From Agarophyton chilense (lineage: Eukaryota > Rhodophyta > Florideophyceae > Gracilariales > Gracilariaceae), in assembly GCA_030374765.1 (NCBI GenBank), contig JARGXX010000105.1, positions 1,488,001 through 1,552,000 of the forward strand: a DNA stretch of 64,000 nucleotides, in the 5' to 3' direction. Below, piece after piece: positions 1 to 64,000 of this stretch. The position numbers and the translations under genes are program-made. Below the pieces are notes generated by a model. It made no database searches. It had not been told where the DNA came from and was given only the letters and a program-made list of their open reading frames with translations. Within the stretch, counting starts at the first letter, position 1. Each line of letters opens with the position of its first letter.

Positions 1-1
1 A

Positions 2-3000
2 CCTTCCAGCCCGCCTGAAACTATGCATGCTTTTCACTTGCTGGAGCATCATGTTCTTCCGTCCTTCACCACATTGCCAGAGCCGTTTCGATTGCATGTG
101 CGGCAGTTTGCGTTGCGCTTGGTTTCCCCGAATCCGCGCTATTCTACGTTGCATACAAACAAGGCCGTGGCATTTTTGACCGCCTTGGCTGTGCGGGAGT
201 GGCCTCAACGCTATCCTGCTTTTATTGATGACGTCATAGCCATGCCGGCTGACATTGGCTGTCGAATACTTGCCCATCTTTCTGATGACATCTATGCGTT
301 TCATTCTTCTATACACCCAAAGCGTCTCAATGAACTTCGACATGCTATGGTCCTTACTCTTCGTACAACCCTTCCTTTTATCACTTCTGCTGCCGATAAT
401 TTCCACAACACCACCAACTGGAATGCCCTTCTGCCTGCTGTACAGTGCATTCGATCGTTTCTTTCCTGGGCCTCGCTTACGCTGCTGTTCTCAATGCGCG
501 TTCCTCACGCCTGTTTCATGTTAGTTTCTAACCCGCGCGATGACATCAGAAACGAAGTGTTAAACGCCTTGCTTGATTTTGTGGCTAGGTCTTTTCCGTC
601 CACATCCGTCACGGAAGACGATGTCAACCCGGCCACCGCCTATCGTCAAGTTTTCTACCAATTACTCAACGTGGTCGTTCAGATACCTCTGTTGCTTGCT
701 CCACTCTCACGCAGTCTCGTACCGCCTACAGATGCTTTTCCACCTCTCAAGGAAGCATGGTTCAAATCTCAACCGCTGGACTCGGTTGATGAAGAAGCTC
801 ACGAGTTCACAGTAAAGTTCTTCGAAGTACTCTCGAAGCTTGGCGTTACTCATTTTTCGAGTTCATTCTTATGCTCTAGTCGCCGACCGCTGCAACTATC
901 TACTGCTGATCGCGAGCTTGGCGCAGCATTCATTGATGTAATGACTGCTGCATTATCATCGCCTTCCTACGTGTTACGAGAGACGGTGTTCAGTTTCTTT
1001 ACTTCGATGACTGGCTCTATTTCTAAAAAGGAGCTTCGCTCTGACCTTGTTTCGTTTCTTGTCACTCGCTTTCTGTACGCCTCTAGCGCTGGCGTTTTGA
1101 AATTCCCATGCTATCCTGACGTAAGACAGTATAAAGAAGTTGACCATGGTGGTGATGAAGTTTCGTTTCGAGTGGCCCGCAGGAAAATCAATGGACAGAT
1201 GTACGGTGCACTCCGGTTAATCACTCAAATCCTGCCAGAAGTGAGCGCAGTTTTCATTCTTTCGTGCCTGGTTCGTCTGATTTCGCTGCGTCCTTCCTCT
1301 GTGGGAATTAATGTGAGTGCCGGGCCCCGCGAGTTGGGAATCGTATGCCCTGATTCTGATGCCCAGAGCTGGAATTTTGGAGACTTTCACGGAGACAGAA
1401 GAACTTGGCGGCATTGCATTGATACGACGTGCCCCACTGTCGATTCTATCTGTCAAGTCGCAGTGGAGACGGTTCAGGATCCAATAAGGACACAAATGGT
1501 CGCAATGCAAAAACAAGCGTTCGAATCAATCACCACATGGACGGATGTAGATTTGCTCGTCCCTAAAGCTCATACACTACGAGTATTGTTCCTGTTGTAC
1601 GTGGCGGAGCCGCAAAAGCTAGATGCATGTATTGAAGCACTTGGAAGTTTAATTGATAACCCAGAGACACCGAGTATGGCGCGGACCAGATCGTGTGTTG
1701 CTTTGCGTGCTGTTTATCAACGTTTGAGTCGCTCACAGGGTGCTCACATTGGCCGTTTCGCGAATTTGTTGTGCGATTACGCAGTGAATACGCTACTTAA
1801 CCCCAAGTTTCGTGAACAAGACAAGACACAGCTTGTAGAGGCGAGCATCTCTTGCGTCATGTCCATACCTGATGTTAAGGAAGCGGAACAGAAGATTGAA
1901 CGCATGCTGATGCCGCTCGTCGACACCCTGTCATCTGCTAGAGCTCTTGCTGTGCTCCAGTCCCCTGTTACATTTCTGGACTTTCTCATGAAGGGACCAG
2001 CCGATGATGTGACGCCAATTATCTGTGCTTTCTATGTGTTATCGAACAGTATGCACCAGATATCTCGCCCCATGGCCAAGCGTTCCAAGACCACCCTCAC
2101 CCCTGGTATACTGTCACATGCCATCGCTCCAAAGGCCGTGGAGGTAACCAGTTACATGGTTTCTACTTTACATGCTTTCTATAGCCGGGCCAAATTTCCT
2201 CGTGACAATGCTGATAAACTTCGCCGAAACATTTTGCTACCGACGTGCAAAGATTTGGTCCATATCGTCAACTTGGACAACAAAGAGGTCATAAGGAGAG
2301 TCACAGATGAACACGACTCGTACGAAGATGTTCAAAAGGGTTTTAGAGAAGGGCCTTCTGTTCACGAAGAACGAAGCTACGACATTTTGTGCAGTTATGG
2401 GATCCAACCTCCTGATCCCCAGTTCGCCTGGATACGTGAGACGTTTCAAAACTTACGCACTTGCGGATACGAAATCATCCGGGCATGCGTCTTATCAGGT
2501 GTGACAAAGTCTCCCGAACACTTGAAAGTAATATTGCGAGCCATCTGTACCGACGTTCAATACATGGAACCATTGCATTTGTTGATGCTCATCTCTCGCA
2601 TCATATCTCCGTTATTATCGTTTTCTATTGTCTCTACAGATCCCTCTTTTTTGGAGCTCGTGGGCCAGTCCGATGTTCCGAAGCTTCTTCATCGTGTACG
2701 AGAGCACATTAATGTTTCGATAAAGGGAGCTCAGACATTCAACGAAACTTCTACGCTAGACATATCCCGTGACTGTGGTAGAGCCTGGTTGCGCAGAGCT
2801 GCCGCGAATTTGATTTCGGGGATATACCCAGTGTTCACTGAGAAGACTGATTCAGATGGCCTTCAAATGGAGGAGTTTTTTCCATTTCCCTTTCAGGTTC
2901 CGCTGCTTGGTGAGGCTCTTATTGCACTGTGGACCACGGTCTGCAGTCCAGGACAAGACGCTAACACTAGGAATTCCTTTCAGTACGCTTTCAATACTGT

Positions 3001-3484
3001 CTTACACGCTGCCGAACTTTCTCCACGGGCCAACTTCCAGTTTTTCGCACCACTTTTGGACGTATGTTTTAAGGCCGCTGTACTGAATGCCGGTGATACG
3101 AATGCAACTGCAGATTGTCCTGTTAATGCAACACTAGCGGTCATTAGGAAATGGCCTGTTGAAAGCGAGCGTCAATTACACGCTACTCTGGGACATAATA
3201 GAGTTTTGCAGGAATGGGTCAGCGAATGCATTCGGTCTATAGTAAAGACCGATCAAGTGAGCAAGCCTAAAAAGCACAAGCAGCTCTTGCGTGATGTGGT
3301 GAACCGGATAGCAGATCATGAAGGGACCGCCCTTCGGAGAGAAATGAAAGTCAACCTGCTTCCCGAAAGACTTGTGGCTATCAACGCGAAGCGAATCGCC
3401 AAAAGAGCAAAAGGTAATTTGGATCAGCTTGAACTGGGGGACGGTGCACTCGACAGTCTTTTTGGTGGGGGTGATCCATTGTAA
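2..3484 (+). CDS. XPO5: Exportin-5/HASTY-like karyopherin (5' partial)
   Basis: Uninterrupted frame of 1153 codons from the ATG at 23, and also open from there to the window edge, so the N-terminus is probably cut off by the edge. Near residues 54-64 lies a KAVAFLTALAVREWPQRYP segment, matching the 'REWPQ-W-P' signature of the importin-beta/exportin N-terminal HEAT region. The next ~60 residues follow exportin-5 spacing (ILAHLSDDIYAFH, then a Leu-rich helix pair, then a 'SFLSWASL' helix like the 'YIDWVS' helix of XPO5). The remainder is alpha-helical HEAT-like. In other eukaryotes exportin-5 is a RanGTP-dependent nuclear exporter of small structured RNAs; that role here is inference. Human XPO5 is about 1200 residues, so roughly 50-80 N-terminal residues are missing. 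The 'tccag' at 6-10 could be a splice acceptor. The TAA is at 3482-3484. No intron is needed across 3.4 kb. Exportin-1 or -T is less likely from the first 150 residues. Confidence 0.78.
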   Translation, partial: PSSPPETMHAFHLLEHHVLPSFTTLPEPFRLHVRQFALRLVSPNPRYSTLHTNKAVAFLTALAVREWPQRYPAFIDDVIAMPADIGCRILAHLSDDIYAFHSSIHPKRLNELRHAMVLTLRTTLPFITSAADNFHNTTNWNALLPAVQCIRSFLSWASLTLLFSMRVPHACFMLVSNPRDDIRNEVLNALLDFVARSFPSTSVTEDDVNPATAYRQVFYQLLNVVVQIPLLLAPLSRSLVPPTDAFPPLKEAWFKSQPLDSVDEEAHEFTVKFFEVLSKLGVTHFSSSFLCSSRRPLQLSTADRELGAAFIDVMTAALSSPSYVLRETVFSFFTSMTGSISKKELRSDLVSFLVTRFLYASSAGVLKFPCYPDVRQYKEVDHGGDEVSFRVARRKINGQMYGALRLITQILPEVSAVFILSCLVRLISLRPSSVGINVSAGPRELGIVCPDSDAQSWNFGDFHGDRRTWRHCIDTTCPTVDSICQVAVETVQDPIRTQMVAMQKQAFESITTWTDVDLLVPKAHTLRVLFLLYVAEPQKLDACIEALGSLIDNPETPSMARTRSCVALRAVYQRLSRSQGAHIGRFANLLCDYAVNTLLNPKFREQDKTQLVEASISCVMSIPDVKEAEQKIERMLMPLVDTLSSARALAVLQSPVTFLDFLMKGPADDVTPIICAFYVLSNSMHQISRPMAKRSKTTLTPGILSHAIAPKAVEVTSYMVSTLHAFYSRAKFPRDNADKLRRNILLPTCKDLVHIVNLDNKEVIRRVTDEHDSYEDVQKGFREGPSVHEERSYDILCSYGIQPPDPQFAWIRETFQNLRTCGYEIIRACVLSGVTKSPEHLKVILRAICTDVQYMEPLHLLMLISRIISPLLSFSIVSTDPSFLELVGQSDVPKLLHRVREHINVSIKGAQTFNETSTLDISRDCGRAWLRRAAANLISGIYPVFTEKTDSDGLQMEEFFPFPFQVPLLGEALIALWTTVCSPGQDANTRNSFQYAFNTVLHAAELSPRANFQFFAPLLDVCFKAAVLNAGDTNATADCPVNATLAVIRKWPVESERQLHATLGHNRVLQEWVSECIRSIVKTDQVSKPKKHKQLLRDVVNRIADHEGTALRREMKVNLLPERLVAINAKRIAKRAKGNLDQLELGDGALDSLFGGGDPL

Positions 3485-3533
3485 ATGACAGAAATCCACT
3501 GACAATCTAACTGATCAAAGACGAATCTAACAC

Positions 3534-3539
3534 AATAAA
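3534..3539 (+). terminator. AATAAA polyadenylation signal of the exportin-like gene
   Basis: AATAAA lies 50 bases after the exportin stop codon, a normal position for a 3'-end processing signal. It implies a short 3' UTR. Confidence 0.55.
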
Positions 3540-5223
3540 TCTGCAAACGTACAGTTCAAACGAAAAGTATTTCCCAACTCTTGTGTACAATACCTTTGGC
3601 CCTTCAACAGCAATCTTCTGGAGAGAGCAACCTGAGAAGCTCGTCCAGTTCTACTCTGTACGCGTTCCGACACTACACCAGTAGCATCGTACACGACAAA
3701 CAGGATTTGTCGTTTTGGTCTGTCCTCCTACATCACCCCTCGACGCGACGAACTTCCGACACAAGAAAAGCGAGAATTATTTACTTCAATGTGTTCCTAG
3801 ACAATCGCCAAGGAGAACCTTGGCCTTTCTGCGACGAAACAACTATCAGTGATGTTCTCTATCTCAGTCTACACAGCCCTACAGTCGTCTGAGCGGTCGC
3901 TTGGCTTGCCGAATGCCGTTGCGGGCGTGGATGGTACATCGTTAAAGGAAAAACTTCAAGTAGCTGCACAAGCTTTGGCCACAAACCTGTAATTGGAGGA
4001 TGATTCTACGCCGATTTCCCTGATTTCTTTCTCATGAGAAACCGCTAAGAACTCCATGGCGGTGCTTCGCCAGGATTTCCTCCGATGGACTGCACTTAGT
4101 CCAGATGAAAATGGAAGTTACGCGGTGGCTTTTTCGTGTTGCGTAGACCGCAGGTTTATGCCCTTGAAACGGACATGCACTGGATAGCAAGGCCGGCCAC
4201 GTAGGTGGTGTGCGCGCTGCGTAAGATTGGATCAGAGATCCGGTGCAGCCTCGCCGCCGTCGCTTGACGCGGTATACAAGTTAGTCGGCAAGTGGCGCCG
4301 CGTGTGCTGCGCCTTTGTTATGCCTCTTTCCCGCCCGCCCGCCCGTGGGTTAAACATGCCTCTTCTTTGACAGTGGGTTGTCGTTTCATGACACGCGGAT
4401 TAAATTACGTCTGTCGAACGGATTTAAAAAGGGAGACGAAAGAGTGCCGGGAAATACCCCGGACAGTGAGTGGGAGGTAATAAGGTACAAGGCCTGGTCG
4501 CCCAAGAAGCAGCACGCAGCTTTGGGGAGACCGATTCCATTCCTCTACCATCAGGCGCAAGCAACTGGACCCTCAGCGTAACCCGACAATGGTACAGTGA
4601 GCATTTTTACGACTTAAGCCGATGGTTTGTGTGATGGCACGAGGTCGCGGGTCGCATTTATATGGAACGATTGTTAGCTGTGTCCGAGTTCGATTCTTGC
4701 AGGGTCGTAGAATATTCCATTTGTAGAACCGTCCTGTGACGTATTCCAGCACTCTGTAAGGAGGTGGCTAGGAGACAGGGCGTAGACGGCTTGTGAAGGA
4801 AACATTTCACCTGATCTCGCCGTAGGAAATACCTCGTCAGCAGCTTTTTTGACGTCAAACGTAATACATACGTATGTACGAAGAGCACCACGGCCAACAG
4901 GGCTTTCATTTTATCCGTCCATGGACCAGTAGGTTCCACGAGATTTTGTTCTGATTCACGTCAACGTCAAAGAAGGGGATCCAAAACACATTACATGCAC
5001 CGCCACCAAAACCACTTCCATCCCAGACATCACACTCGGAGAACGTAACTATGTCACTTTCGTCAAATTCAATCCACAATCGCACCTCAAATGCTGAGCG
5101 ACAGGTACTCGTTTGCATAGTACCGCTTTCAACTCATTACATATACGCAAAGAGTCTCTTTCACCCTCAAACACTACTCACAATCCCTTTAAAGTCCTTC
5201 CTTCTTTTCTTCTCTTAGCCTAT
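3540..5223. other. Intergenic stretch without a recognised gene
   Basis: Only short frames occur here (for example 3581-3892 and 4378-4581 on plus, 4658-4939 on minus). None shows a domain, codon pattern or relation to other parts of the window. The 3' part (about 5020-5165) resembles another stretch near 28.1 kb, so at least some is decayed repeat. Confidence 0.5.
5020..5165 (+). repeat. Diverged dispersed repeat, copy 1
   Basis: By eye this aligns with 28078-28225 on the same strand. Both contain GACATCACACT, then GAACGT, then TCAATCCAC, then a GCTGAG core, then TTTGCA and a GCGTCTCT/AGAGTCTCT stretch. Perhaps 65-75% of positions agree, with small gaps. The element type is unknown. The end of the block also resembles about 39940-39990, upstream of the DDE-transposase pseudogene, so it could be the terminal part of that transposon family. 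Confidence 0.45.
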
Positions 5224-5400
5224 CGCAGGTTGTGGAAACAGCTCCGGTGCTATCGTTTTAAAAATTTTCCTGCTTTCCTTTTTCTTTTTCCCATTCATCA
5301 CTACCTTTTTTTCTCTCCTTTACCTCAGCAGGTGGTGAAAAAGTTCCGGCGCTACCGTTGTAAAATCTTTTTCCTGCTTCCTTCATTTCGCTTCTCTTTC
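5224..5400 (+). repeat. Two imperfect ~100-bp direct repeats with pyrimidine tracts
   Basis: The block starting CGCAGGTTGTGG...CTCCGGTGCTATCG...TTTTCCTGCTT recurs about 105 bases later as CAGCAGGTGGTG...TTCCGGCGCTACCG...TTTTCCTGCTT. Each is preceded by a long pyrimidine tract ending in CAG. The frame 5113-5499 covers both and shows the repeat at protein level (WKQLRCYRFKNF against VKKFRRYRCKIF), but no gene can be assigned. Confidence 0.5.
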
Positions 5401-5629
5401 ATTTGTCTTTTTGCTGACCCTTTTCTTCCCGAACAAACTTCTCAAAAGCTTCAAAGCAGGGTGTCTGGTGTTAATCGGTGTGATGCCTTTCTTAGCTAGG
5501 CTCATACGTGTTTTCTGTTTGACAAACATACATCGGTTTGGGCTATAGAGAACAATAAAATTCAATATCGAATTATGGACGTGCAACCTATAACATCTAA
5601 AGTCTGTAAAATGAAGGAATACGCGAGTC

Positions 5630-5860
5630 ATGATTCGCGACATTTCGGAGGGTTCCAAGTGGGATGCGCGCTACGAAGAACCATTTAATGTGGTGCGGAA
5701 GAATCGTGAAAGCGCTTATGTCTTGCGCGATGAGCTCGGAAAGCTGAAGAGGACTGTCTTACTGGACCACCCCAAGGTTATTCGCAATGGTGGAAACGCG
5801 TCGATCGAGTTGAATACGTTTGAGGTGACTTACGGGCGGTGTGGGTATGTCAGGCATTGA
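5630..5860 (+). pseudogene. Fragment of Gypsy-type pol C-terminus
   Basis: The frame contains SKWDARYEEPFNVVRKN, then AYVLRDELGKL. This fits the post-integrase segment of Ty3/Gypsy polyproteins, where 'K-(L/W)-D-x-R-Y-x-G-P-F-x-V' followed by a short 'Y-x-L' strand precedes the C-terminus. Only about 50 residues are recognisable. No integrase core is visible upstream and there are no LTRs, so it is a relic. It is not a close relative of families A, B or C. It overlaps the end of the opposite-strand gag-like frame. Confidence 0.5.
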
Positions 5861-6610
5861 ATTCGAGATGGTGGATGTCCTTGCACTAACTTCAGTGACC
5901 GCTCTCACGGCTGAGTCGAGGAAAAGTTGTGGGACTGCTCTGTCTTTTTGGGACTTGCTCGTGGCCACTTCACGTGCCTTGGAGAGTTGATCGATCATTT
6001 TAGAGAGTCTCTGTTTGCATGTTTCAATGTTGAATTTCTCATGCGCGAATAACGATAAAGTGATGGATAATTGTTGTTTGATGTGGTCAGCGACGCCAAT
6101 CGGTATGGTTGTGAGGCTTGCAGAAGATGAGGGCTTTGAAGCTACCTTGCCATTCAGCTGCAAAATAATGTGATTGAGCGTGGTTTCGGGTAGTTTTGCG
6201 TTCTTGAGAAAGATCATGGCAAATAGCTCGCTATCCTGTTTAGCGTCCTAGTGGTTGCGTTTATTGAGGTATAGGCTGGAAAGGCTTTTGAAATGCCTGG
6301 CGTAAGCGATAGCGGTTTTCGTGGTGTTCCATGTGCCCTTGCGAACTTTTTGTAGCATTTGGAAGAGCCTCTTCACACTTTCTGTTTGGGTATGTTCAGG
6401 ATCAATAGAGAGGAATGCATCGATAATTTTTGATTGCAATTGATCTTCGGTGTCGGGCGTGAGGTCTACCATTCCGATTTCTATTGCATGGTCTAGCCGG
6501 TAACACGAAGATTCGTCTACAGATAGGTAGGGCGTGCCTCCGAGCGCAGCATGGTTGTCTTCGAGTATTTGAAGCCACCTGCGGCCGTACGAGCCACGAT
6601 ACGTACCCAT
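5759..6610 (-). pseudogene. Gag-like protein of an unidentified retroelement, one stop codon
   Basis: Two consecutive minus-strand frames (6610-6248 and 6217-5759) are in the same phase and separated by a TAG at 6250-6248, giving about 284 codons. The protein is hydrophilic and mostly helical: 'VKRLFQMLQKVRKGTW', 'IAYARHFKSLSSLY', 'IFLKNAKLP', 'VADHIKQQLSITLSLF'. The 'F-x-L--L' plus 'FLKNAKLP' spacing resembles Gag capsid domains, but no zinc knuckle was found and I do not recognise the family. It could instead be a degenerate host gene. The reading is tentative; the length of the frame and single stop argue that it was once coding. Confidence 0.35.
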
Positions 6611-6852
6611 CGGCGGACGTCTTGACGCTACTTGAACTTGTTAATGTCGGAAGCGAATGGCGGTGGATCTGTAGCTCTTCCCAAAACAGGGGTTACGGGA
6701 TGGCCCATAACATTAGTAATTGCGGTATCGTTCATGATACTGATCTACGAGTGAGCTTACCGATACGATGTGACGGCGTAAATTATATAAAATGGAGGCA
6801 GAGAGTATCGGCACAAGCCGGAGAACAATATGTTTCAGCCGGGTTTATGTAG

Positions 6853-7445
6853 GTATCAAAGGGATGGTTGCTCTTCTGTTTTCTTTTCTCTCTCCTCTGT
6901 CTACCTCTATGCCTTTCCTGCTCCGCGTTTCTCGCTATTAAGTCCTCAATGCGTTGAGTCTTTGTGCTCATGTAAATCATCTTCTCCGATTTACTGCTGT
7001 AGCGACCTGAGCGGGTTTGCGTGCTCTCGGTGATTTTGAACAATAGCCGTTCGTTCATGTAGATGTATCTCCAATACTTGACCTCTTGTCATTTGTTTGT
7101 CATGGCAGATATCGTCATGCTGACTGGGGTCTAAAAGTGGTAACTCATTATCCATCACGGCCACGTTGATCCAGCAGATAGCGTTAAGCTTTAGAACTAT
7201 TCATCCCTGATGCCATGTTAGCTCTAAAAATGCGATTCGTAATGGAAATTGGTGGTCATGACCTCCCAAACACCCATGAAGGATCCATGTTTACGATTGA
7301 GCGTTTGCAGTGGTTTAAACAAGTGTAGTATGAGATGAACAATCTGCACTGCAGAGGACATATAAACCTTGTTTAATCGCGCGCAGGATCTCGTTCGATA
7401 CCTTGTAGATGAATTTATAACCGTAAGAGAATCATTTCTGGTCAT
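6853..7445. other. Non-coding stretch before the Copia relic
   Basis: Nothing here can be supported as a gene. The minus-strand frame 7058-6783 is Lys/Arg/Gln-rich but unrecognised. The right part (7200-7445) may be decayed Copia sequence upstream of the reverse transcriptase relic, but no motif survives. Confidence 0.4.
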
Positions 7446-8347
7446 ATGACAAGTTACGGAGCCGGAATTGTGACAAAGGGTTTAATGCAGCAGTACGGAA
7501 TAGACTATTCAGAATTCTCTACTTCTATGATCATATACACTATACTTCACAAAGTGCTCGCCCTTATTCTTTTGCCGGGAATTAAGGTTCCTGAGGTTGG
7601 ATATCAATGCTATATTATGAATGGAACCCTGGAAAAACAAATATGCGCGGAAAAGTCTCCTGGATTTGAACATCGAGCATCTGTTGTATCGATTTAAGAA
7701 AGCGGTTCATAGTTTGTAAAAAGCGTCAAGAGCTTTTCGAAAGTTCTTTCATACTATTCTCCTCAGCCTAGTTACAAGACTCCCTTCTGCTGATTCTTCT
7801 TTCTATACTGTGAAGATTTGGAAAGTGAGTAACGCGGGAATGATGATATTTTTTATCTACAGCAATGGTTTTTTCATTCCTGGAACATTGAAAGATGCCT
7901 TGAAGACCATTGTGCAATAGCTCAGTTTGAATCTTGATCTACGAATCGAGATAGATGAGAGCAAGTTGTTCGGTTGGAATATGGAGAATAGTTTATCTAA
8001 ACCTATGATCAAGATCCATAACGCATTTTTTGATTGATGAAAACCTGATACGTTTTGCACTGAAACATTTTGAACCTATCAAAACACCCATGGTTTCCAA
8101 CATATATCTGCAGACAGCAGAGAATTTTTTGAACGTTCTCCACTGCGAGGTAGTTGGAATCTTGAATCTTTCTTCATCTGGCAAAAATGTGCAGCCCAGA
8201 CATTTCAGTTACCATTTCATACCTCTCCCTCGTTCTCTATGAGTATGGTAGGACCCATCAGAAGGATATTAAACGTATATTGCGATACTTGAAGGGAACA
8301 AGATGCATGGGACTGTTATATCGCAAAAACAATGCTTCCCTTGTGGG
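7446..8347 (+). pseudogene. Copia-type reverse transcriptase relic, 5' half
   Basis: Recognisable Ty1/Copia reverse transcriptase pieces occur in order on the plus strand: VTKGLMQQYGIDYSE (family 'VAKGF-Q--GIDY-ETFSPV'), NGTLEKQI (family 'LNGTLEE-IYM'), CRLKKAV (family 'VCRLKKALYGLKQ'), FALKHFEPIKTPM (family 'RF---d-KPV-TPM') and, near 8255-8330, IKRILRYLKGTRCMGLLY. Stops and frameshifts separate them, so it is an old dead copy. The frame is cut in the Copia 'G-Y-(S/T)-D-(S/A)-D' segment at 8347 and resumes exactly at 26055 once element A1 and one TSD copy are removed. The region 7870-8200 is the most decayed part. Confidence 0.8.
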
Positions 8348-8791
8348 TGTACCGCAATGACTGGTAGGTCAGCGTACTGGTTTCAACCTTGGGTAGCGTG
8401 GTAGAGCGGGTTCGAAGGTTCGCATCCTTGACGGCGGCACTCCCAGAGTACTTGGTGCAATGGGCTGGCGTTTACTGCGTAGTCCTCCAGGTCGGAGCTA
8501 CGGAAATGATGGCTCGAAGACCAATTGGTGGAACTAATGTCCCAAAGGGGGTAATTTAGTATCCTACCGATGCCTACCTTACTCTAAGGGAGAAGCGTCA
8601 CTCGGGCCAAGTAAATAGCAATGGCGAGGCGCTTGGATCTCCCTTGCACTGTAATGATAATCTATTACACTAATTAAAAAAATGACTATCTAAATTAGTC
8701 CAAATGAGGTTGGCCAGTCCACGTGGGGTCTGTAAGATATTTCAGGCCTCAGCGGCTTACAGAACTCAACCGTTATCGTTGCTCTTTCACA
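8348..8791 (-). repeat. LTR of A1 (3' LTR)
   Basis: It begins TGTACCGC and ends TTCACA on plus, i.e. the reverse complement of a TG...CA LTR. It is the same sequence as the LTR at 25605-26049 and, inverted, those at 13222, 29458, 37992 and 39482. An AAGAAGGGAGATA polypurine tract (minus strand) adjoins it at about 8792-8804. Confidence 0.9.
8396..8440 (+). other. tRNA-like A-box/B-box segment inside LTR A
   Basis: The strand antisense to the element reads TGGTAGAGCGGG, then five bases or so later GGTTCGNATCC. These fit RNA polymerase III A-box and B-box consensus. The gap is too short for an anticodon arm, so it is not a normal tRNA gene. The segment recurs in all six LTR A copies, best preserved at 29805-29865 and 13565-13625 (reverse complement). 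Confidence 0.45.
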
Positions 8792-8804
8792 TATCTCCCT
8801 TCTT

Positions 8805-9228
8805 AAAATTCGACCGTCATGGCGAAGTCCAGATTGCCTCATGATTGACACGGGGGACGTGAGCGCTTAGTCGCTCCCATTACGATTGGGCGCGACGGGA
8901 CGTCGCGTCGTCATCACCTGCGGGGCTACAAGGAAGCGTGAGCTGACCATTAGCGCCGGGGTGGCAACTAATTTGGCTAAGGACTGAAACTCAAACGCGC
9001 CGTGAGCGCTGTCAATAGGTGCATCACCGGGGCATTCCTCGTGTCGCGTTGGCGAGATGGTCCCTTGGCTTCTTCTCCCCTGAAGATCATTGGGGCCTTC
9101 CTTAGTCTCCGCTCTTCCTTTGGCGACCCTCCGCGCTTCTTTCACCGTGGTTTACGTCTGTCAGTTCGCCCGGGTCAATTCCATCATCTTGTTTTCCCAT
9201 CGTGGTACTTTTCCATTGGTCGCGCGCG
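8805..9228. other. A1 3' untranslated region, leader of the antisense frame
   Basis: The stretch lies between the A1 3' LTR/polypurine tract and the first ATG of the antisense frame. Frames here are weak and not shared as protein with the other A copies. It would hold the 5' leader of an antisense transcript if there is one. Confidence 0.4.
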
Positions 9229-11299
9229 ATGCCGAACTCGCCTTATGAGCCCGTCGCATACGCTATTCTCCCTCCGGAATTTTTCGCTTCGGTCTGTTTT
9301 CCTATCCATTTCCCAGCGTATCAGCCTGTGGGCAGCGGCACCATGGCTTCGAAAAACCAAGCGGGGAGCTTTTCGGGATACCAAGTGGCTTATGAGCGCC
9401 CCGAGGAGCGCTATGACCATACCATCAGACGAAACCCGAGGGCAGTGCGTCATGCCATTATTCCGTCCTTTGTGGAATAATACCAAAGGTTCTGTCATAT
9501 ATATATCTCGACGCCCAGAGGTTCGCTAAGATACCCGATTTCCGGAGGGGCAGTAAGAACGCGCGCAGCGTCTCGTGGTAGAACCGATGTTTGCATTGTC
9601 CTGTGGATCCGCGTTCGGCGACGCGCTGTCGCACCCTCATCCAAGCGGACATGCCGTACGTACGCTGCGAGGAGAAAGCCGAGTACCAGTTCAGGGTGAG
9701 CAAACTCCTTTCAGACCTATACGCGGACTTTATCTCGCCTCATGTGAGATTTCCTCCGGTGGGTCACAATCTCTTGGCGCTCATGTGCTTCCGGTCGCCG
9801 TACGACTGTCTATTTTGGATGCCCAATAGGGTCTCTTGAAACGAGATGCTTGAGCCCGATGGTCGTTTACGTCAATCCAAGGAGTTCTTCTTCTGCTGGC
9901 ATCAGGTGAAGTTTCACGACATGAGCGCAGACAAGCGTCCTCCGTTATATCTCTCGCTGCCCCACGAGGATGAAAACCAATGGGCCATGTACTGGCGTAT
10001 CTCGCCGCTCTTTTTGGTTCCCACGCCGTCCATGGTGGCGTATCATTCGTCCCAAATCATGGGCGACGACAATGACCGAAGGTCTTGGTTGTCCTGGAAA
10101 GTACTTTTCGTTGAGTTCAGCGTGATGTCCCTTATGGTCTTTCTGGATACCGCGAAGTACGGAGTCCGTGGTAATGTGCGTTCGGTTGATTTAAGGGTAT
10201 GGTACGACGAGAACATACTGGTCTAATCCCGCTCCCGGACATCATGATCCACTTCCTAAGCAACCTGGGCATCCAGAATATCGTTCGTGGGACCCAGTTT
10301 GCCGTCGAGGAGGCCGAGGCCGTTTTGGATCATGTCCTACACCTGGAGTGGAGCAAGACTCCCGGGTTCCTTTGGTATGACCACGATACTGACTCATTCA
10401 CGCCAATTCCGCTACATCCACAGGCTCGGCATGACACTCGTGCCTATCCCGCCAAGCCTTTGAGGAATCAACCATCCCACATTCCGAGGCGTCATGTGCC
10501 TGACTGTTACCCAAAGGCCATTGGTTTTGATTCCCTGTGCTTCGAGCATGACTTGGAAGCCACGCCGTTGGTTCCTGCTGGTATGTCCGATGGAGAATCC
10601 TTCGGTGAAGATCCCTTCGTCCTACCCATGGAGGGCGTCAATCCTGCGGTCGAGTCCGCTGTTGTGTTTCCGACCGCTTCCCCTCCTCCAGCTCCTCCGG
10701 GCATCGCTTCTCAGGATGAACTCTAATATGAGCCGCCCGTCGCCCAAGTGTAAATCCCTCCTGGAGAGGTTACTGTCGAAGTCGAAAGTCCTGTAGGTGA
10801 TGCGCTGGCTCAGACGTCCACTGGGGGCGTCTACATCGCTCCATCCTCCCCCTTGCCACATTTTCCCGCTTCGGTCACGGCTGCAGTCGCGGCTCTCCGT
10901 CGTGTCTTCCGTATCGTATGTATTACTGTCTCGATGGACATTGCGACAGTCCTGAGGGAAGCTTGCTCCTGGGCGCATAGCTTGGCGCGCTACGCGGCGG
11001 TTGTCCAACAGAATCAGTATCTAAAGACCGCTATTGTCAATCTCCTGCAGCAGAATGCACAAATGATGTCCCAGAGTGTTACTCCTGACTTGGATGCCCG
11101 ATATAGTATAAATTTGAGCGGCCGGGAGGCTTCCGATGGAGACAATAGTTCCTGAGCTGAATCACCGCCGAAGAAGCGTGCTGGGCTCGCTTGGGCCGGT
11201 CCTATTGGTACAGTAGGCTCCTCGGGTGACCTTAGTCTCGGATTCGCTCCTGCAGATTTCAATGAGGACGACGGAGTTACTCCTGCGCCGCCCCAGTGA
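9229..11299 (+). pseudogene. Antisense gene of family A element A1 (aORF), degenerate
   Basis: The frame runs opposite to gag-pol, between the chromodomain and the 3' LTR. It starts MPNSPYEPVAYA (9229) and passes through three phases: 9229-9480, then about 9500-10226, then 10199-11299. Breaks include TAA 9478-9480, TGA 9837-9839, a frameshift near 10210, TAA 10724-10726 and TGA 11153-11155. Recognisable segments are LDARRFAKIPDF (best seen in the copy at 38.8 kb), SKLLSDLYADFISPHV, LRVWYDEN, EWSKTPGFLWYDHD, MDIATVLREACSW and SPPKKRAG (a basic, nuclear-signal-like patch). The stop TGA at 11297-11299 is conserved in the second A copy. A remote relationship to the B and C antisense proteins is visible at 'LRVWY' and 'F(L/I)WYD'. 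The function is unknown; I recognise no family. The fold is probably mostly helical with a disordered Pro/Ser-rich C-terminal part. Confidence 0.6.
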
Positions 11300-11375
11300 G
11301 TCCTGTTGGTGTTTGGAGCGCTTTAGCCAGCCTTGAGGTCACAACGAGGGCTGTTAGGCCTCTGCTAGTTAGTCA

Positions 11376-11381
11376 AATAAA
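11376..11381 (+). terminator. AATAAA downstream of the A1 antisense frame
   Basis: AATAAA lies 77 bases after the antisense stop, followed by a T-rich stretch. The same arrangement occurs on the minus strand at 36761-36756 in A2, 86 bases after the equivalent stop. It suggests separate 3' ends for antisense transcripts. Confidence 0.5.
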
Positions 11382-11476
11382 GTAATGCTTTTTTTTCCCC
11401 CAAAGTTGCTCCTGTATTCCTCAAACGTGCGTTCCCCGGGACGGTGTCCGAACCTTGAGAGCGTCTCAGGTCTTCC

Positions 11477-13221
11477 TCAGGTCTCGCCTGAGGACTGATT
11501 TCGTTCTCTGATGTGGGGGCTACGGCGAACCGTCGTGTCGAGAGGCGTTTTGGGATGCGTTTTGGTATTATTGGGGCCAAATGTTGCCCTCTCCTGAGGG
11601 CTGCGCTCTGGGTTGCCGATTTTGCGCCAATGGCGGGCGATAGAATTAGCCGGAATGGTTTGAGGCTCTGGCCAAGTTTCTTCCCCAGGGGTGTAGCCAT
11701 CCAACGGACGCGATAGCGCATAGTTCCATCTTCTCCCCGACCGGCCGAGATGATGCGCTCAATCACGTATTCCAGTTGGTGTTCATTCTCCGGAAGGAGA
11801 GTGTGGTCCAGCGTGGCGAATCCATCGCAGTCGGTTAAAAGAGATGGTTCATCGTCATTGGCATGGACCATCAGGTCCATGGGGCTAGTCGGGTCCGTGG
11901 AAACGGCCTTACGGGGTGTGGGGACTTGAGCGTCGACCTGAGGTCGTAGTGATTTCATCGGGCCAGGGGGCATGGACTTTGGTGATTCAGGAGAGCTGGG
12001 GGCTCGTATCAGCCGATCAATAGATACGGTGTCCTGTAGGCCGTCAATTAGAAACTTGATGGTGTGTTCATTGGCCTTAAGGACTTTGTATGGTCCCGTA
12101 CAGCGGGGTAAGAGCTTTTGCGTAGTGTTCTCAAGTTCTTCACTGTCGTTCTGTGGCCGGTCCAGGTAAACCAGGTCTCCTTTCCCAAAGGTCGGTGTGT
12201 TCCAAACGGCTTTGTCGAAATTGAACTTGGAGCGCCGTTGGGCTATGGGTAGTACAGTTCTGGCCGATTGGAGAATGCGGTCAATGCGTCGGCGCGAGTA
12301 ACGCTTCGCCTGAGTAGGAGTCATTCCTTCGGTTATGTCCTGGGGTATAATAGACTCTTGAAGGTCAACAGCTATCGGCGGTGGCGATCTTTTCAGTGTT
12401 AAATGGAAAGGTGTTGTCATCGTGGAAGCGTGCACTTGCGTGTTGTAGGCATAAACCAGTGGCTAAACGTAGTCGTCCCAGTCCAATTGGTGCTGCGACA
12501 TCTGTGGCTATTGGCTTCCCTGGGGGTAGGGCTCGTGTAAGTTTGGTAAACCTATCGGTTATTACCAATACAAACCGTTTCCCATGGGAAGACTTAAGCA
12601 AAGGTCCAAGTATATCCATTGCGACAAATTCCATCGGGCCTGCGGCGGGGAAGAGTTTCAATTTGGCCTGATGGTTGGCGCGAGACCCTCGGGTTTGTGC
12701 GCACGAAGTACAGTTCCGTGCGATGTGCCATAGGTCCTGCGCCATTAGTGGCCAGTAGAAGATCTTCCATAGGGTCTGGTACATTCGTCGGCCTCCAGGG
12801 TGACCAGCCAAGCGAGGGAAATGGGCGAGGTATAGGAATCGGGCCCTTAATGACCTTGGTACTACCCGTTGGAGTGCGCCATCCAGTGGTGAGCGGTAAC
12901 ACAGTAGTCCAAATCGTTCATAGTCGAATAGGCATCCAGAGGTTCCTACCAATTGGGCTGTTTCATTGAAGTACTCGTCTTCAACTTGCGCCTGTAGGAG
13001 TTGCTCAATAGTTAAAGGGAGGAGCTCTTTTTCCTCTGGGGCTATCGCGTTAACCTGAGGTGGTGTCGAATTGGGCGGTACTGTCTCCCAATCCAATAGG
13101 TAGACTTCGTTCTCCTTTACCTCAGGATCATTGATTTTGACCTTATTCATAAGGTAATCCGTTTCCGTATAACCCTGAGGTCCATCATCTGTGAAGGGGG
13201 TAGGGATGAGGTCGTTTAATT
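11477..13221 (-). pseudogene. A1 pol: partial integrase and chromodomain
   Basis: Read on minus from 13221: a linker (DDLIPTPFTDDGPQ), the integrase zinc domain (HFPRLAGHPGGRRMYQ...CTSCAQT), the first catalytic Asp region (VAMDILGPL and ITDRFTKLTRALP), then a jump. The codons between 'ATDVA' and 'LDWD' are missing compared with A2, so the second catalytic Asp and the Glu are lost. The frame then changes near 12400 and continues with QVHAST, the GPYKVLKANEHTIKFLIDGLQD strand and a chromodomain (EYVIERIISAGRGEDG...YRVRW). Another frameshift there leads into the 'EETWPEPQTIPA' end, stop at 11477. The integrase is inactive. The pol end faces the antisense frame end tail to tail, about 180 bases apart. 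Confidence 0.8.
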
Positions 13222-13667
13222 TGTGAAGCAGCGATGACATCGGTTGAGCCTTGTAAGCCGCCGGGCCCTGAGGTATCTTACAGACGCCACGTGGACGGGT
13301 CGACCTCAGGTGGACTCATGTAGATTATTAATTTATTTTAATTAGTGTAATAGATTAACACTACAGTGCCAGGGAGATCTCAGCGCCTCTCCAATATTGT
13401 TTACTTGGCTCGAGTGACGCTCCTCCCTTAGAGTACGGTAGGCACCGTTAGGATACTAAATAACCCCCTTTGGTCTATTAGTTCCACCCATTGGTCTTCA
13501 AGCCATCATTTCCGTGGCTTCGACCTGTAGGACTACGCAGTTCATGCCAGTCCATCGCACCAAGTACTCTGGGAGTGCCGCCGTCAAGTATTCGAACCTT
13601 AGGACCCGCTCTACCACTCTACCACCGGTCGAGACCCGTACGCTGACCCAATCGTCATTTCGTTACA
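13222..13667 (+). repeat. Inverted family A LTR inside A1
   Basis: A complete 446-bp LTR A (TGTGAAGCAGC...GTTACA) in orientation opposite to A1. Its flanks (TAATT and GTTAG) do not match as a TSD. To its left is integrase, to its right gag, so protease, RT and RNase H (about 3.4 kb in A2) are absent. This fits an inserted opposite-orientation element followed by deletion rather than a simple solo LTR. Confidence 0.85.
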
Positions 13668-14749
13668 GTTAGTTGCATCCGCTTGGCCCAATTGGCGACT
13701 CTTTGAGCCACTGAACCAGAATATTTTGGTGACCTGGCGGCCAGCCTGTAATTCCGGTAATCTAGAACTTTTAGGAAAAATTCGTTTGTCGTTATCAGGG
13801 GTTTAAGGCCTCGAACGGCAGCCTCATCCTCTTCCGAGTCAGTCATTTCGGTCGAGGCCGATTCGGAAGCACCCGTGTCCCAATGGTCTTTTCTTTTACT
13901 CCTTCCGTTCTTCTTTCTCCTGCGGTTACTTTTTTTCTTTCCAGCGGAATAGGGACCTAAAGGATCAACCTCTCTACCAGATCCGATGGAGCCGTGAGGT
14001 CGCTGTACCTCATTTTGTCCGTTGGGTACGGCAATATGTCTCTCTTCTAGACGCAGAGCCTCTCTTCTGCTCCTAGATTGTCCTTACATTGGGGTTTCCT
14101 GATGGTGTTCCCGGCGAGGGGGGGGGGGGGGGGGGGGGGAATGGGGGGGGTGGAGTGTGACACCGCCACTCCTGGCTGGGGGTTCGGTAGGGGGTTGCCA
14201 TATGGAAGCCGGATGGCTGACTTGTGCACTAGTCCTAGGGACCGTATTGCCTGACTGGCTGGTGACTGCTCCTTGAACGGCCTGAACGAGGGAGTCTATG
14301 AATAGCTCAGAGTCCATGATCTTGGGGAAGATTCGCGTAATGAGGTAATCCGTATGGTCAGCGATCGCCGTAGCGAGTCGCATGTCCACAATGGAACCCA
14401 CATGGGCTGAGCAGAGCTCATGGAGACGGGGCCAGAGAAGGTCTACAAGTCCTGCGGGAGTTTTCTCTCCAATTACTACGGCCTAACGAGGTTCTCCTTG
14501 GGGTGTTACTGGTCTATAGATGGCCCTGGTGAGGTGTTTTCGTAAATGCGCTGCTACCGTGGGTTCTCGGCGAATCCTTTCAGGGTCGTCCAGGGGAGTC
14601 AGTACTCTTTGCGGCTGGCTTCTCGTGCTCTTGCGGTCGCTAACAGTATGAAACTGTGGTTCAGGCGAAATCGTCGGCGTTGCAGTGGCAGCTGGTCCTG
14701 CCGTAGGAGCCCTATGGTCTGGTCGGTGGGGTGTGTTTCCTGCATCCAT
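13668..14749 (-). pseudogene. A1 gag, 5' part
   Basis: Minus-strand pieces match the A2 gag: MDAGNTPHRPDHRAPT from the ATG at 14749, LTPLDDPERIRREPTVAAHL, VDMRLATAIADHTDYLITRI, and near the right edge of the inverted LTR FLKVLDYRNYRLAARSPKYS...RVANWAKRM. The last segment marks a domain also seen in the B ('LNYTYYRVK...DHIKRLKIGL') and C gags. It is broken by frameshifts and truncated at 13668 by the inverted LTR. A 22-base G run falls inside. Confidence 0.7.
14118..14139. repeat. Homopolymer run of 22 G
   Basis: An uninterrupted G22 followed two bases later by G8. On minus it would encode a polyproline tract in A1 gag. A2 has no such run at the matching place (about 30600), so it arose in this copy or is a sequencing artefact. 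Confidence 0.8.
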
Positions 14750-14856
14750 AATGGCGGTTGCTCCTGTACTTCTGGTCCGTTGGGGGATTGAACCAAATAT
14801 TAGAATCCAGATAATTCTTCTTTCCAGTAGCCTGTTCAAGTATTACAAAGGGATTC

Positions 14857-15522
14857 TGTAGTATTCTACTATGTCGGGGAATCCGATGGGTTGGTTTTTC
14901 GCGAAGTCGCGGTTGGAACTCATAAGTGAGTGATATCATCAGCATTGCAATATGAAACGGCACACCGCGTAGGATGCCAGGAGGCAGGGTACATTGTTGG
15001 AACAAGTAGCATCACGAGTGGAGGGGCTTGCAACGGCGCATGTAGTGGCGATCCACGCGGCTGGTTTTACTACCCTTTGTAGCTAGACGTCTATTAGGCA
15101 CCATACCCATTCAGTGGTTTGGCTAAGTGGCTGACCACTGGGTATTATTTATATATTTATTTGGGCACTCACCCTGGCACACAGTATATAGTGTCCAGAG
15201 GTGAGCGCCGACTCTAAGTAAAGGAGACAACATGGGCATCATGACTATTCTGTTCCTCGCTTAGGATTCCTTAACCGGAGATCCGGACGAGCTATAATAG
15301 ATAGTCAGCTCCCAACCACTTCATGAGCCGTCTCGTACCTACGTCCCATCAACGTTTTACAGTTGCACTGTCCACCCTCGCTGGCGAGTAGTGGCCTTAC
15401 ACCCCAATTCCAGCTCGCTGGTGTTGTAGCTCTACCACCCCTTTTCCTTCGCCGCAAGCGACCCATCGGCAGTCCGAACGCTGTCGCAGGTGTCTGCTCT
15501 TTCCGATAGAGCTGATACTACA
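14857..15522 (+). repeat. B1 5' LTR
   Basis: TGTAGTATTC...GATACTACA. It contains an AT-rich TATATATTTATTT at about 15149-15161, a candidate promoter element, followed by a strong inverted repeat at 15163-15209 (arms around CTCACCCTGG and AGAGGTGAG). Confidence 0.9.
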
Positions 15523-15524
15523 AG

Positions 15525-15542
15525 TGGTCTCCCGACTTAGAA
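15525..15542 (+). other. Primer binding site of B1
   Basis: TGGTCTCCCGACTTAGAA starts two bases after the LTR. The leading TGG would pair with a tRNA CCA end. The same 18 bases occur in A2 (29899-29916) and C1 (41789-41806), with one or two changes in A1 (minus, 25586-25602) and B2 (minus, 53650-53667). The tRNA is not identified. Confidence 0.75.
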
Positions 15543-15737
15543 CCACTGTGGTCAGCTGCACTGTACAATTCGTTCCTGGAACGTGGAATCGATATCGATA
15601 TTTGGAAGAAGTGGAATCACTACAGTTGTTGATTATCAAACCACCTCCGGCAATTGCGGAATTCATCGTGGTTGAACACGTGGTCGAGAAGTCGAAGACA
15701 TCATTTGGTTCGCACCTGGACTCAGGTTTGGTCTAGG

Positions 15738-17934
15738 ATGCCGAAGACCCGAAGCCAATCGAGTACTGGTCGCCCCGGTCCTGCGGGACCACTCCCGAAA
15801 CCGAGGCTCGCCTCATCTGTTGAAGCCGGAGAGCGGCTGTATCGTCAAGCGATGTCGCGCTCACGCTCGGTGAATGATGAACGAGATCTTTCGGATGTAC
15901 CGGCCCCTGTGGCAGCGGCAGTTACGCCCACCACAGAAGCCGTAGTTGACCCTGAGGTCGTAAGACCTCAAGAAGAGGATGATTTGCGCAGGGAAGTGTG
16001 TCGTCTCAAGTCTGAGTCAAGCGCTTCGCGTGTGCGCATGGTTGCGTGGGAATCGCAGATCGCTTCTCTTATCGCTGATGTCGAACAATTACGCAGTTCA
16101 CATCAAGCACTCGTTCGTCAAGACGGTGGGAAGCAGGTCACTGCATCAGTGAAAACACTACGTGAGGATTTGAACCATCTACTGGAGGGGTACGGGAATA
16201 CGCCCGATGCTCTACCCGGCTTAACCGTGGATGTAGAGGAAGTCTTCACTCGAGTTAAGCCTCCTTTAGAACGCCTGGAGGTGGCAGTTCATGTGCAGAC
16301 TGCGCGCAGACTGCTTCTAAACCAGTCGTGCTGGAAGAGGAAGGAGCTCCTTTGAAGGAAGCTTGTTCGAAGAAGTCGAAGTCACGACGTAAGAAGCGGA
16401 AGTCCGCACGTGATTCGAGTGATGAATCGTCAAGTACGGAGGGCTTTAGTTCCAGTACTGATGATTCTGATGATTCAGATACTTCAGATGACGACGACAG
16501 TGATGATGGTCATCGAAGGTCCCGATCTCGGAAGAAGAACACGTCTTCGTGGTTAATGAGAAAAAAGGCTCACCTTACAGAGGATTGGAGGTGCTCCCGT
16601 GCACGAATCCGCTTCATCGGAAGGTCTTGAATTACACGTACTACCGTGTGAAGGTGAAGAGCAAGAATCGCTCAGGACGCGAAACCGTGAAGGTGAAGGA
16701 TCACATCAAACGATTGAAGATCGGCCTTAATGATTTAACATTTGATGGGAAAACCCCCATTCTCGTTATCGAGTTTCTCACTCGATTCGTTGCCGAAGCA
16801 GACACTCTAGAGATGAGTGAACCACAGGCATTTGTGTCTCTACCACACTTCCTGAAAGGGGGTTTTGCTTTAGAGCAATATCGTTCCGTATGCGGATCAT
16901 TGACAGCCGATGAAGGCGGCGTTACCTCATGGCCAGAGTCGGTGCAGTATTTGCTGCGCAGTTACGCGACTTCAAATGCGATAAGTCAGGCGATCCTGGA
17001 CCTAAGGGGTGTGACCCAAAAGCCTGAGGAGGGTGAAGCTGAGTACAGCTCAAGGCTTAACAAAGCTTCAGTCCGCTGTGCAAACGTCCACCCGACGGAG
17101 GACAAGATTACCTTGTACATCGACGGGCTGGACCCGAGCATCAAGTCGTTGGTAGCTCGATATCGAGAGAAGCATGGAAGAGTCTCCTTTTTGGAGTTAG
17201 TTCAGTTTGCGAAAGCTGAAGGAGACGCGGCCAGAGCGCGTGGTAGCCCCCGTCTTTCAGTGGCTTTTGGAACTTCAATGGGTAAGGAGAAGGTCTCCGC
17301 CAGAGTTAATCAGCGCAGCAAACTGCTACATCTGGAATCTCCAGTGCACTCACGAGATTCGTCGTTGGCACCCAAAGGGAGTGACTCGCATGAGGAGGCG
17401 GTCGATTTAATGGAAAATGCGGACTCTTCTGTACCTACAGTGGATCTCCCACTCTCGAAGTCTCAGGACGAGGAAGCCCCAATGGCTATGGAGGGTCGTC
17501 GCCCTATGTACCGTCCCTACACGGTGCCTCCACAAGGAGGTTTTAAGAACGGGAAACCCGGATGGGTGGATACTCGCACGGCATACCGTTCACAATTTAT
17601 GTTGACCAACCGTCGTGACGGTTTGATATGTTATTCATGTTATGGAAAACACCATTTGAGTGCAGAATGCACGCTTCCTGCAAAGGATCTGAGTCGTATC
17701 ATGACGAATTATGAAGCATTCTCAGAAGAGGAAAGGAGCCACGTACCGGTGGGCATGTATTGGAAAGCCAAAAGTTGGTTTTCTCAGACACCAATGCGCC
17801 GGACGGACAAGCCGGTTGCTCAGAATGCTGAAGTGTTACAACCCGGAACCCCGGTAGGAAGAGGCGCCTTTGAGGCGAATCAGCCGGTGGAACCGGAAAA
17901 CGAAGTGAGGGAGCCCCTAGGGGGTCGGCACTAG
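15738..17934 (+). pseudogene. B1 gag (capsid and zinc-knuckle nucleocapsid), two frameshifts
   Basis: It starts MPKTRSQSS at 15738. The order is an N-terminal region with a coiled coil ('RMVAWESQIASLIADVEQL'), a Lys/Arg stretch (SKKSKSRRKKRKS), an Asp/Ser acidic run, then a capsid-like domain (DHIKRLKIGLNDLTFDG...ILVIEFLTRFVAEADTLEMSE). The C-terminal zinc knuckle is CYSCYGKHHLSAEC, i.e. C-x2-C-x4-H-x4-C. Compared with B2, an 11-base duplication near 16290 and loss of one A in an A-run at 16561 shift the frame. Stop at 17932-17934. The pol frame is -1 relative to gag and already open before the gag stop, so expression by frameshifting is likely in intact copies. Confidence 0.82.
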
Positions 17935-17945
17935 TCGATCCCGTA

Positions 17946-20900
17946 GTGCTGACCAGGGAGAGCTCGTCTCCATGCTCCCGTGCTTGGAAGCCCAAGATTC
18001 TCTTGAGGCCTCAGAAATTTCCGCCGTACGGAATCAATCCGCCGGACGGAAAGCGAGTACAGTTTGACTGTGAGTTACATCGTCCTTGGAGACGTTATAC
18101 TTGTCCGTCGAAACGGGAAAGTTACCTCATGGTAATGTCTAAAAGAAACTATAAGGTCTATGCCGACATCGGCTCTGACAGGAATCTGTCATCTCGTCGA
18201 TTGACTATCCTGGACACAGGTGCTGGTTCGAACTTTATACGGGAATCGGAGCTCGCTCCTGCTGACTTAGAACGTATTCGATACGGTTCTTTACCGGACA
18301 TACGGGATGCCAACAAAAATGCTGTGAAGACATTGGGAACAGTTCGACTCGTGGTGCGTTTGGGACGCTTTGTAGTCCTAGTCGAATTCATCGTCTGTAA
18401 GACGTTAGCTGCACCAGTGGTACTGGGATTTGATTATTGCGAAAAGTTTGTCGAAGCCATTCGCCCGCGAAGAAAACTAGTGGAACTAGATGATGGATCA
18501 ATGGTACCAATTTTTCGCAAGCCAATGCGTCGTTGCTCTGAAGCACCTCCACTTCCACCATCTATGGAATACGGGAAATCCAGAGGACGTGTCTCGCCGA
18601 GGATTCGAGTAGCGAAGAGTGCCCTGCTGAAGGCGCAAACCCAAACTTGGGTTCAAGTAAGAACAGAACGACACGAATTCTTGGTAATTCAACCGAATAC
18701 TCGGATGTACGAATCCCGTGGATTGATAGTCGCTAACGGCATTGTTCAGGTTGATCCTGGTAGCCCCTTTTGAAAACTAGTGAGTAACTTCACCGATAAC
18801 GATTATCAGATACCGAAGAATCAGGTTGTTGCAACAGCTTTGCCTCATCCCACAGTGGTGGTCCCTACTCATATTTCTACTGCAGAAGTATTGGGATTAA
18901 CCCATGTCGGTGACACAGACGAAGAACTGCAAACTCCGTCTGGAGATCAATTGCAAACGGAAAAGGATCCAGAGAGCCTGGTCGATGAGCTAGACTTAGC
19001 ACATGTGCCGGAACAATACAGAACGAAGGTCAGGTCTATGCTGAAGAAGTATACATCCATGTGGAGTGGAAAACTAGGAGAGATCTCCGCTACGGAACAC
19101 CACATTGATTTGGTCCCAGGGTCACGACCCATCTCCCAACCACCCTACAGAGCGGGACCGCGAACTCGCCAAATCGAGGAGGAGAATGTCAGCAAAATGC
19201 TGGAAGAAGGAGTAATCGAAGCAGCTCAATCTGCTTGGGCCTCAACAGTGGTGCTGGTTCCGAAACCTGATGGTTCTTTACGATTCTGTATCGATTATCA
19301 AAAACTGAACGCAGTTACAGTTCGAGATACATACCCGTTGCCTCGAATGGACGTATGTATTGACAGCTTAGGAGAAGCGAACGTGTTCACCACGTTGGAC
19401 GCCAACTCTGGCTATTGGCAGGTGCCTGTAGCGGAAGAAGACAAAGATTAAACTGAATTTGCTTGTCACGCCGGTCTCTACAGTTTCAAAACGATGCCCT
19501 TTGGCTTAACGAATGCACCGGCTACTTTCCAGCGTACTCTGGACATCTTGCTCTCAAGATACAAGTGGAAGACTTGTTTAGTCTATTTGGGCGATGTGAT
19601 CATCTTTTCCCAGGATGTGAAAAGCCATTTACGGCATGTCGAGGAGATCCTCAAAGCGCTACAGAGCGCAGGTATCACCTTGAAGTTCAACAAATGCGAA
19701 TGGTTCGCTGGCACCGTCCGGTACTTAGGACATGTGATCCAGCCGGGACAGCTTGCCATTCAAGAGGCACAAACAGCGGCTCCCCGCGAAGTACAACCTC
19801 CGTCGACACAGAAGCAATTGCGTTCTTTCCTCGGCTTGTGCAACGTCTACCGACGATTCGTGCCGCGATACTCGCATATAGCGGCACTGCTCAACGCAAA
19901 GCTGCGTAAAGGACAACCAGTACAGCTGGAACAATTCAGACAAGCTGAAGTGGAAGCGTTCGACACGCTGAAGACAAAGATTATTACAGCCCCAGTCTTG
20001 GCGCTGCCCATCCCCAACCTGCCATACTCAGTGGATACCGACTCTAGCGAGTACCAAGTAGGGTGTGCCCTTTTTCAAACACACGCTGATGGTGAACGAA
20101 AACCCATTGGTTACTGGTCAAGATCGCTGAACACCTCTGAGAAGAAGTATTCAGTTTCAGAAAAGGAATGCCTTGCAGTCGTTTGGGCTCTAACCACATT
20201 GCGACTGTATCTCCAAGGAGAACGTTTTACCGTCAACACGGATCATTCGTCTCTACGATGGTTACTGTCCATTACAGACCCGTCTGGTCGTCTCACACGA
20301 TGGCGCTTACGCCTTTCTGAATTCGATTTCGAAGTGAATTATAAGAAGAGATTGGCCAATGTCCAAGCTGACGCGCTATCGCGACTCAAAACACTGGCCG
20401 AAACCCAAGGCGAAATCGATGAAGAGATCCCTTGCTTCTACATGGAGACCCATTCACCATCTTTTGAAGAAGAGGAACAAGAGACCCTTGATGATTATTC
20501 GGATGCAGACCCGTTCCTTGCATTAGCAGACACTGACCCTTCAGTTCAACTCGAGCGAATCTCGCGCACTGAGCTCCTCAATGAACAACACGCCGATATG
20601 TTTTGTGCGTCGATACGCTCTCATCTTAACGGGGGGGAGTAGCTCCCCTTTTCACTCGATTCACGAGGAATACTGTTAAGACATGTCGAAAAGCATGATC
20701 AAATCGTGATTCCACACGTCTCGAAGAGTCGAGTACTCCATCTGGCACATTACAGCAGGCTGTCTGGTCATCCAGGAGGAACGAAGTTGTTCATGACTCT
20801 AAGAAGAGATTTTTACTGGCTTACTTTGGCAATGGACTGCCATGCTACAGGGAGGTTGTGTACAACATGTGCGAAGAATCGCGTGAAGCTTTACAGGAAG

Positions 20901-22724
20901 CGGAAACTGATGACGCTATTCCAGGCGAAAGCGCATTTACAATACGTCAGTATCGACATCCTAGGGGAATTGATTCGCTCAAGGCGAGGTTATCGCTACC
21001 TATTGGTAATCACCGACCGTTTCTCGAAGCTAGTGCGGACTGTGCCGCTGAAGCGGAAAACCGCAACCGTAATCGCACGGGCGTTTATCAAACACTCGGT
21101 ATTTATATACGGACCACCAGAAGTTCTGTTATCAGATAATGGGAAGCAATTCGTTGCGAAGTTCTTTCAGAATGTGTGCCGCATTATGGGCATTCGAAAC
21201 GTGTTTACCGCGACCTATCATCCGCAATGCAACGGTCAGGTGGAGCGTTTCAACCGCACGCTGATAGCAGCATTACGAAACTACATCGCGGACCACCCGA
21301 AAGAATGGGACATGTTTACAGATACTCTGTGCTACGGGTACAATACGCAAGTGCATACCTCTACAAAGACGGCATCGTTCGACCTCGTGCTCTCACGTAA
21401 CCCTCCGGCTTTACCGGTTGCGCTCGACGACGAGACCGAATTGGACGCGCGGACCCCGGCTAAGTACCATCTGAAATGAAGGAATGACCTGAAGGCCAGA
21501 GCGGAAGAAGCCGCTAAAGAGTTATCGAAGACGCAAGCTCGCTATAAGAGAAACTATGACGCCAGAAGGCGAAGAGGAAATCCGGCAATCCGAGTAGGAG
21601 GTCACGTCTTCGTACGAGTTGAAAGACCAGGCAAACAGGAAGAATCTCGTCATAGGTTGTTGCCGATAGCGGCTGGACCCTTCAAAGTGGTGGACCTTAA
21701 TGAAGACACAGTGGTCATCAAGACAGGTGAGGACATTAAACGTGTATCGCGCGATCGTGTTGAAGTCGCGCCTGACCCGCAAGTGGAAGTCCCGGTATCT
21801 GGTATAACTAAGGAGGCAAGTGCGACGGAACGTCAAGGAAAAAGCCCAAGAGACTCTGGGGAGAGTGAACCGCCACCAATGGCTCGAGCGGAGGAAAAAG
21901 CTCCTGATCTCCCACCGCCGGCCGTTGCGTACGCCAATCACGGACAGCTTCCGAAGTATCGGGATATTCCCCGTGGCACGCGCACACCCGTAATTACAGA
22001 AATGGAACCTGAAAGCATGAAAGATGTTTTGGAATTTGGCCCCAAAAACTTGGAAACGAATGCACGCGAAAACGCGCCGTTGCCGCTTCAGGCTGAGCCG
22101 TCAGGTGAAGCGCCACTCGCTGTTCCGCCGATATCGGCCCCCATCCTTCGTGGGCAGTAAGAAGAAGAGGTATCGCCTCCTGTCGTGGTGCAAGCTTCAT
22201 CGTCCACCGAGCAGCGGTCAGAATCAGATAAACCGAAGGAAGTTCATCCACGAATGGAATTGAAAAGTAGCAAGAAGTACGCTTCTATGGAACCTGGAAA
22301 ACAGGATATCTCTTCATCTGAGAAAGGTTCTCAAGGAATGAGTACACTGCCCCTTCGGGCAGAACGACAGATAGTCGACGAGCGAACGCTTAGCGACGCT
22401 GAGACTGCTAACACAGAGACGCTTGGGTCAGCCCTAAGGCATTTCAAACCTGTTAACAGGAGTCTCGCGCCAACAGCAAAAGCATTGGGAAACGCCCAGG
22501 AATATGTTATGGATCGCACATGTGAACATGGCCACCATGAAGATACTATAGAATTACTGTATCGAGTCGGTTGGTACGGTTTTCCTCCGGGAGCGGATAC
22601 GTGGGAACCTATAGCTCATATCCCCCGTTCGCAACTCGTGCGATATCATCGACGCATGCGATTACCACTCCCCAGGGAGATCGACTCCTCGATAGTCGGG
22701 CTCATGGGCACATCCCATTTCTAA
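17946..22724 (+). pseudogene. B1 pol polyprotein with five nonsense codons and altered RT active site
   Basis: One phase from 17946 to 22724 with no frameshift but five stops: 18771 (TGA; B2 has TGG), 19449 (TAA; also in B2), 20640 (TAG; B2 GAG), 21477 (TGA) and 22158 (TAA; B2 GAA). Domains in order: aspartic protease (ILDTGAGSNF, about 18207), RT (VLVPKPDGSLRFCIDYQKLN; FTTLDANSGYW; CLVYLGDVIIFS), RNase H (SVDTDSSEYQVG; NTDHSSLRWLL; ADALSRL), integrase with HHCC finger (HYSRLSGHPGG...CTTCAKN) and DDE residues (SIDILG; LLSDNGKQF; QVERFNRTL), a GPFKVVDL strand, and a chromodomain (YRVGWYGFPPGADTWEPI). The RT motif reads Y-L-G-D: the first catalytic Asp codon is GGC at 19590-19592, which should abolish polymerisation. 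Confidence 0.9.
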
Positions 22725-22816
22725 GTATGGGCTACAAAGGTAGTAAAAACTCGAAAGGCGAGAAGAAAACAAGAAATCATGAAGAGGAAACGTGAAGACA
22801 CGCAAGCACAGGACAT

Positions 22817-24890
22817 TTACTGATTATCTAGGACAAACTCGAGAAGCGAGAAGAAGGATTGAAGAACTCGAGAAGCGAGAAGAGATGATTGAAGAACTCG
22901 TGAAGCGAGAAGAAGAAGTATGAAACTCGAGAAGCAAGAAGAAGAAGCTAAGAACTCCGGAAGCGAGAAGAGATGAAGACTAGAAGATGAGAAGGGAACG
23001 TGAAGACACGAAGTCACCGGAGTTTTATTGGTATCAAGATACCACCGCAAGGGTGTTGACCAGGAGTCTTTTCTAGTATCATCAAAGAGACGTGCGAGCA
23101 CGCATGTTCGCAAGAAGCTGTGCGCGATCACCCTCAACTTGGTCCACGGGAAAGCCCGCAGCGGATCCAAGCCTGGATCTTCGACCGGCACAGCACTCGG
23201 TTGTTGGGTAAACCCATGACAGTACTCTTGAGCAACTCCCACCGCTGCGGACTGATCGACGGAAGTCGCTACGCCTGCCAGCTCTGGCTCGTCCTCGTAA
23301 CCGAGTTCAGCCTCAGCTCCCGGCGCTTCTTCATACGGTTCCTCTCCGTTCTGGGATGGAGTAGCATCGTACACGTATCCAGTAAGCTGGTTCGGTGGCA
23401 TGTCACGCGGGTTCTCCCGAAGAAAGCGAGCCTGCTCGGAGGTGATCAACTGGCGCGTCCAGGGGTCGTACCAAATGAAATCTCCAGCACTTGCTGTTCG
23501 TCCAGGAGAATGGTCGTAGTGTCTTGCACGAGTTCCGCGGGCGGATTGATCAGCTGGCACTCCAGACCAATCGACACTGTCGATCAAATCCACAAGATGG
23601 AGGAAGTCGGCATGGTTCGCACGGGATCCCAGGACAAGGGAAAGATCGAGTTCTCTCGCATACTTTCGTGCTGTGGGCGACGTGTACCAAACTCTAAAGG
23701 TATCATAAGCATCCCACAGGAGAAAGACGGCCACCTTGGCGATACACTCGGTATAAACCACCGTCCAATATCCCGAGAACGGGTCGTTAACCAACGCGGA
23801 CCCGATGTAGGAGATCGCCGGTGGAAGCTCCACAGGGCAACCAAGAGGACTCTCGATCGCCGCCCAATGCTCTGGAATACCGATGTAGCGCCCGAAGCGC
23901 GCGTTCCGCCGGATGCGTTCAATTTCGATCATTTGATACTGCACCAAATAGCCCAAACGTGATCGAGTACGGCGTTCCCAACGGGGATAATCCCAATAGG
24001 GAATGTCACGATTTCGAAGGAAGCGGAACTCCGCATGGAGAAGAGGTTGCTGAAAGCAGAGGGCTGCATCACGCACACCGCGCACACCGCGCCAACCGCT
24101 AACATCGACTTCAACGAGTGTCTCGATATACGACTAACCTTCACCGTCGGTACGGGCTTTCCAGGTATCTAGTTCCCAGTCCTGCGGGAGGAGAACCATA
24201 CTGATGAAACGGTGAAGACGCTGGTAAATCAGCTTGGTGAACAGCGTACGGGCTTCGGACAAGGTTTCCCTTGAATATCGCGCAATCGCGTTGTCTGGCA
24301 AAGCAATATGGCTTGCCCAGTTGTCGCTATAAATCGCGTGTTCCGGAATACCGTCGGGGAAGTAACCACCGTGTACATACTGTTGTGTCAACGCGTCATC
24401 GCGGATAGCAACTGGATCAAACTAGGGCGCTTGCGCGGAAATTTCGACGTTGTCGAGAGGATCTCGTCCATAGAAATCCGCAGGGTGCGGGTAGCTCCGC
24501 TGAGCACGACGAGAAGGAGCTCGACATCACACCCGCAGCGGCGAAATAAGCTGCGTTCGGCATCGGAGCCACGGTTGGCTGAGGTAACGGTACCGACCGG
24601 AATCCGGTTTGCGGTGTTGGTAACGAACGGTGTGGACCGAGCTGAGCAGTAGGCTGCGACGCATAACCAGCAGTGTTGGACGGAGCCCCAGAAGGCACAT
24701 ACTCAGAGGAGGGCTGAAACGGGTTGGACCCGGCGTTTGGATCCATCGCGAGAGATCGAGCTGAAAAGCGATGAGGAACAGAATGCTGTTGAGAACTGTA
24801 AGTGTTGGTCGGGCGGCGAGGATATCGTGATGACGATGAGTACCTGTAACACCGGTCCGACTGCGTATAAACGCTTCTTGCCTCCCCCAT
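22817..24890 (-). pseudogene. Antisense gene of B1 (aORF), nearly continuous
   Basis: Convergent to pol, 92 bases beyond its stop. The N-terminal module (24890-24417, MGEARSVY...) is Ser/Pro/Gln-rich and probably disordered. The body lies in another phase: segments HPADFYGRDPLDNVE then QAP-FDP (W changed to stop TAG), QQYVHGGYFPDGIPEH, TLFTKLIYQRLHRFI, stop TAG after 'DGEG', then 422 uninterrupted codons 24085-22817 with HAEFRFLRNRDIPYW, RYIGIPEHWAAIE, PFSGYWTVVY, DTFRVWY, GDFIWYDPWTRQ, PRDMPPNQLTGYVYD and an acidic EEPYEEAPGAE patch. Most nonsense codons differ from those in B2, so a full-length frame existed recently. Homology with the C antisense protein is clear at APWF-P and HAEFR-L. No signal peptide and no known domain. 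It is not an envelope gene in the usual sense because it is antisense. The role is unknown. Confidence 0.7.
22835..22990 (+). repeat. Short tandem repeat, GAACTCGAGAAGCGAGAAGA units
   Basis: About five degenerate units of 25-35 bases built on CTCGAGAAGCGAGAAGA, purine-rich on plus. It overlaps the 3' end of the B1 antisense frame, giving Leu/Ser-rich repeats there. The matching array in B2 is at 46235-46375 (reverse complement). Confidence 0.75.
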
Positions 24891-24914
24891 GGTTTGCGCT
24901 TAACGAGGGGGGTA

Positions 24915-25581
24915 TGTAGTATTCTACTATGTCAGGGAATCCGATAGGATGATTTTTCGCGAAGTCGCGGTTGGAACTCATAAGTGAGTGATGTCATCAA
25001 CATTGTGATATGAAACGGCATCCCGCAAAGGATGCCTAGAGGCAGATTACATTGTTAGAACACGTGGTATCACGAGTGGACTGGCTTGCAACGGTGCATG
25101 TAGTGACGATCCATGTGGCTTGTTTTACTACCCTTTGTAGCTAGACGTTCATTAGAGACCGTACCCATATAGTGGTTTGGCTAAGTGGCTGACCACTGGG
25201 AATTATCTATATATTTATTTGGGCACTCACCCTGGCACACAGTATATAGTGTACCAGAGGTGAGCGCCGACTCCAAGTAAAGGAGACAACATGGGCATCA
25301 TGACTATTCTGTTCCTCTCTTAGGATTCCTTAACCGGAGATCCGGACGAGCTTTAATAGATAGTCAGCACCCAACCACTTCACGAGCCGTCTCGTACCTA
25401 CGTCCCATCAACGTTTTACAGTTGCACTGTTCACCCTCGCTGGCGAGTAGTGGCCTTACACCCCACTTCCAGCTCGCTGGTGTTGTAGCTCTACCACCCC
25501 TTTTCCTTCGCTGCAAGCGACCCATCGGCAGTCCGAACTCTGTCGCAGGTGTTTGCTCTCTCCGTTAGAGCGGGTACTACA
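24915..25581 (+). repeat. B1 3' LTR
   Basis: TGTAGTATTC...GGTACTACA, preceded directly by the polypurine tract CGAGGGGGGTA. It pairs with 14857-15522 with scattered substitutions, so the insertion is not very recent. Confidence 0.9.
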
Positions 25582-25585
25582 GATT

Positions 25586-25602
25586 ATAAGTCGGGAGACC
25601 AA
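25586..25602 (-). other. Primer binding site of A1
   Basis: On minus, TGGTCTCCCGACTTATA starts a few bases inside the A1 5' LTR. One base differs from the family consensus (TTAGA) near the B1 junction. Confidence 0.6.
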
Positions 25603-25604
25603 AA

Positions 25605-26049
25605 TGTAACGCAATGACTGGTGGGTCAGCGTACTGGTCTCATCCTAGGGTAGTGTGGTAGAGCGGGTTCTAAGGTTCGTATCTTTGACGGGGGCACTCC
25701 CAGAGTGCTTGGTGCAGTGGGCTAGGGTTTACTGCGTAGTCCTACAGGTCGGAGCTACGGAAACGATGGCTTGAAGACCAATTGGTGGAACTATGTACCA
25801 AAGGGGGTCATTAAGTATCCTAACGGTGCCTACCTGATTCTAAGGGAGAAGTGTCACTCCAGCCAAGTAAGTACCAATGGAGAGGCGCTGGGATCTCCCC
25901 CGAACTGTAATGCTAATCTATTACACTAATGAAAATAAAATTATTATCTAATTGAGTCCAGTTGAGGTTGGCCAGTCCACTTGGCGTCTGTGAGATACCT
26001 CAGGCCCCGGCGGCTTACAAGACTCAACCGTTATTGTTGCTCCTTCACA
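25605..26049 (-). repeat. A1 5' LTR
   Basis: A 445-bp LTR A in minus orientation. It ends at 26049 next to the TSD GTGGG. Partner of 8348-8791. Confidence 0.9.
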
Positions 26050-26441
26050 GTGGGTTACACTGATTCTTCTTTTTCTGCTCATACTCATGATCGTAAATCT
26101 ACCAGTTGTTTTGTATTTGTGTTGGCAGAGGCTAGTATATCTTAGCGTTCTAAGAAGCAAGCTATTGTTGCTCAACCAACAGAAGAATCTGAGTAAGTTT
26201 CAGTGTCCTACGCCGTTAGAGAGTCCCTTTGCTTGCATGAATTCTTAACTGGACTCGGTGTTAAGATGGACGGAGCTACGTTTATCAACGGGGACAATAG
26301 AGAAGCACTAGTTCTCTCTTTTCATCACAATTGTTTTGAAAAGACAAGGTAAATTGATGTTCGATATCATCTCGTACGTGATCATATAGAAAAGAAGAAT
26401 GTTCAGTTGAGGTAACTTCCAAGTTTCTTGATGGTGGCTGA
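26050..26441 (+). pseudogene. Copia-type RNase H relic, 3' half
   Basis: It continues the relic at 8347. Plus-strand translation gives TDSSFSAHTHDRKSTSCFVF (Copia 'SDSDWAG---DRRSTSGYVF'), RSKKQAIVAQPTEESE, a 'VRESLCLHEFLTGLGV' helix, INGDNREAL (family 'CDNQ-AI') and VRYHLVRDHIEKK (family 'IDIRYHFVRDLVE'). Stop codons at 'S*RS', 'SE*VS' and 'R*ID' show decay. It joins exactly in frame when A1 is removed. Confidence 0.85.
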
Positions 26442-29400
26442 TTTTAGGACGTAGTTTGTGTCTACTTCCTCTCACCTCCACCATTGCAACAACATGGGAC
26501 TCAGACAGGATTAAACAGTGTAGAACCAGAGGGTGTGTTGACAGATGAAGTTCATCCTATCTAAGTGCGCATGACACATTACCTGCATTCAATCACTGTT
26601 CGGAATATCCTTGTTCACAATTGATATACTGTGCGAGTTTAATTGTGATTGCCGAGCCTTTGGATATCTTGAGGTTAGAATCTCCTACTTAAATCAAATT
26701 CTGGGCTCCAACATAAAGCCAAATGGGTATCCAAGTTGTGATCCTGTAACAGATTGACCTTCCGATTCTCTTTGTAGAATATTTTGGATATACGTTCAAA
26801 CTTCCTTGCGTAGTGGCACAGCTGTGGGAACAAGACACTGTCATGAGAACATGATCTTATCATTAAAATAGCCCCAATTGTTCAAGCCCTTACTGCATCA
26901 CACTGACAAATACTGTAGACTAAACAGTGCAAACGACACACGGCCTGCCTTTCTGTCACCAGAATATAACTAAAACTTCATGAACAATCCTTCAGCATGG
27001 TTATCATCGTAAGCCTGGAAGGTACTTCGGTAGAACCCTCTCGCCCGTTTTTGCTGAAGCGGTAGGCCAAGCGCCGATCAATGGACGACAGTATAAAAGC
27101 TCTTTCATCTAATTTCTTCCCTCTCATGGATTTCTATGATGTGGACTCCGACGGAGTCAGTTCTTACGAAAGCGATCTCCACGGAGGCAATCGTGTCGTT
27201 CTTTTTACATTGCTTTCCTCGAAGAATTTGCAAAGGTACTGTGGGCTGCGTTACGATTGGGGAACAAATTGACGCGATTGGTCATTCGTTGAATTGGTCT
27301 CACAGAAAACTCTGAGGTACGTATGAGAATGTTGTCCTGCTTCCATGTGCAGAACGACTTACTTGGGTGTGAGCGTCCTTGTCGTAATCAGCTGCTCTGC
27401 CAAGCAGCATGAGAGGGTAGTGTAGATTCAAGAACTGAGGGCGGTGTTAGTTAGTCAACTCATTCGGTACCATGCGTTTGATAGAAAACTCTATTTGCAC
27501 ATCTCTTTCTCTCTCGCCGTCGTACTGAAATATACAAGAGTTCTGTAAACTGACGATAAATAAAAGACAAGTAATTCCTCTTCCGAATGCAAGAACTGCC
27601 CCATACTTACATTCCACGGACATGATCCCCCATTGTTTCCAAGGCGATTGCTGCATTTAGTTCCGTTCTCGGATTAAAATTTCTCTCCTAAGGCGGTTCA
27701 TATAGCTTCTATTAGCATAAATATATGCGATAAAATGGACTTGTATCAATATTCAACGGGAAATGAAGGACTGTTTTCGGAACGGGTCACCTCCCACGTG
27801 AAAAATGCAGATTGGCGAAATTTTATGCGGTGCTGGGCTGTGTTGGTGACAGGCGGACTGGGCATGTTTCTCAAGCTCTCACCAAACTTTAAGTATCAAA
27901 AGTAACATAGCCCAAATCTGCGCAACATACCACGGCAAACGCGGCTTGCATTTTTCCGCTTCATTTCCGTGCACTTCTATTTCAGCATCCTCCAAGAAGC
28001 TTTGTTCCGAAGTGCGTCAAAAACATAAGAAAAAGTGCACGAAAATTTACCTGTTATGCTAAATATTACCACTACCATATCAGACATCACACTGTACGAA
28101 CGTGATTAAATCACGTTTATCACTCTCAATCCACGATCTCACTTTAAACGCTGAGAGATAGTTAATTATTTGCACAGAACTTCTTACAGATCAGTATAAA
28201 TACAACAGCGTCTCTGTTAAATAATTGATGACACCGTGGGCGCCATCTTCGAATGTGACGCTGTGTGCCAGACTTTACAGCAAACATCGGCGAAAATAAG
28301 CCTTTTCAGGAAACTGAATGGCCCAGATCGATGAATGAGATTTAAGCATTCCGATATAAACTTCTATTCTTAAATCTTCTTAAACCAACGAAACCAATGA
28401 ATTAAGTCAGTTTTTACTAGGGTTTAGGCCCTCTGGCTTTTGGTAAGACACTCCTGATGTGTACCGATGTTTTCAGCCGTCCTATTTCTACATTAACCAG
28501 GAACCGCCGTGCAAAATACCTACAAAGCTTCCCAAGGAGTGGCAACAACAAAAAGTTATAATTTAACTCTATATCAAAAGCAGGGCTTATGCTGGAAAGA
28601 TTACGCGGCACCACTTGTAGAAGCTACTCGTTTGATACTGAATCCCAAATTGCCAACAAATCCAAACGACCGTCATAGACTTCTCACTCTGTGAGAGATT
28701 TCTAGACAAACCGAACACCTTTGTTACAAACAGACCTTCTCCTTTTCACGCCGAGGGGGCTTCGAGCGGTACAGTTGGCTGACAGAAGGTGCTCCATCCA
28801 GCGACTAACGCTTCAGTGGTGTTTTATACTTCGAAAAACGTCTCACAGATTTTTATAATGTATGGCGTGGCTCTTCTAGCGGCTATCAGCTGAATAGACC
28901 CCAAGCGACAGACGTGTCACATTTTGATGAACGTGAAGGGCTTGAATCCAAAGAAAAATAAGGTTTTATGGTGTCCATTGTTGGTTTCGGTCGTCCAAAA
29001 GAGAACTCGGAGACATTAGAGCCTTTTTTATAGAGGTCTGGAACCTCCAAAAAGAAGCTGAAGTGCATTACTCTTTAGTAGTTACTACTATATGCTTCTA
29101 GGTTACTCTAATCGTTGCTAGCAGCTTTTAAAGCAGAAAACTAGACAATAAAAATACAACAATCAGATTATTTTCCCTAATGCGCTATTATGTTTTACGA
29201 AGCCAGCGGTGAAATACAGAGTGCAGATCCTGCTGGCACTCCAAAAACGTGTGTTACAGAAATGCTGAAACACTGTACGCATTGTGACAACCACTAGACC
29301 TTCCCCCTAGATAATAGACTACCACGTAGTCATCCAGATTTATGCAATTTCCTATGCCAGACCTATCATAATTCAAAATAACTACGCAGTTACATAGATC

Positions 29401-29457
29401 ATGTAACAAACAGTTTGAATTGTTAGAAATACTGTTCCTCAACAACGTACATGTTAT
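26442..29457. other. Three-kilobase stretch without a recognised gene
   Basis: AT-richer than the elements. Frames are short (27081-27272 is the best plus-strand one, 63 codons, Asp/Ser-rich, unrecognised). It may include the Copia 3' end and the dispersed repeat at 28078-28225. No LTR copy, tRNA or conserved protein was found. Confidence 0.5.
28078..28225 (+). repeat. Diverged dispersed repeat, copy 2
   Basis: Aligns by eye with 5020-5165 (shared GACATCACACT, TCAATCCAC, GCTGAG, TTTGCA, GTCTCT blocks). Possibly the end of an old DNA transposon. Confidence 0.45.
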
Positions 29458-29895
29458 TGTGAAGGAGCGGTGATAGCGGTTGCGCCCTGTAAGCCGTCGG
29501 GCCCTGAAGGATCTTGCACGTGACACGTGTACGGGTCGACCTCAGGTGGACTCATGTAGATTATTAATTTAATTTAATTAGTGCAATAGATTCAGTGTCA
29601 GGCAGATCTCAGCGCCTCGCCAGTACTATTTACTTGGCTCGAGTGACGCTTCTCCCTTAGAGTACGGTAGGCACCGTTAGGATACTAAATAACCTTTTGG
29701 TATAGTAGTTCCACCCTTTGGTCTTCAAGCCATCGTGTCCATAGCTCCAATCTGTAGGACTAAGCAGTAAACGCCAGCCCATTGCACCAAGTACTCTGGG
29801 AGTGCCGCCGTCAAGGATTCGAACCTTAGGACCCGCTCTACCACTCTACCACCGGTCGAGACCTGTACGCTGACTTAACCTGTAATTGCGTTACA
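29458..29895 (+). repeat. LTR A, first copy of A2
   Basis: TGTGAAGGAGCGGTGATAGC...TTGCGTTACA, 438 bp, preceded by TSD GTTAT. On its minus strand the tRNA-like segment (29805-29865) keeps both TGGTAGAGTGG and GGTTCGAATCC intact. Confidence 0.92.
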
Positions 29896-29898
29896 TTT

Positions 29899-29916
29899 TG
29901 GTCTCCCGACTTAGAA
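29899..29916 (+). other. Primer binding site of A2
   Basis: TGGTCTCCCGACTTAGAA, three bases after the LTR end. Identical to the sites in B1 and C1. Confidence 0.75.
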
Positions 29917-30019
29917 ACCTTTGCAGTAATTGAACGGAACACTGGGACCAAGAATTATCCGGATTCTACCCTTTGGTTTAATTCCCCAACGGACCAGAAG
30001 TACAGAAGCAACCGCCATT

Positions 30020-32233
30020 ATGCATGCAGAAAACACACCCAACCAACCCGATCATAGGACTCCTACGGCAGTACGAAGTGCGACTACAACGCCGGCGATG
30101 TCGCCTAACCCTTAGGTTGATACCGCTAGCGACTGCAGGAGCACCAGTAGCCAGCTGCAAGAAGTACTGACCCCACTGGATAACCCTGAAAGGATTCGCC
30201 GAGAACCCACGGTGGCAGCGCGTTTACGAGAACGCCTCACCAGAGCCATCTCTACGCCAGGGACAACTCAAGGAGAAACCCCCCAGACCAAAGGAATTCG
30301 AGAAAACATGCCCGTAGGGCTTGCCGACCTTCTCTGGGCCCGTCTCCGTGAGCTCTGCTCAACCCAAGTGGATTCCATTATGGACGTGCGACTCGCTACG
30401 GGGATCGCTGACCATACGGGTTTTCTGACCGCGCGATTCGTCCCTAAGGTATTGGAGTATGACTTATTCATAGACTCCCTCCTACAGGCCATTCAAGGAG
30501 CCGTCACCCGCCAGGCAGGCAATTTGGTCCCTAGGACCACACCACCACAAATTAACCATCCGGTCTCCATATGGCAACCCCCTACCGAACCCCCCGGAGT
30601 GGTGGCGTTATCCGCCCTTCGCCGGGAATACCATCAGGAAAACCCCATGGTGGGACAATCTAGGAGCAGAAGAGAAGCTCCGCGTCTAGATGAGAGACAG
30701 GTTGCTCATCAGGAGAATCCAAGAGGGGGACAAGCGAGGAGCGGAAGAGAAGCTCCGCGTCTAGAAGAGAGACCGCTCGCCCCACCCGACGGATTCTATG
30801 AGGTACAGTGACCTCAAGGCTTCATCGGATCTGATGGAGAGATCGATTCTTTAGGTCCCTACTCCGCTGGAAAGAAAAGAAGCAACCCTAGGAGAAAGAA
30901 GAAAAGTAGTAACAAAAGAAGAAACCATTCGGACAGGGGTGATTCCGAATCGGCCTCGACCGAAACGACCGACTCGGAAGTGGATGAGGCTGCCATTCGA
31001 GGCCTTAGACCACCGAAAACCACCAACGAACTTTTCCTTAAGGTTCTAGAGTACTGGAATTACCGGGCGGCTGACAGGTCCGAAAAATATTCTGGTTCGG
31101 TGGCTCGCAGAGTCGCCAAATGGGCCAAATGGATGTAATTTACCATTACGGACAAGTTCTAGGGTTCGGATCCCATTGCTGTCCTTAGGTTTCTTAGTTT
31201 GTTCTACACGGCCTGCGATCAGAACGGTGTCCACGAGGGCGCCGCTCTGTACCTTTTCCAATTCTTCCTTACAGGACAGGCGCGTGACCGGTTGGGTTTG
31301 AAGATATCAGGCACAACCGGCCTCGTGGATGCTCAAGATCCTGAGCTCCCCAGGTAATACCCTCAGGTTGTTCATTACCTCTTGGAAACTTACGCCACGG
31401 ATGATGTTATAATGAGTGCCCACCAGGAAGTCATCTCCTTTAGGCAGAGCTCCAACATGACCGAACCGGCTTTCGAAGACGACCTATGGAAGAAGGCTTA
31501 CCAAGGTGGAAACATGTTCTCCGAAGGACGGCTTAAACGTCACTTCATCACGGGATTGCTCCCTGCCATTCGGACACATGTGCGCAATTACCGGACGGAA
31601 AACCGGCAATACTCCTTCCGAAGGCTCGCTTCCTACACCGAGGGTTATGGAAAAACCTACAGGACCTCCAGGTGCAACGCTGATATAACCAGATGACACG
31701 CAACTCCATTGCGTGAACCGAATCAAGCCCATTTGGTTAGCTCCACTGAGTCGGACATGGATGCTTCACTCATTCACGCCGACTCGGTAGATGTCCTCGC
31801 GGTCAATTCCAGTGCTCCTGCGTCCGGGCCCCCATCATACACCTCCCAAGGAACTACAGCGACCACTGGACCACCCACACCTATGGATTCTCCCTTTCCG
31901 CCCCGCATGGACGTTTTTGTTCGCTCACCAAAGGCCTGCTTCCTCTGCCTGTCAGTGACCCAACCTTGTGACTGTACGAGGTATCCGCTTGAGGACGCAC
32001 GTAAAACCCTCCTAGCCCTAAGGGAAGAGAATTACCGGGTGCGGAGATCCGAAGGAATGTATAACAGGGCACAGCAACGAACCACAGGGACCCCTGGAAG
32101 CTCACGCTATGCTACGCCTCCGGACATTCCGATCAAAGCCCCACAGTTCCACGCCATTGTAGATCCTACGGACGAACCCGTGGAAGAACTCTATCTTCAG
32201 GAAGAAACCGGGACCCCATCGGAAAACTTCTAG
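30020..32233 (+). pseudogene. A2 gag, one phase with several stops
   Basis: From ATG 30020 (MHAENTPNQPDH) to 32233 the phase never changes, but stops occur at 30113, 30809, about 31135, 31162, 31357, 31694 and 32231 (the last may be the true end). Segments: MDVRLATGIADHTGFLTARF, a repeated 'RREAPRLDERQ / GREAPRLEERP' linker, basic KKRSNPRRKKK, FLKVLEYWNYRAADRSEKYS, ALYLFQFFLTGQARDRLG (capsid-like), and FEDDLWKKAYQGGNMFSEGRLKRHFITGL. A Cys cluster KACFLCLSVTQPCDC lies where a zinc knuckle is expected but lacks the C-x2-C-x4-H-x4-C pattern. It complements A1, which lost the 3' half. Confidence 0.75.
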
Positions 32234-32283
32234 AGGGACGACTCGAGGCAAATCCTCCCTCGCTAAGCCCCTGCCGCAACCAA

Positions 32284-35200
32284 TTGGACGGTCATGAGCC
32301 AAGGAGCTCCTCACCTGCCACTACAATCCACCCACAATGGACCACTCAGGATGAGCCACAATTGGAACACAGTAAAGACCCCGTCTGTATCCTCAGGAAA
32401 GAGAACTATAAATTTCCGGTAACCGTAGGACTTCGTTCCAACAACTGTCGAGTGACCACAGCTGTATTGGATACAGCGGCTGGTCCCAACTTGGTCCATC
32501 CTAAGCTGCTCCCACTGGGTTGAAAAGATTTCGTTCAGGCAAGGAAGACCCCAGGGATTACCGATGCCTCTCGTAGACCAATGGAAATTAAAGGGATAGT
32601 ACCACTTTACCTCCAGGCAGGACAATTCAAAGTCCGCACGTGGTTCCTTGAATGTCCTAACTTGGGCGCTGAAGCAATCCTAGGGACCTCTTTTATCGAT
32701 CGGTACATCAAGGCCATTTATCCAAGCCTTAGAAAAGTCGTGTCCTACCGCCCACCTTCCATCTCCCTAACTGGTTCCGCCCCGGAGCCAGAAGCTAACC
32801 GGAAACGAGCGGTTGTCTCCGAAAACACGAAGTCCAATAAGGTTCGCCTGTCAAAGGCCATAACGATACCCTCGATGACCCAAATCGCTGTATTGATCTA
32901 TTCCCAGCCCTCAGGTCTCGTAGCAATTCAAAACAACCGAAAACGGTTCTGAAGCACCTTACCTTGATGGCCAATGGAGTAATGGACATCCATCCCAACA
33001 GGTCCTTTTTGGTCACAATCAGCAACTTCTGATATAAACCAGTGCGGTTACCTACAGGTACAGTGATTGGTATCACTCTACCCACGCCTGTGGCCGATAT
33101 GGAGGCCCAAATTGATAACCTTGACAAGCCAACTCCCGACGAGGACGTCGACTCTTGGGAGGGGGCGGTCGCTATCGGCGCAGAATTCGAATCCTATAGG
33201 CCCCAGGTACTTGATATCCTCAGGGAATACCAGGCCATGTGGCCAGGTAGATTGGGCATAATCAGAGCCACTACACACCGTATTGACCTTCAGGATGATG
33301 CTAGACCACAGTTCCAGCTCCCATACCTTACCGGCCTTAAAGGTAGGGAAATTGTCGCCGACTAGATGGAAAAGATGCGCAAAGCTCAAGTAATAGAGCC
33401 GGCGCCTTCAAAACAATCCGAATGGTCAAGTTCCCTTGTCCTTGTGGCGAAGAAAGATGGCTCCGTCAGGTTCTGTGTCGACTACAGGAAGCTGAATGCA
33501 GTAACCAAGACGGACTCATACCCGATACCCCGCATGGACGGCTGTCTGGATTCCTTAGGCGAAGCTGTTGTATTTACCACACTGGACGCTAACACCAGAT
33601 ATTGGCAAATCCCTTTGGCCGAAGATGCGAGAGCGCTGACAGCCTTTACCACCCATGAAGGTCTGTTCAGATTGACTCGTAAGGTTTTTGGTTTAAAGAA
33701 TGCGCCAGCCACGTTCCAACGGGTAATGGACATTATAATGTCCAGAGTCCAATGGAAGTTCGCCCTTGTCTATTCGGAGAACGTTATAATCTTCTCACGG
33801 ACCGTAAAGGAACACTTTCGCCAAGTGAAGAAGGTGCTAACAATCCTATAGGACGCTGGAGTAACAGTGAAACTTCGCAAATGCGCTTTCTTCCAGGCCT
33901 CAGTAGACTATCTTGGTCACGTCGTCCTCCCAGGATAGCTAAAGGTGGCCACACGGACAACGAATGCGATTCTCCAAGCTAAGCCTCCTAGAACCCACAC
34001 GGAACTACGATCCTTCGTGGGCTTGTGAAACGTTTACCGACGGTTCGTCCAAGGGTTTACCAAGATCTCGGCCCTCTCAACGCGATGCTGAAGAAGGGAA
34101 CACCATCGGAGTTCGAAACCCTTACGGACGAGCAGTACGAAGCATTTCAGACCCTAAAGAACAAATTGCTGACCAGACCCATATTGGTCTTACCAAAGCC
34201 CAATAGGCCTTTCGTCCTGGACACAGATGTCTCTGATGTCCAAGTGTGTTGTGCACTGCTACAGGAACAGGAGTCATCGAAGGACCATCGCCCTATTGGC
34301 TACTGGAGCAGAACGCTCACCAGCGCGGAGCGAAACTACAGTACGACCGAAAAGGAATGTCTAGCCATCGTATGGTCCGTATTAACAATCCGTCCGTACC
34401 TCGAGGGAACCAGGTTTACCATTAGGACAGACCATGACTCACTCCGCTGGCTACTCAATATGACCAATGCATCAAGTCGTCTCGCTAGGTGGCGCCTCAG
34501 GCTGTCAGAATATGACTACGAGATATCCTATGGGTCAGGCATCAAGCACCAGGTAGCAGATGCCCTGTCGCGAATCATTACCGACTGAAGTGATGAAACC
34601 CCATTGGACGACCTGATTCCCACCCCCTTTACAGATGATGGACCTCAAGACTACACGGAAACAGATGACCTTATGGGTAAGGTGCAGTCGGAGGATCCCG
34701 AGGTAAAGAAGAACGAATTATACCTATTGGAGTGGGAGAAAGTACCGCCCAATTCGGCACGACCTCAGGTTAATGCGATAACCCCGGAGGAAAAAGAGCT
34801 CCTCCTTATAACTATTGAGGAACTCCTACAGGCGCAGCTCAAAGACGAATAGTGAAAGGAAGCAGCCCAATTGGTAGGAACCCCAGGATGCCTGTTCGAA
34901 GATGCCCGATTTGGACTACTATGTCGCCGCTAACCGCTGGATGGAGCACTTTAACGGGTAATACCAACTTCGCTAAGGGCGCTATTCCTGTATCTCGCCC
35001 ATTTCCACGGCTTGGCTTGTCATCCTGGAGGCCGACGAATGTACCAGACCCTAAGGAAGTTCTTCCACTGGCCACAAATGGCGCAGGACCTATGGCAAAC
35101 CGCACGGAGCTGTGTATCATGCCCACAGATCCGAAGGTCTCGCGCCAACCATCAGGCCAAACTAAAGCACCTCCCCCCCGCAGGCCCAATGGAATTTGTC

Positions 35201-36664
35201 GCAATGGATATACTTGGGCCTTTGGCTAAGTCGTCCCATGGGAAACGGATTGTTTTGGTTATAACCGATAGGTTTACCAAACTTACCCGAGCCCTACCCC
35301 TAGGAAAGACAACGGCCATGGATGTCGCCACGGCTTTCTTTTCTCACTAGGTATATCCATATAGCATGCCACTCTACCTCCTTACGGATAACGGCAGCCA
35401 GTTTGTATCCAAATTCTTCTCGCATGTCTGTGCTACCTTAGGTATCAAACATGTGACCACCACGGCGTACCACCCGCAAATCAATGACCAAGTCGAATGA
35501 TTCAACCGCACCCTTCTGGACCGATTGGCGCATTAAGTTTCGGAGCACCAACTGGACTGGGACGAATACGTTGAGCCACCAGTTTATGCCTACAAGACGC
35601 AGGTGCACGCTTCCACAGGGACAACGCCCTTCGACTTAACGCTAACGAAAGCGCCGCCGCCGATAGCTGTTGACCTTCAGGAGTTTATCATACCCCAGGA
35701 CATAACCGAAGGGATGACTCCTACCCAGGCGAAGCGCTACTCGCGCCGACGCATGGACCGCATTCTCCAATCGGCCAGAACTGTACTAACCAAAGCCCAA
35801 CGGCGCTACAAGTGCAATTTCGACAAAGCCGTTTGGAACATGCCGACCTTTGGGAAAGGAGATCTGGTTTACCTGGACCGGCCACCGAAGGAAAATGAGT
35901 AACTCGAGTACATTACGCGGAAGCTCTTACCTCGCTCTACGGGACCATACAAAGTCCTTAAGACCAATTATCACACCATCACTTTACTCATTGACGGCCT
36001 ACAGGACACTGTGTCTATTGACCGCGTGACACGAGCTCCCAGTTCTTCCGGACCATGAACGTCCCAGCCCCCTGGCCCAACGGAAGCACCACGACCTGAG
36101 GTCGACAATCAAGTCTCCCCACCCCCTAAGGCAGTTCCCGAGGATTTGACTAGCCTCACGGACACGATGGTCAGTGCCAACTACTATGACCCATCGCTCC
36201 CAACCGACTCCGATGGATTCGCCCCTCTGGACCATACTCTCCTTCCGGAGGATGAACACCAACCGGAATATTTGATTGAGCGCATCATCTCCGCCGATAT
36301 GGGAGAAGATGGAACTATGCGCTATGGCGTCCGTTGGTTCGGCTACACACCTGAGGAAGATACTTGGCAAGAGCCTCAAACCATTCCGGCTAATTGTATC
36401 GCCCACTATTGGCGCAGAATCAGCCACTCGGAGCGCAGCCTTCAGGAGGGGGCAACCAATTGGCACAGAATCAGCCACTCGGAGCACAGCCTTCAGGAAG
36501 GGGCAACCATTGGTCCGAATAATCCAACCATTGGCCCGAATGATCCCAAAACGCCTCCCAAAACGCCTCCCAAAACGTCTCCCGACACGACGGTTCGCCG
36601 GAGCACAACGGTTCGTCGTAGCTCCGGCATCAGGGAACAAAGTCAGTCCTTGGGAGACACCTGA
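32284..36664 (+). pseudogene. A2 pol: protease, RT, RNase H, integrase, chromodomain (dead)
   Basis: Protease relic VLDTAAGPNLV (32465, Gly after DT changed to Ala). RT: VLVAKKDGSVRFCVDYRKLN, FTTLDANTRYW, and in the catalytic position VYSENVIIFS instead of Y-x-D-D. RNase H: VLDTDVSDVQV, IRTDHDSLRWLLN, VADALSRI. Integrase: GGRRMYQTLRKFFHW with CVSCPQ, VAMDILGPL, LLTDNGSQFVSKFF and a 'QVE*FNRTLL' segment with a stop after the catalytic Glu. Then GPYKVLKTNYHTI and the chromodomain EYLIERIISADMGEDG...YGVRWFGYTPEEDTW. Two phase changes (near 33000 and 33900) and many stops. From 34025 to the end one phase is kept. Confidence 0.85.
36411..36590 (+). repeat. Tandem duplications at the A2 pol C-terminus
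   Basis: A ~50-bp unit (CAGAATCAGCCACTCGGAGC...GGGGCAACCA) is present twice at 36416-36514, followed by ATTGGTCCGAATAATCC-type and three CCAAAACGCCTC 12-base repeats. It lengthens the Pro/Lys/Thr-rich tail after the chromodomain. A1 has one unit. Confidence 0.75.
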
Positions 36665-36755
36665 GGAAGACCCGGGACTCTCTCAAGATGGGATGCCGTC
36701 CCTGGGCACGCCCACTTGAGATACAAGAAAGACCTTGGGAAAGCACAAGCACTAC

Positions 36756-36761
36756 TTTATT
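36756..36761 (-). terminator. AATAAA downstream of the A2 antisense frame
   Basis: TTTATT on plus, i.e. AATAAA on minus, 86 bases past the antisense stop (36849-36847). Same position as 11376-11381 in A1. Confidence 0.5.
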
Positions 36762-36846
36762 TAACTTACTCGAGTAACTAACAGAGGCGTAACAGCCCTC
36801 GATATGACCTCAGAGTTCGCGGAAGCGCTTCGAACACCAACAGGAC

Positions 36847-37475
36847 TCACTGGGGCGGCGCAAGAGTAACTCTGTCCTCCTCTTTGGAACCTGCAGGAGC
36901 GAAACCGGGATTAGGGTCACCCGAGGAGCCAAGTGGACCACCCGAACCGGTCCCAGCGAGCCGAGCACGCATCTTCGGCGGGATTCTCCTGAGGAACTAT
37001 TGTCACACCATCGGAAACCTCCCGGTCACTCAAATTGAGATCATATCGGGCATCCAAGTCGGCAGTAACCCTCTGAGACATCGCCTGCGCATTCTGCTGC
37101 AAGGTATTGACCATGGCGGTCTTCAGGTCTTCACCCTGTTGGAAAACCGCGGCGTAACGAGCCGAGCGACGCGCCCAGGAGCAGGCTTCCCTCAAGACTG
37201 TCGCAATGTCCATCGAGGCCGTGATTCCAACGGTACGGCAGAATGAAATTACGCACTGCCCGCGGATTCCGTCCGGTGGTATAGTTATACCCGTCCCAGG
37301 GGCGTTCATAGGCGACTTGGTATCCAGAGGAGCTCCCCGCTTGGTCGTTCGAAGCCATGGTGCTGCTGCCCACAGGTTGGTCCGCCGGGAAATGGATAAG
37401 AAAACCGACGGAAGCGACATAGTCCGGAGGGAGAATGGCATATCCGAAGGGCTTACAAGGCGATGGCGGCATCAC
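36847..37475 (-). pseudogene. Antisense gene of A2 with a ~1.4-kb internal deletion
   Basis: Minus strand: the N-terminal module (MPPSPCKPFGYAILPPDYVA...SGYQVAYERP...RNPRAVRNFILPYRW) is joined directly to the C-terminal module (MDIATVLREACSWARRSARYAAVFQQGEDL...DLDARYDLNLSDREVSDG, then a Pro-rich tail ending APPQ, stop 36849-36847). The middle body found in A1 (about 9466-10908) is absent. In A1 both ends of that interval carry TTCCGT, a possible microhomology. The modules are now in different phases, so it is not functional as is. Confidence 0.6.
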
Positions 37476-37991
37476 GCGCGACCAATGGAGGAATACTGCG
37501 AAGGGAAGAAGGAAAGATGAAACCGAATCGGGCAGGATGACTGACGTGACCTTGAATGGACGAAGCGCGCAACGTGGTTTACGGCGGACCAGGCGCGTAG
37601 GGTCGCCAAAGGAATACCGAAGGATAGAAAAAGCGGCAAGGAACTCCCCCTACCCCCCGGTGCGCGTACAGTACCTTAGGTGAACTAATTGCCAACCTGG
37701 CGCCAAGGGTCAGCTCTTACGCACTGGTACCCCCGAGGATGGTGGCGATGCGACGCCCCGTCGCGCCCACTGGTAACGAGAACAACTAACCCCCGGATTG
37801 GTCATAAGACGCCGACATGTCGGGTACGGCGTCGCTCGTGTCCAGGCCATTAGGACACTGAGGATCACGACGTTCCGACCCCGAAGGCAAGATCGGAGGT
37901 TCACCCATAGGTCCAACTAGAGCCAGACCCCTAGGAAGGTGTGAGGCAATTTGGACTTCGCCGTGACGGTCAAATCCTAAGGAGGGAGGTA

Positions 37992-38439
37992 TGTGAAGGA
38001 GCGATGATAACGGTTGAGCCCGGTAAGCCGCCGGGCCCTGAAGGATCTTCCACGTGACACGTGTACGGGTCGACCACAGGTGGACTCACGTAGATTATTA
38101 ATATAATTCAATTAGTGTCATAGATTAACACTACAGTGTCAGGCAGATCTCAGCGCCTCGCCGGTACTATTTACTTGGCTCGAGTGACGCTTCTCCCTTA
38201 GAGTTCGGCAGGCACCGTTAGGATACTAAATAACCCCCTTTTGGTGTATTACTTCTACCCTTTGGTCTTCAAGCCATCGTTTCCGTAGCTCCAACCTGTA
38301 TGATTACGCAGTAAACGCCAGCCCATTGCACTAAGTACTATGGGAGTGCCGCCGTCAAGAATTCAAACGTTAGGACCCGCTCTACCATGCTACCACCGGT
38401 CGAGACCCGTGCGCTGACTTAACCCGTCATTGCGTTACA
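37992..38439 (+). repeat. LTR A, second (internal) copy of A2
   Basis: 448 bp, preceded by the polypurine tract AAGGAGGGAGGTA, so it is a true 3' LTR of the internal region on its left. What follows (CAGACGACC) is not host sequence but the antisense-gene region of another A element. Confidence 0.92.
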
Positions 38440-39135
38440 CAGACGACCATCGGGCTCATGCATCTCGTTCCAAAAGACCCGGTTGGACATCCAGAATAAG
38501 TTGTCGTACGGTGGCCGGAAGCACATAGGCGCCAAGAGGTTGTGACCAGCCGGAGGAAAGCGCACATGAGGTGAGATGAAGTCGGTGTATAGGTCGGAAA
38601 GGAGTTTGTTCACCCTGAACTAGTAGTCGGATTTTTCCTCGCAGCGGACGTACGGCATGTCCGCTTGGACGAGTTTGCGACATCGCGTCGCCGAACGCGG
38701 ATCCACAGGGCAATGCAACAATCGGTTATACCACGAGACGCTGCGCGCGTTTTTGCTGCCCCTCCGGAAGTCGGGTATTTTGGCAAACCTTCGGGCGTCG
38801 AGATACATGTGGCAAAACCTTTGGTATTATTTCACTGAGAACGGAAGAACGGCATGGGGCACTGCACGCCGGTTTATTCCGATGGTATAGTCATAGCGGT
38901 CCCCCGGACGCTCGTGGGCCACTTGGTCTCCCGAAGAGCTCCCCGCTGGGTTGTTTGAGGTCATGGTACCGCTGGTTCCAGGGTGGTCCGCCGGGAAATA
39001 AATGGGAGAGCCGGTGGAGGCGACATAGTACGAAGGAAGTCCGGCGTATCCGTCGGGCTTATAAGGTGATTTCGGCATCGCGGGCAACCAATGGAAACGT
39101 ACCACGAGGAAAAGACGAAGTAAGAGAGTTGACAC
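38440..39135 (-). pseudogene. Antisense gene of the outer family A element, 3'-truncated
   Basis: Minus strand in one single phase from MPKSPYKPDGYAGLPSYYVA (about 39078) to HEPDGRLC at 38440, with only TAA 38829-38827 and one TAG near 38620. Segments LDARRFAKIPDFRRG, CPVDPRSATRC, LVQADMPYVRCEE, NKLLSDLYTDFISPHVRFPP and PYDNLFWM match A1. Because the phase holds, it shows that the A antisense gene was originally one continuous frame. It is cut by the internal LTR. The TAA recurs at the same codon in A1 (9478-9480). Confidence 0.62.
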
Positions 39136-39481
39136 GAACGGATTGACAGGCGTGAACCACGGTGGACGAAGCGCAGATGGTCGCCAAGGGAAGAACGGAG
39201 ACGAAGGAAGAACCCAATGGAACGTCTCGGGAACGCGACGCGAGGAATACGCCGGCGATGCACTTATGGCCAGCGCTTACGGCGCGTGACAGTTTCAATT
39301 CTTAGGCAAAATAATTCCCCTTCGGCTCCAATGGTCAGCTCACGCATCCCCGCAGGCGGTGACAACGCGACGTACCGTCGCACCCAATGGTACCGGTAGC
39401 AATGAAGGGCACGCGTCCCCTGGAGCAGTTATGAAACCATCTGGACTTCGCCGTGACGCTCGAATCCTAAGGAGGGAGATA

Positions 39482-39922
39482 TGTGAAGGAGCCGTGATAG
39501 CGGTTGAGCCCTGTAAGCCACCAGGCTCTGAAGGATCTTGCAGATGACACGTGGTCAGCACGACCTCAGGCGGACTCATGTTGAATATTAATTTAATTAG
39601 TGTAATAGATTAACACTACAGTGCCAGGCAGATCTCAGCGCCTCTCCAGTACTATTTACTTGGCTCGAGTGACGCTTCTCCCTTAGAATACGGTAGGCAC
39701 CGTTAGGATACGAAATAACCCCCTTTGGCATATTAGTTCTACCCTTTGGTCTTGAAGCCATCGTTCCGTAGCGCCAACCTGTAGGAATACGTAGTAAACA
39801 CCAGGCCACTGCCTCAAGTATTCTGGGAGTGCCGTTGTCAAGGATTGGAACCTTAGGACCCGCTCTACCACGTTACCACCGGTCGAGACCCGTACGATGA
39901 CTTAACCCGTCATTTCATTACA
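39482..39922 (+). repeat. LTR A, third copy of A2 (outer 3' LTR)
   Basis: 441 bp, preceded by AAGGAGGGAGATA and followed by TSD GTTAT. Confidence 0.92.
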
Positions 39923-40010
39923 GTTATTATTCGACAACTGTCCGAGTACAAACGCATATACCTACTGAAATCAATAGCACCTCTGTTATAAACCGAGTAA
40001 GAGAGTAATT

Positions 40011-40897
40011 GTGCATTCACTCGATCGTTTCTGGATTGTAAGCCTAGAAGTATGTAGACCAAATAGCTCGAGACTCTTATCGAAAGTGCCGTTCCATTTC
40101 GTCAATTATTCCTTTGTCTCGTTCAAAATTCCTGAAGAACACTTTCTATCTTCACAGAAAACGAAAAAAGCCCTTGAACTTCTAACCGAAGCCCAGTTAA
40201 ATCACGTTCAGGAGATGGAAAAATACAACACAACCCTCGACGTTTCCGACAGCAATGAAGAGTGTGACTCCAAGTGTCCTATATTCGATTCATTGTTCAG
40301 AAACGATGGATCTTATACAGTTTATCGCATGACCAATTTCAATGCAAGAGAATTTCAAGCAGTATGAAATGGAGTGGAGAAAGCAGTGCTACATTTTTGG
40401 AACACTGGTCGTAGTCGTCCCTATAAGACGAGTGCAACGGATATATTGTGCATGAACTTAACTGTTCTCAAACACGGTGGACAGTGGGGTTTTCTCTGCA
40501 GAATGTTTACCATGAATCGGCCAACGTTCGAGCATATGGTCACGAAGTTTGTATTCATGCTATCTGATGGTCTTGTGCAGTCTTTTATGCTCGACTTGGA
40601 TGGCAAATGTTGTTTTGGTAAGATGGTTAAGCATGGAAAAACTTTCCTGGACTATAAGTACTCTAGGTATGCCAATGGTGTTTTCTTCCATCAAAGTAAT
40701 CGACCGAGTGGGCCCATGGAAGAGAGTAGGATGTACTACAGTGGTAAACATAAACTGTATGGATACCAAAGCGAAGTCTCAGTGTTGCCGAACGGTATGG
40801 CTATTGGGACATCCAATCGTTTTCCTGGATCTAAGGCAGATGTAGATGTATTCTATGACAATATAGAGTTTCATAACGAGGCACTGCAGAAAATAGA
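40011..40897 (+). pseudogene. DDE-transposase-like gene, 5' part (split by C1)
   Basis: Frames 40011-40367 and 40374-40897 share one phase, separated by a TGA at 40365. The product has a predicted helical N-terminus, then VYRMTNFNAREFQAV, YKTSATDILCMNLTVLKHGG, FEHMVTKF, and SGKHKLYGYQSEVSVLPNG-AIGTSNRFPGSKADVDVF. This fits the catalytic domain of Harbinger/PIF-like DDE superfamily endonucleases ('YSGKHK--G-K-----P-G', 'PGS--D---F'). It could be a transposon-encoded or a captured host copy. No terminal inverted repeats were found. The reading frame continues at 62153 after removal of C1. The TGA plus later stops show it was decaying independently of C1. Confidence 0.65.
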
Positions 40898-41785
40898 TGA
40901 AGGACAATGACCTTCAAGGGGGTTTCTTCGCAGGACTTAGAGAGTTTGCTCGCTTGAGGACTAGCTTGGTCTATGACAAGCTATACCGCTATTGCGTGCC
41001 GACGGCTGGTTAGGACCGGAATTTCACACTGGTGAAACACGTGGACTGCACGGATGCTGACGCTCGAGTGCGAGGCGTGCCACACGTGGCCCGGATTCTA
41101 CCTAATGGTTAGTATTATTTAGTATTTTTTAGTGTTTATTTAGCTACGCTATCGCTATGTAGTGTCTATTTTTTGCGCGCGCGCCCACTGTCAGGGGCCG
41201 CGCGCCACGCTACTTCGGAGGTTGAGCACTGCTCCCCAGTAAACGCCATCTTGGGAGATACCAAGGAGGGAGTCTTGGCTCTGAACTCTTCGCCTTCGGC
41301 GCGTCTTCACCACATACTGCGTGAGCGCCGGTCGCACGTTCTTTCATCCACCCCTCTGTCGACCACAGTGCTACCACCACCGTGGGTTCATATTTAATCG
41401 CCGACACTTGTCGTAGTCTCGCCCCTGTATAGGGTTTCGCCCCCGTTTTCCTCTTGTTCTCCTTTTTGGCTCTCGTGAGTGGCCGCCTCACTCACCTCGC
41501 TCGTCCACCTCATACGAGTGTTTCCTCGCTTTTTTTCCGACAAACGCCGTGATACCGCTCCGCCTAGGATTGGTCACACCCCGGACTGTGCCGTGCTCAC
41601 CTAAACACTCTAGGTATATCCCGCCGGATTGGCCTCAGTCTTACACCCGACTCCGTCGTGCCTTTCCAGAGTGGCTCTGTTTCTGTGCTCCGCTGGGACG
41701 CGTCTCCTCCGCCTGAGGCAGGTCTCTCAAGAGAGGAAGATCCCGAACATCTTCGTGGTGTCTCTGCTCCAAGCGTTGTCCTACA
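40898..41785 (+). repeat. C1 5' LTR
   Basis: 888 bp. An AT-rich stretch with repeated TTAGTATT/TTTAGT units at about 41108-41145 and a GCGCGCGC tract follow. It ends GTTGTCCTACA. Confidence 0.9.
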
Positions 41786-41788
41786 AAC

Positions 41789-41806
41789 TGGTCTCCCGAC
41801 TTAGAA
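41789..41806 (+). other. Primer binding site of C1
   Basis: TGGTCTCCCGACTTAGAA, three bases after the LTR. Identical to B1 and A2. Confidence 0.75.
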
Positions 41807-42001
41807 GTTTGAGTGGGGCACACTCAATCACGATTATTCGGAAAAAGGACTCACAAATTGAGGTTGATCTCAGTTGCCCTCTTTTAGAAAGTTTCTTGGC
41901 CCCACTAGCCGATCGGGTTTGGATACAAACGCGTAACGGATTCTGATCTCATATCATCCAAAGACCGACCGAGGACGCGGAGTTAAACCGGTGCGCTGGA
42001 A

Positions 42002-43622
42002 CCATCGCAACCATCCTGTATCCCGGTCCGTTCACGATCTCATACCGGTGGATCGACTGGATTGCAAGGTGGAAGGACCTCGAGACCTTCTGTCTCTGAT
42101 TTGACACCCCCAGCAAGTGGAGCAGGACCGGCGTCTGTCGCTTCCCAGATGCGCTCCCCTGCTAGGGACGTCACTCTCCATCCCAGATTTGCAGCTGTGG
42201 AAGAGCAACTCCGCTCTTTGCGGGAAGCTCAAGTCATCCATGCAGAGGAGTTTGATTCCCTTCGCAAGAAGGTGGATGGCACTGCTACGCAGGATTTTTC
42301 TGAGGACCTCCGTGTCCTCCGTGCGGATGTGAACTCGATTCTAGGGTCCCTTGGTGGAGCCTCGGTCTTTGTCAAGGACGTCGCGGACAAGTCCTCGCGC
42401 GTCCGAAGCCGTCTCGAGACGTTAGAATAAACCCTAGTGTCGGGGAATGATCCGGCCGAGCCGGTTGCAGTATCCCATAATGGAAATTAGGAAGAGAACC
42501 GCCAGGCTTGAAAGAAGCGAAGGAACACGAATCCCGAACCGTCGGATTCCTCATCCTCGGAGTCCGACTCTCCCGATTCATCGATGGAAGTAGCTCGCCC
42601 TGAGCGTTCCTCACGCTCTAAGCGGTCAACAGCCACCCATGGTGTGATCCGCGCCCGCACGAAGGGAAGGAAGCACACAGGTTTAAAGGAGCTGAAACCG
42701 ACCAATTCGCTCTTTATGAAGCTCTTATCATACCGGTACTACCGTTTGGAGGACTCTTCTTTGGAACGTACAACCCGTGGTACTAGAAGAGTGAAGGACT
42801 GCATTAAGCGAATGCAGCTCTCACTACGAAACCAGTTGTTTTCTGGAGAAAACCCAATATTGGTGTTGGATTTCATGGTATGCTTTGTCGCGGAAGCTGA
42901 CATCCTTGGAATGAAGGAGGGACAGGCCAACATTGCCTTACCGTACTTCTTACGTGGGCTTGCAGATGACCAGTATCACTCTGTCAGAGGTTCATCAAGC
43001 GCCTCCGAAGGAGGGGTCACATGCTGGCCTGAAGCAGTTCAATACCTCGTGAGGTCGTATGCTACTAATTCCGCCATTCAGCAGGCTATACTAGCCCTGC
43101 GGGACACTTGCCAACGTCCAGGCGATTCGGAAACCGATTGTTCGTCGCGCCTTAACAAGGCCTTCCACCGCTGTGGCAATGTTTACCCCGCTGAAGAGCG
43201 TTGCACCATGTTTGTCGATGGTTTGGACCCGGAGATCCGGACTCTTGCTGCTCGACGTCGAGAAGATAGACTTAAAGCCACGTATTTGGAACTAGTGCAG
43301 TTCGCTCGTGCAGAAGGAGAAGCCCTGCGCACACGAACTCCTGGCTCCAGGGGTAGGTCCGCAAAAGCGTTGATGTTACAACCGGGTACCCCGTCAGCAT
43401 CGATGATCGACGAACAAGCCTTTCGAAGGGATTATGATAACTTGCAGCTAGCCCATAGCGACGTTCATTCCATCCAGACAACGGAGTTACCCTCAACCTT
43501 GGACGAGTCACAATACGTGATTGGGGATGACACGCTACTCTATGCGGATAATGGTCGCGTCCGTGCGCCACGCGTCCCACACGAGGGTGGTATTGTCAGT
43601 TTTTCGCGTCCTGGTTGGAGAG
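42002..43622 (+). pseudogene. C1 gag, 5' part (split by B2)
   Basis: One phase from about 42002 to 43622, with stops at 42428 (TAA), about 42488 (TAG) and about 42509 (TGA). No ATG begins it, so the start is lost or unusual. A coiled-coil-like helix (FAAVEEQLRSLREAQVIHAEEFDSL) is followed by an acidic Ser run and then the capsid-like domain: LLSYRYYRLEDSS, CIKRMQLSLRNQLFSGENPILVLDF, VAEADILGMKEGQ, ALPYFLRGLADDQYHSV, GGVTCWPEAVQYLVRSYATNSAIQQAILALRD. It is homologous to the B gag throughout. The frame runs into B2 at 43622 (after RPGWR) and resumes at 54319. Confidence 0.8.
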
Positions 43623-44289
43623 TGTAGTATCCGCTCTAACGGAGAGAGCAGACATCTGCGACAGCGTTCGGACTGCCGATTGGTCGCTTGCGGCGAAGGA
43701 AACCGGGTGGTAGAGCTACAACACCAGCGAGCTGGAAGTGGGGTGTAAGGCCACTACTCGCCAGCGAGGGTGAACAGTGCAACTGTAAAACGTTGATGGG
43801 ACGTAGGTACGAGACGGCTCGTGAAGTCATTGGGGGCTGATTATCTTTTATAGCTCGTCCGGATCTCCGGTTAAGGAATCCTAAGCGAGGAACAGAATAG
43901 TCATGATGCCCATGTTGTCTCCTTTACTTGGAGTCGGCGCTCACCCCTGGTACAGTATATACTGTGTGCCAGGGTGAGTGCCCAAATAAATATATGAATA
44001 ATACCCAGTGGTCAGCCACTTAGCCAAACCACTGTATGGGTACGGTCTCTAATGGACGTCTAGCTACAAAGGGTAGTAAAACCAGCCACATGGATCGTCA
44101 CTACATGCACCGTTGCAAGCCAGTCCACTCGTGATACCACGTGTTCTAACAATGTAATCTGCCTCCTGGCATCCTACGCGGTGTGCCGTTTCATATCACA
44201 AGTTTGATGACATCACTCACTTATGAGTTCCAACCGCGACTTCGCGAAAAATCATCCTATCGGATTCCCCGACATAGTAGAATACTACA
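43623..44289 (-). repeat. B2 3' LTR
   Basis: 667 bp. The adjacent polypurine tract is at 44290-44300 (TACCCCCCTCG on plus). Confidence 0.92.
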
Positions 44290-44313
44290 TACCCCCCTCG
44301 TTATGCGCGAACC

Positions 44314-46390
44314 ATGGGGGACGCAAGAAGCGTTTATATGCAGTCGGACCGGTGTTCCGGGTACTCATCGTCATCACGAAATCCTCGCCGCCCGACCAAC
44401 TCTTACAGTTCTCAACAGCATTCTGTTCCTCATCGCTCTTCAGCTCGATCTCTCGCGATGGACCCGAACGCCGGGTCCAACCCGTTTCAGCCCTCCTCTG
44501 ACGATGTGCCTTCTGGGACTCCGTCCAACGCTGCTGGTTATGCGTCGCAGCCTACTGCTCAACTCGGTCCATACCGTTCGTTCCCAACACCGTACACCGG
44601 ATTCCGGTCGGTACCGTTACCTCAGCCAACCGTGGCTCCGATGCCGATCGCGGCCTACGTCGCCTCTGCGGGTGTGATTTCGAGCTCCTTCTCGTCGTGC
44701 TCAGCGGAGCTACCCGCACCCTGCGGATTTCTATGGACGAGATCCTCTAGACAACGTTGAACTTTTCGCGCAAGCGCCCTGGTTTGATCCAGTTGCTATC
44801 CGCGATGACGCGTTGATACAACAGTATGTACACGGTGGGTACTTCCCCGACGGTATTCCGGAACACGCGATTTATAGCGACGACTGGGCGAGCCATATTG
44901 CTTTGCCAGACAACGCGATTGCGCGATATTCAACGGAAACCTTGTCCGAAGCCCGCACGCTGTTCACCAAGCTGATTTACCAGCGTCTTCACCGATTCAT
45001 CAGTACGGTTCTCCTCCCGCAGGACTGGGAACTAGATACCTGGAAAGCCCGTACCGACGGTTAAGGTTACTCGTATATCATGACACTCGTTGAAGTCGAT
45101 GTTAGCGGTTGGCGCGGTGTGCGCGGTGTGCGTGATGCAGCTCTCTGCTTTCAGCAACCTCTTCTACATGCGGAGTTCCGCTTCCTTCGAAAGCGTGACA
45201 TTCCCTATTGGGAATATCCCCGTTGGGAACGTCGTACTCGATCACGTTTGGGCTATTTGGTGCCGTATCAAATGATCGAGATTGACCGCACCTGGCGGAA
45301 CGCGCGCTTCGGGCGCTACATCGGTATTCCGGAGCATTGGGCGGCGATCGAGAGTCCTTGTGGTTGCCCTGTGGAGCTCCCACCGGCGATCTCCTACATT
45401 GGGTCCGCGTTGGTTAACAACCCGTTCTCGGGATATTAGACGGTAGTTTATACCGAGTTTATCGCCAAGATGGCCGTCTTCCTCCTGTGGGATGCTTATG
45501 ATACCTTTAGAGTTTGGTACATGTCGCCCACAGCGCGAAAGTATGCGAGAGAACTCGATCTTTCCCTTGTCCTGGGATCCCGTGCGAACCATGCCGACTT
45601 TCTCCATCTTGTGGATTTGATCGACAGTGTCGATTGGTCTGGAGTGCCAGCTGATCAATCCGCTCGCGGAACTCGTGCAAGACACTAAGACCATTCTCCT
45701 GGACGAACAGCAATTGCTGGAGATTTCGTTTGGTACGACCCCTGGACGCGCCAGTTGATCACCTCCGAGCAGGCTCGCTTTCTTCGGGAGAACCCGCGTG
45801 ACATGCCACCGAACCAGCTTACTGGATACGTGTACGATGCTACTCCATACGAGAACGGAGAGGAACCGTATGAAGAAGCGCCGGGAGCTGAGACTGAACT
45901 CGGTTACGAGGACGAGCCAGAGCTGGCAGACGTAGCGACTTCCGTCGATCAATCCGCAGCGGTGGGAGTTGCTCAAGAGTACTGTCATGGGTTTACCCAA
46001 CAACCGAGTGCAGTGCCGGTCGAAGATCCAGGCTTGGATCCGCTGCGGGCTTTCCCGTGGATCAAGTTGAGGGTGATCGCGCACAGCTTCTTGCGAACAT
46101 GCGTGCTCGCACGTCTCTTATATGATCCTAGAAAAGACTCCTGGTCAACACCCTTGCGGTGGTATCTTGATACCAATAAAACTCCGGTGACTTCGTGTCT
46201 TCGCGTTCCCTTCTCATCTTCTAGTCTTCATCTCTTCTCACTTCCGGAGTTCTTAGCTTCTTCTTCTCGCTCCTCGAGTTTCATACTTCTTCTTCTCGCT
46301 TCACGAGTTCTTCAATCATCTCTTCTCGCTTCTCGAGTTCTTCAATCCTTCTTCTCGCTTCTCGAGTTTGTCTTAGGTGATAATCAGTAA
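44314..46390 (+). pseudogene. Antisense gene of B2 (aORF)
   Basis: The first ATG (44314, MGDARSVYMQSDRC) lies only 25 bases inside the 3' LTR, so a transcript would have to start in the LTR or very close. The Ser/Pro/Gln-rich N-terminal module ends at 44760. The body is in another phase from about 44678: SYPHPADFYGRDPLDNVELFAQ, APWFDPVAIRDDAL, GGYFPDGIPEHAIYSDDW, LFTKLIYQRLHRF, LLPQDWELDTW, HAEFRFLRKRDIPYWEYP, RYIGIPEHWAAIE, LWDAYDTFRVWY, GDFVWYDPWTRQLI, MPPNQLTGYVYD, an acidic stretch and a Leu/Ser-rich repeat tail. Stops TAA 45062, TAG 45437 and TAA 45686 are private to this copy (B1 codes GAA, TGG and TAC there). The body phase is otherwise kept for about 1.7 kb. The function is unknown. 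Confidence 0.7.
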
Positions 46391-46482
46391 ATGTCCTGTG
46401 CTTGCGTGTCTTCACGATTCCTCTTCATGATTTCTTGTTTTCTTCTCGCCTTTCGAGTTTTTACTACCTTTGTAGCCCATAC

Positions 46483-49400
46483 TTAGAAATGGGATGTGCC
46501 TATGAGCCCGACTATCGAGGAGTCGATCTCCCTGGGGAGTGGTAATCGCATGCGTCGATGATATCGCACGAGTTGCGAACGGGGGATATGAGCTATAGGT
46601 TCCCACGTATCCGCTCCCGGAGGAAAACCGTACCAACCGACTCGATACAGTAATTCTATAGTATCTTCATGGTGGCCATGTTCACATGTGCGATCCATAA
46701 CATATTCCTGGGCGTTTCCCAATGCTTTCGCTGTTGGCGCGAGACTCCTGTTAACAGGTTTGAAATGCCTTAGGGCTGACCCAAGCGTCTCTGTGTTAGC
46801 AGTCTCAGCGTCGCTAAGCGTTCGCTCGTCGACAATCTGTCGTTCTGCCCGAAGGGGCAGTGTACTCATTCCTTGCGAACCTTTCCCAGATAAAGAGATA
46901 TCCTGTTTTACAGGTTCCATAGAAGCGTACTTCTTGCTACTTTTCAATTCCATTCGTGGATGAACTTCCTTCGGTTTATCTGATTCTGACCGCTGCTCGG
47001 TGGACGATGACGCTGGCACCACGACAGGAGGCGATACCTCTTCTTCTTCCTGCCCACGAAGGATGGGAGCCGATATCGGCGGAACAGCGAGTGGCGCTTC
47101 ACCTGACGGTTCAGCCTGAAGCGGCAACGGCGCGTTTTCGCGTGCATTCGTTTCCAAGTTTTTGGGGCCAAATTCCAAAACATCTTTCATGCTTTCAGGT
47201 TCCATTTCTGTAATTACGGGTGTGCGCGTGCCACGGGGAATATCCCGATACTTTGGAAGCTGTCCGTGATTGGCGTACGCAACGGCCGGCGGTGGGAGAT
47301 CAGGAGCTTTCTCCTCCGCTCGAGCCATTGGTGGCGGTTCACTCTCCCCAGAGTCTCTTGGGCTTTTTCCTTGACGTTCCGTCGCACTTGCCTCCTTAGT
47401 TATACCAGATACCCGGACTTCCACTTGCGGGTCAGGCGCGACTTCAACGCGATCGCGCGATACACGTTCAACGTCCTCACCTGTCTTGATGACCACTGTG
47501 TCTTCATCAAGGTCCACCACTTTGAAGGGTCCAGCCGCTTTAGGCAACAAATTAATAACGAGATTCTTCCTGTTTGTTCGGTCTTTCAACTCGCACGAAA
47601 ACGTGACTTCCTACTCGGATTGCCGGATTTCCTCTTCGTTTTCTGGCGTCATAGTTTCGCTTATAGCGAGCTTGCGTCTTTGATAACTGCTTAGCGGCTT
47701 CTTCCGCTCTGGCCTTAGGTCATTCCTCCATTTCAGATGGTACTTGCCGGGGTCGGCGCGTCCAATTCTGTCTCGTCGTCGAGCGCAACCGGTAAAGCCG
47801 GAGGGTTACGTGAGAGCACGAGGTCGAACGATGCCGTCTTTGTAGAGGTATGCACTTGCGTATTGTACCCGTAGCACAGAGTATCTGTAAACATGTCCCA
47901 TTCTTTCGGGTGGTCCGCGATGTAGTTTCGTAATGCTGCTATCAGCGTGCGGTTGAAACGCTCCACCTGACCGTTGCATTGCGGATGATAGGTCGCGGTA
48001 AACACGTTTCGAATGCCCATAATGCGGCACACATTCTGAAAGAACTTTGCAACGAATTGCTTCCCATTATCTGATAACAGAACTTCTGGTGGTCCGTATA
48101 TAAATACCGAGTGTTTGATAAACGCCCGTGCGATTACGGTTGCGGTTTTCCGCTTCAGCGGCACAGTCCGCACTAGCTTCGAGAAACGGTCGGTGATTAC
48201 CAATAGGTAGCGATAACCTCGCCTTGAGCGAATCAATTCCCCTAGGATGTCGATACTGACGTATTGTAAATGCGCTTTCGCCTGGAATAGCGTTATCAGT
48301 TTCCGCTTCCTGTAAAGCTTCACGCGATTCTTCGCACATGTTGTACACAACCTCCCTGTAGCATGGCAGTCCATTGCCAAAGTAAGCCAGTAAAAATCTC
48401 TTCTTAGAGTCATGAACAACTTCGTTCCTCCTGGATGACCAGACAGCCTGCTGTAATGTGCCAGATGGAGTACTCGACTCTTCAAGACGTGTGGAATCAC
48501 GATTTGATCATGCTTTTCGACATGTCTTAACAGTATTCCTCGTGAATCGAGTGAAAAGGGGAGCTCCTCCCCCCCGTTAAGATGAGAGCGTATCGACGCA
48601 CAAAACATATCGGCGTGTTGTTCATTGAGGAGCTCAGTGCGCGAGATTCGCTCGAGTTGAACTGAAGGGTCAGTGTCTGCTAATGCAAGGAACGGGTCTG
48701 CATCCGAATAATCATCAAGGGTCTCTTGTTCCTCTTCTTCAAAAGATGGTGAATGGGTCTCCATGTAGAAGCAAGGGATCTCTTCATCGATTTCGCCTTG
48801 GGTTTCGGCCAGTGTTTTGAGTCGCGATAGCGCGTCAGCTTGGACATTGGCCAATCTCTTCTTATAATTCACTTCGAAATCGAATTCAGAAAGGCGTAAG
48901 CGCCATCGTGTGAGACGACCAGACGGGTCTGTAATGGACAGTAACCATCGTAGAGACGAATGATCCGTGTTGACGGTAAAACGTTCTCCTTGGAGATACA
49001 GTCGCAATGTGGTTAGAGCCCAAACGACTGCAAGGCATTCCTTTTCTGAAACTGAATACTTCTTCTCAGAGGCGTTCAGCGATCTTGACCAGTAACCAAT
49101 GGGTTTTCGTTCACCATCAGCGTGTGTTTGAAAAAGGGCACACCCTACTTGGTACTCGCTAGAGTCGGTATCCACTGAGTATGGCAGGTTGGGGATGGGC
49201 AGCGCCAAGACTGGGGCTGTAATAATCTTTGTCTTCAGCGTGTCGAACGCTTCCACTTCAGCTTGTCTGAATTGCTCCAGCTGTACTGGTTGTCCTTTAC
49301 GCAGCTTTGCGTTGAGCAGTGCCGCTATATGCGAGTATCGCGCCACGAATCGTCGGTAGACGTTGCAAAAGCCGAGGAAAGAACGCAATTGCTTCTGTGT

Positions 49401-51260
49401 CGACGGAGGTTGTACTTCGCGGGGAGCCGCTGTTTGTGCCTCTTGAATGGCAAGCTGTCCCGGCTGGATCACATGTCCTAAGTACCGGACGGTGCCAGCG
49501 AACCATTCGCATTTGTTGAACTTCAAGGTGATACCTGCACTCTGTAGCGCTTTGAGGATCTCCTCGACATGCCGTAAATGGCTTTTCACATCCTGGGAAA
49601 AGATGATCACATCGCCCAAATAGACTAAACAAGTCTTCCACTTGTATCTTGAGAGCAAGATGTCCAGAGTACGCTGGAAAGTAGCCGGTGCATTCGTTAA
49701 GCCAAAGGGCATCCTTTTGAAACGGTAGAGACCGGCGTGACAAGCAAATGCAGTTTAATCTTGGTCTTCTTCCGCTACAGGCACCTGCCAATAGCCAGAG
49801 TTGGCGTCCAACGTGGTGAACACGTTCGCTTCTCCTAAGCTGTCAATACATACGTCCATTCGAGGCAACGGGTATGTATCTCGAACTGTAACTGCGTTCA
49901 GTTTTTGATAATCGATACAGAATCGTAAAGAACCATCAGGTTTCGGAACCAGCACCACTGTTGAGGTCCAAGCAGATTGAGCTGCTTCGATTACTCCTTC
50001 TTCCAGCATTTTGCTGACATTCTCCTCCTCGATTTGGCGAGTTCGCGGTCCCGCTCTGTAGGGTGGTTGGGAGATGGGTCGTGACCCTGGGACCAAATCA
50101 ATGTGGTGTTCCGTAGCGGAGATCTCTCCTAGTTTTCCACTCCACATGGATGTATACTTCTTCAGCATAGACCTGACCTTCGTTCTGTAGTGTTCCGGCA
50201 CATGTGCTAAGTCTAGCTCATCGACCAGGCTCTCTGGATCCTTTTCCGTTTGCAATTGATCTCCAAACGGAGTTTGCAGTTCTTCGTCTGTGTCACCGAC
50301 ATGGGTTAATCCCAATACTTCTGCAGTAGAAATATGAGTAGGGACCACCACTGTGGGATGAGGCAAAGCTGTTGCAACAACCTGATTCTTCGGTATCTGA
50401 TAATCGTTATCGGTGAAGTTACTCACTAGTTTCCAAAAGGGGCTACCAGGATCAACCTGAACAATGCCGTTAGCGACTATCAATCCACGGGATTCGTACA
50501 TCCGAGTATTCGGTTGAATTACCAAGAATTCGTGTCGTTCTGTTCTTACTTGAACCCAAGTTTGGGTTTGCGCCTTCAGCAGGGCACTCTTCGCTACTCG
50601 AATCCTCGGCAAGACACGTCCTCTGGATTTCCCGTATTCCATAGATAGTGGAATTGGAGGTGCTTCAGAGCAACGATGCATTGGCTTGCGAACAATTGGT
50701 ACCATTGATCCATCATCTAGTTCCACTAGTTTTCTTCGCGAGCGAATGGCTTCGACAAACTTTTCGCAATAATCAAATCCCAGTACCACTGGTGCAGCTA
50801 ACGTCTTACAGACGATGAATTCGACTAGGACTACAAAGCGTCCCAAACGCACCACGAGTCGAACTGTTCCCAATGTCTTCACAGCATTTTTGTTGGCATC
50901 CCGTATGTCCGGTAAAGAACCGTATCGAATACGTTCTAAGTCAGCAGGAGCGAGCTCCGATTCCCGTATAAAGTTCGAACCAGCACCTGTGTCCAGGATA
51001 GTCAATCGACGAGATGACAGATTCCTGTCAGAGCCGATGTCGGCATAGACCTTATAGTTTCTTTTAGACATTACCATGAGGTAACTTTCCCGTTTCGACG
51101 GACAAGTATAACGTCTCCAAGGACGATGTAACTCACAGTCAAACTGTACTCGCTTTCCGTCCTGCGGATTGATTCCGTACGGCGGAAATTTCTGAGGCCT
51201 CAAGAGAATCTTGGGCTTCCAAGCACGGGAGCATGGAGGCGAGCTCTCCCTGGTCAGCAC
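46483..51260 (-). pseudogene. B2 pol polyprotein; one shared stop, RT motif YLGD
   Basis: From 51260 the frame codes protease (ILDTGAGSNF), RT, RNase H, integrase and stays open to 47733 except for one TAA at 49757-49755 inside RT, the same codon as in B1. The RT active site reads CLVYLGDVIIFS, with GGC at 49616-49614 for the first catalytic Asp. The integrase DDE triad and HHCC finger are intact. Near 47740 a small deletion shifts the phase. The C-terminal part continues at 47589-46483 with GPFKVVDLDEDTVVIKTG, a long linker and a chromodomain (VGWYGFPPGADTWEP). Pol appears otherwise healthy, so the two RT defects stand out. Confidence 0.9.
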
Positions 51261-51300
51261 TACGGGATCGACTAGTGCCGACCCCTAGGGGCTCCCTCAC

Positions 51301-53454
51301 TTAGTTTTCCGGTTCCACCGGCTGATTCGCCTCAAAGACGCCTCTTCCTACCGGGGTTCCGGGTTGTAACACTTCAGAATTCTGAGCACCCGGCTTGTCC
51401 GTCCGGCGCATTGGTGTCTGAGAAAACCAACTTTTGGCTTTCCAATACATGCCCGCCGGTACGCGGCTCCTTTCCTCTTCTGAGAATGCTTCATAATTCG
51501 TCATGATACGACTCAGATCCTTTGCAGTAAGCGTGCATTCTGCACTCAAATGGTGTTTGCCATAACATGAATAACATATCAAACCGTGACGACGGTTGGT
51601 CAACATAAATTGTGAACGGTATGCCGTGCGAGTATCCACCCATCCGGGTTTCCTGTTCTTAAAACCTCCTTGTGGAGGCACCTTGTAGGGACGGTACATA
51701 GGGCGACGGCCCTCCATAGCCATTAGGGCTTCCTCGTCCTGAGACTCCGAGTGTGGGAGATCTACTGTAGGTACAGAAGAGTGCGCATATTCCATTAAAT
51801 GGACCGCCTCTTCATGCGAGGCACTCCCTTTGGGTGCCAACGACGAATCTTGTGAGTGCACTGGAGACTCCAGATGTAGCAGTTTGCTGCGCTGATTAAC
51901 TCTGGCAGAGACCTTCTCCTTACCCATTGAGGTTCCAAAAGCCACTGAACGACGGGGGCTACCACGCGCTCTGGCCGCGTCTCCTTCAGCTTTCGCAAAC
52001 TGAACTAACTCCAAAAAGGAGACTCTTCCATGCTTCTCTCGATATCGAGCTACCAACGACTTGATGCTCGGGTCCAGCCCGTCGATGTACAAGGTAATCT
52101 TGTCCTCCGTCGAGTGGACGTTTCCACAGCCGACTGAAGCTTTGCTAAGCCTTGAGCTGTACTCAGCTTCGCCCTCCTCAGGCTTTTGGGTCACATCCCT
52201 TAGGTTCAGGATCGCCTGACGTATCGCGTTTGAAGTCGCGTAACTGCGCAGCAAATACTGCACCGCCTCTGGCCATGAGGTAACGCCGCCTTCATCGGCT
52301 GTCAATGATCCGCATACGGAACGATATTGCTCTAAAGAAAAACCCTTCAGGAAGTGTGGTAAAGACACAAATGCCTGTGGTTCACTCATCTCTAGGGTGT
52401 CTGCTTCGGCAACGAATCGAGTGAGACACTCGATAACGAGAATGGGGCTTTTCCCATCAAATTTTAAATCATTAAGGCCGATCTTCAATCGTTTGATGTG
52501 ATCCTTCACCTTCGCGGTTTGGCGTCCTGAGCGCTTCTTGCTCTTCACCTTCAGAAGCTAGTACCTGTAATTCAGTACCTTCCGATAAGGCGGATTCGTG
52601 CACGGGAGCACCTATAATCCTCTGTAAGGTGAGCCTTTTTTTCTCATTAACCACGAAGACGTGTTCTTCTTCCGAGATCGGGACCTTCGATGACCATCAT
52701 CACTGTCGTCGTCATCTGAAGTATCTGAATCATCAGAATCATCAGTACTGGAACTGAAGCCCTCCGTACTTGACGATTCACCACTCGAATCACGTGCGGA
52801 CTTCCGCTTCTTACGTCGTGACTTCGACTTCTTCGAACGAGCTTCCTTCAAAGGAGCTCCTTCCTCTTCCAGCCCGACTGGATTAGCAGCAGTGTACGCA
52901 TGAACTGCTGCCTCCAGACGTTCTAGACGAGGGTTAACTCGAGTAAGGACTTCCTCTACATCCACGGTTAAGCCGGGTAGCGCATCGAGCGTATTCCCGT
53001 ACCTCTCCAGTAGATGGTTCAAATCCTCACGTAGTGTTTTCACTGATGCAGAGACCTGCTTCCCATCGTCTTGACGAACGAGTGCTTGATGCGCACTGCG
53101 TAATTGTTCGACATAAGCGATAAGAGCAGCGATCTGCGATTCCATCGCAACCATGCGCACACGCGAAGCGCTTGACTCAGACTTGAGACGACGCACATCC
53201 CTGCGCAAATCATCCTCTTCTTGAGGTCCGACGACCTCAGGGTCAACTACGACTTCTGTGGTGGGCGTGACTGCCGCTGCTGCAGGGGCCGGTACATCCG
53301 AAAGATCTCGTTCATCATTCACCGAGCAAATGCGCGACATCGCTTGACGATACAGTCGCTCTCCGGCTTCAACAGATGAGGCGAGCCTCGGTTTCGGGGG
53401 TGGTCCCGCAGGACCGGGGCGACCAGTACTCGACTGGCTTCGGGTCTTCGGCAT
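51301..53454 (-). pseudogene. B2 gag, broken near the middle
   Basis: ATG at 53454 (MPKTRSQSSTGRPGPAGPP) opens a frame to 52612 with coiled coil, basic SKKSKSRRKKRKS and Asp/Ser acidic runs. A TAG after 'SPYRGL' and another a few codons on stop it. The same phase reopens at 52548 with the capsid-like domain and the zinc knuckle CYSCYGKHHLSAEC, ending at 51301. It lacks the two frameshifts of B1 (seven A's at 52635-52641 against six). Apart from the stops it is complete. Confidence 0.82.
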
Positions 53455-53649
53455 CCTAGACCAAACCTGAGTCCAGGTGCGAACCAAATGGTGTCTTCGA
53501 CTTCTCGACCACGTGTTCAACCACGATGAATTCCGCAATTGCCGGAGGTGGTTCGATAATCAATAACTGTAGTGATTCCACTTCTTCCAAGTATCGATAT
53601 CGATTCCACGTTCCAGGAACGAATTGTTCAGTGCAGCTGACCACAGTGG

Positions 53650-53667
53650 TTCTAAGTCGAGAGACCA
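53650..53667 (-). other. Primer binding site of B2
   Basis: On minus, TGGTCTCTCGACTTAGAA, one base different from the consensus. Confidence 0.7.
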
Positions 53668-53669
53668 CT

Positions 53670-54313
53670 TGTAGTATCCGCTCTAACGGAGAGAGCAGAC
53701 ATCTGCGACAGCGTTCGGCGAAGGAAACCGGGTGGTAGAGCTACAACACCAGCGAGCTGGAAGTGGAGTGTAAGGCCACTACTCGCCAGCGAGGGTGAAC
53801 AGTGCAACTGTAAAACGTTGATGGGACGTAGGTACGAGACGGCTCGTGAAGTGGTTGGGGGCTGACTATCTATTATAGCTCGTCCGGATCTCCGGTTAAG
53901 GAATCCTAAGCGAGGAACAGAATAGTCATGATGCCCATGTTGTCTCCTTTACTGGGAGTCGGCGCTCACCCCTGGTACAATATATACTGTGTACCTGGGT
54001 GAGTGCCCGAATAAATATATAAATAATACCCAGTGGTCAGCCACTTAGCCAAACCACTGTATGGGTATGGTCCCTAATGGACATCTAGCTACAAAGATAG
54101 TAAAACCAGCCACGTGGATCGCCACTACATGCGCCGTTGCAAGCCAGACCACTCGTGATACCACGTGTTTCAACAATTTACTCTGCTTCCTGGCATCCTA
54201 CGCGGTGTGTCGTTTCATATCACAAGCTTGATGACATCACTCACTTATGAGTTCCAACCGCGACTTCGCGAAAAACCAACATATCGGATTCCCCGGCTTA
54301 GTAGAATACTACA
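53670..54313 (-). repeat. B2 5' LTR
   Basis: 644 bp. It lacks about 22 bases (after CAGCGTTCGG at about 53718) found in the other three LTR B copies. Confidence 0.9.
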
Positions 54314-54318
54314 GAGAG

Positions 54319-54707
54319 ATACCCGCCCCGCGGTGAAGTTCGCCGAGCCTCGCCACCCATGGCCGGCTTCTGGTCTGATTTGTCATCTCTGCTACAAACA
54401 AGGCCATACTTCTCCACAATGTGTGTTGTCTCTCCGAGCATGGGCACAAGTCGTAGTCAATTACGAGGCCCTATCCCCGGAGGACAAAGCAGCTGTTCCG
54501 ATTGCATCTTATATACGTGCTCGAACGGATGTTTCACGTCACGTATCGCTTCCCCGAGCTCGGGTGGTACCTGCACCGGAATCCCATGTCACCGACGTGG
54601 TCGGTCACCCCACCGCTTCTGCGGTACCTTCTGGACCTGATGCCCCGGCGTTGCCTGCTCAACGTCCTGAGCAGCCGACTCCGGCGGAGCAGGCCCAGAA
54701 AAACTAA
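54319..54707 (+). pseudogene. C1 gag, 3' part with zinc knuckle
   Basis: Continues from 43622 in phase. Contains CHLCYKQGHTSPQC, a C-x2-C-x4-H-x4-C nucleocapsid knuckle, then AWAQVVVNYEALSPEDKAAVP (shared with B: 'RIMTNYEAFSEEERSHVP') and a Pro/Ala-rich end. Stop TAA 54705-54707. The pol phase is -1 and open from 54671, so 37 bases overlap. The sequence just before the stop is CAGAAAAACTAA. Confidence 0.82.
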
Positions 54708-54709
54708 AT

Positions 54710-57700
54710 ATGGGAGTCTCCTCTCAAGGAGGGGCGCCCTCAGAGTCGAGGTCGACGGCGCCCGAGGCATCCAAGCCTCACTCCCCGGTCAAAATCCTTT
54801 CAAGGAAAGAGGCCGTCAATGACGTGAACTCGGAACACTTTAGTGTTCTGCGTCGTCCGTGGAAACGTGTTTCCCATAACCGGTTCCCGGATAGAGATCT
54901 GGTGATGGTCAAGAGAAACTACAAGGTCTATGCCGACCTTGGTCTTTCACCCCAGTTTATGGTGCGACACCTTACCGTCTTAGACACCGGTGCCGGTCCG
55001 AACTTTGTCGTGGAGGAAGTGTTACCGCCTGCTTTGCAGTCTAGGATTTGTCGCGACCTCGTCCCGGAGGTCGCTGACGCGAACAAAAAACCGTTGGGTA
55101 CGGTGGGGTTCATAGAACTGGTAGTCAGCGTTGGCGCTCGCGTGGTGAGACTCGACTTCGTCGTATGTCGGAAATTAGCCGCCCCAGTCATCTTGGGTTG
55201 CGACTTTTGCGACCGCTTCGTCGAAGCGATCTTCCTCCGCCAACGGCGTGTCGAGATGGAGGATGGATCGTCCACTCCAATCGTTCGTCGCCCGCTTAGG
55301 CGTGCCACGAAGAAGCATGTCCCGCTACCGGCAGCACAGGAACCTGGACCAGATAACCGTGAATCTAATATTCTCCGCGTCGCAGCGTCATTGTGCGTCC
55401 CGCCTGAGTCCCAAATGATGGTGAAAGTAACCTCCCGTCAACACGGACTCCGGGTCTTGCAACCATTGTCGTCACTGTATGACAGGCACAGCCTCGCAAT
55501 TGCGAATGGAATCGTCCATGTAGAGCCAAACCAACCGTTTCACGTGCTTATCGCCAATCTAGGGACTGTACCCCAGTATCTGGTAAAGAACCAAGTTATA
55601 GGGTCCGTCCTGCCGCACCCCATCGCTATGGTGCCGACAAAGCTGACCACAGCTGACGTTCTCGGACTCGTTCACTCTAAGGATGGGGAAAGCCCGGAAC
55701 CCGTTTCATTGCCGGTACCGGGGGTTCAACCTGTAACATCAGGGACGCAGCCCGTTTCAACGAGTGGTGATCGCCCCGATCCAGTCCAAGAACTCGAGGA
55801 CCTGGATCTCAGCCACGTCCCTGAGTCATACCGCCATCAATTGCGAGAACTTTTAAGGAACTTCACCACTATGTGGAACGGCTCCCTTGGTGAGATTACC
55901 ACTACGGAACACCGGATTGATTTGCTACCGGACACCCGACCCATCTCTCAGCACCCATACCGAACCGGACCCGCCGCATGCGCGGAGGGAAAGGCACAAG
56001 TGGATAAAATGCTTCGAGCAGGAGTCATTGAACCGGCTCAGTCGCCGTGGGCTTCTCCCGTAGTACTGGCTCCAAAGCAGGATGGTTCCTGGGGGTTTTG
56101 CGTCGACTACCGTCGCTTGAATGCCGTCACCGTCAAGAACGTGTATCCAATCCCGAGAATGGACGAGTACATTGACTCGCTGGGCACCGTCACCGTCTTT
56201 ACAACCCTGGAAGCCAATTGGGGATACTGGAAAGTTCCGGTAAGGAAGCAAGACCAGTATAAAACCACTTTCTCGTGTCACTCCGGTCTGTACCGTTTCA
56301 AAAGGTTGCCTTTTGATTTCACCAACGCCCCGGCTACTTTCCAGCGGGCCATTGGCATCCTATTGGCCCGCATCAAATGGAGTACCTGCCTGGTCTACCT
56401 GGATGACACAATCGTCTTCTCAGATAATCTGGACAAACATCTCACTCATGTGAGGGATATCATGACCACACTTCGAGATGCGGGTGTCACTCTTAACTTG
56501 AAGAAATGTGACTTCTACACGGACACCGTGAAGTATCTCGGCCATGTTATCCGTCCAGGGCGCATTACAATCGAGGAGACTCGTGTTAAGTCACTCAAAG
56601 AGGCTAAAGAACCGCGGACGCAAACCGAGCTTCCTTCCTTTCTGGGACTCGCAAACGTCTACCGACGATTCATCCCGCACTTTGCGGACAAGGCTGCACC
56701 GTTAAACGCGCTTTTGCGGAAAGGCCAACCACCAAAACTGGACCCCTTAACCCCCGTTCAAACGGAATCTTTCAACTCTCTTAAGGATTCTGTCGTCTCC
56801 GCCCCGATCCTCTCGTTGCCCAAGCCTGGAAGGCCCTTCACCGTAGATACGGACGCCAGCGACTACCAAGTAGGTTTTGCACTGTTTCAAACTGCACACA
56901 ATGGGGAAAGACGCCCCGTAGGGTACTGGTCCCGATCGCTAAACGTCCACGAGAAGAACTACTCTGTCTCGGAGAAGGAATGCCTTGCAGTAGTGTGGGC
57001 ATTACAAACGTTGCGCCCCTATCTCATGGGTAATCATTTCACCGTTTTTACGGACCACGCATCACTTCGATGGCTACTCTCTATCTCGGAGCCTTCAGGC
57101 CGCTTGATGCGTTGGCGTCTACGTCTAGCGGAATTTGACTTTGACGTGCAGAAACAAAAAGGATCGTGCAACACCCAAGCCGATGCTCTCTCCCGCCTGG
57201 TCACTACTGGCGAAGCACTACCCGTCAAAGACGATGAAATACCCTCCTTTGCAGTGAATGGCGACGACGCTACCATCGAGGATGAGGAACGAGACACCGA
57301 CTCTTCAGATTCCGGTTCCGAATTGGACGACTTTCTTCTCTCGGAAGATTCCGAGAAACCCTTACCAGGGAACTTCGTACCTATTACTGACCCGTTCTTC
57401 GCGAAGGTCCGCGCTCAACTCAATGGAGGAGGTACTCTCCCCTTTCAGGTGAATGACGCCGGATACCTTGTACGGACCGTCGGATCGCACCCACAAATCG
57501 TGGTACCACATAACCTCCAGTCGAGAGTCTTGCGGTTGTCGCACTACTCCAAACTGAGTGGCCACGTCGGGGGACGGAAACTTTACCTCACCCTACGCCG
57601 TAACTTCTATTGGCCTGCCATGGCAGTGGACTGCTCCGCAACGGTGCGGCTTTGTACCGATTGCGCTGGGAACTGTGTCAAGCTCCGCCGTCACGCGACG

Positions 57701-59686
57701 AAGTTGAAGCTGTTTCCAGCTCGCACTCCATTGGAGTTTGTTGCCATCGATATAATCGGTCCCTTCCTTACCACTAAGCGTAATTACAAGTTCTTACTCG
57801 TAATTATGGATCGCTTCTCAAAGCTGGTCCGGACCGTACCGTTACGGAAGATCTCCGCTATGAGCGTGGCTCAAGCCTTCGTCCTACACTGGGTCTTCGT
57901 CTACGGCCCACCGGTCAACCTTCTCTCCGATAACGAGAGACAGTTCGCCTCTCGTTTCTTCGAGGATGTATGTCGCATCTTGGACATTAAGAACCTGTTC
58001 ACGACCACTTACCACCCCCAAACTAATGGGCAAGCCGAACGGTTCAACCGGACATTACTTGCGACACTCCGTTCACACGTTGCAGACCACCCCAAAGATT
58101 GGGACTTGTTCACTGATGCGCTCACCTTTGCGTACAATACGCAGGTGCACAGGACAACTGGATTAACGCCCTTAGAGCTGGTACTGTCCCGTACCCCACC
58201 GCCCGTGGTGCTGGAACCACAGCCCACGCTGGATACCTTTCCGTCACCGACTGCTTACCGCGAAGCGTTGAAAACTTGGCTCACGAAGCTCGTTCCCGCC
58301 GCACGGCGTTCAATGGGCCGAGCCCAGGCCGCTTACAAGCGTGACTTTGATACCGAAGCCCCTCGCTCGCCGCCACGTCTCGCCCCCGACGGTTATGTAT
58401 TCATCCGCAAGGAGTATTGGAACCCAGAGAAGGAGAAACGCCACAAGCTGTCACCCGTTGGCGACGGCCCCTTTCGGGTTATTTCGGTGGCTCCCGACAC
58501 TGTCGTTGTTTACCTCGCTGGTAATCACGAACGCATCTCCCGCGATCGCGTGGTATCGGCTCCTCCGCCGTTAACATCCCAACCTACTGGTGTGACTGCT
58601 CCCGTTGAATCGGATTCATCGACCCCCTTACCCCAGGTCCACCCGCGTCCCTACACGTTACCACACCCATCTCGGGGTTTGTCTGACCTTCCGCTACCCG
58701 CGGCGCCCAACCCGCAAGGAATCCTGTCCCGCATTCGTCGCTCCTCCCCAGTCTACCCGACGGACACCAACCCCGGTGCATCGTCTAAGGAGGGGGAGGC
58801 GCCCGACAGCCGTCGTAATCCGGTCGATGCCGTCGCTGGAAACGCCGCACCGTCACGTGTCATTCTTCGCCCATCAGGGGTGCCTGATACCGACGTCCTG
58901 CACGACTAGACGCAGTCGCTATCCAAGCCTCAGACCGCAGCTGCGGATAACGCCACCAACACTCGCCGAGGTGTTACCACACGTGAAACACGGAATGCAA
59001 ATGCGCTCGACGCTACACAGCCTGATACAGTACGAGTGGACGACGCACCGCCAAGTACCCCGCACAGGGAGGCGGATACATCCACGGCGCCGACGCCGGA
59101 CAGCCAGCCATTGGAACGCTCACGTGACTACACGGAACCTCGCCGTGGGACAGAGATGTGCGACAATGCGCCACCGCCCCAGCGAATCTCACCGCCGAAG
59201 CGAGCTTCACCACGCCGACTAGCGGAACGACCACCCGGGTTACCCGCTGGTGTGGGCCCTCCAACCTGAGTGGGAAGCGCCGAAACAAGCCCGGCACTTG
59301 GGGAAAATGAACCGCCGAACTCGGGTTGACATTCTACTCAGCTGAGGACTGCCTTGGGCGCTACACGGTCCGACCGGAGCGAAGCCGCCCAACGCGTGAT
59401 CACTTCGGTACCCCCTGGCTCAGGACAGGTACCACCCGTAAATAGCGACACCGTCATACGGGATGGCCGGGAAGTGTACCGACAAGAGTTCGTGGTCGGA
59501 CGCATTTTGGAGCACTCCTACCACCCAGAGGGGTATATACAATACTTGGTCCGTTGGTACGGGTACGGCCCCGAATGGGATTCAGACGAACCGATAGAGC
59601 ACCAACCTCGGTCAAAGGTGGTACAGTATCATCGTCGTACTATCACGGCTTTGCCGGCTACCATAGACCGAGCCGAAGTGGGATAA
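54710..59686 (+). pseudogene. C1 pol polyprotein, near-intact (protease, RT, RNase H, integrase, chromodomain)
   Basis: From ATG 54710 the frame is uninterrupted for 1399 codons. Protease LTVLDTGAGPNF (about residue 92). RT with FTTLEANWGYW (Asp of motif A reads Glu; Ser/Gly reads Trp), LPFDFTNAPATF (usual G is D) and intact YLDDTIVFS (residues about 563-571). RNase H TVDTDASDYQVG, FTDHASLRWLLS, ADALSRL. Integrase HYSKLSGHVGG...CTDCAGN, VAIDIIGPF, LLSDNERQF, QAERFNRTL. Then GPFRVISVAPDTVVVYLAG. TAG 58907, TGA 59267 and TGA 59327 interrupt the same phase before the chromodomain (GRILEHSYHPEGYIQYLVRWYGYGPEWDSDEP, 59490-59590) ends at 59686. The motif A change may also impair RT. Confidence 0.9.
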
Positions 59687-59898
59687 GAAGACACCCGATG
59701 GAGACAAAGGAACAGAAGATCTGGATAAGGACCCTTGGAAGAAGGAGAAGATGCACAGAAGACCTGGAGAAGGACACTCAGAAGAAGTGGAAGAGAAGAA
59801 AGAAAACAAATACGTCATAAACGGAAGCAGTTTACTATTTTCGAAGTTGCTGCACACACTACCGCACAGCGAAATATACTAACCAAGATCACAAGGGA

Positions 59899-61225
59899 TT
59901 AGTTGGAAGAACCCGGATTGCCGTGCACGCCAACCGAATCGCTAGCGGAGTTACTCCCGCCGGTCAGGCGTGCCACGAGGGCGTCTCTCATCGCACCGAT
60001 GTCGCCGCTCGCCACTTGCGCGTTCAGTCCAACACCCCGAAGGAACTGGGAGATCACGACCGCCTCTGGGCGTATCGGAACCTCGATAACTTCCGGTTCG
60101 TGTGGCAACGCCGCCGCCACTGGATCGACCACCGCACCTGCGTGAGTCGCTCCCTGCGCCGGCCGCGCCGTAGTATCGGCACCATCGGGGTCTCCCACGT
60201 CTTCCATGACCTCGTCGCCACGGTATTCGCCCTCCTCCTCCGGGAGATCATCACAGCCATAGGCGTAGTAGAAGTCATCCGAGTTGACATACCCCACGGG
60301 GTGCCCGTATGGTATGCCTCGCGGAGCCATCGCTGGATCTGCCCCGACGCTCCTCGCGGATGAAGTTCTGTAACCACCGATGTCGGGACTCACGATGAAG
60401 GTGACGGAACTCGGCACGAATGATCTGACGGACCCAGCAGATCGCTTCTTGACGCGCTCGCGGTTGGCCGCGCCATGCCTAAGTTTCCAACGCCGCAAGG
60501 CGGTCACAATAGCCGATCTCCCCCTGAGTCCGGTACATCCGTAGGTCGAAGCCGAATTCGTCGGGGATGGGCTATTGGAAGTTCGCCCGGCTGATCCGTG
60601 AGTAACCGATGCGGACGAATATACAATGCGCCTCTTCCGCCGACTCGCTCCTTTGCCACAGAATCGCGTGAATGGGAACCGCCATACGGCGTCGCCAGTC
60701 CCACGAAGTGGTGATCAAAGCCGGCAGCTCGCCTGGGAGACGCGCATTGCAATCAGCATACGCGGCCACGAGTTCTTCGTCGAAGACCTCTGTCGGATGG
60801 AACCACGGAGCTCTCCGGAGAATCGCCGCATGTTGACGCGGGTTTAACCCGACGAGTTCGTCGTAACTGGGCCAGGTGTCCCCCGCAGGAGTGATGTGGC
60901 TTGAAGCTTCAACGGGACCCCGGGATCGGCTCGGCGCGGTTGACGAAACACTCCCCCGCGGAAGGGGAGCCGAATGGAAACCGGAGAAGTAACCTCGGCG
61001 GGGATTGTTACCACCGGTCATCGGGAGTACTGGTCGCCGAGGTATCAGGATGTGGTCGTGGGAAGTGGGCGTACGATGCGGAAGAGCGCTCGAAGTTCGA
61101 GGAGTGGTTACCGCGTTGGTGCGTTTGTCGTTCGGTTGTGCAGCTCTGCCTTCGACAGTCGAGTGGTCGCTGGACGCGTTACGCGGCTCGCTCTTATGCC
61201 GGTTGGACCGTTGCCTCCCCGCCAT
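59899..61225 (-). pseudogene. Antisense gene of C1 (aORF), with internal deletion
   Basis: On minus from ATG 61225 (MAGRQRSNRHKSEP): Ser/Pro/Arg-rich N-terminal module, then PSYDELVGLNPRQHAAILRR and APWFHPTEVFDEEL, LPGELPALITTSWDW, VRIGYSRISRANF, a TGA, DEFGFDLRMYRTQGEIG, a TAG, and AICWVRQIIRAEFRHLHRE. After a phase change near 60360 comes AMAPRGIPYGHPVGYVNSDD and an acidic DDLPEEEGEYRGDE stretch, ending NPGSSN at 59899. Compared with B the middle segment (RYIGIPEHW to GDFIWYD) is missing. Pairing of APWF-P, RAEFR-L and MAP...GYV with the B protein is convincing despite low identity. It converges on pol with 212 bases between. The function is unknown. Confidence 0.65.
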
Positions 61226-61260
61226 GTCGACGGCGTGTTCGTCACCTAAGGAGGGGGATA

Positions 61261-62152
61261 TGAAGTACAATGCCCTTCAAGGGGGTTTCTTCACAGGGCT
61301 TAGAGGTTTCGCTCGCTTGAGGACTAGCTTGGTCTATGGCAAGCTATACCGCTATTGTGTGCCGACGGCCGGTTAGGACCGGAAGTGCACACTGGTGGAA
61401 GACGTGGACTGCACGGATGCCGACGCTCCAGTGCGAAGCGTGCCACACGTGGCCCAGATTCTACCTAATGGTTAGTATTATTTAGTATTATTTAGTATTT
61501 ATTTAGCTACACTATCGCTATGTAGTGTCTATTTTCGGGCGCGCGCCCACTGTCAGGGGCCGCGCGCCACGCTACTTAGGAGGTTGAACACTGCTCCCCA
61601 GTAAACGCCCTCTTGGGAGATACCAAGGAAGGAGTCTTGGCTCTGAACTCTTCATCTTCGGCGCGTCTTCACCGCATACTGCGTGAGCGCCCGTCGCACG
61701 TTAGTTCATCCACCCCTCTGTCGACCAGAGTGCTACCACCACCGTGGGTTCATATTTAATCGCCGACACTTGTCGTAGTCTCGCCCCTGTATAGGGTTTC
61801 GCCCCCGTTTTCATCTTGTTCTCCTTTTTGGCTCTCGTGAGTGGCCGCCTCACTCACCTCGCTCCTCCACCTCATACGAGTGGAGTGTTTCCTTGCTTTT
61901 TTTCTGACAATCGCCGGGATATCGCTCCGCCTAGGACTGTTTACACCACGGACTGGGCCGTGCTCACCTAAATGCTCTAGGTATATCCCGCCGGATTGGC
62001 CTCGCTCTTATACCCGACTCCGTTGTGCCTTTCCAGAGTGGCTCTGTTTCTGTTCTCCGCTGGGAAGCGTCTTTTCCGCCTGAGGCGTCTCTCTCAAGAG
62101 AGGGAGATCTCGAACATATTCGTGGTGTCTGCGCTCCAAGCGTTGTCCTACA
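61261..62152 (+). repeat. C1 3' LTR
   Basis: 892 bp, partner of 40898-41785 with scattered substitutions and small indels. Polypurine tract just upstream (61247-61260). Confidence 0.9.
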
Positions 62153-62629
62153 ATAGAAGATGAAAAGAAAATCGCAGATGTTGGTGAACTCAGTGATGCG
62201 TATGAAAACTTGTGGGCTGTGTTGAATGATAACTTATATAAAGGAAGTGAACAATATTTTCGGCTTCTACCTCCTACTTGTAATCCAAAAAATGGATTCC
62301 TGTCCAGCGAACAGGTTAGTCGAAATAAGAAAGAGTCATCAGATGATATCATTGTGAAAAATTATTTCGGGCGTGTTACGTCTTTGTGCAGTTTGTTTTC
62401 TGTAATAAGCCGATAGAGTGATAAGTTGTACGACAACTTTTTTCATTTCGCTTGTGCCATAACGAATCTACACATTCGTTGGCAACCACTACCTGCAGTT
62501 GACGGTGAACGTTATGCATGAGTAAAAAATAGACTGCGCACGATTTGTGAATCAATCTGTGCCAAACGTAAGGAAACTTCAAAGCGCTACCGCATAAAGA
62601 GAAGGATGCGTTTGGACACGCGTTTTGGA
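62153..62629 (+). pseudogene. DDE-transposase-like gene, 3' part
   Basis: Joined to 40897 (one TSD copy removed) it continues EDEKKIADVGELSDAYEN, YFRLLPPTCNPKNGFLSS, KKESSDDIIVKNYFGRVTSL, then beyond stops (TAG at about 62413 and another at about 62519) SDKLYDNFFHFACAITNLHI, then RWQPL and ICESICAKRKETSKRYRIKRRMR. The 'DIIVENYFGR' and C-terminal basic segment are typical of a transposase family whose catalytic core lies in the 5' part. Dead. Confidence 0.65.
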
Positions 62630-64000
62630 GTTGTATGTTCCGGGGATGAGATTTTAGCTCCCTAAAATAGTCAACTGGGCAAACATGACACTACTACGTT
62701 ATTTCTATATCATTTCCGTAAAAGAAACTTGAATCGCATTGGTACTTAACAGTTTATATAAACAATCACCAATCAAAGACATAGAGCTGTCAAACGCAGT
62801 TCTTGCATTTGAATGTATTTCTCGAAAACTGCGCAAGCAGTTTGTATTAGATTTGAAGATCTACTAGGCTATAAAAGTGTCCGGCCAGACACCAGAGGAA
62901 CGTGGACAGCTGTACTAGTAGTGAGCTCCCACACGCATTACGGGATCCACATTTAGATATAAAAAATGAGAACCCTCTTTTTGCGCGCCTTGAGATACCA
63001 ATGAAATAACGACTGTGAAATGGTTTGTCTTATTATAGTATCAGCATCTCGTGGACAAGGGAGACATTGCTTCTACCGTCAAGTTCTAAATGAGACATGT
63101 GACTAACGAACGAAGGCCAACTAAAGGGCTATAAATATAACCATTTACTTTTAGTTTCTTAAGACCAGTCTCCAGTGCACTTGCGTTGAGTTTTGCAGGA
63201 CAACCGCAAGCAATGCAGGCAGAAAAAGTTACTTTCGATTACCCCTACCTGGACAAACACTTCCTTCCTTCCTCACCTTCTACTGCCTTAAATGACACCA
63301 GAGCCTTTTCCGGGGCGCAAAAAAGAACCGCACGTTCTTACATACAGCCCACTTTCTCTTGTGAACACCGCATCACCTTCCACGTTCATGCGCACAGCCC
63401 GTCACCTCCCACCTTCCTCAAACCCGGTCCCCTTTCACATTCTTCCACACATCCCGTCATTTTCTTAGATTTTTGTCCAAACCCATCATCTTCCACGCTC
63501 TAATACACATACCCAGCTTCCCCCTCCTCATTTTACACAGTTCATCATGTTCAATGGTAGATACAAAAAACATTCTTATCGGTTGCCCACTTCAATCAGC
63601 ACATCGCCGCCATCGAGCCATTCCGCCCGCCATTCCAACCGTGGACTCGTTCCAAATCTTGTTGCAAGAAAATGCCACTAGTACTGTTTTGTTTCACTAA
63701 TTGAACAAACTGGGCTTTCTTGCTACTTACCACAACCCTTTTCGGCAAGTCATATTGTCCCCATCCCTTTTAACTCCACGTGTGTTGTCGGTGCGACGAA
63801 AACAGCTCGCAATATTAGCCGCTACAGCTCCATACACGCCAAAGCCGACGAATACGTTCCATTGCGGAAGAATATGGCCATTATATCCTCAATGAGGTTA
63901 GAAATCGCACAATGATCCTTGGTATCGAAGGCGTTCCACCGCAAGAAAATTTAAACGAGTAGAACCCACTCCATGAGTTTGACAAACATTCCCATTGCCG
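62630..64000. other. Right flank without a recognised gene
   Basis: Pyrimidine-rich from about 63230. Frames 63186-63503 (105 codons, Pro/Ser/His-rich) and 63473-63895 have no recognisable domain. A real gene might begin here and continue outside the window, but I cannot support one. Confidence 0.4.

Follow-up and report, generated by a model that had tools for sequence, protein, structure and literature searches.

The window, by which we mean the whole 64,000-nucleotide stretch of DNA analysed here, contains Ty3/Gypsy elements that carry, between pol and the 3' LTR, a long antisense reading frame of about 560-620 codons, tail to tail with pol. Elements of three families (A, B and C) are considered here, and their features are collected in Table 1. 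In families B and C the converging genes are about 210-360 bp apart. The first ATG of the antisense gene lies 25 bp from the 3' LTR in family B and 36 bp from it in family C. An AATAAA was found near the antisense stop in all 35 B copies and after the antisense stop in none of the 27 C copies tested. Both the second B copy (B2) and the C element carry reverse transcriptase, RNase H and integrase in Gypsy order, as judged by Pfam matches, and B2 scores 21.4 bits against the Pfam Chromo cut-off of 25.1. The C element (40897-62153) holds the whole of B2, nested between the C 5' part and C pol.

Table 1. Features of the antisense genes and of the elements that carry them, in positions of the window.
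Feature	Position	Strand	Remarks
A antisense frame pieces	9229..11299	+	Best pieces 9840-10223 and 10190-10723
A pol end	11365-13240	-	Tail to tail with the A antisense pieces
B1 5' LTR	14857..15522	+	
B1 pol end with chromodomain-like stretch	22161..22721	+	Pfam Chromo 23.8 bits, cut-off 25.1; gag-pol on the plus strand ends at 22721
B1 spacer between converging genes	22722..23081		About 360 bp
B1 spacer 29-bp tandem repeat	22836-22971		4.7 copies
B1 spacer AATAAA	starts 23029	antisense strand	
B1 antisense gene	23082..24890	-	First ATG 24890; alternative ATG 24746; stop 23082-23084
B1 polypurine tract GAGGGGGG	24905..24912	+	Adjoins the 3' LTR; between LTR and antisense ATG
B1 3' LTR	24915..25581	+	92.4% like the 5' LTR
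C 5' part, ORF	42584-43627		No Pfam match
B2 3' LTR	43623..44289	-	Matches the 5' LTR (53670-54313) in two pieces, 43623-43671 and 43691-44289
B2 antisense gene (second window copy)	44314..46125	+	Several stops
C pol	54710-58909		
C pol end with chromodomain-like stretch	59330..59683	+	Pfam Chromo 25.0 bits, cut-off 25.1; pol ends near 59683
C antisense gene	59899..61225	-	ATG 61225; stop at 59899; middle part missing in the window copy
C polypurine tract AAGGAGGGGG	61248-61257		Just before the 3' LTR, between antisense ATG and LTR
C 3' LTR	61261..62153	+	92.3% like the other C LTR, 40897-41786

The B and C copies in the window are damaged. The B1 antisense gene contains a frameshift and an internal stop, and the parts that encode its N-terminus and its core are not in the same frame. 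Because other B copies have a single 611-amino-acid frame, we regard this frame change as damage and not as an intron. An earlier sequence-only reading of the window had placed the B1 gene at 22817-24890; the gene does extend to 24890, but its true end is at 23082, and 22817-23081 is reached only via a frameshift near the end. The same reading had placed the C gene at 59899-61225, where a gene is indeed present, but profile positions 198-375, the central part of the protein, are absent from the window copy.

The arrangement is not peculiar to the window. When the 80 Mb genome (135 contigs) was searched, the B protein gave at least 105 matches (99 of 1893 candidates scored; some are second pieces of one place), the C protein at least 151 (150 of 1234 candidates scored) and an A piece at least 150 (150 of 583 candidates scored). 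One red algal genome holds several hundred matches to this antisense protein family, all counts being lower bounds. The gene, the LTR and the pol end occurred in the expected order and orientation at 34 of 35 B loci and 26 of 30 C loci, window copies included, which bears out the proposal that the B and C frames lie opposite gag-pol, between a chromodomain-like pol end and the 3' LTR. An intact frame of 611 amino acids was present at 6 of 30 B loci (L001-L030), although four of these six resemble one repeated sequence with the same scores and frame coordinates. An uninterrupted stretch of at least 639 amino acids was present at 3 of 30 C loci, and 17 of 79 genome-search rows, the four repeated-looking B copies among them, were free of stops over about 500 residues or more. 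Stops in the gene frame averaged 1.6 per copy in 32 B sequences and 1.5 in 27 C sequences, compared with 9.8-30.5 in the other five frames. These results fit the earlier claims that the stops are private to single copies and that full-length frames existed in the source elements.

The searches also brought up two further families. Family D, of which two copies were read in sequence, reached up to 62% identity to the query. Family E accounted for 68 of the 79 rows of a further protein search, at 39-44% identity compared with 34-36% for B, C and D; 44 of these 68 rows had no stop in the matched part, and the remaining 11 of the 79 rows appeared C-like, at 35-36% identity. Family E occurs on contigs C13, C7, C22 and others, many with an open frame of 652 amino acids. 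Relatives of the protein were found in Gracilariopsis chorda, at up to 90% identity in Agarophyton chilense, and on further contigs; on the basis of the matches to these two species we take the host to be a red alga of the Gracilariales.

Are these proteins related to each other? A profile built from six B-type rows matched the full C protein with 306.9 bits, whereas the best of 200 shuffles scored -0.5. Judged by this comparison, homology between the B and C proteins is beyond doubt, as the sequence-only reading had supposed from shared motifs. The proteins of families B, C and D are homologous, and that of E, known from protein-search rows, probably belongs with them. The link to family A is weak. 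Plain hmmsearch found the A piece at 9840-10223 only with an E value of 3.3 and did not list the piece at 10190-10723. With hhalign, two adjacent A pieces gave probabilities of 2.9% (E 0.016) and 9.8% (E 0.0033) and a three-row A profile gave 6.5%, while an unrelated integrase piece gave 1.6% (E 0.032). Each A score exceeded all 60 column shuffles, and the pieces aligned in order, to profile positions 198-268 and then 275-329 or 289-389. The motif F(L/I)WYD, on which the earlier A-B link had partly been built, falls within the alignment, but the second motif, (L/F)RVWY, lies outside the aligned part. These alignments suggest that A is probably a distant homologue of the B/C antisense protein.

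Comparisons between families argue that the antisense frame has been under selection. Over 534 codons, B and D are identical at 57% of bases, and their 684 differences are distributed 193/156/335 over the codon positions, with a dN of 0.457 and a dS of 1.652. For B and C, dN was 0.86 and dS 1.90, and for D and C 0.88 and 1.98; dS between families is near saturation, and the exact dN/dS ratio is unsure. As the compared B, C and D copies were picked for an intact antisense frame, the absence of stops in that frame is no independent evidence, and we count only the stops in other frames and the codon-position bias. This bias persisted when the DNA was aligned on either strand without frame information: third-position excess had p values of 4e-15 and 1e-14 for B-D, 2e-6 and 5e-6 for B-C, and 2e-4 and 3e-4 for D-C, counted over in-phase columns (1608 of 1608 for B-D, 1470 of 1776 for B-C and 1501-1503 of 1661 for D-C). 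Similarity also peaked in the antisense frame, with 489 bits compared with at most 310 elsewhere for B-D, and 278 compared with 124 for B-C. Because differences are concentrated in the third position of codons and dN/dS is low, we conclude from these alignments that the antisense frame is under purifying selection between families.

Within one family, the frame decays nearly neutrally and selection is hardly visible. Dead transposon copies are expected to decay in this near-neutral way. From the 35 B and 30 C loci given, short and duplicate ones were dropped, and the pooled dN/dS was 0.84 for the remaining 32 B and 0.77 for the remaining 27 C sequences. The other frames ranged from 0.84 to 1.26, the best of them being 0.855 (B) and 0.839 (C). 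Singleton variants gave 1.02 (B) and 0.88 (C). Shared variants gave an omega of 0.92 (B, 57 sites) and 0.62 (C, 44 sites), too few sites to show selection, and for the B shared variants four of the five other frames were below the gene frame, down to 0.67. Thus, the comparison of synonymous with nonsynonymous change that the sequence-only reading had proposed gives purifying selection between families, but near-neutral change among copies.

Could the frame be open by chance, opposite a sense gene or in structured DNA? The near-neutral ratios within families would agree with this, and so would open frames of 271 amino acids in B and 283 in C on the sense strand of many of the copies retrieved. 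In the two B copies of the window, sense-strand open frames lie opposite the antisense gene at 23120-23962 and 45242-46084. However, in the B, C and D sequences that were compared the pol-strand frames contained 6-28 stops and gave far poorer matches, long homologous proteins exist in other genera, and the B-C profile match is high. We therefore consider chance refuted by the sense-frame stops, the codon-position bias, the frame similarity and the B-C profile match, and we leave it almost no probability. The frame is not simply what happens to lie opposite a sense gene, and the sense-strand open frames seem to be a by-product of the antisense codons, with no conserved protein of their own. Taken with the intact frames, the homologues in B, C, D, probably E and other genera, and the codon-position bias, these data make it almost certain that the element carries an accessory gene in this antisense frame, as had been suggested, and that this gene has been under selection.

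What kind of protein does this gene encode? All eight antisense proteins analysed have a net acidic composition and carry an acidic stretch in the direction of the C-terminus, and in seven of the eight the most basic stretch lies within the core. The predicted layout consists of a low-confidence N-terminus, which is probably disordered, a helical core of about 370 residues, an acidic low-confidence linker and a C-terminal helical pair. An alignment of 25 sequences showed near-invariant E, Y, W, L, W and Y in the core, whose structure model is fair and mostly helical (pLDDT 72.0, pTM 0.70). No fold match to the core model was found. The earlier statement that no known domain is recognizable agrees with our searches; no relative passed the cut-off in Pfam, NCBIfam, PHROG or PDB sequences. 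HBZ, the antisense protein of HTLV-1, has a bZIP domain, and the red algal protein is about three times longer than HBZ. The antisense proteins differ from the HBZ type in that neither a Pfam match to bZIP nor any other domain was found in them. The antisense gene of the plant element Grande encodes a nuclear protein and has its own promoter. We found no obvious nuclear signal in the red algal proteins, since none of the eight contains a seven-residue stretch with five basic residues.

These properties bear on three other readings of the gene. The first holds that the product is structural or a part of the particle, either envelope-like or associated with the capsid, with its gene on the opposite strand. 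Its position is that of env in retroviruses, but the antisense orientation is at odds with an envelope-like gene, which would be in sense orientation and encode a transmembrane segment. Hydropathy maxima over 19 residues were 1.0-1.9 in the eight proteins, two of them borderline (1.63 and 1.86), with no clear membrane span; by eye, none of the N-termini contains a hydrophobic stretch, and the first model searched against viral structure models had no match at E<=0.001. We consider a structural role very unlikely. The second reading is that the protein counters silencing: the converging transcripts would form double-stranded RNA, and the protein would block RNA interference or chromatin silencing. 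The close spacing of the convergent genes, the many copies (as lower bounds) and the lack of an enzyme or DNA-binding domain over cut-off are all compatible with such a role, but no likeness to any known suppressor was found, and we regard it as possible, though on balance unlikely. The third concerns origin and is compatible with our preferred view of the gene as an accessory regulator: a host gene may have moved into one ancestral element and then been inherited. Such capture is known in LTR elements, according to PMC7264820 and PMC11963269. However, no cellular homologue appeared in two protein searches (12 and 21 matches, none with a Pfam domain or functional name), each of which scored about 8000 candidates and reached only relatives sharing short words, and capture seems to us rather unlikely.

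Gag-pol has been considered enough for an LTR retrotransposon, and antisense extras have been described in flowering plants and one fungal element, with function unknown, according to PMC7264820. We found no earlier report of such a gene in red algae in searches of an open-licence library. The nearest known kind is the antisense gene of the plant Retand lineage, aORF-3R (Retand, Grande gene23 and RIRE2), an ORF placed between pol and the 3' LTR that encodes the TRP28 domain (PF04195); according to PMC11963269 and PMC7264820 most copies have it, it is conserved across families, and tandem repeats often occur in the same region. The red algal gene resembles aORF-3R in its persistence and in its placement, which was seen at 34 of 35 B loci and at 26 of 30 C loci, and the 29-bp tandem repeat of the B spacer lies in the region where Retand repeats are frequent. 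The two differ in host, in the chromodomain-like pol end of the red algal elements (Chromo 21.4-25.0 bits, cut-off 25.1; Retand is a non-chromovirus lineage) and in the start of the gene, as the red algal first ATG abuts the LTR whereas PMC7264820 places the promoter of Grande gene23 in its upstream region. In addition, TRP28 was absent from the Pfam matches of seven antisense proteins or pieces at E<=10, and in the whole genome no TRP28 match exceeded the cut-off of 26.2, with one below it (20.2 bits, contig C115). Because TRP28 was not found, we do not file the red algal gene as a member of aORF-3R.

Other systems share only some of these features. Boty of Botrytis and PvRetro13 of Phaseolus also carry an ORF on the antisense strand in the interval from pol to the 3' LTR (PMC7264820), which is the position of the red algal gene. 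The PvRetro13 protein has an SMC domain, according to PMC7264820, and Pfam found no such domain in the red algal antisense proteins. Like HBZ of HTLV-1 and APH-2 of HTLV-2, the red algal gene is antisense and close to the 3' end of the element. In HTLV the promoter for antisense transcription sits in the 3' LTR (PMC7264820), and retroviral antisense genes offer the nearest model for a putative 3' LTR promoter in the red algal elements.

These results show a protein-coding accessory gene of the element that purifying selection maintained while several Gracilariales Ty3/Gypsy families diverged. We propose that it is transcribed antisense from a promoter located in the 3' LTR and that it probably encodes a soluble protein that regulates the element itself. 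We put the probability of this reading as a whole at roughly 60%. We place the promoter in the 3' LTR, directing antisense transcription into the element, because only 25-36 bp, which include the polypurine tract, separate the LTR from the first ATG. Against this, the C LTR showed no TATA-like motif on its antisense strand. That the gene is read from the 3' LTR seems likely to us. In family B, the antisense transcript would probably end at the spacer AATAAA, before meeting pol. The protein is most likely a soluble regulator of the element's cycle, as has been proposed for plant Grande/Retand and is known for retroviral antisense genes, and it might act on transcription, chromatin or silencing. 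Regulation of the element is the likeliest among several candidate roles, and we give it about an even chance.

More tentatively, this red algal Ty3/Gypsy lineage may possess, as an enduring trait of the lineage as a whole, a two-way LTR, one copy driving gag-pol and the other an antisense regulator of an undescribed fold. If this is true, the two-way LTR would be a further case of antisense control besides HTLV-type retroviruses and plant and fungal elements, and a protein unrelated to those of these systems was perhaps acquired independently. A selected antisense gene encoding an unrelated protein family means that such an arrangement originated or survived far outside plants, and the role of antisense genes becomes open to comparison and test.

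At one end of the window, a long ORF (23-3484) contains an exportin-1-like domain (Xpo1, E 1.9e-11) and is apparently a host gene.
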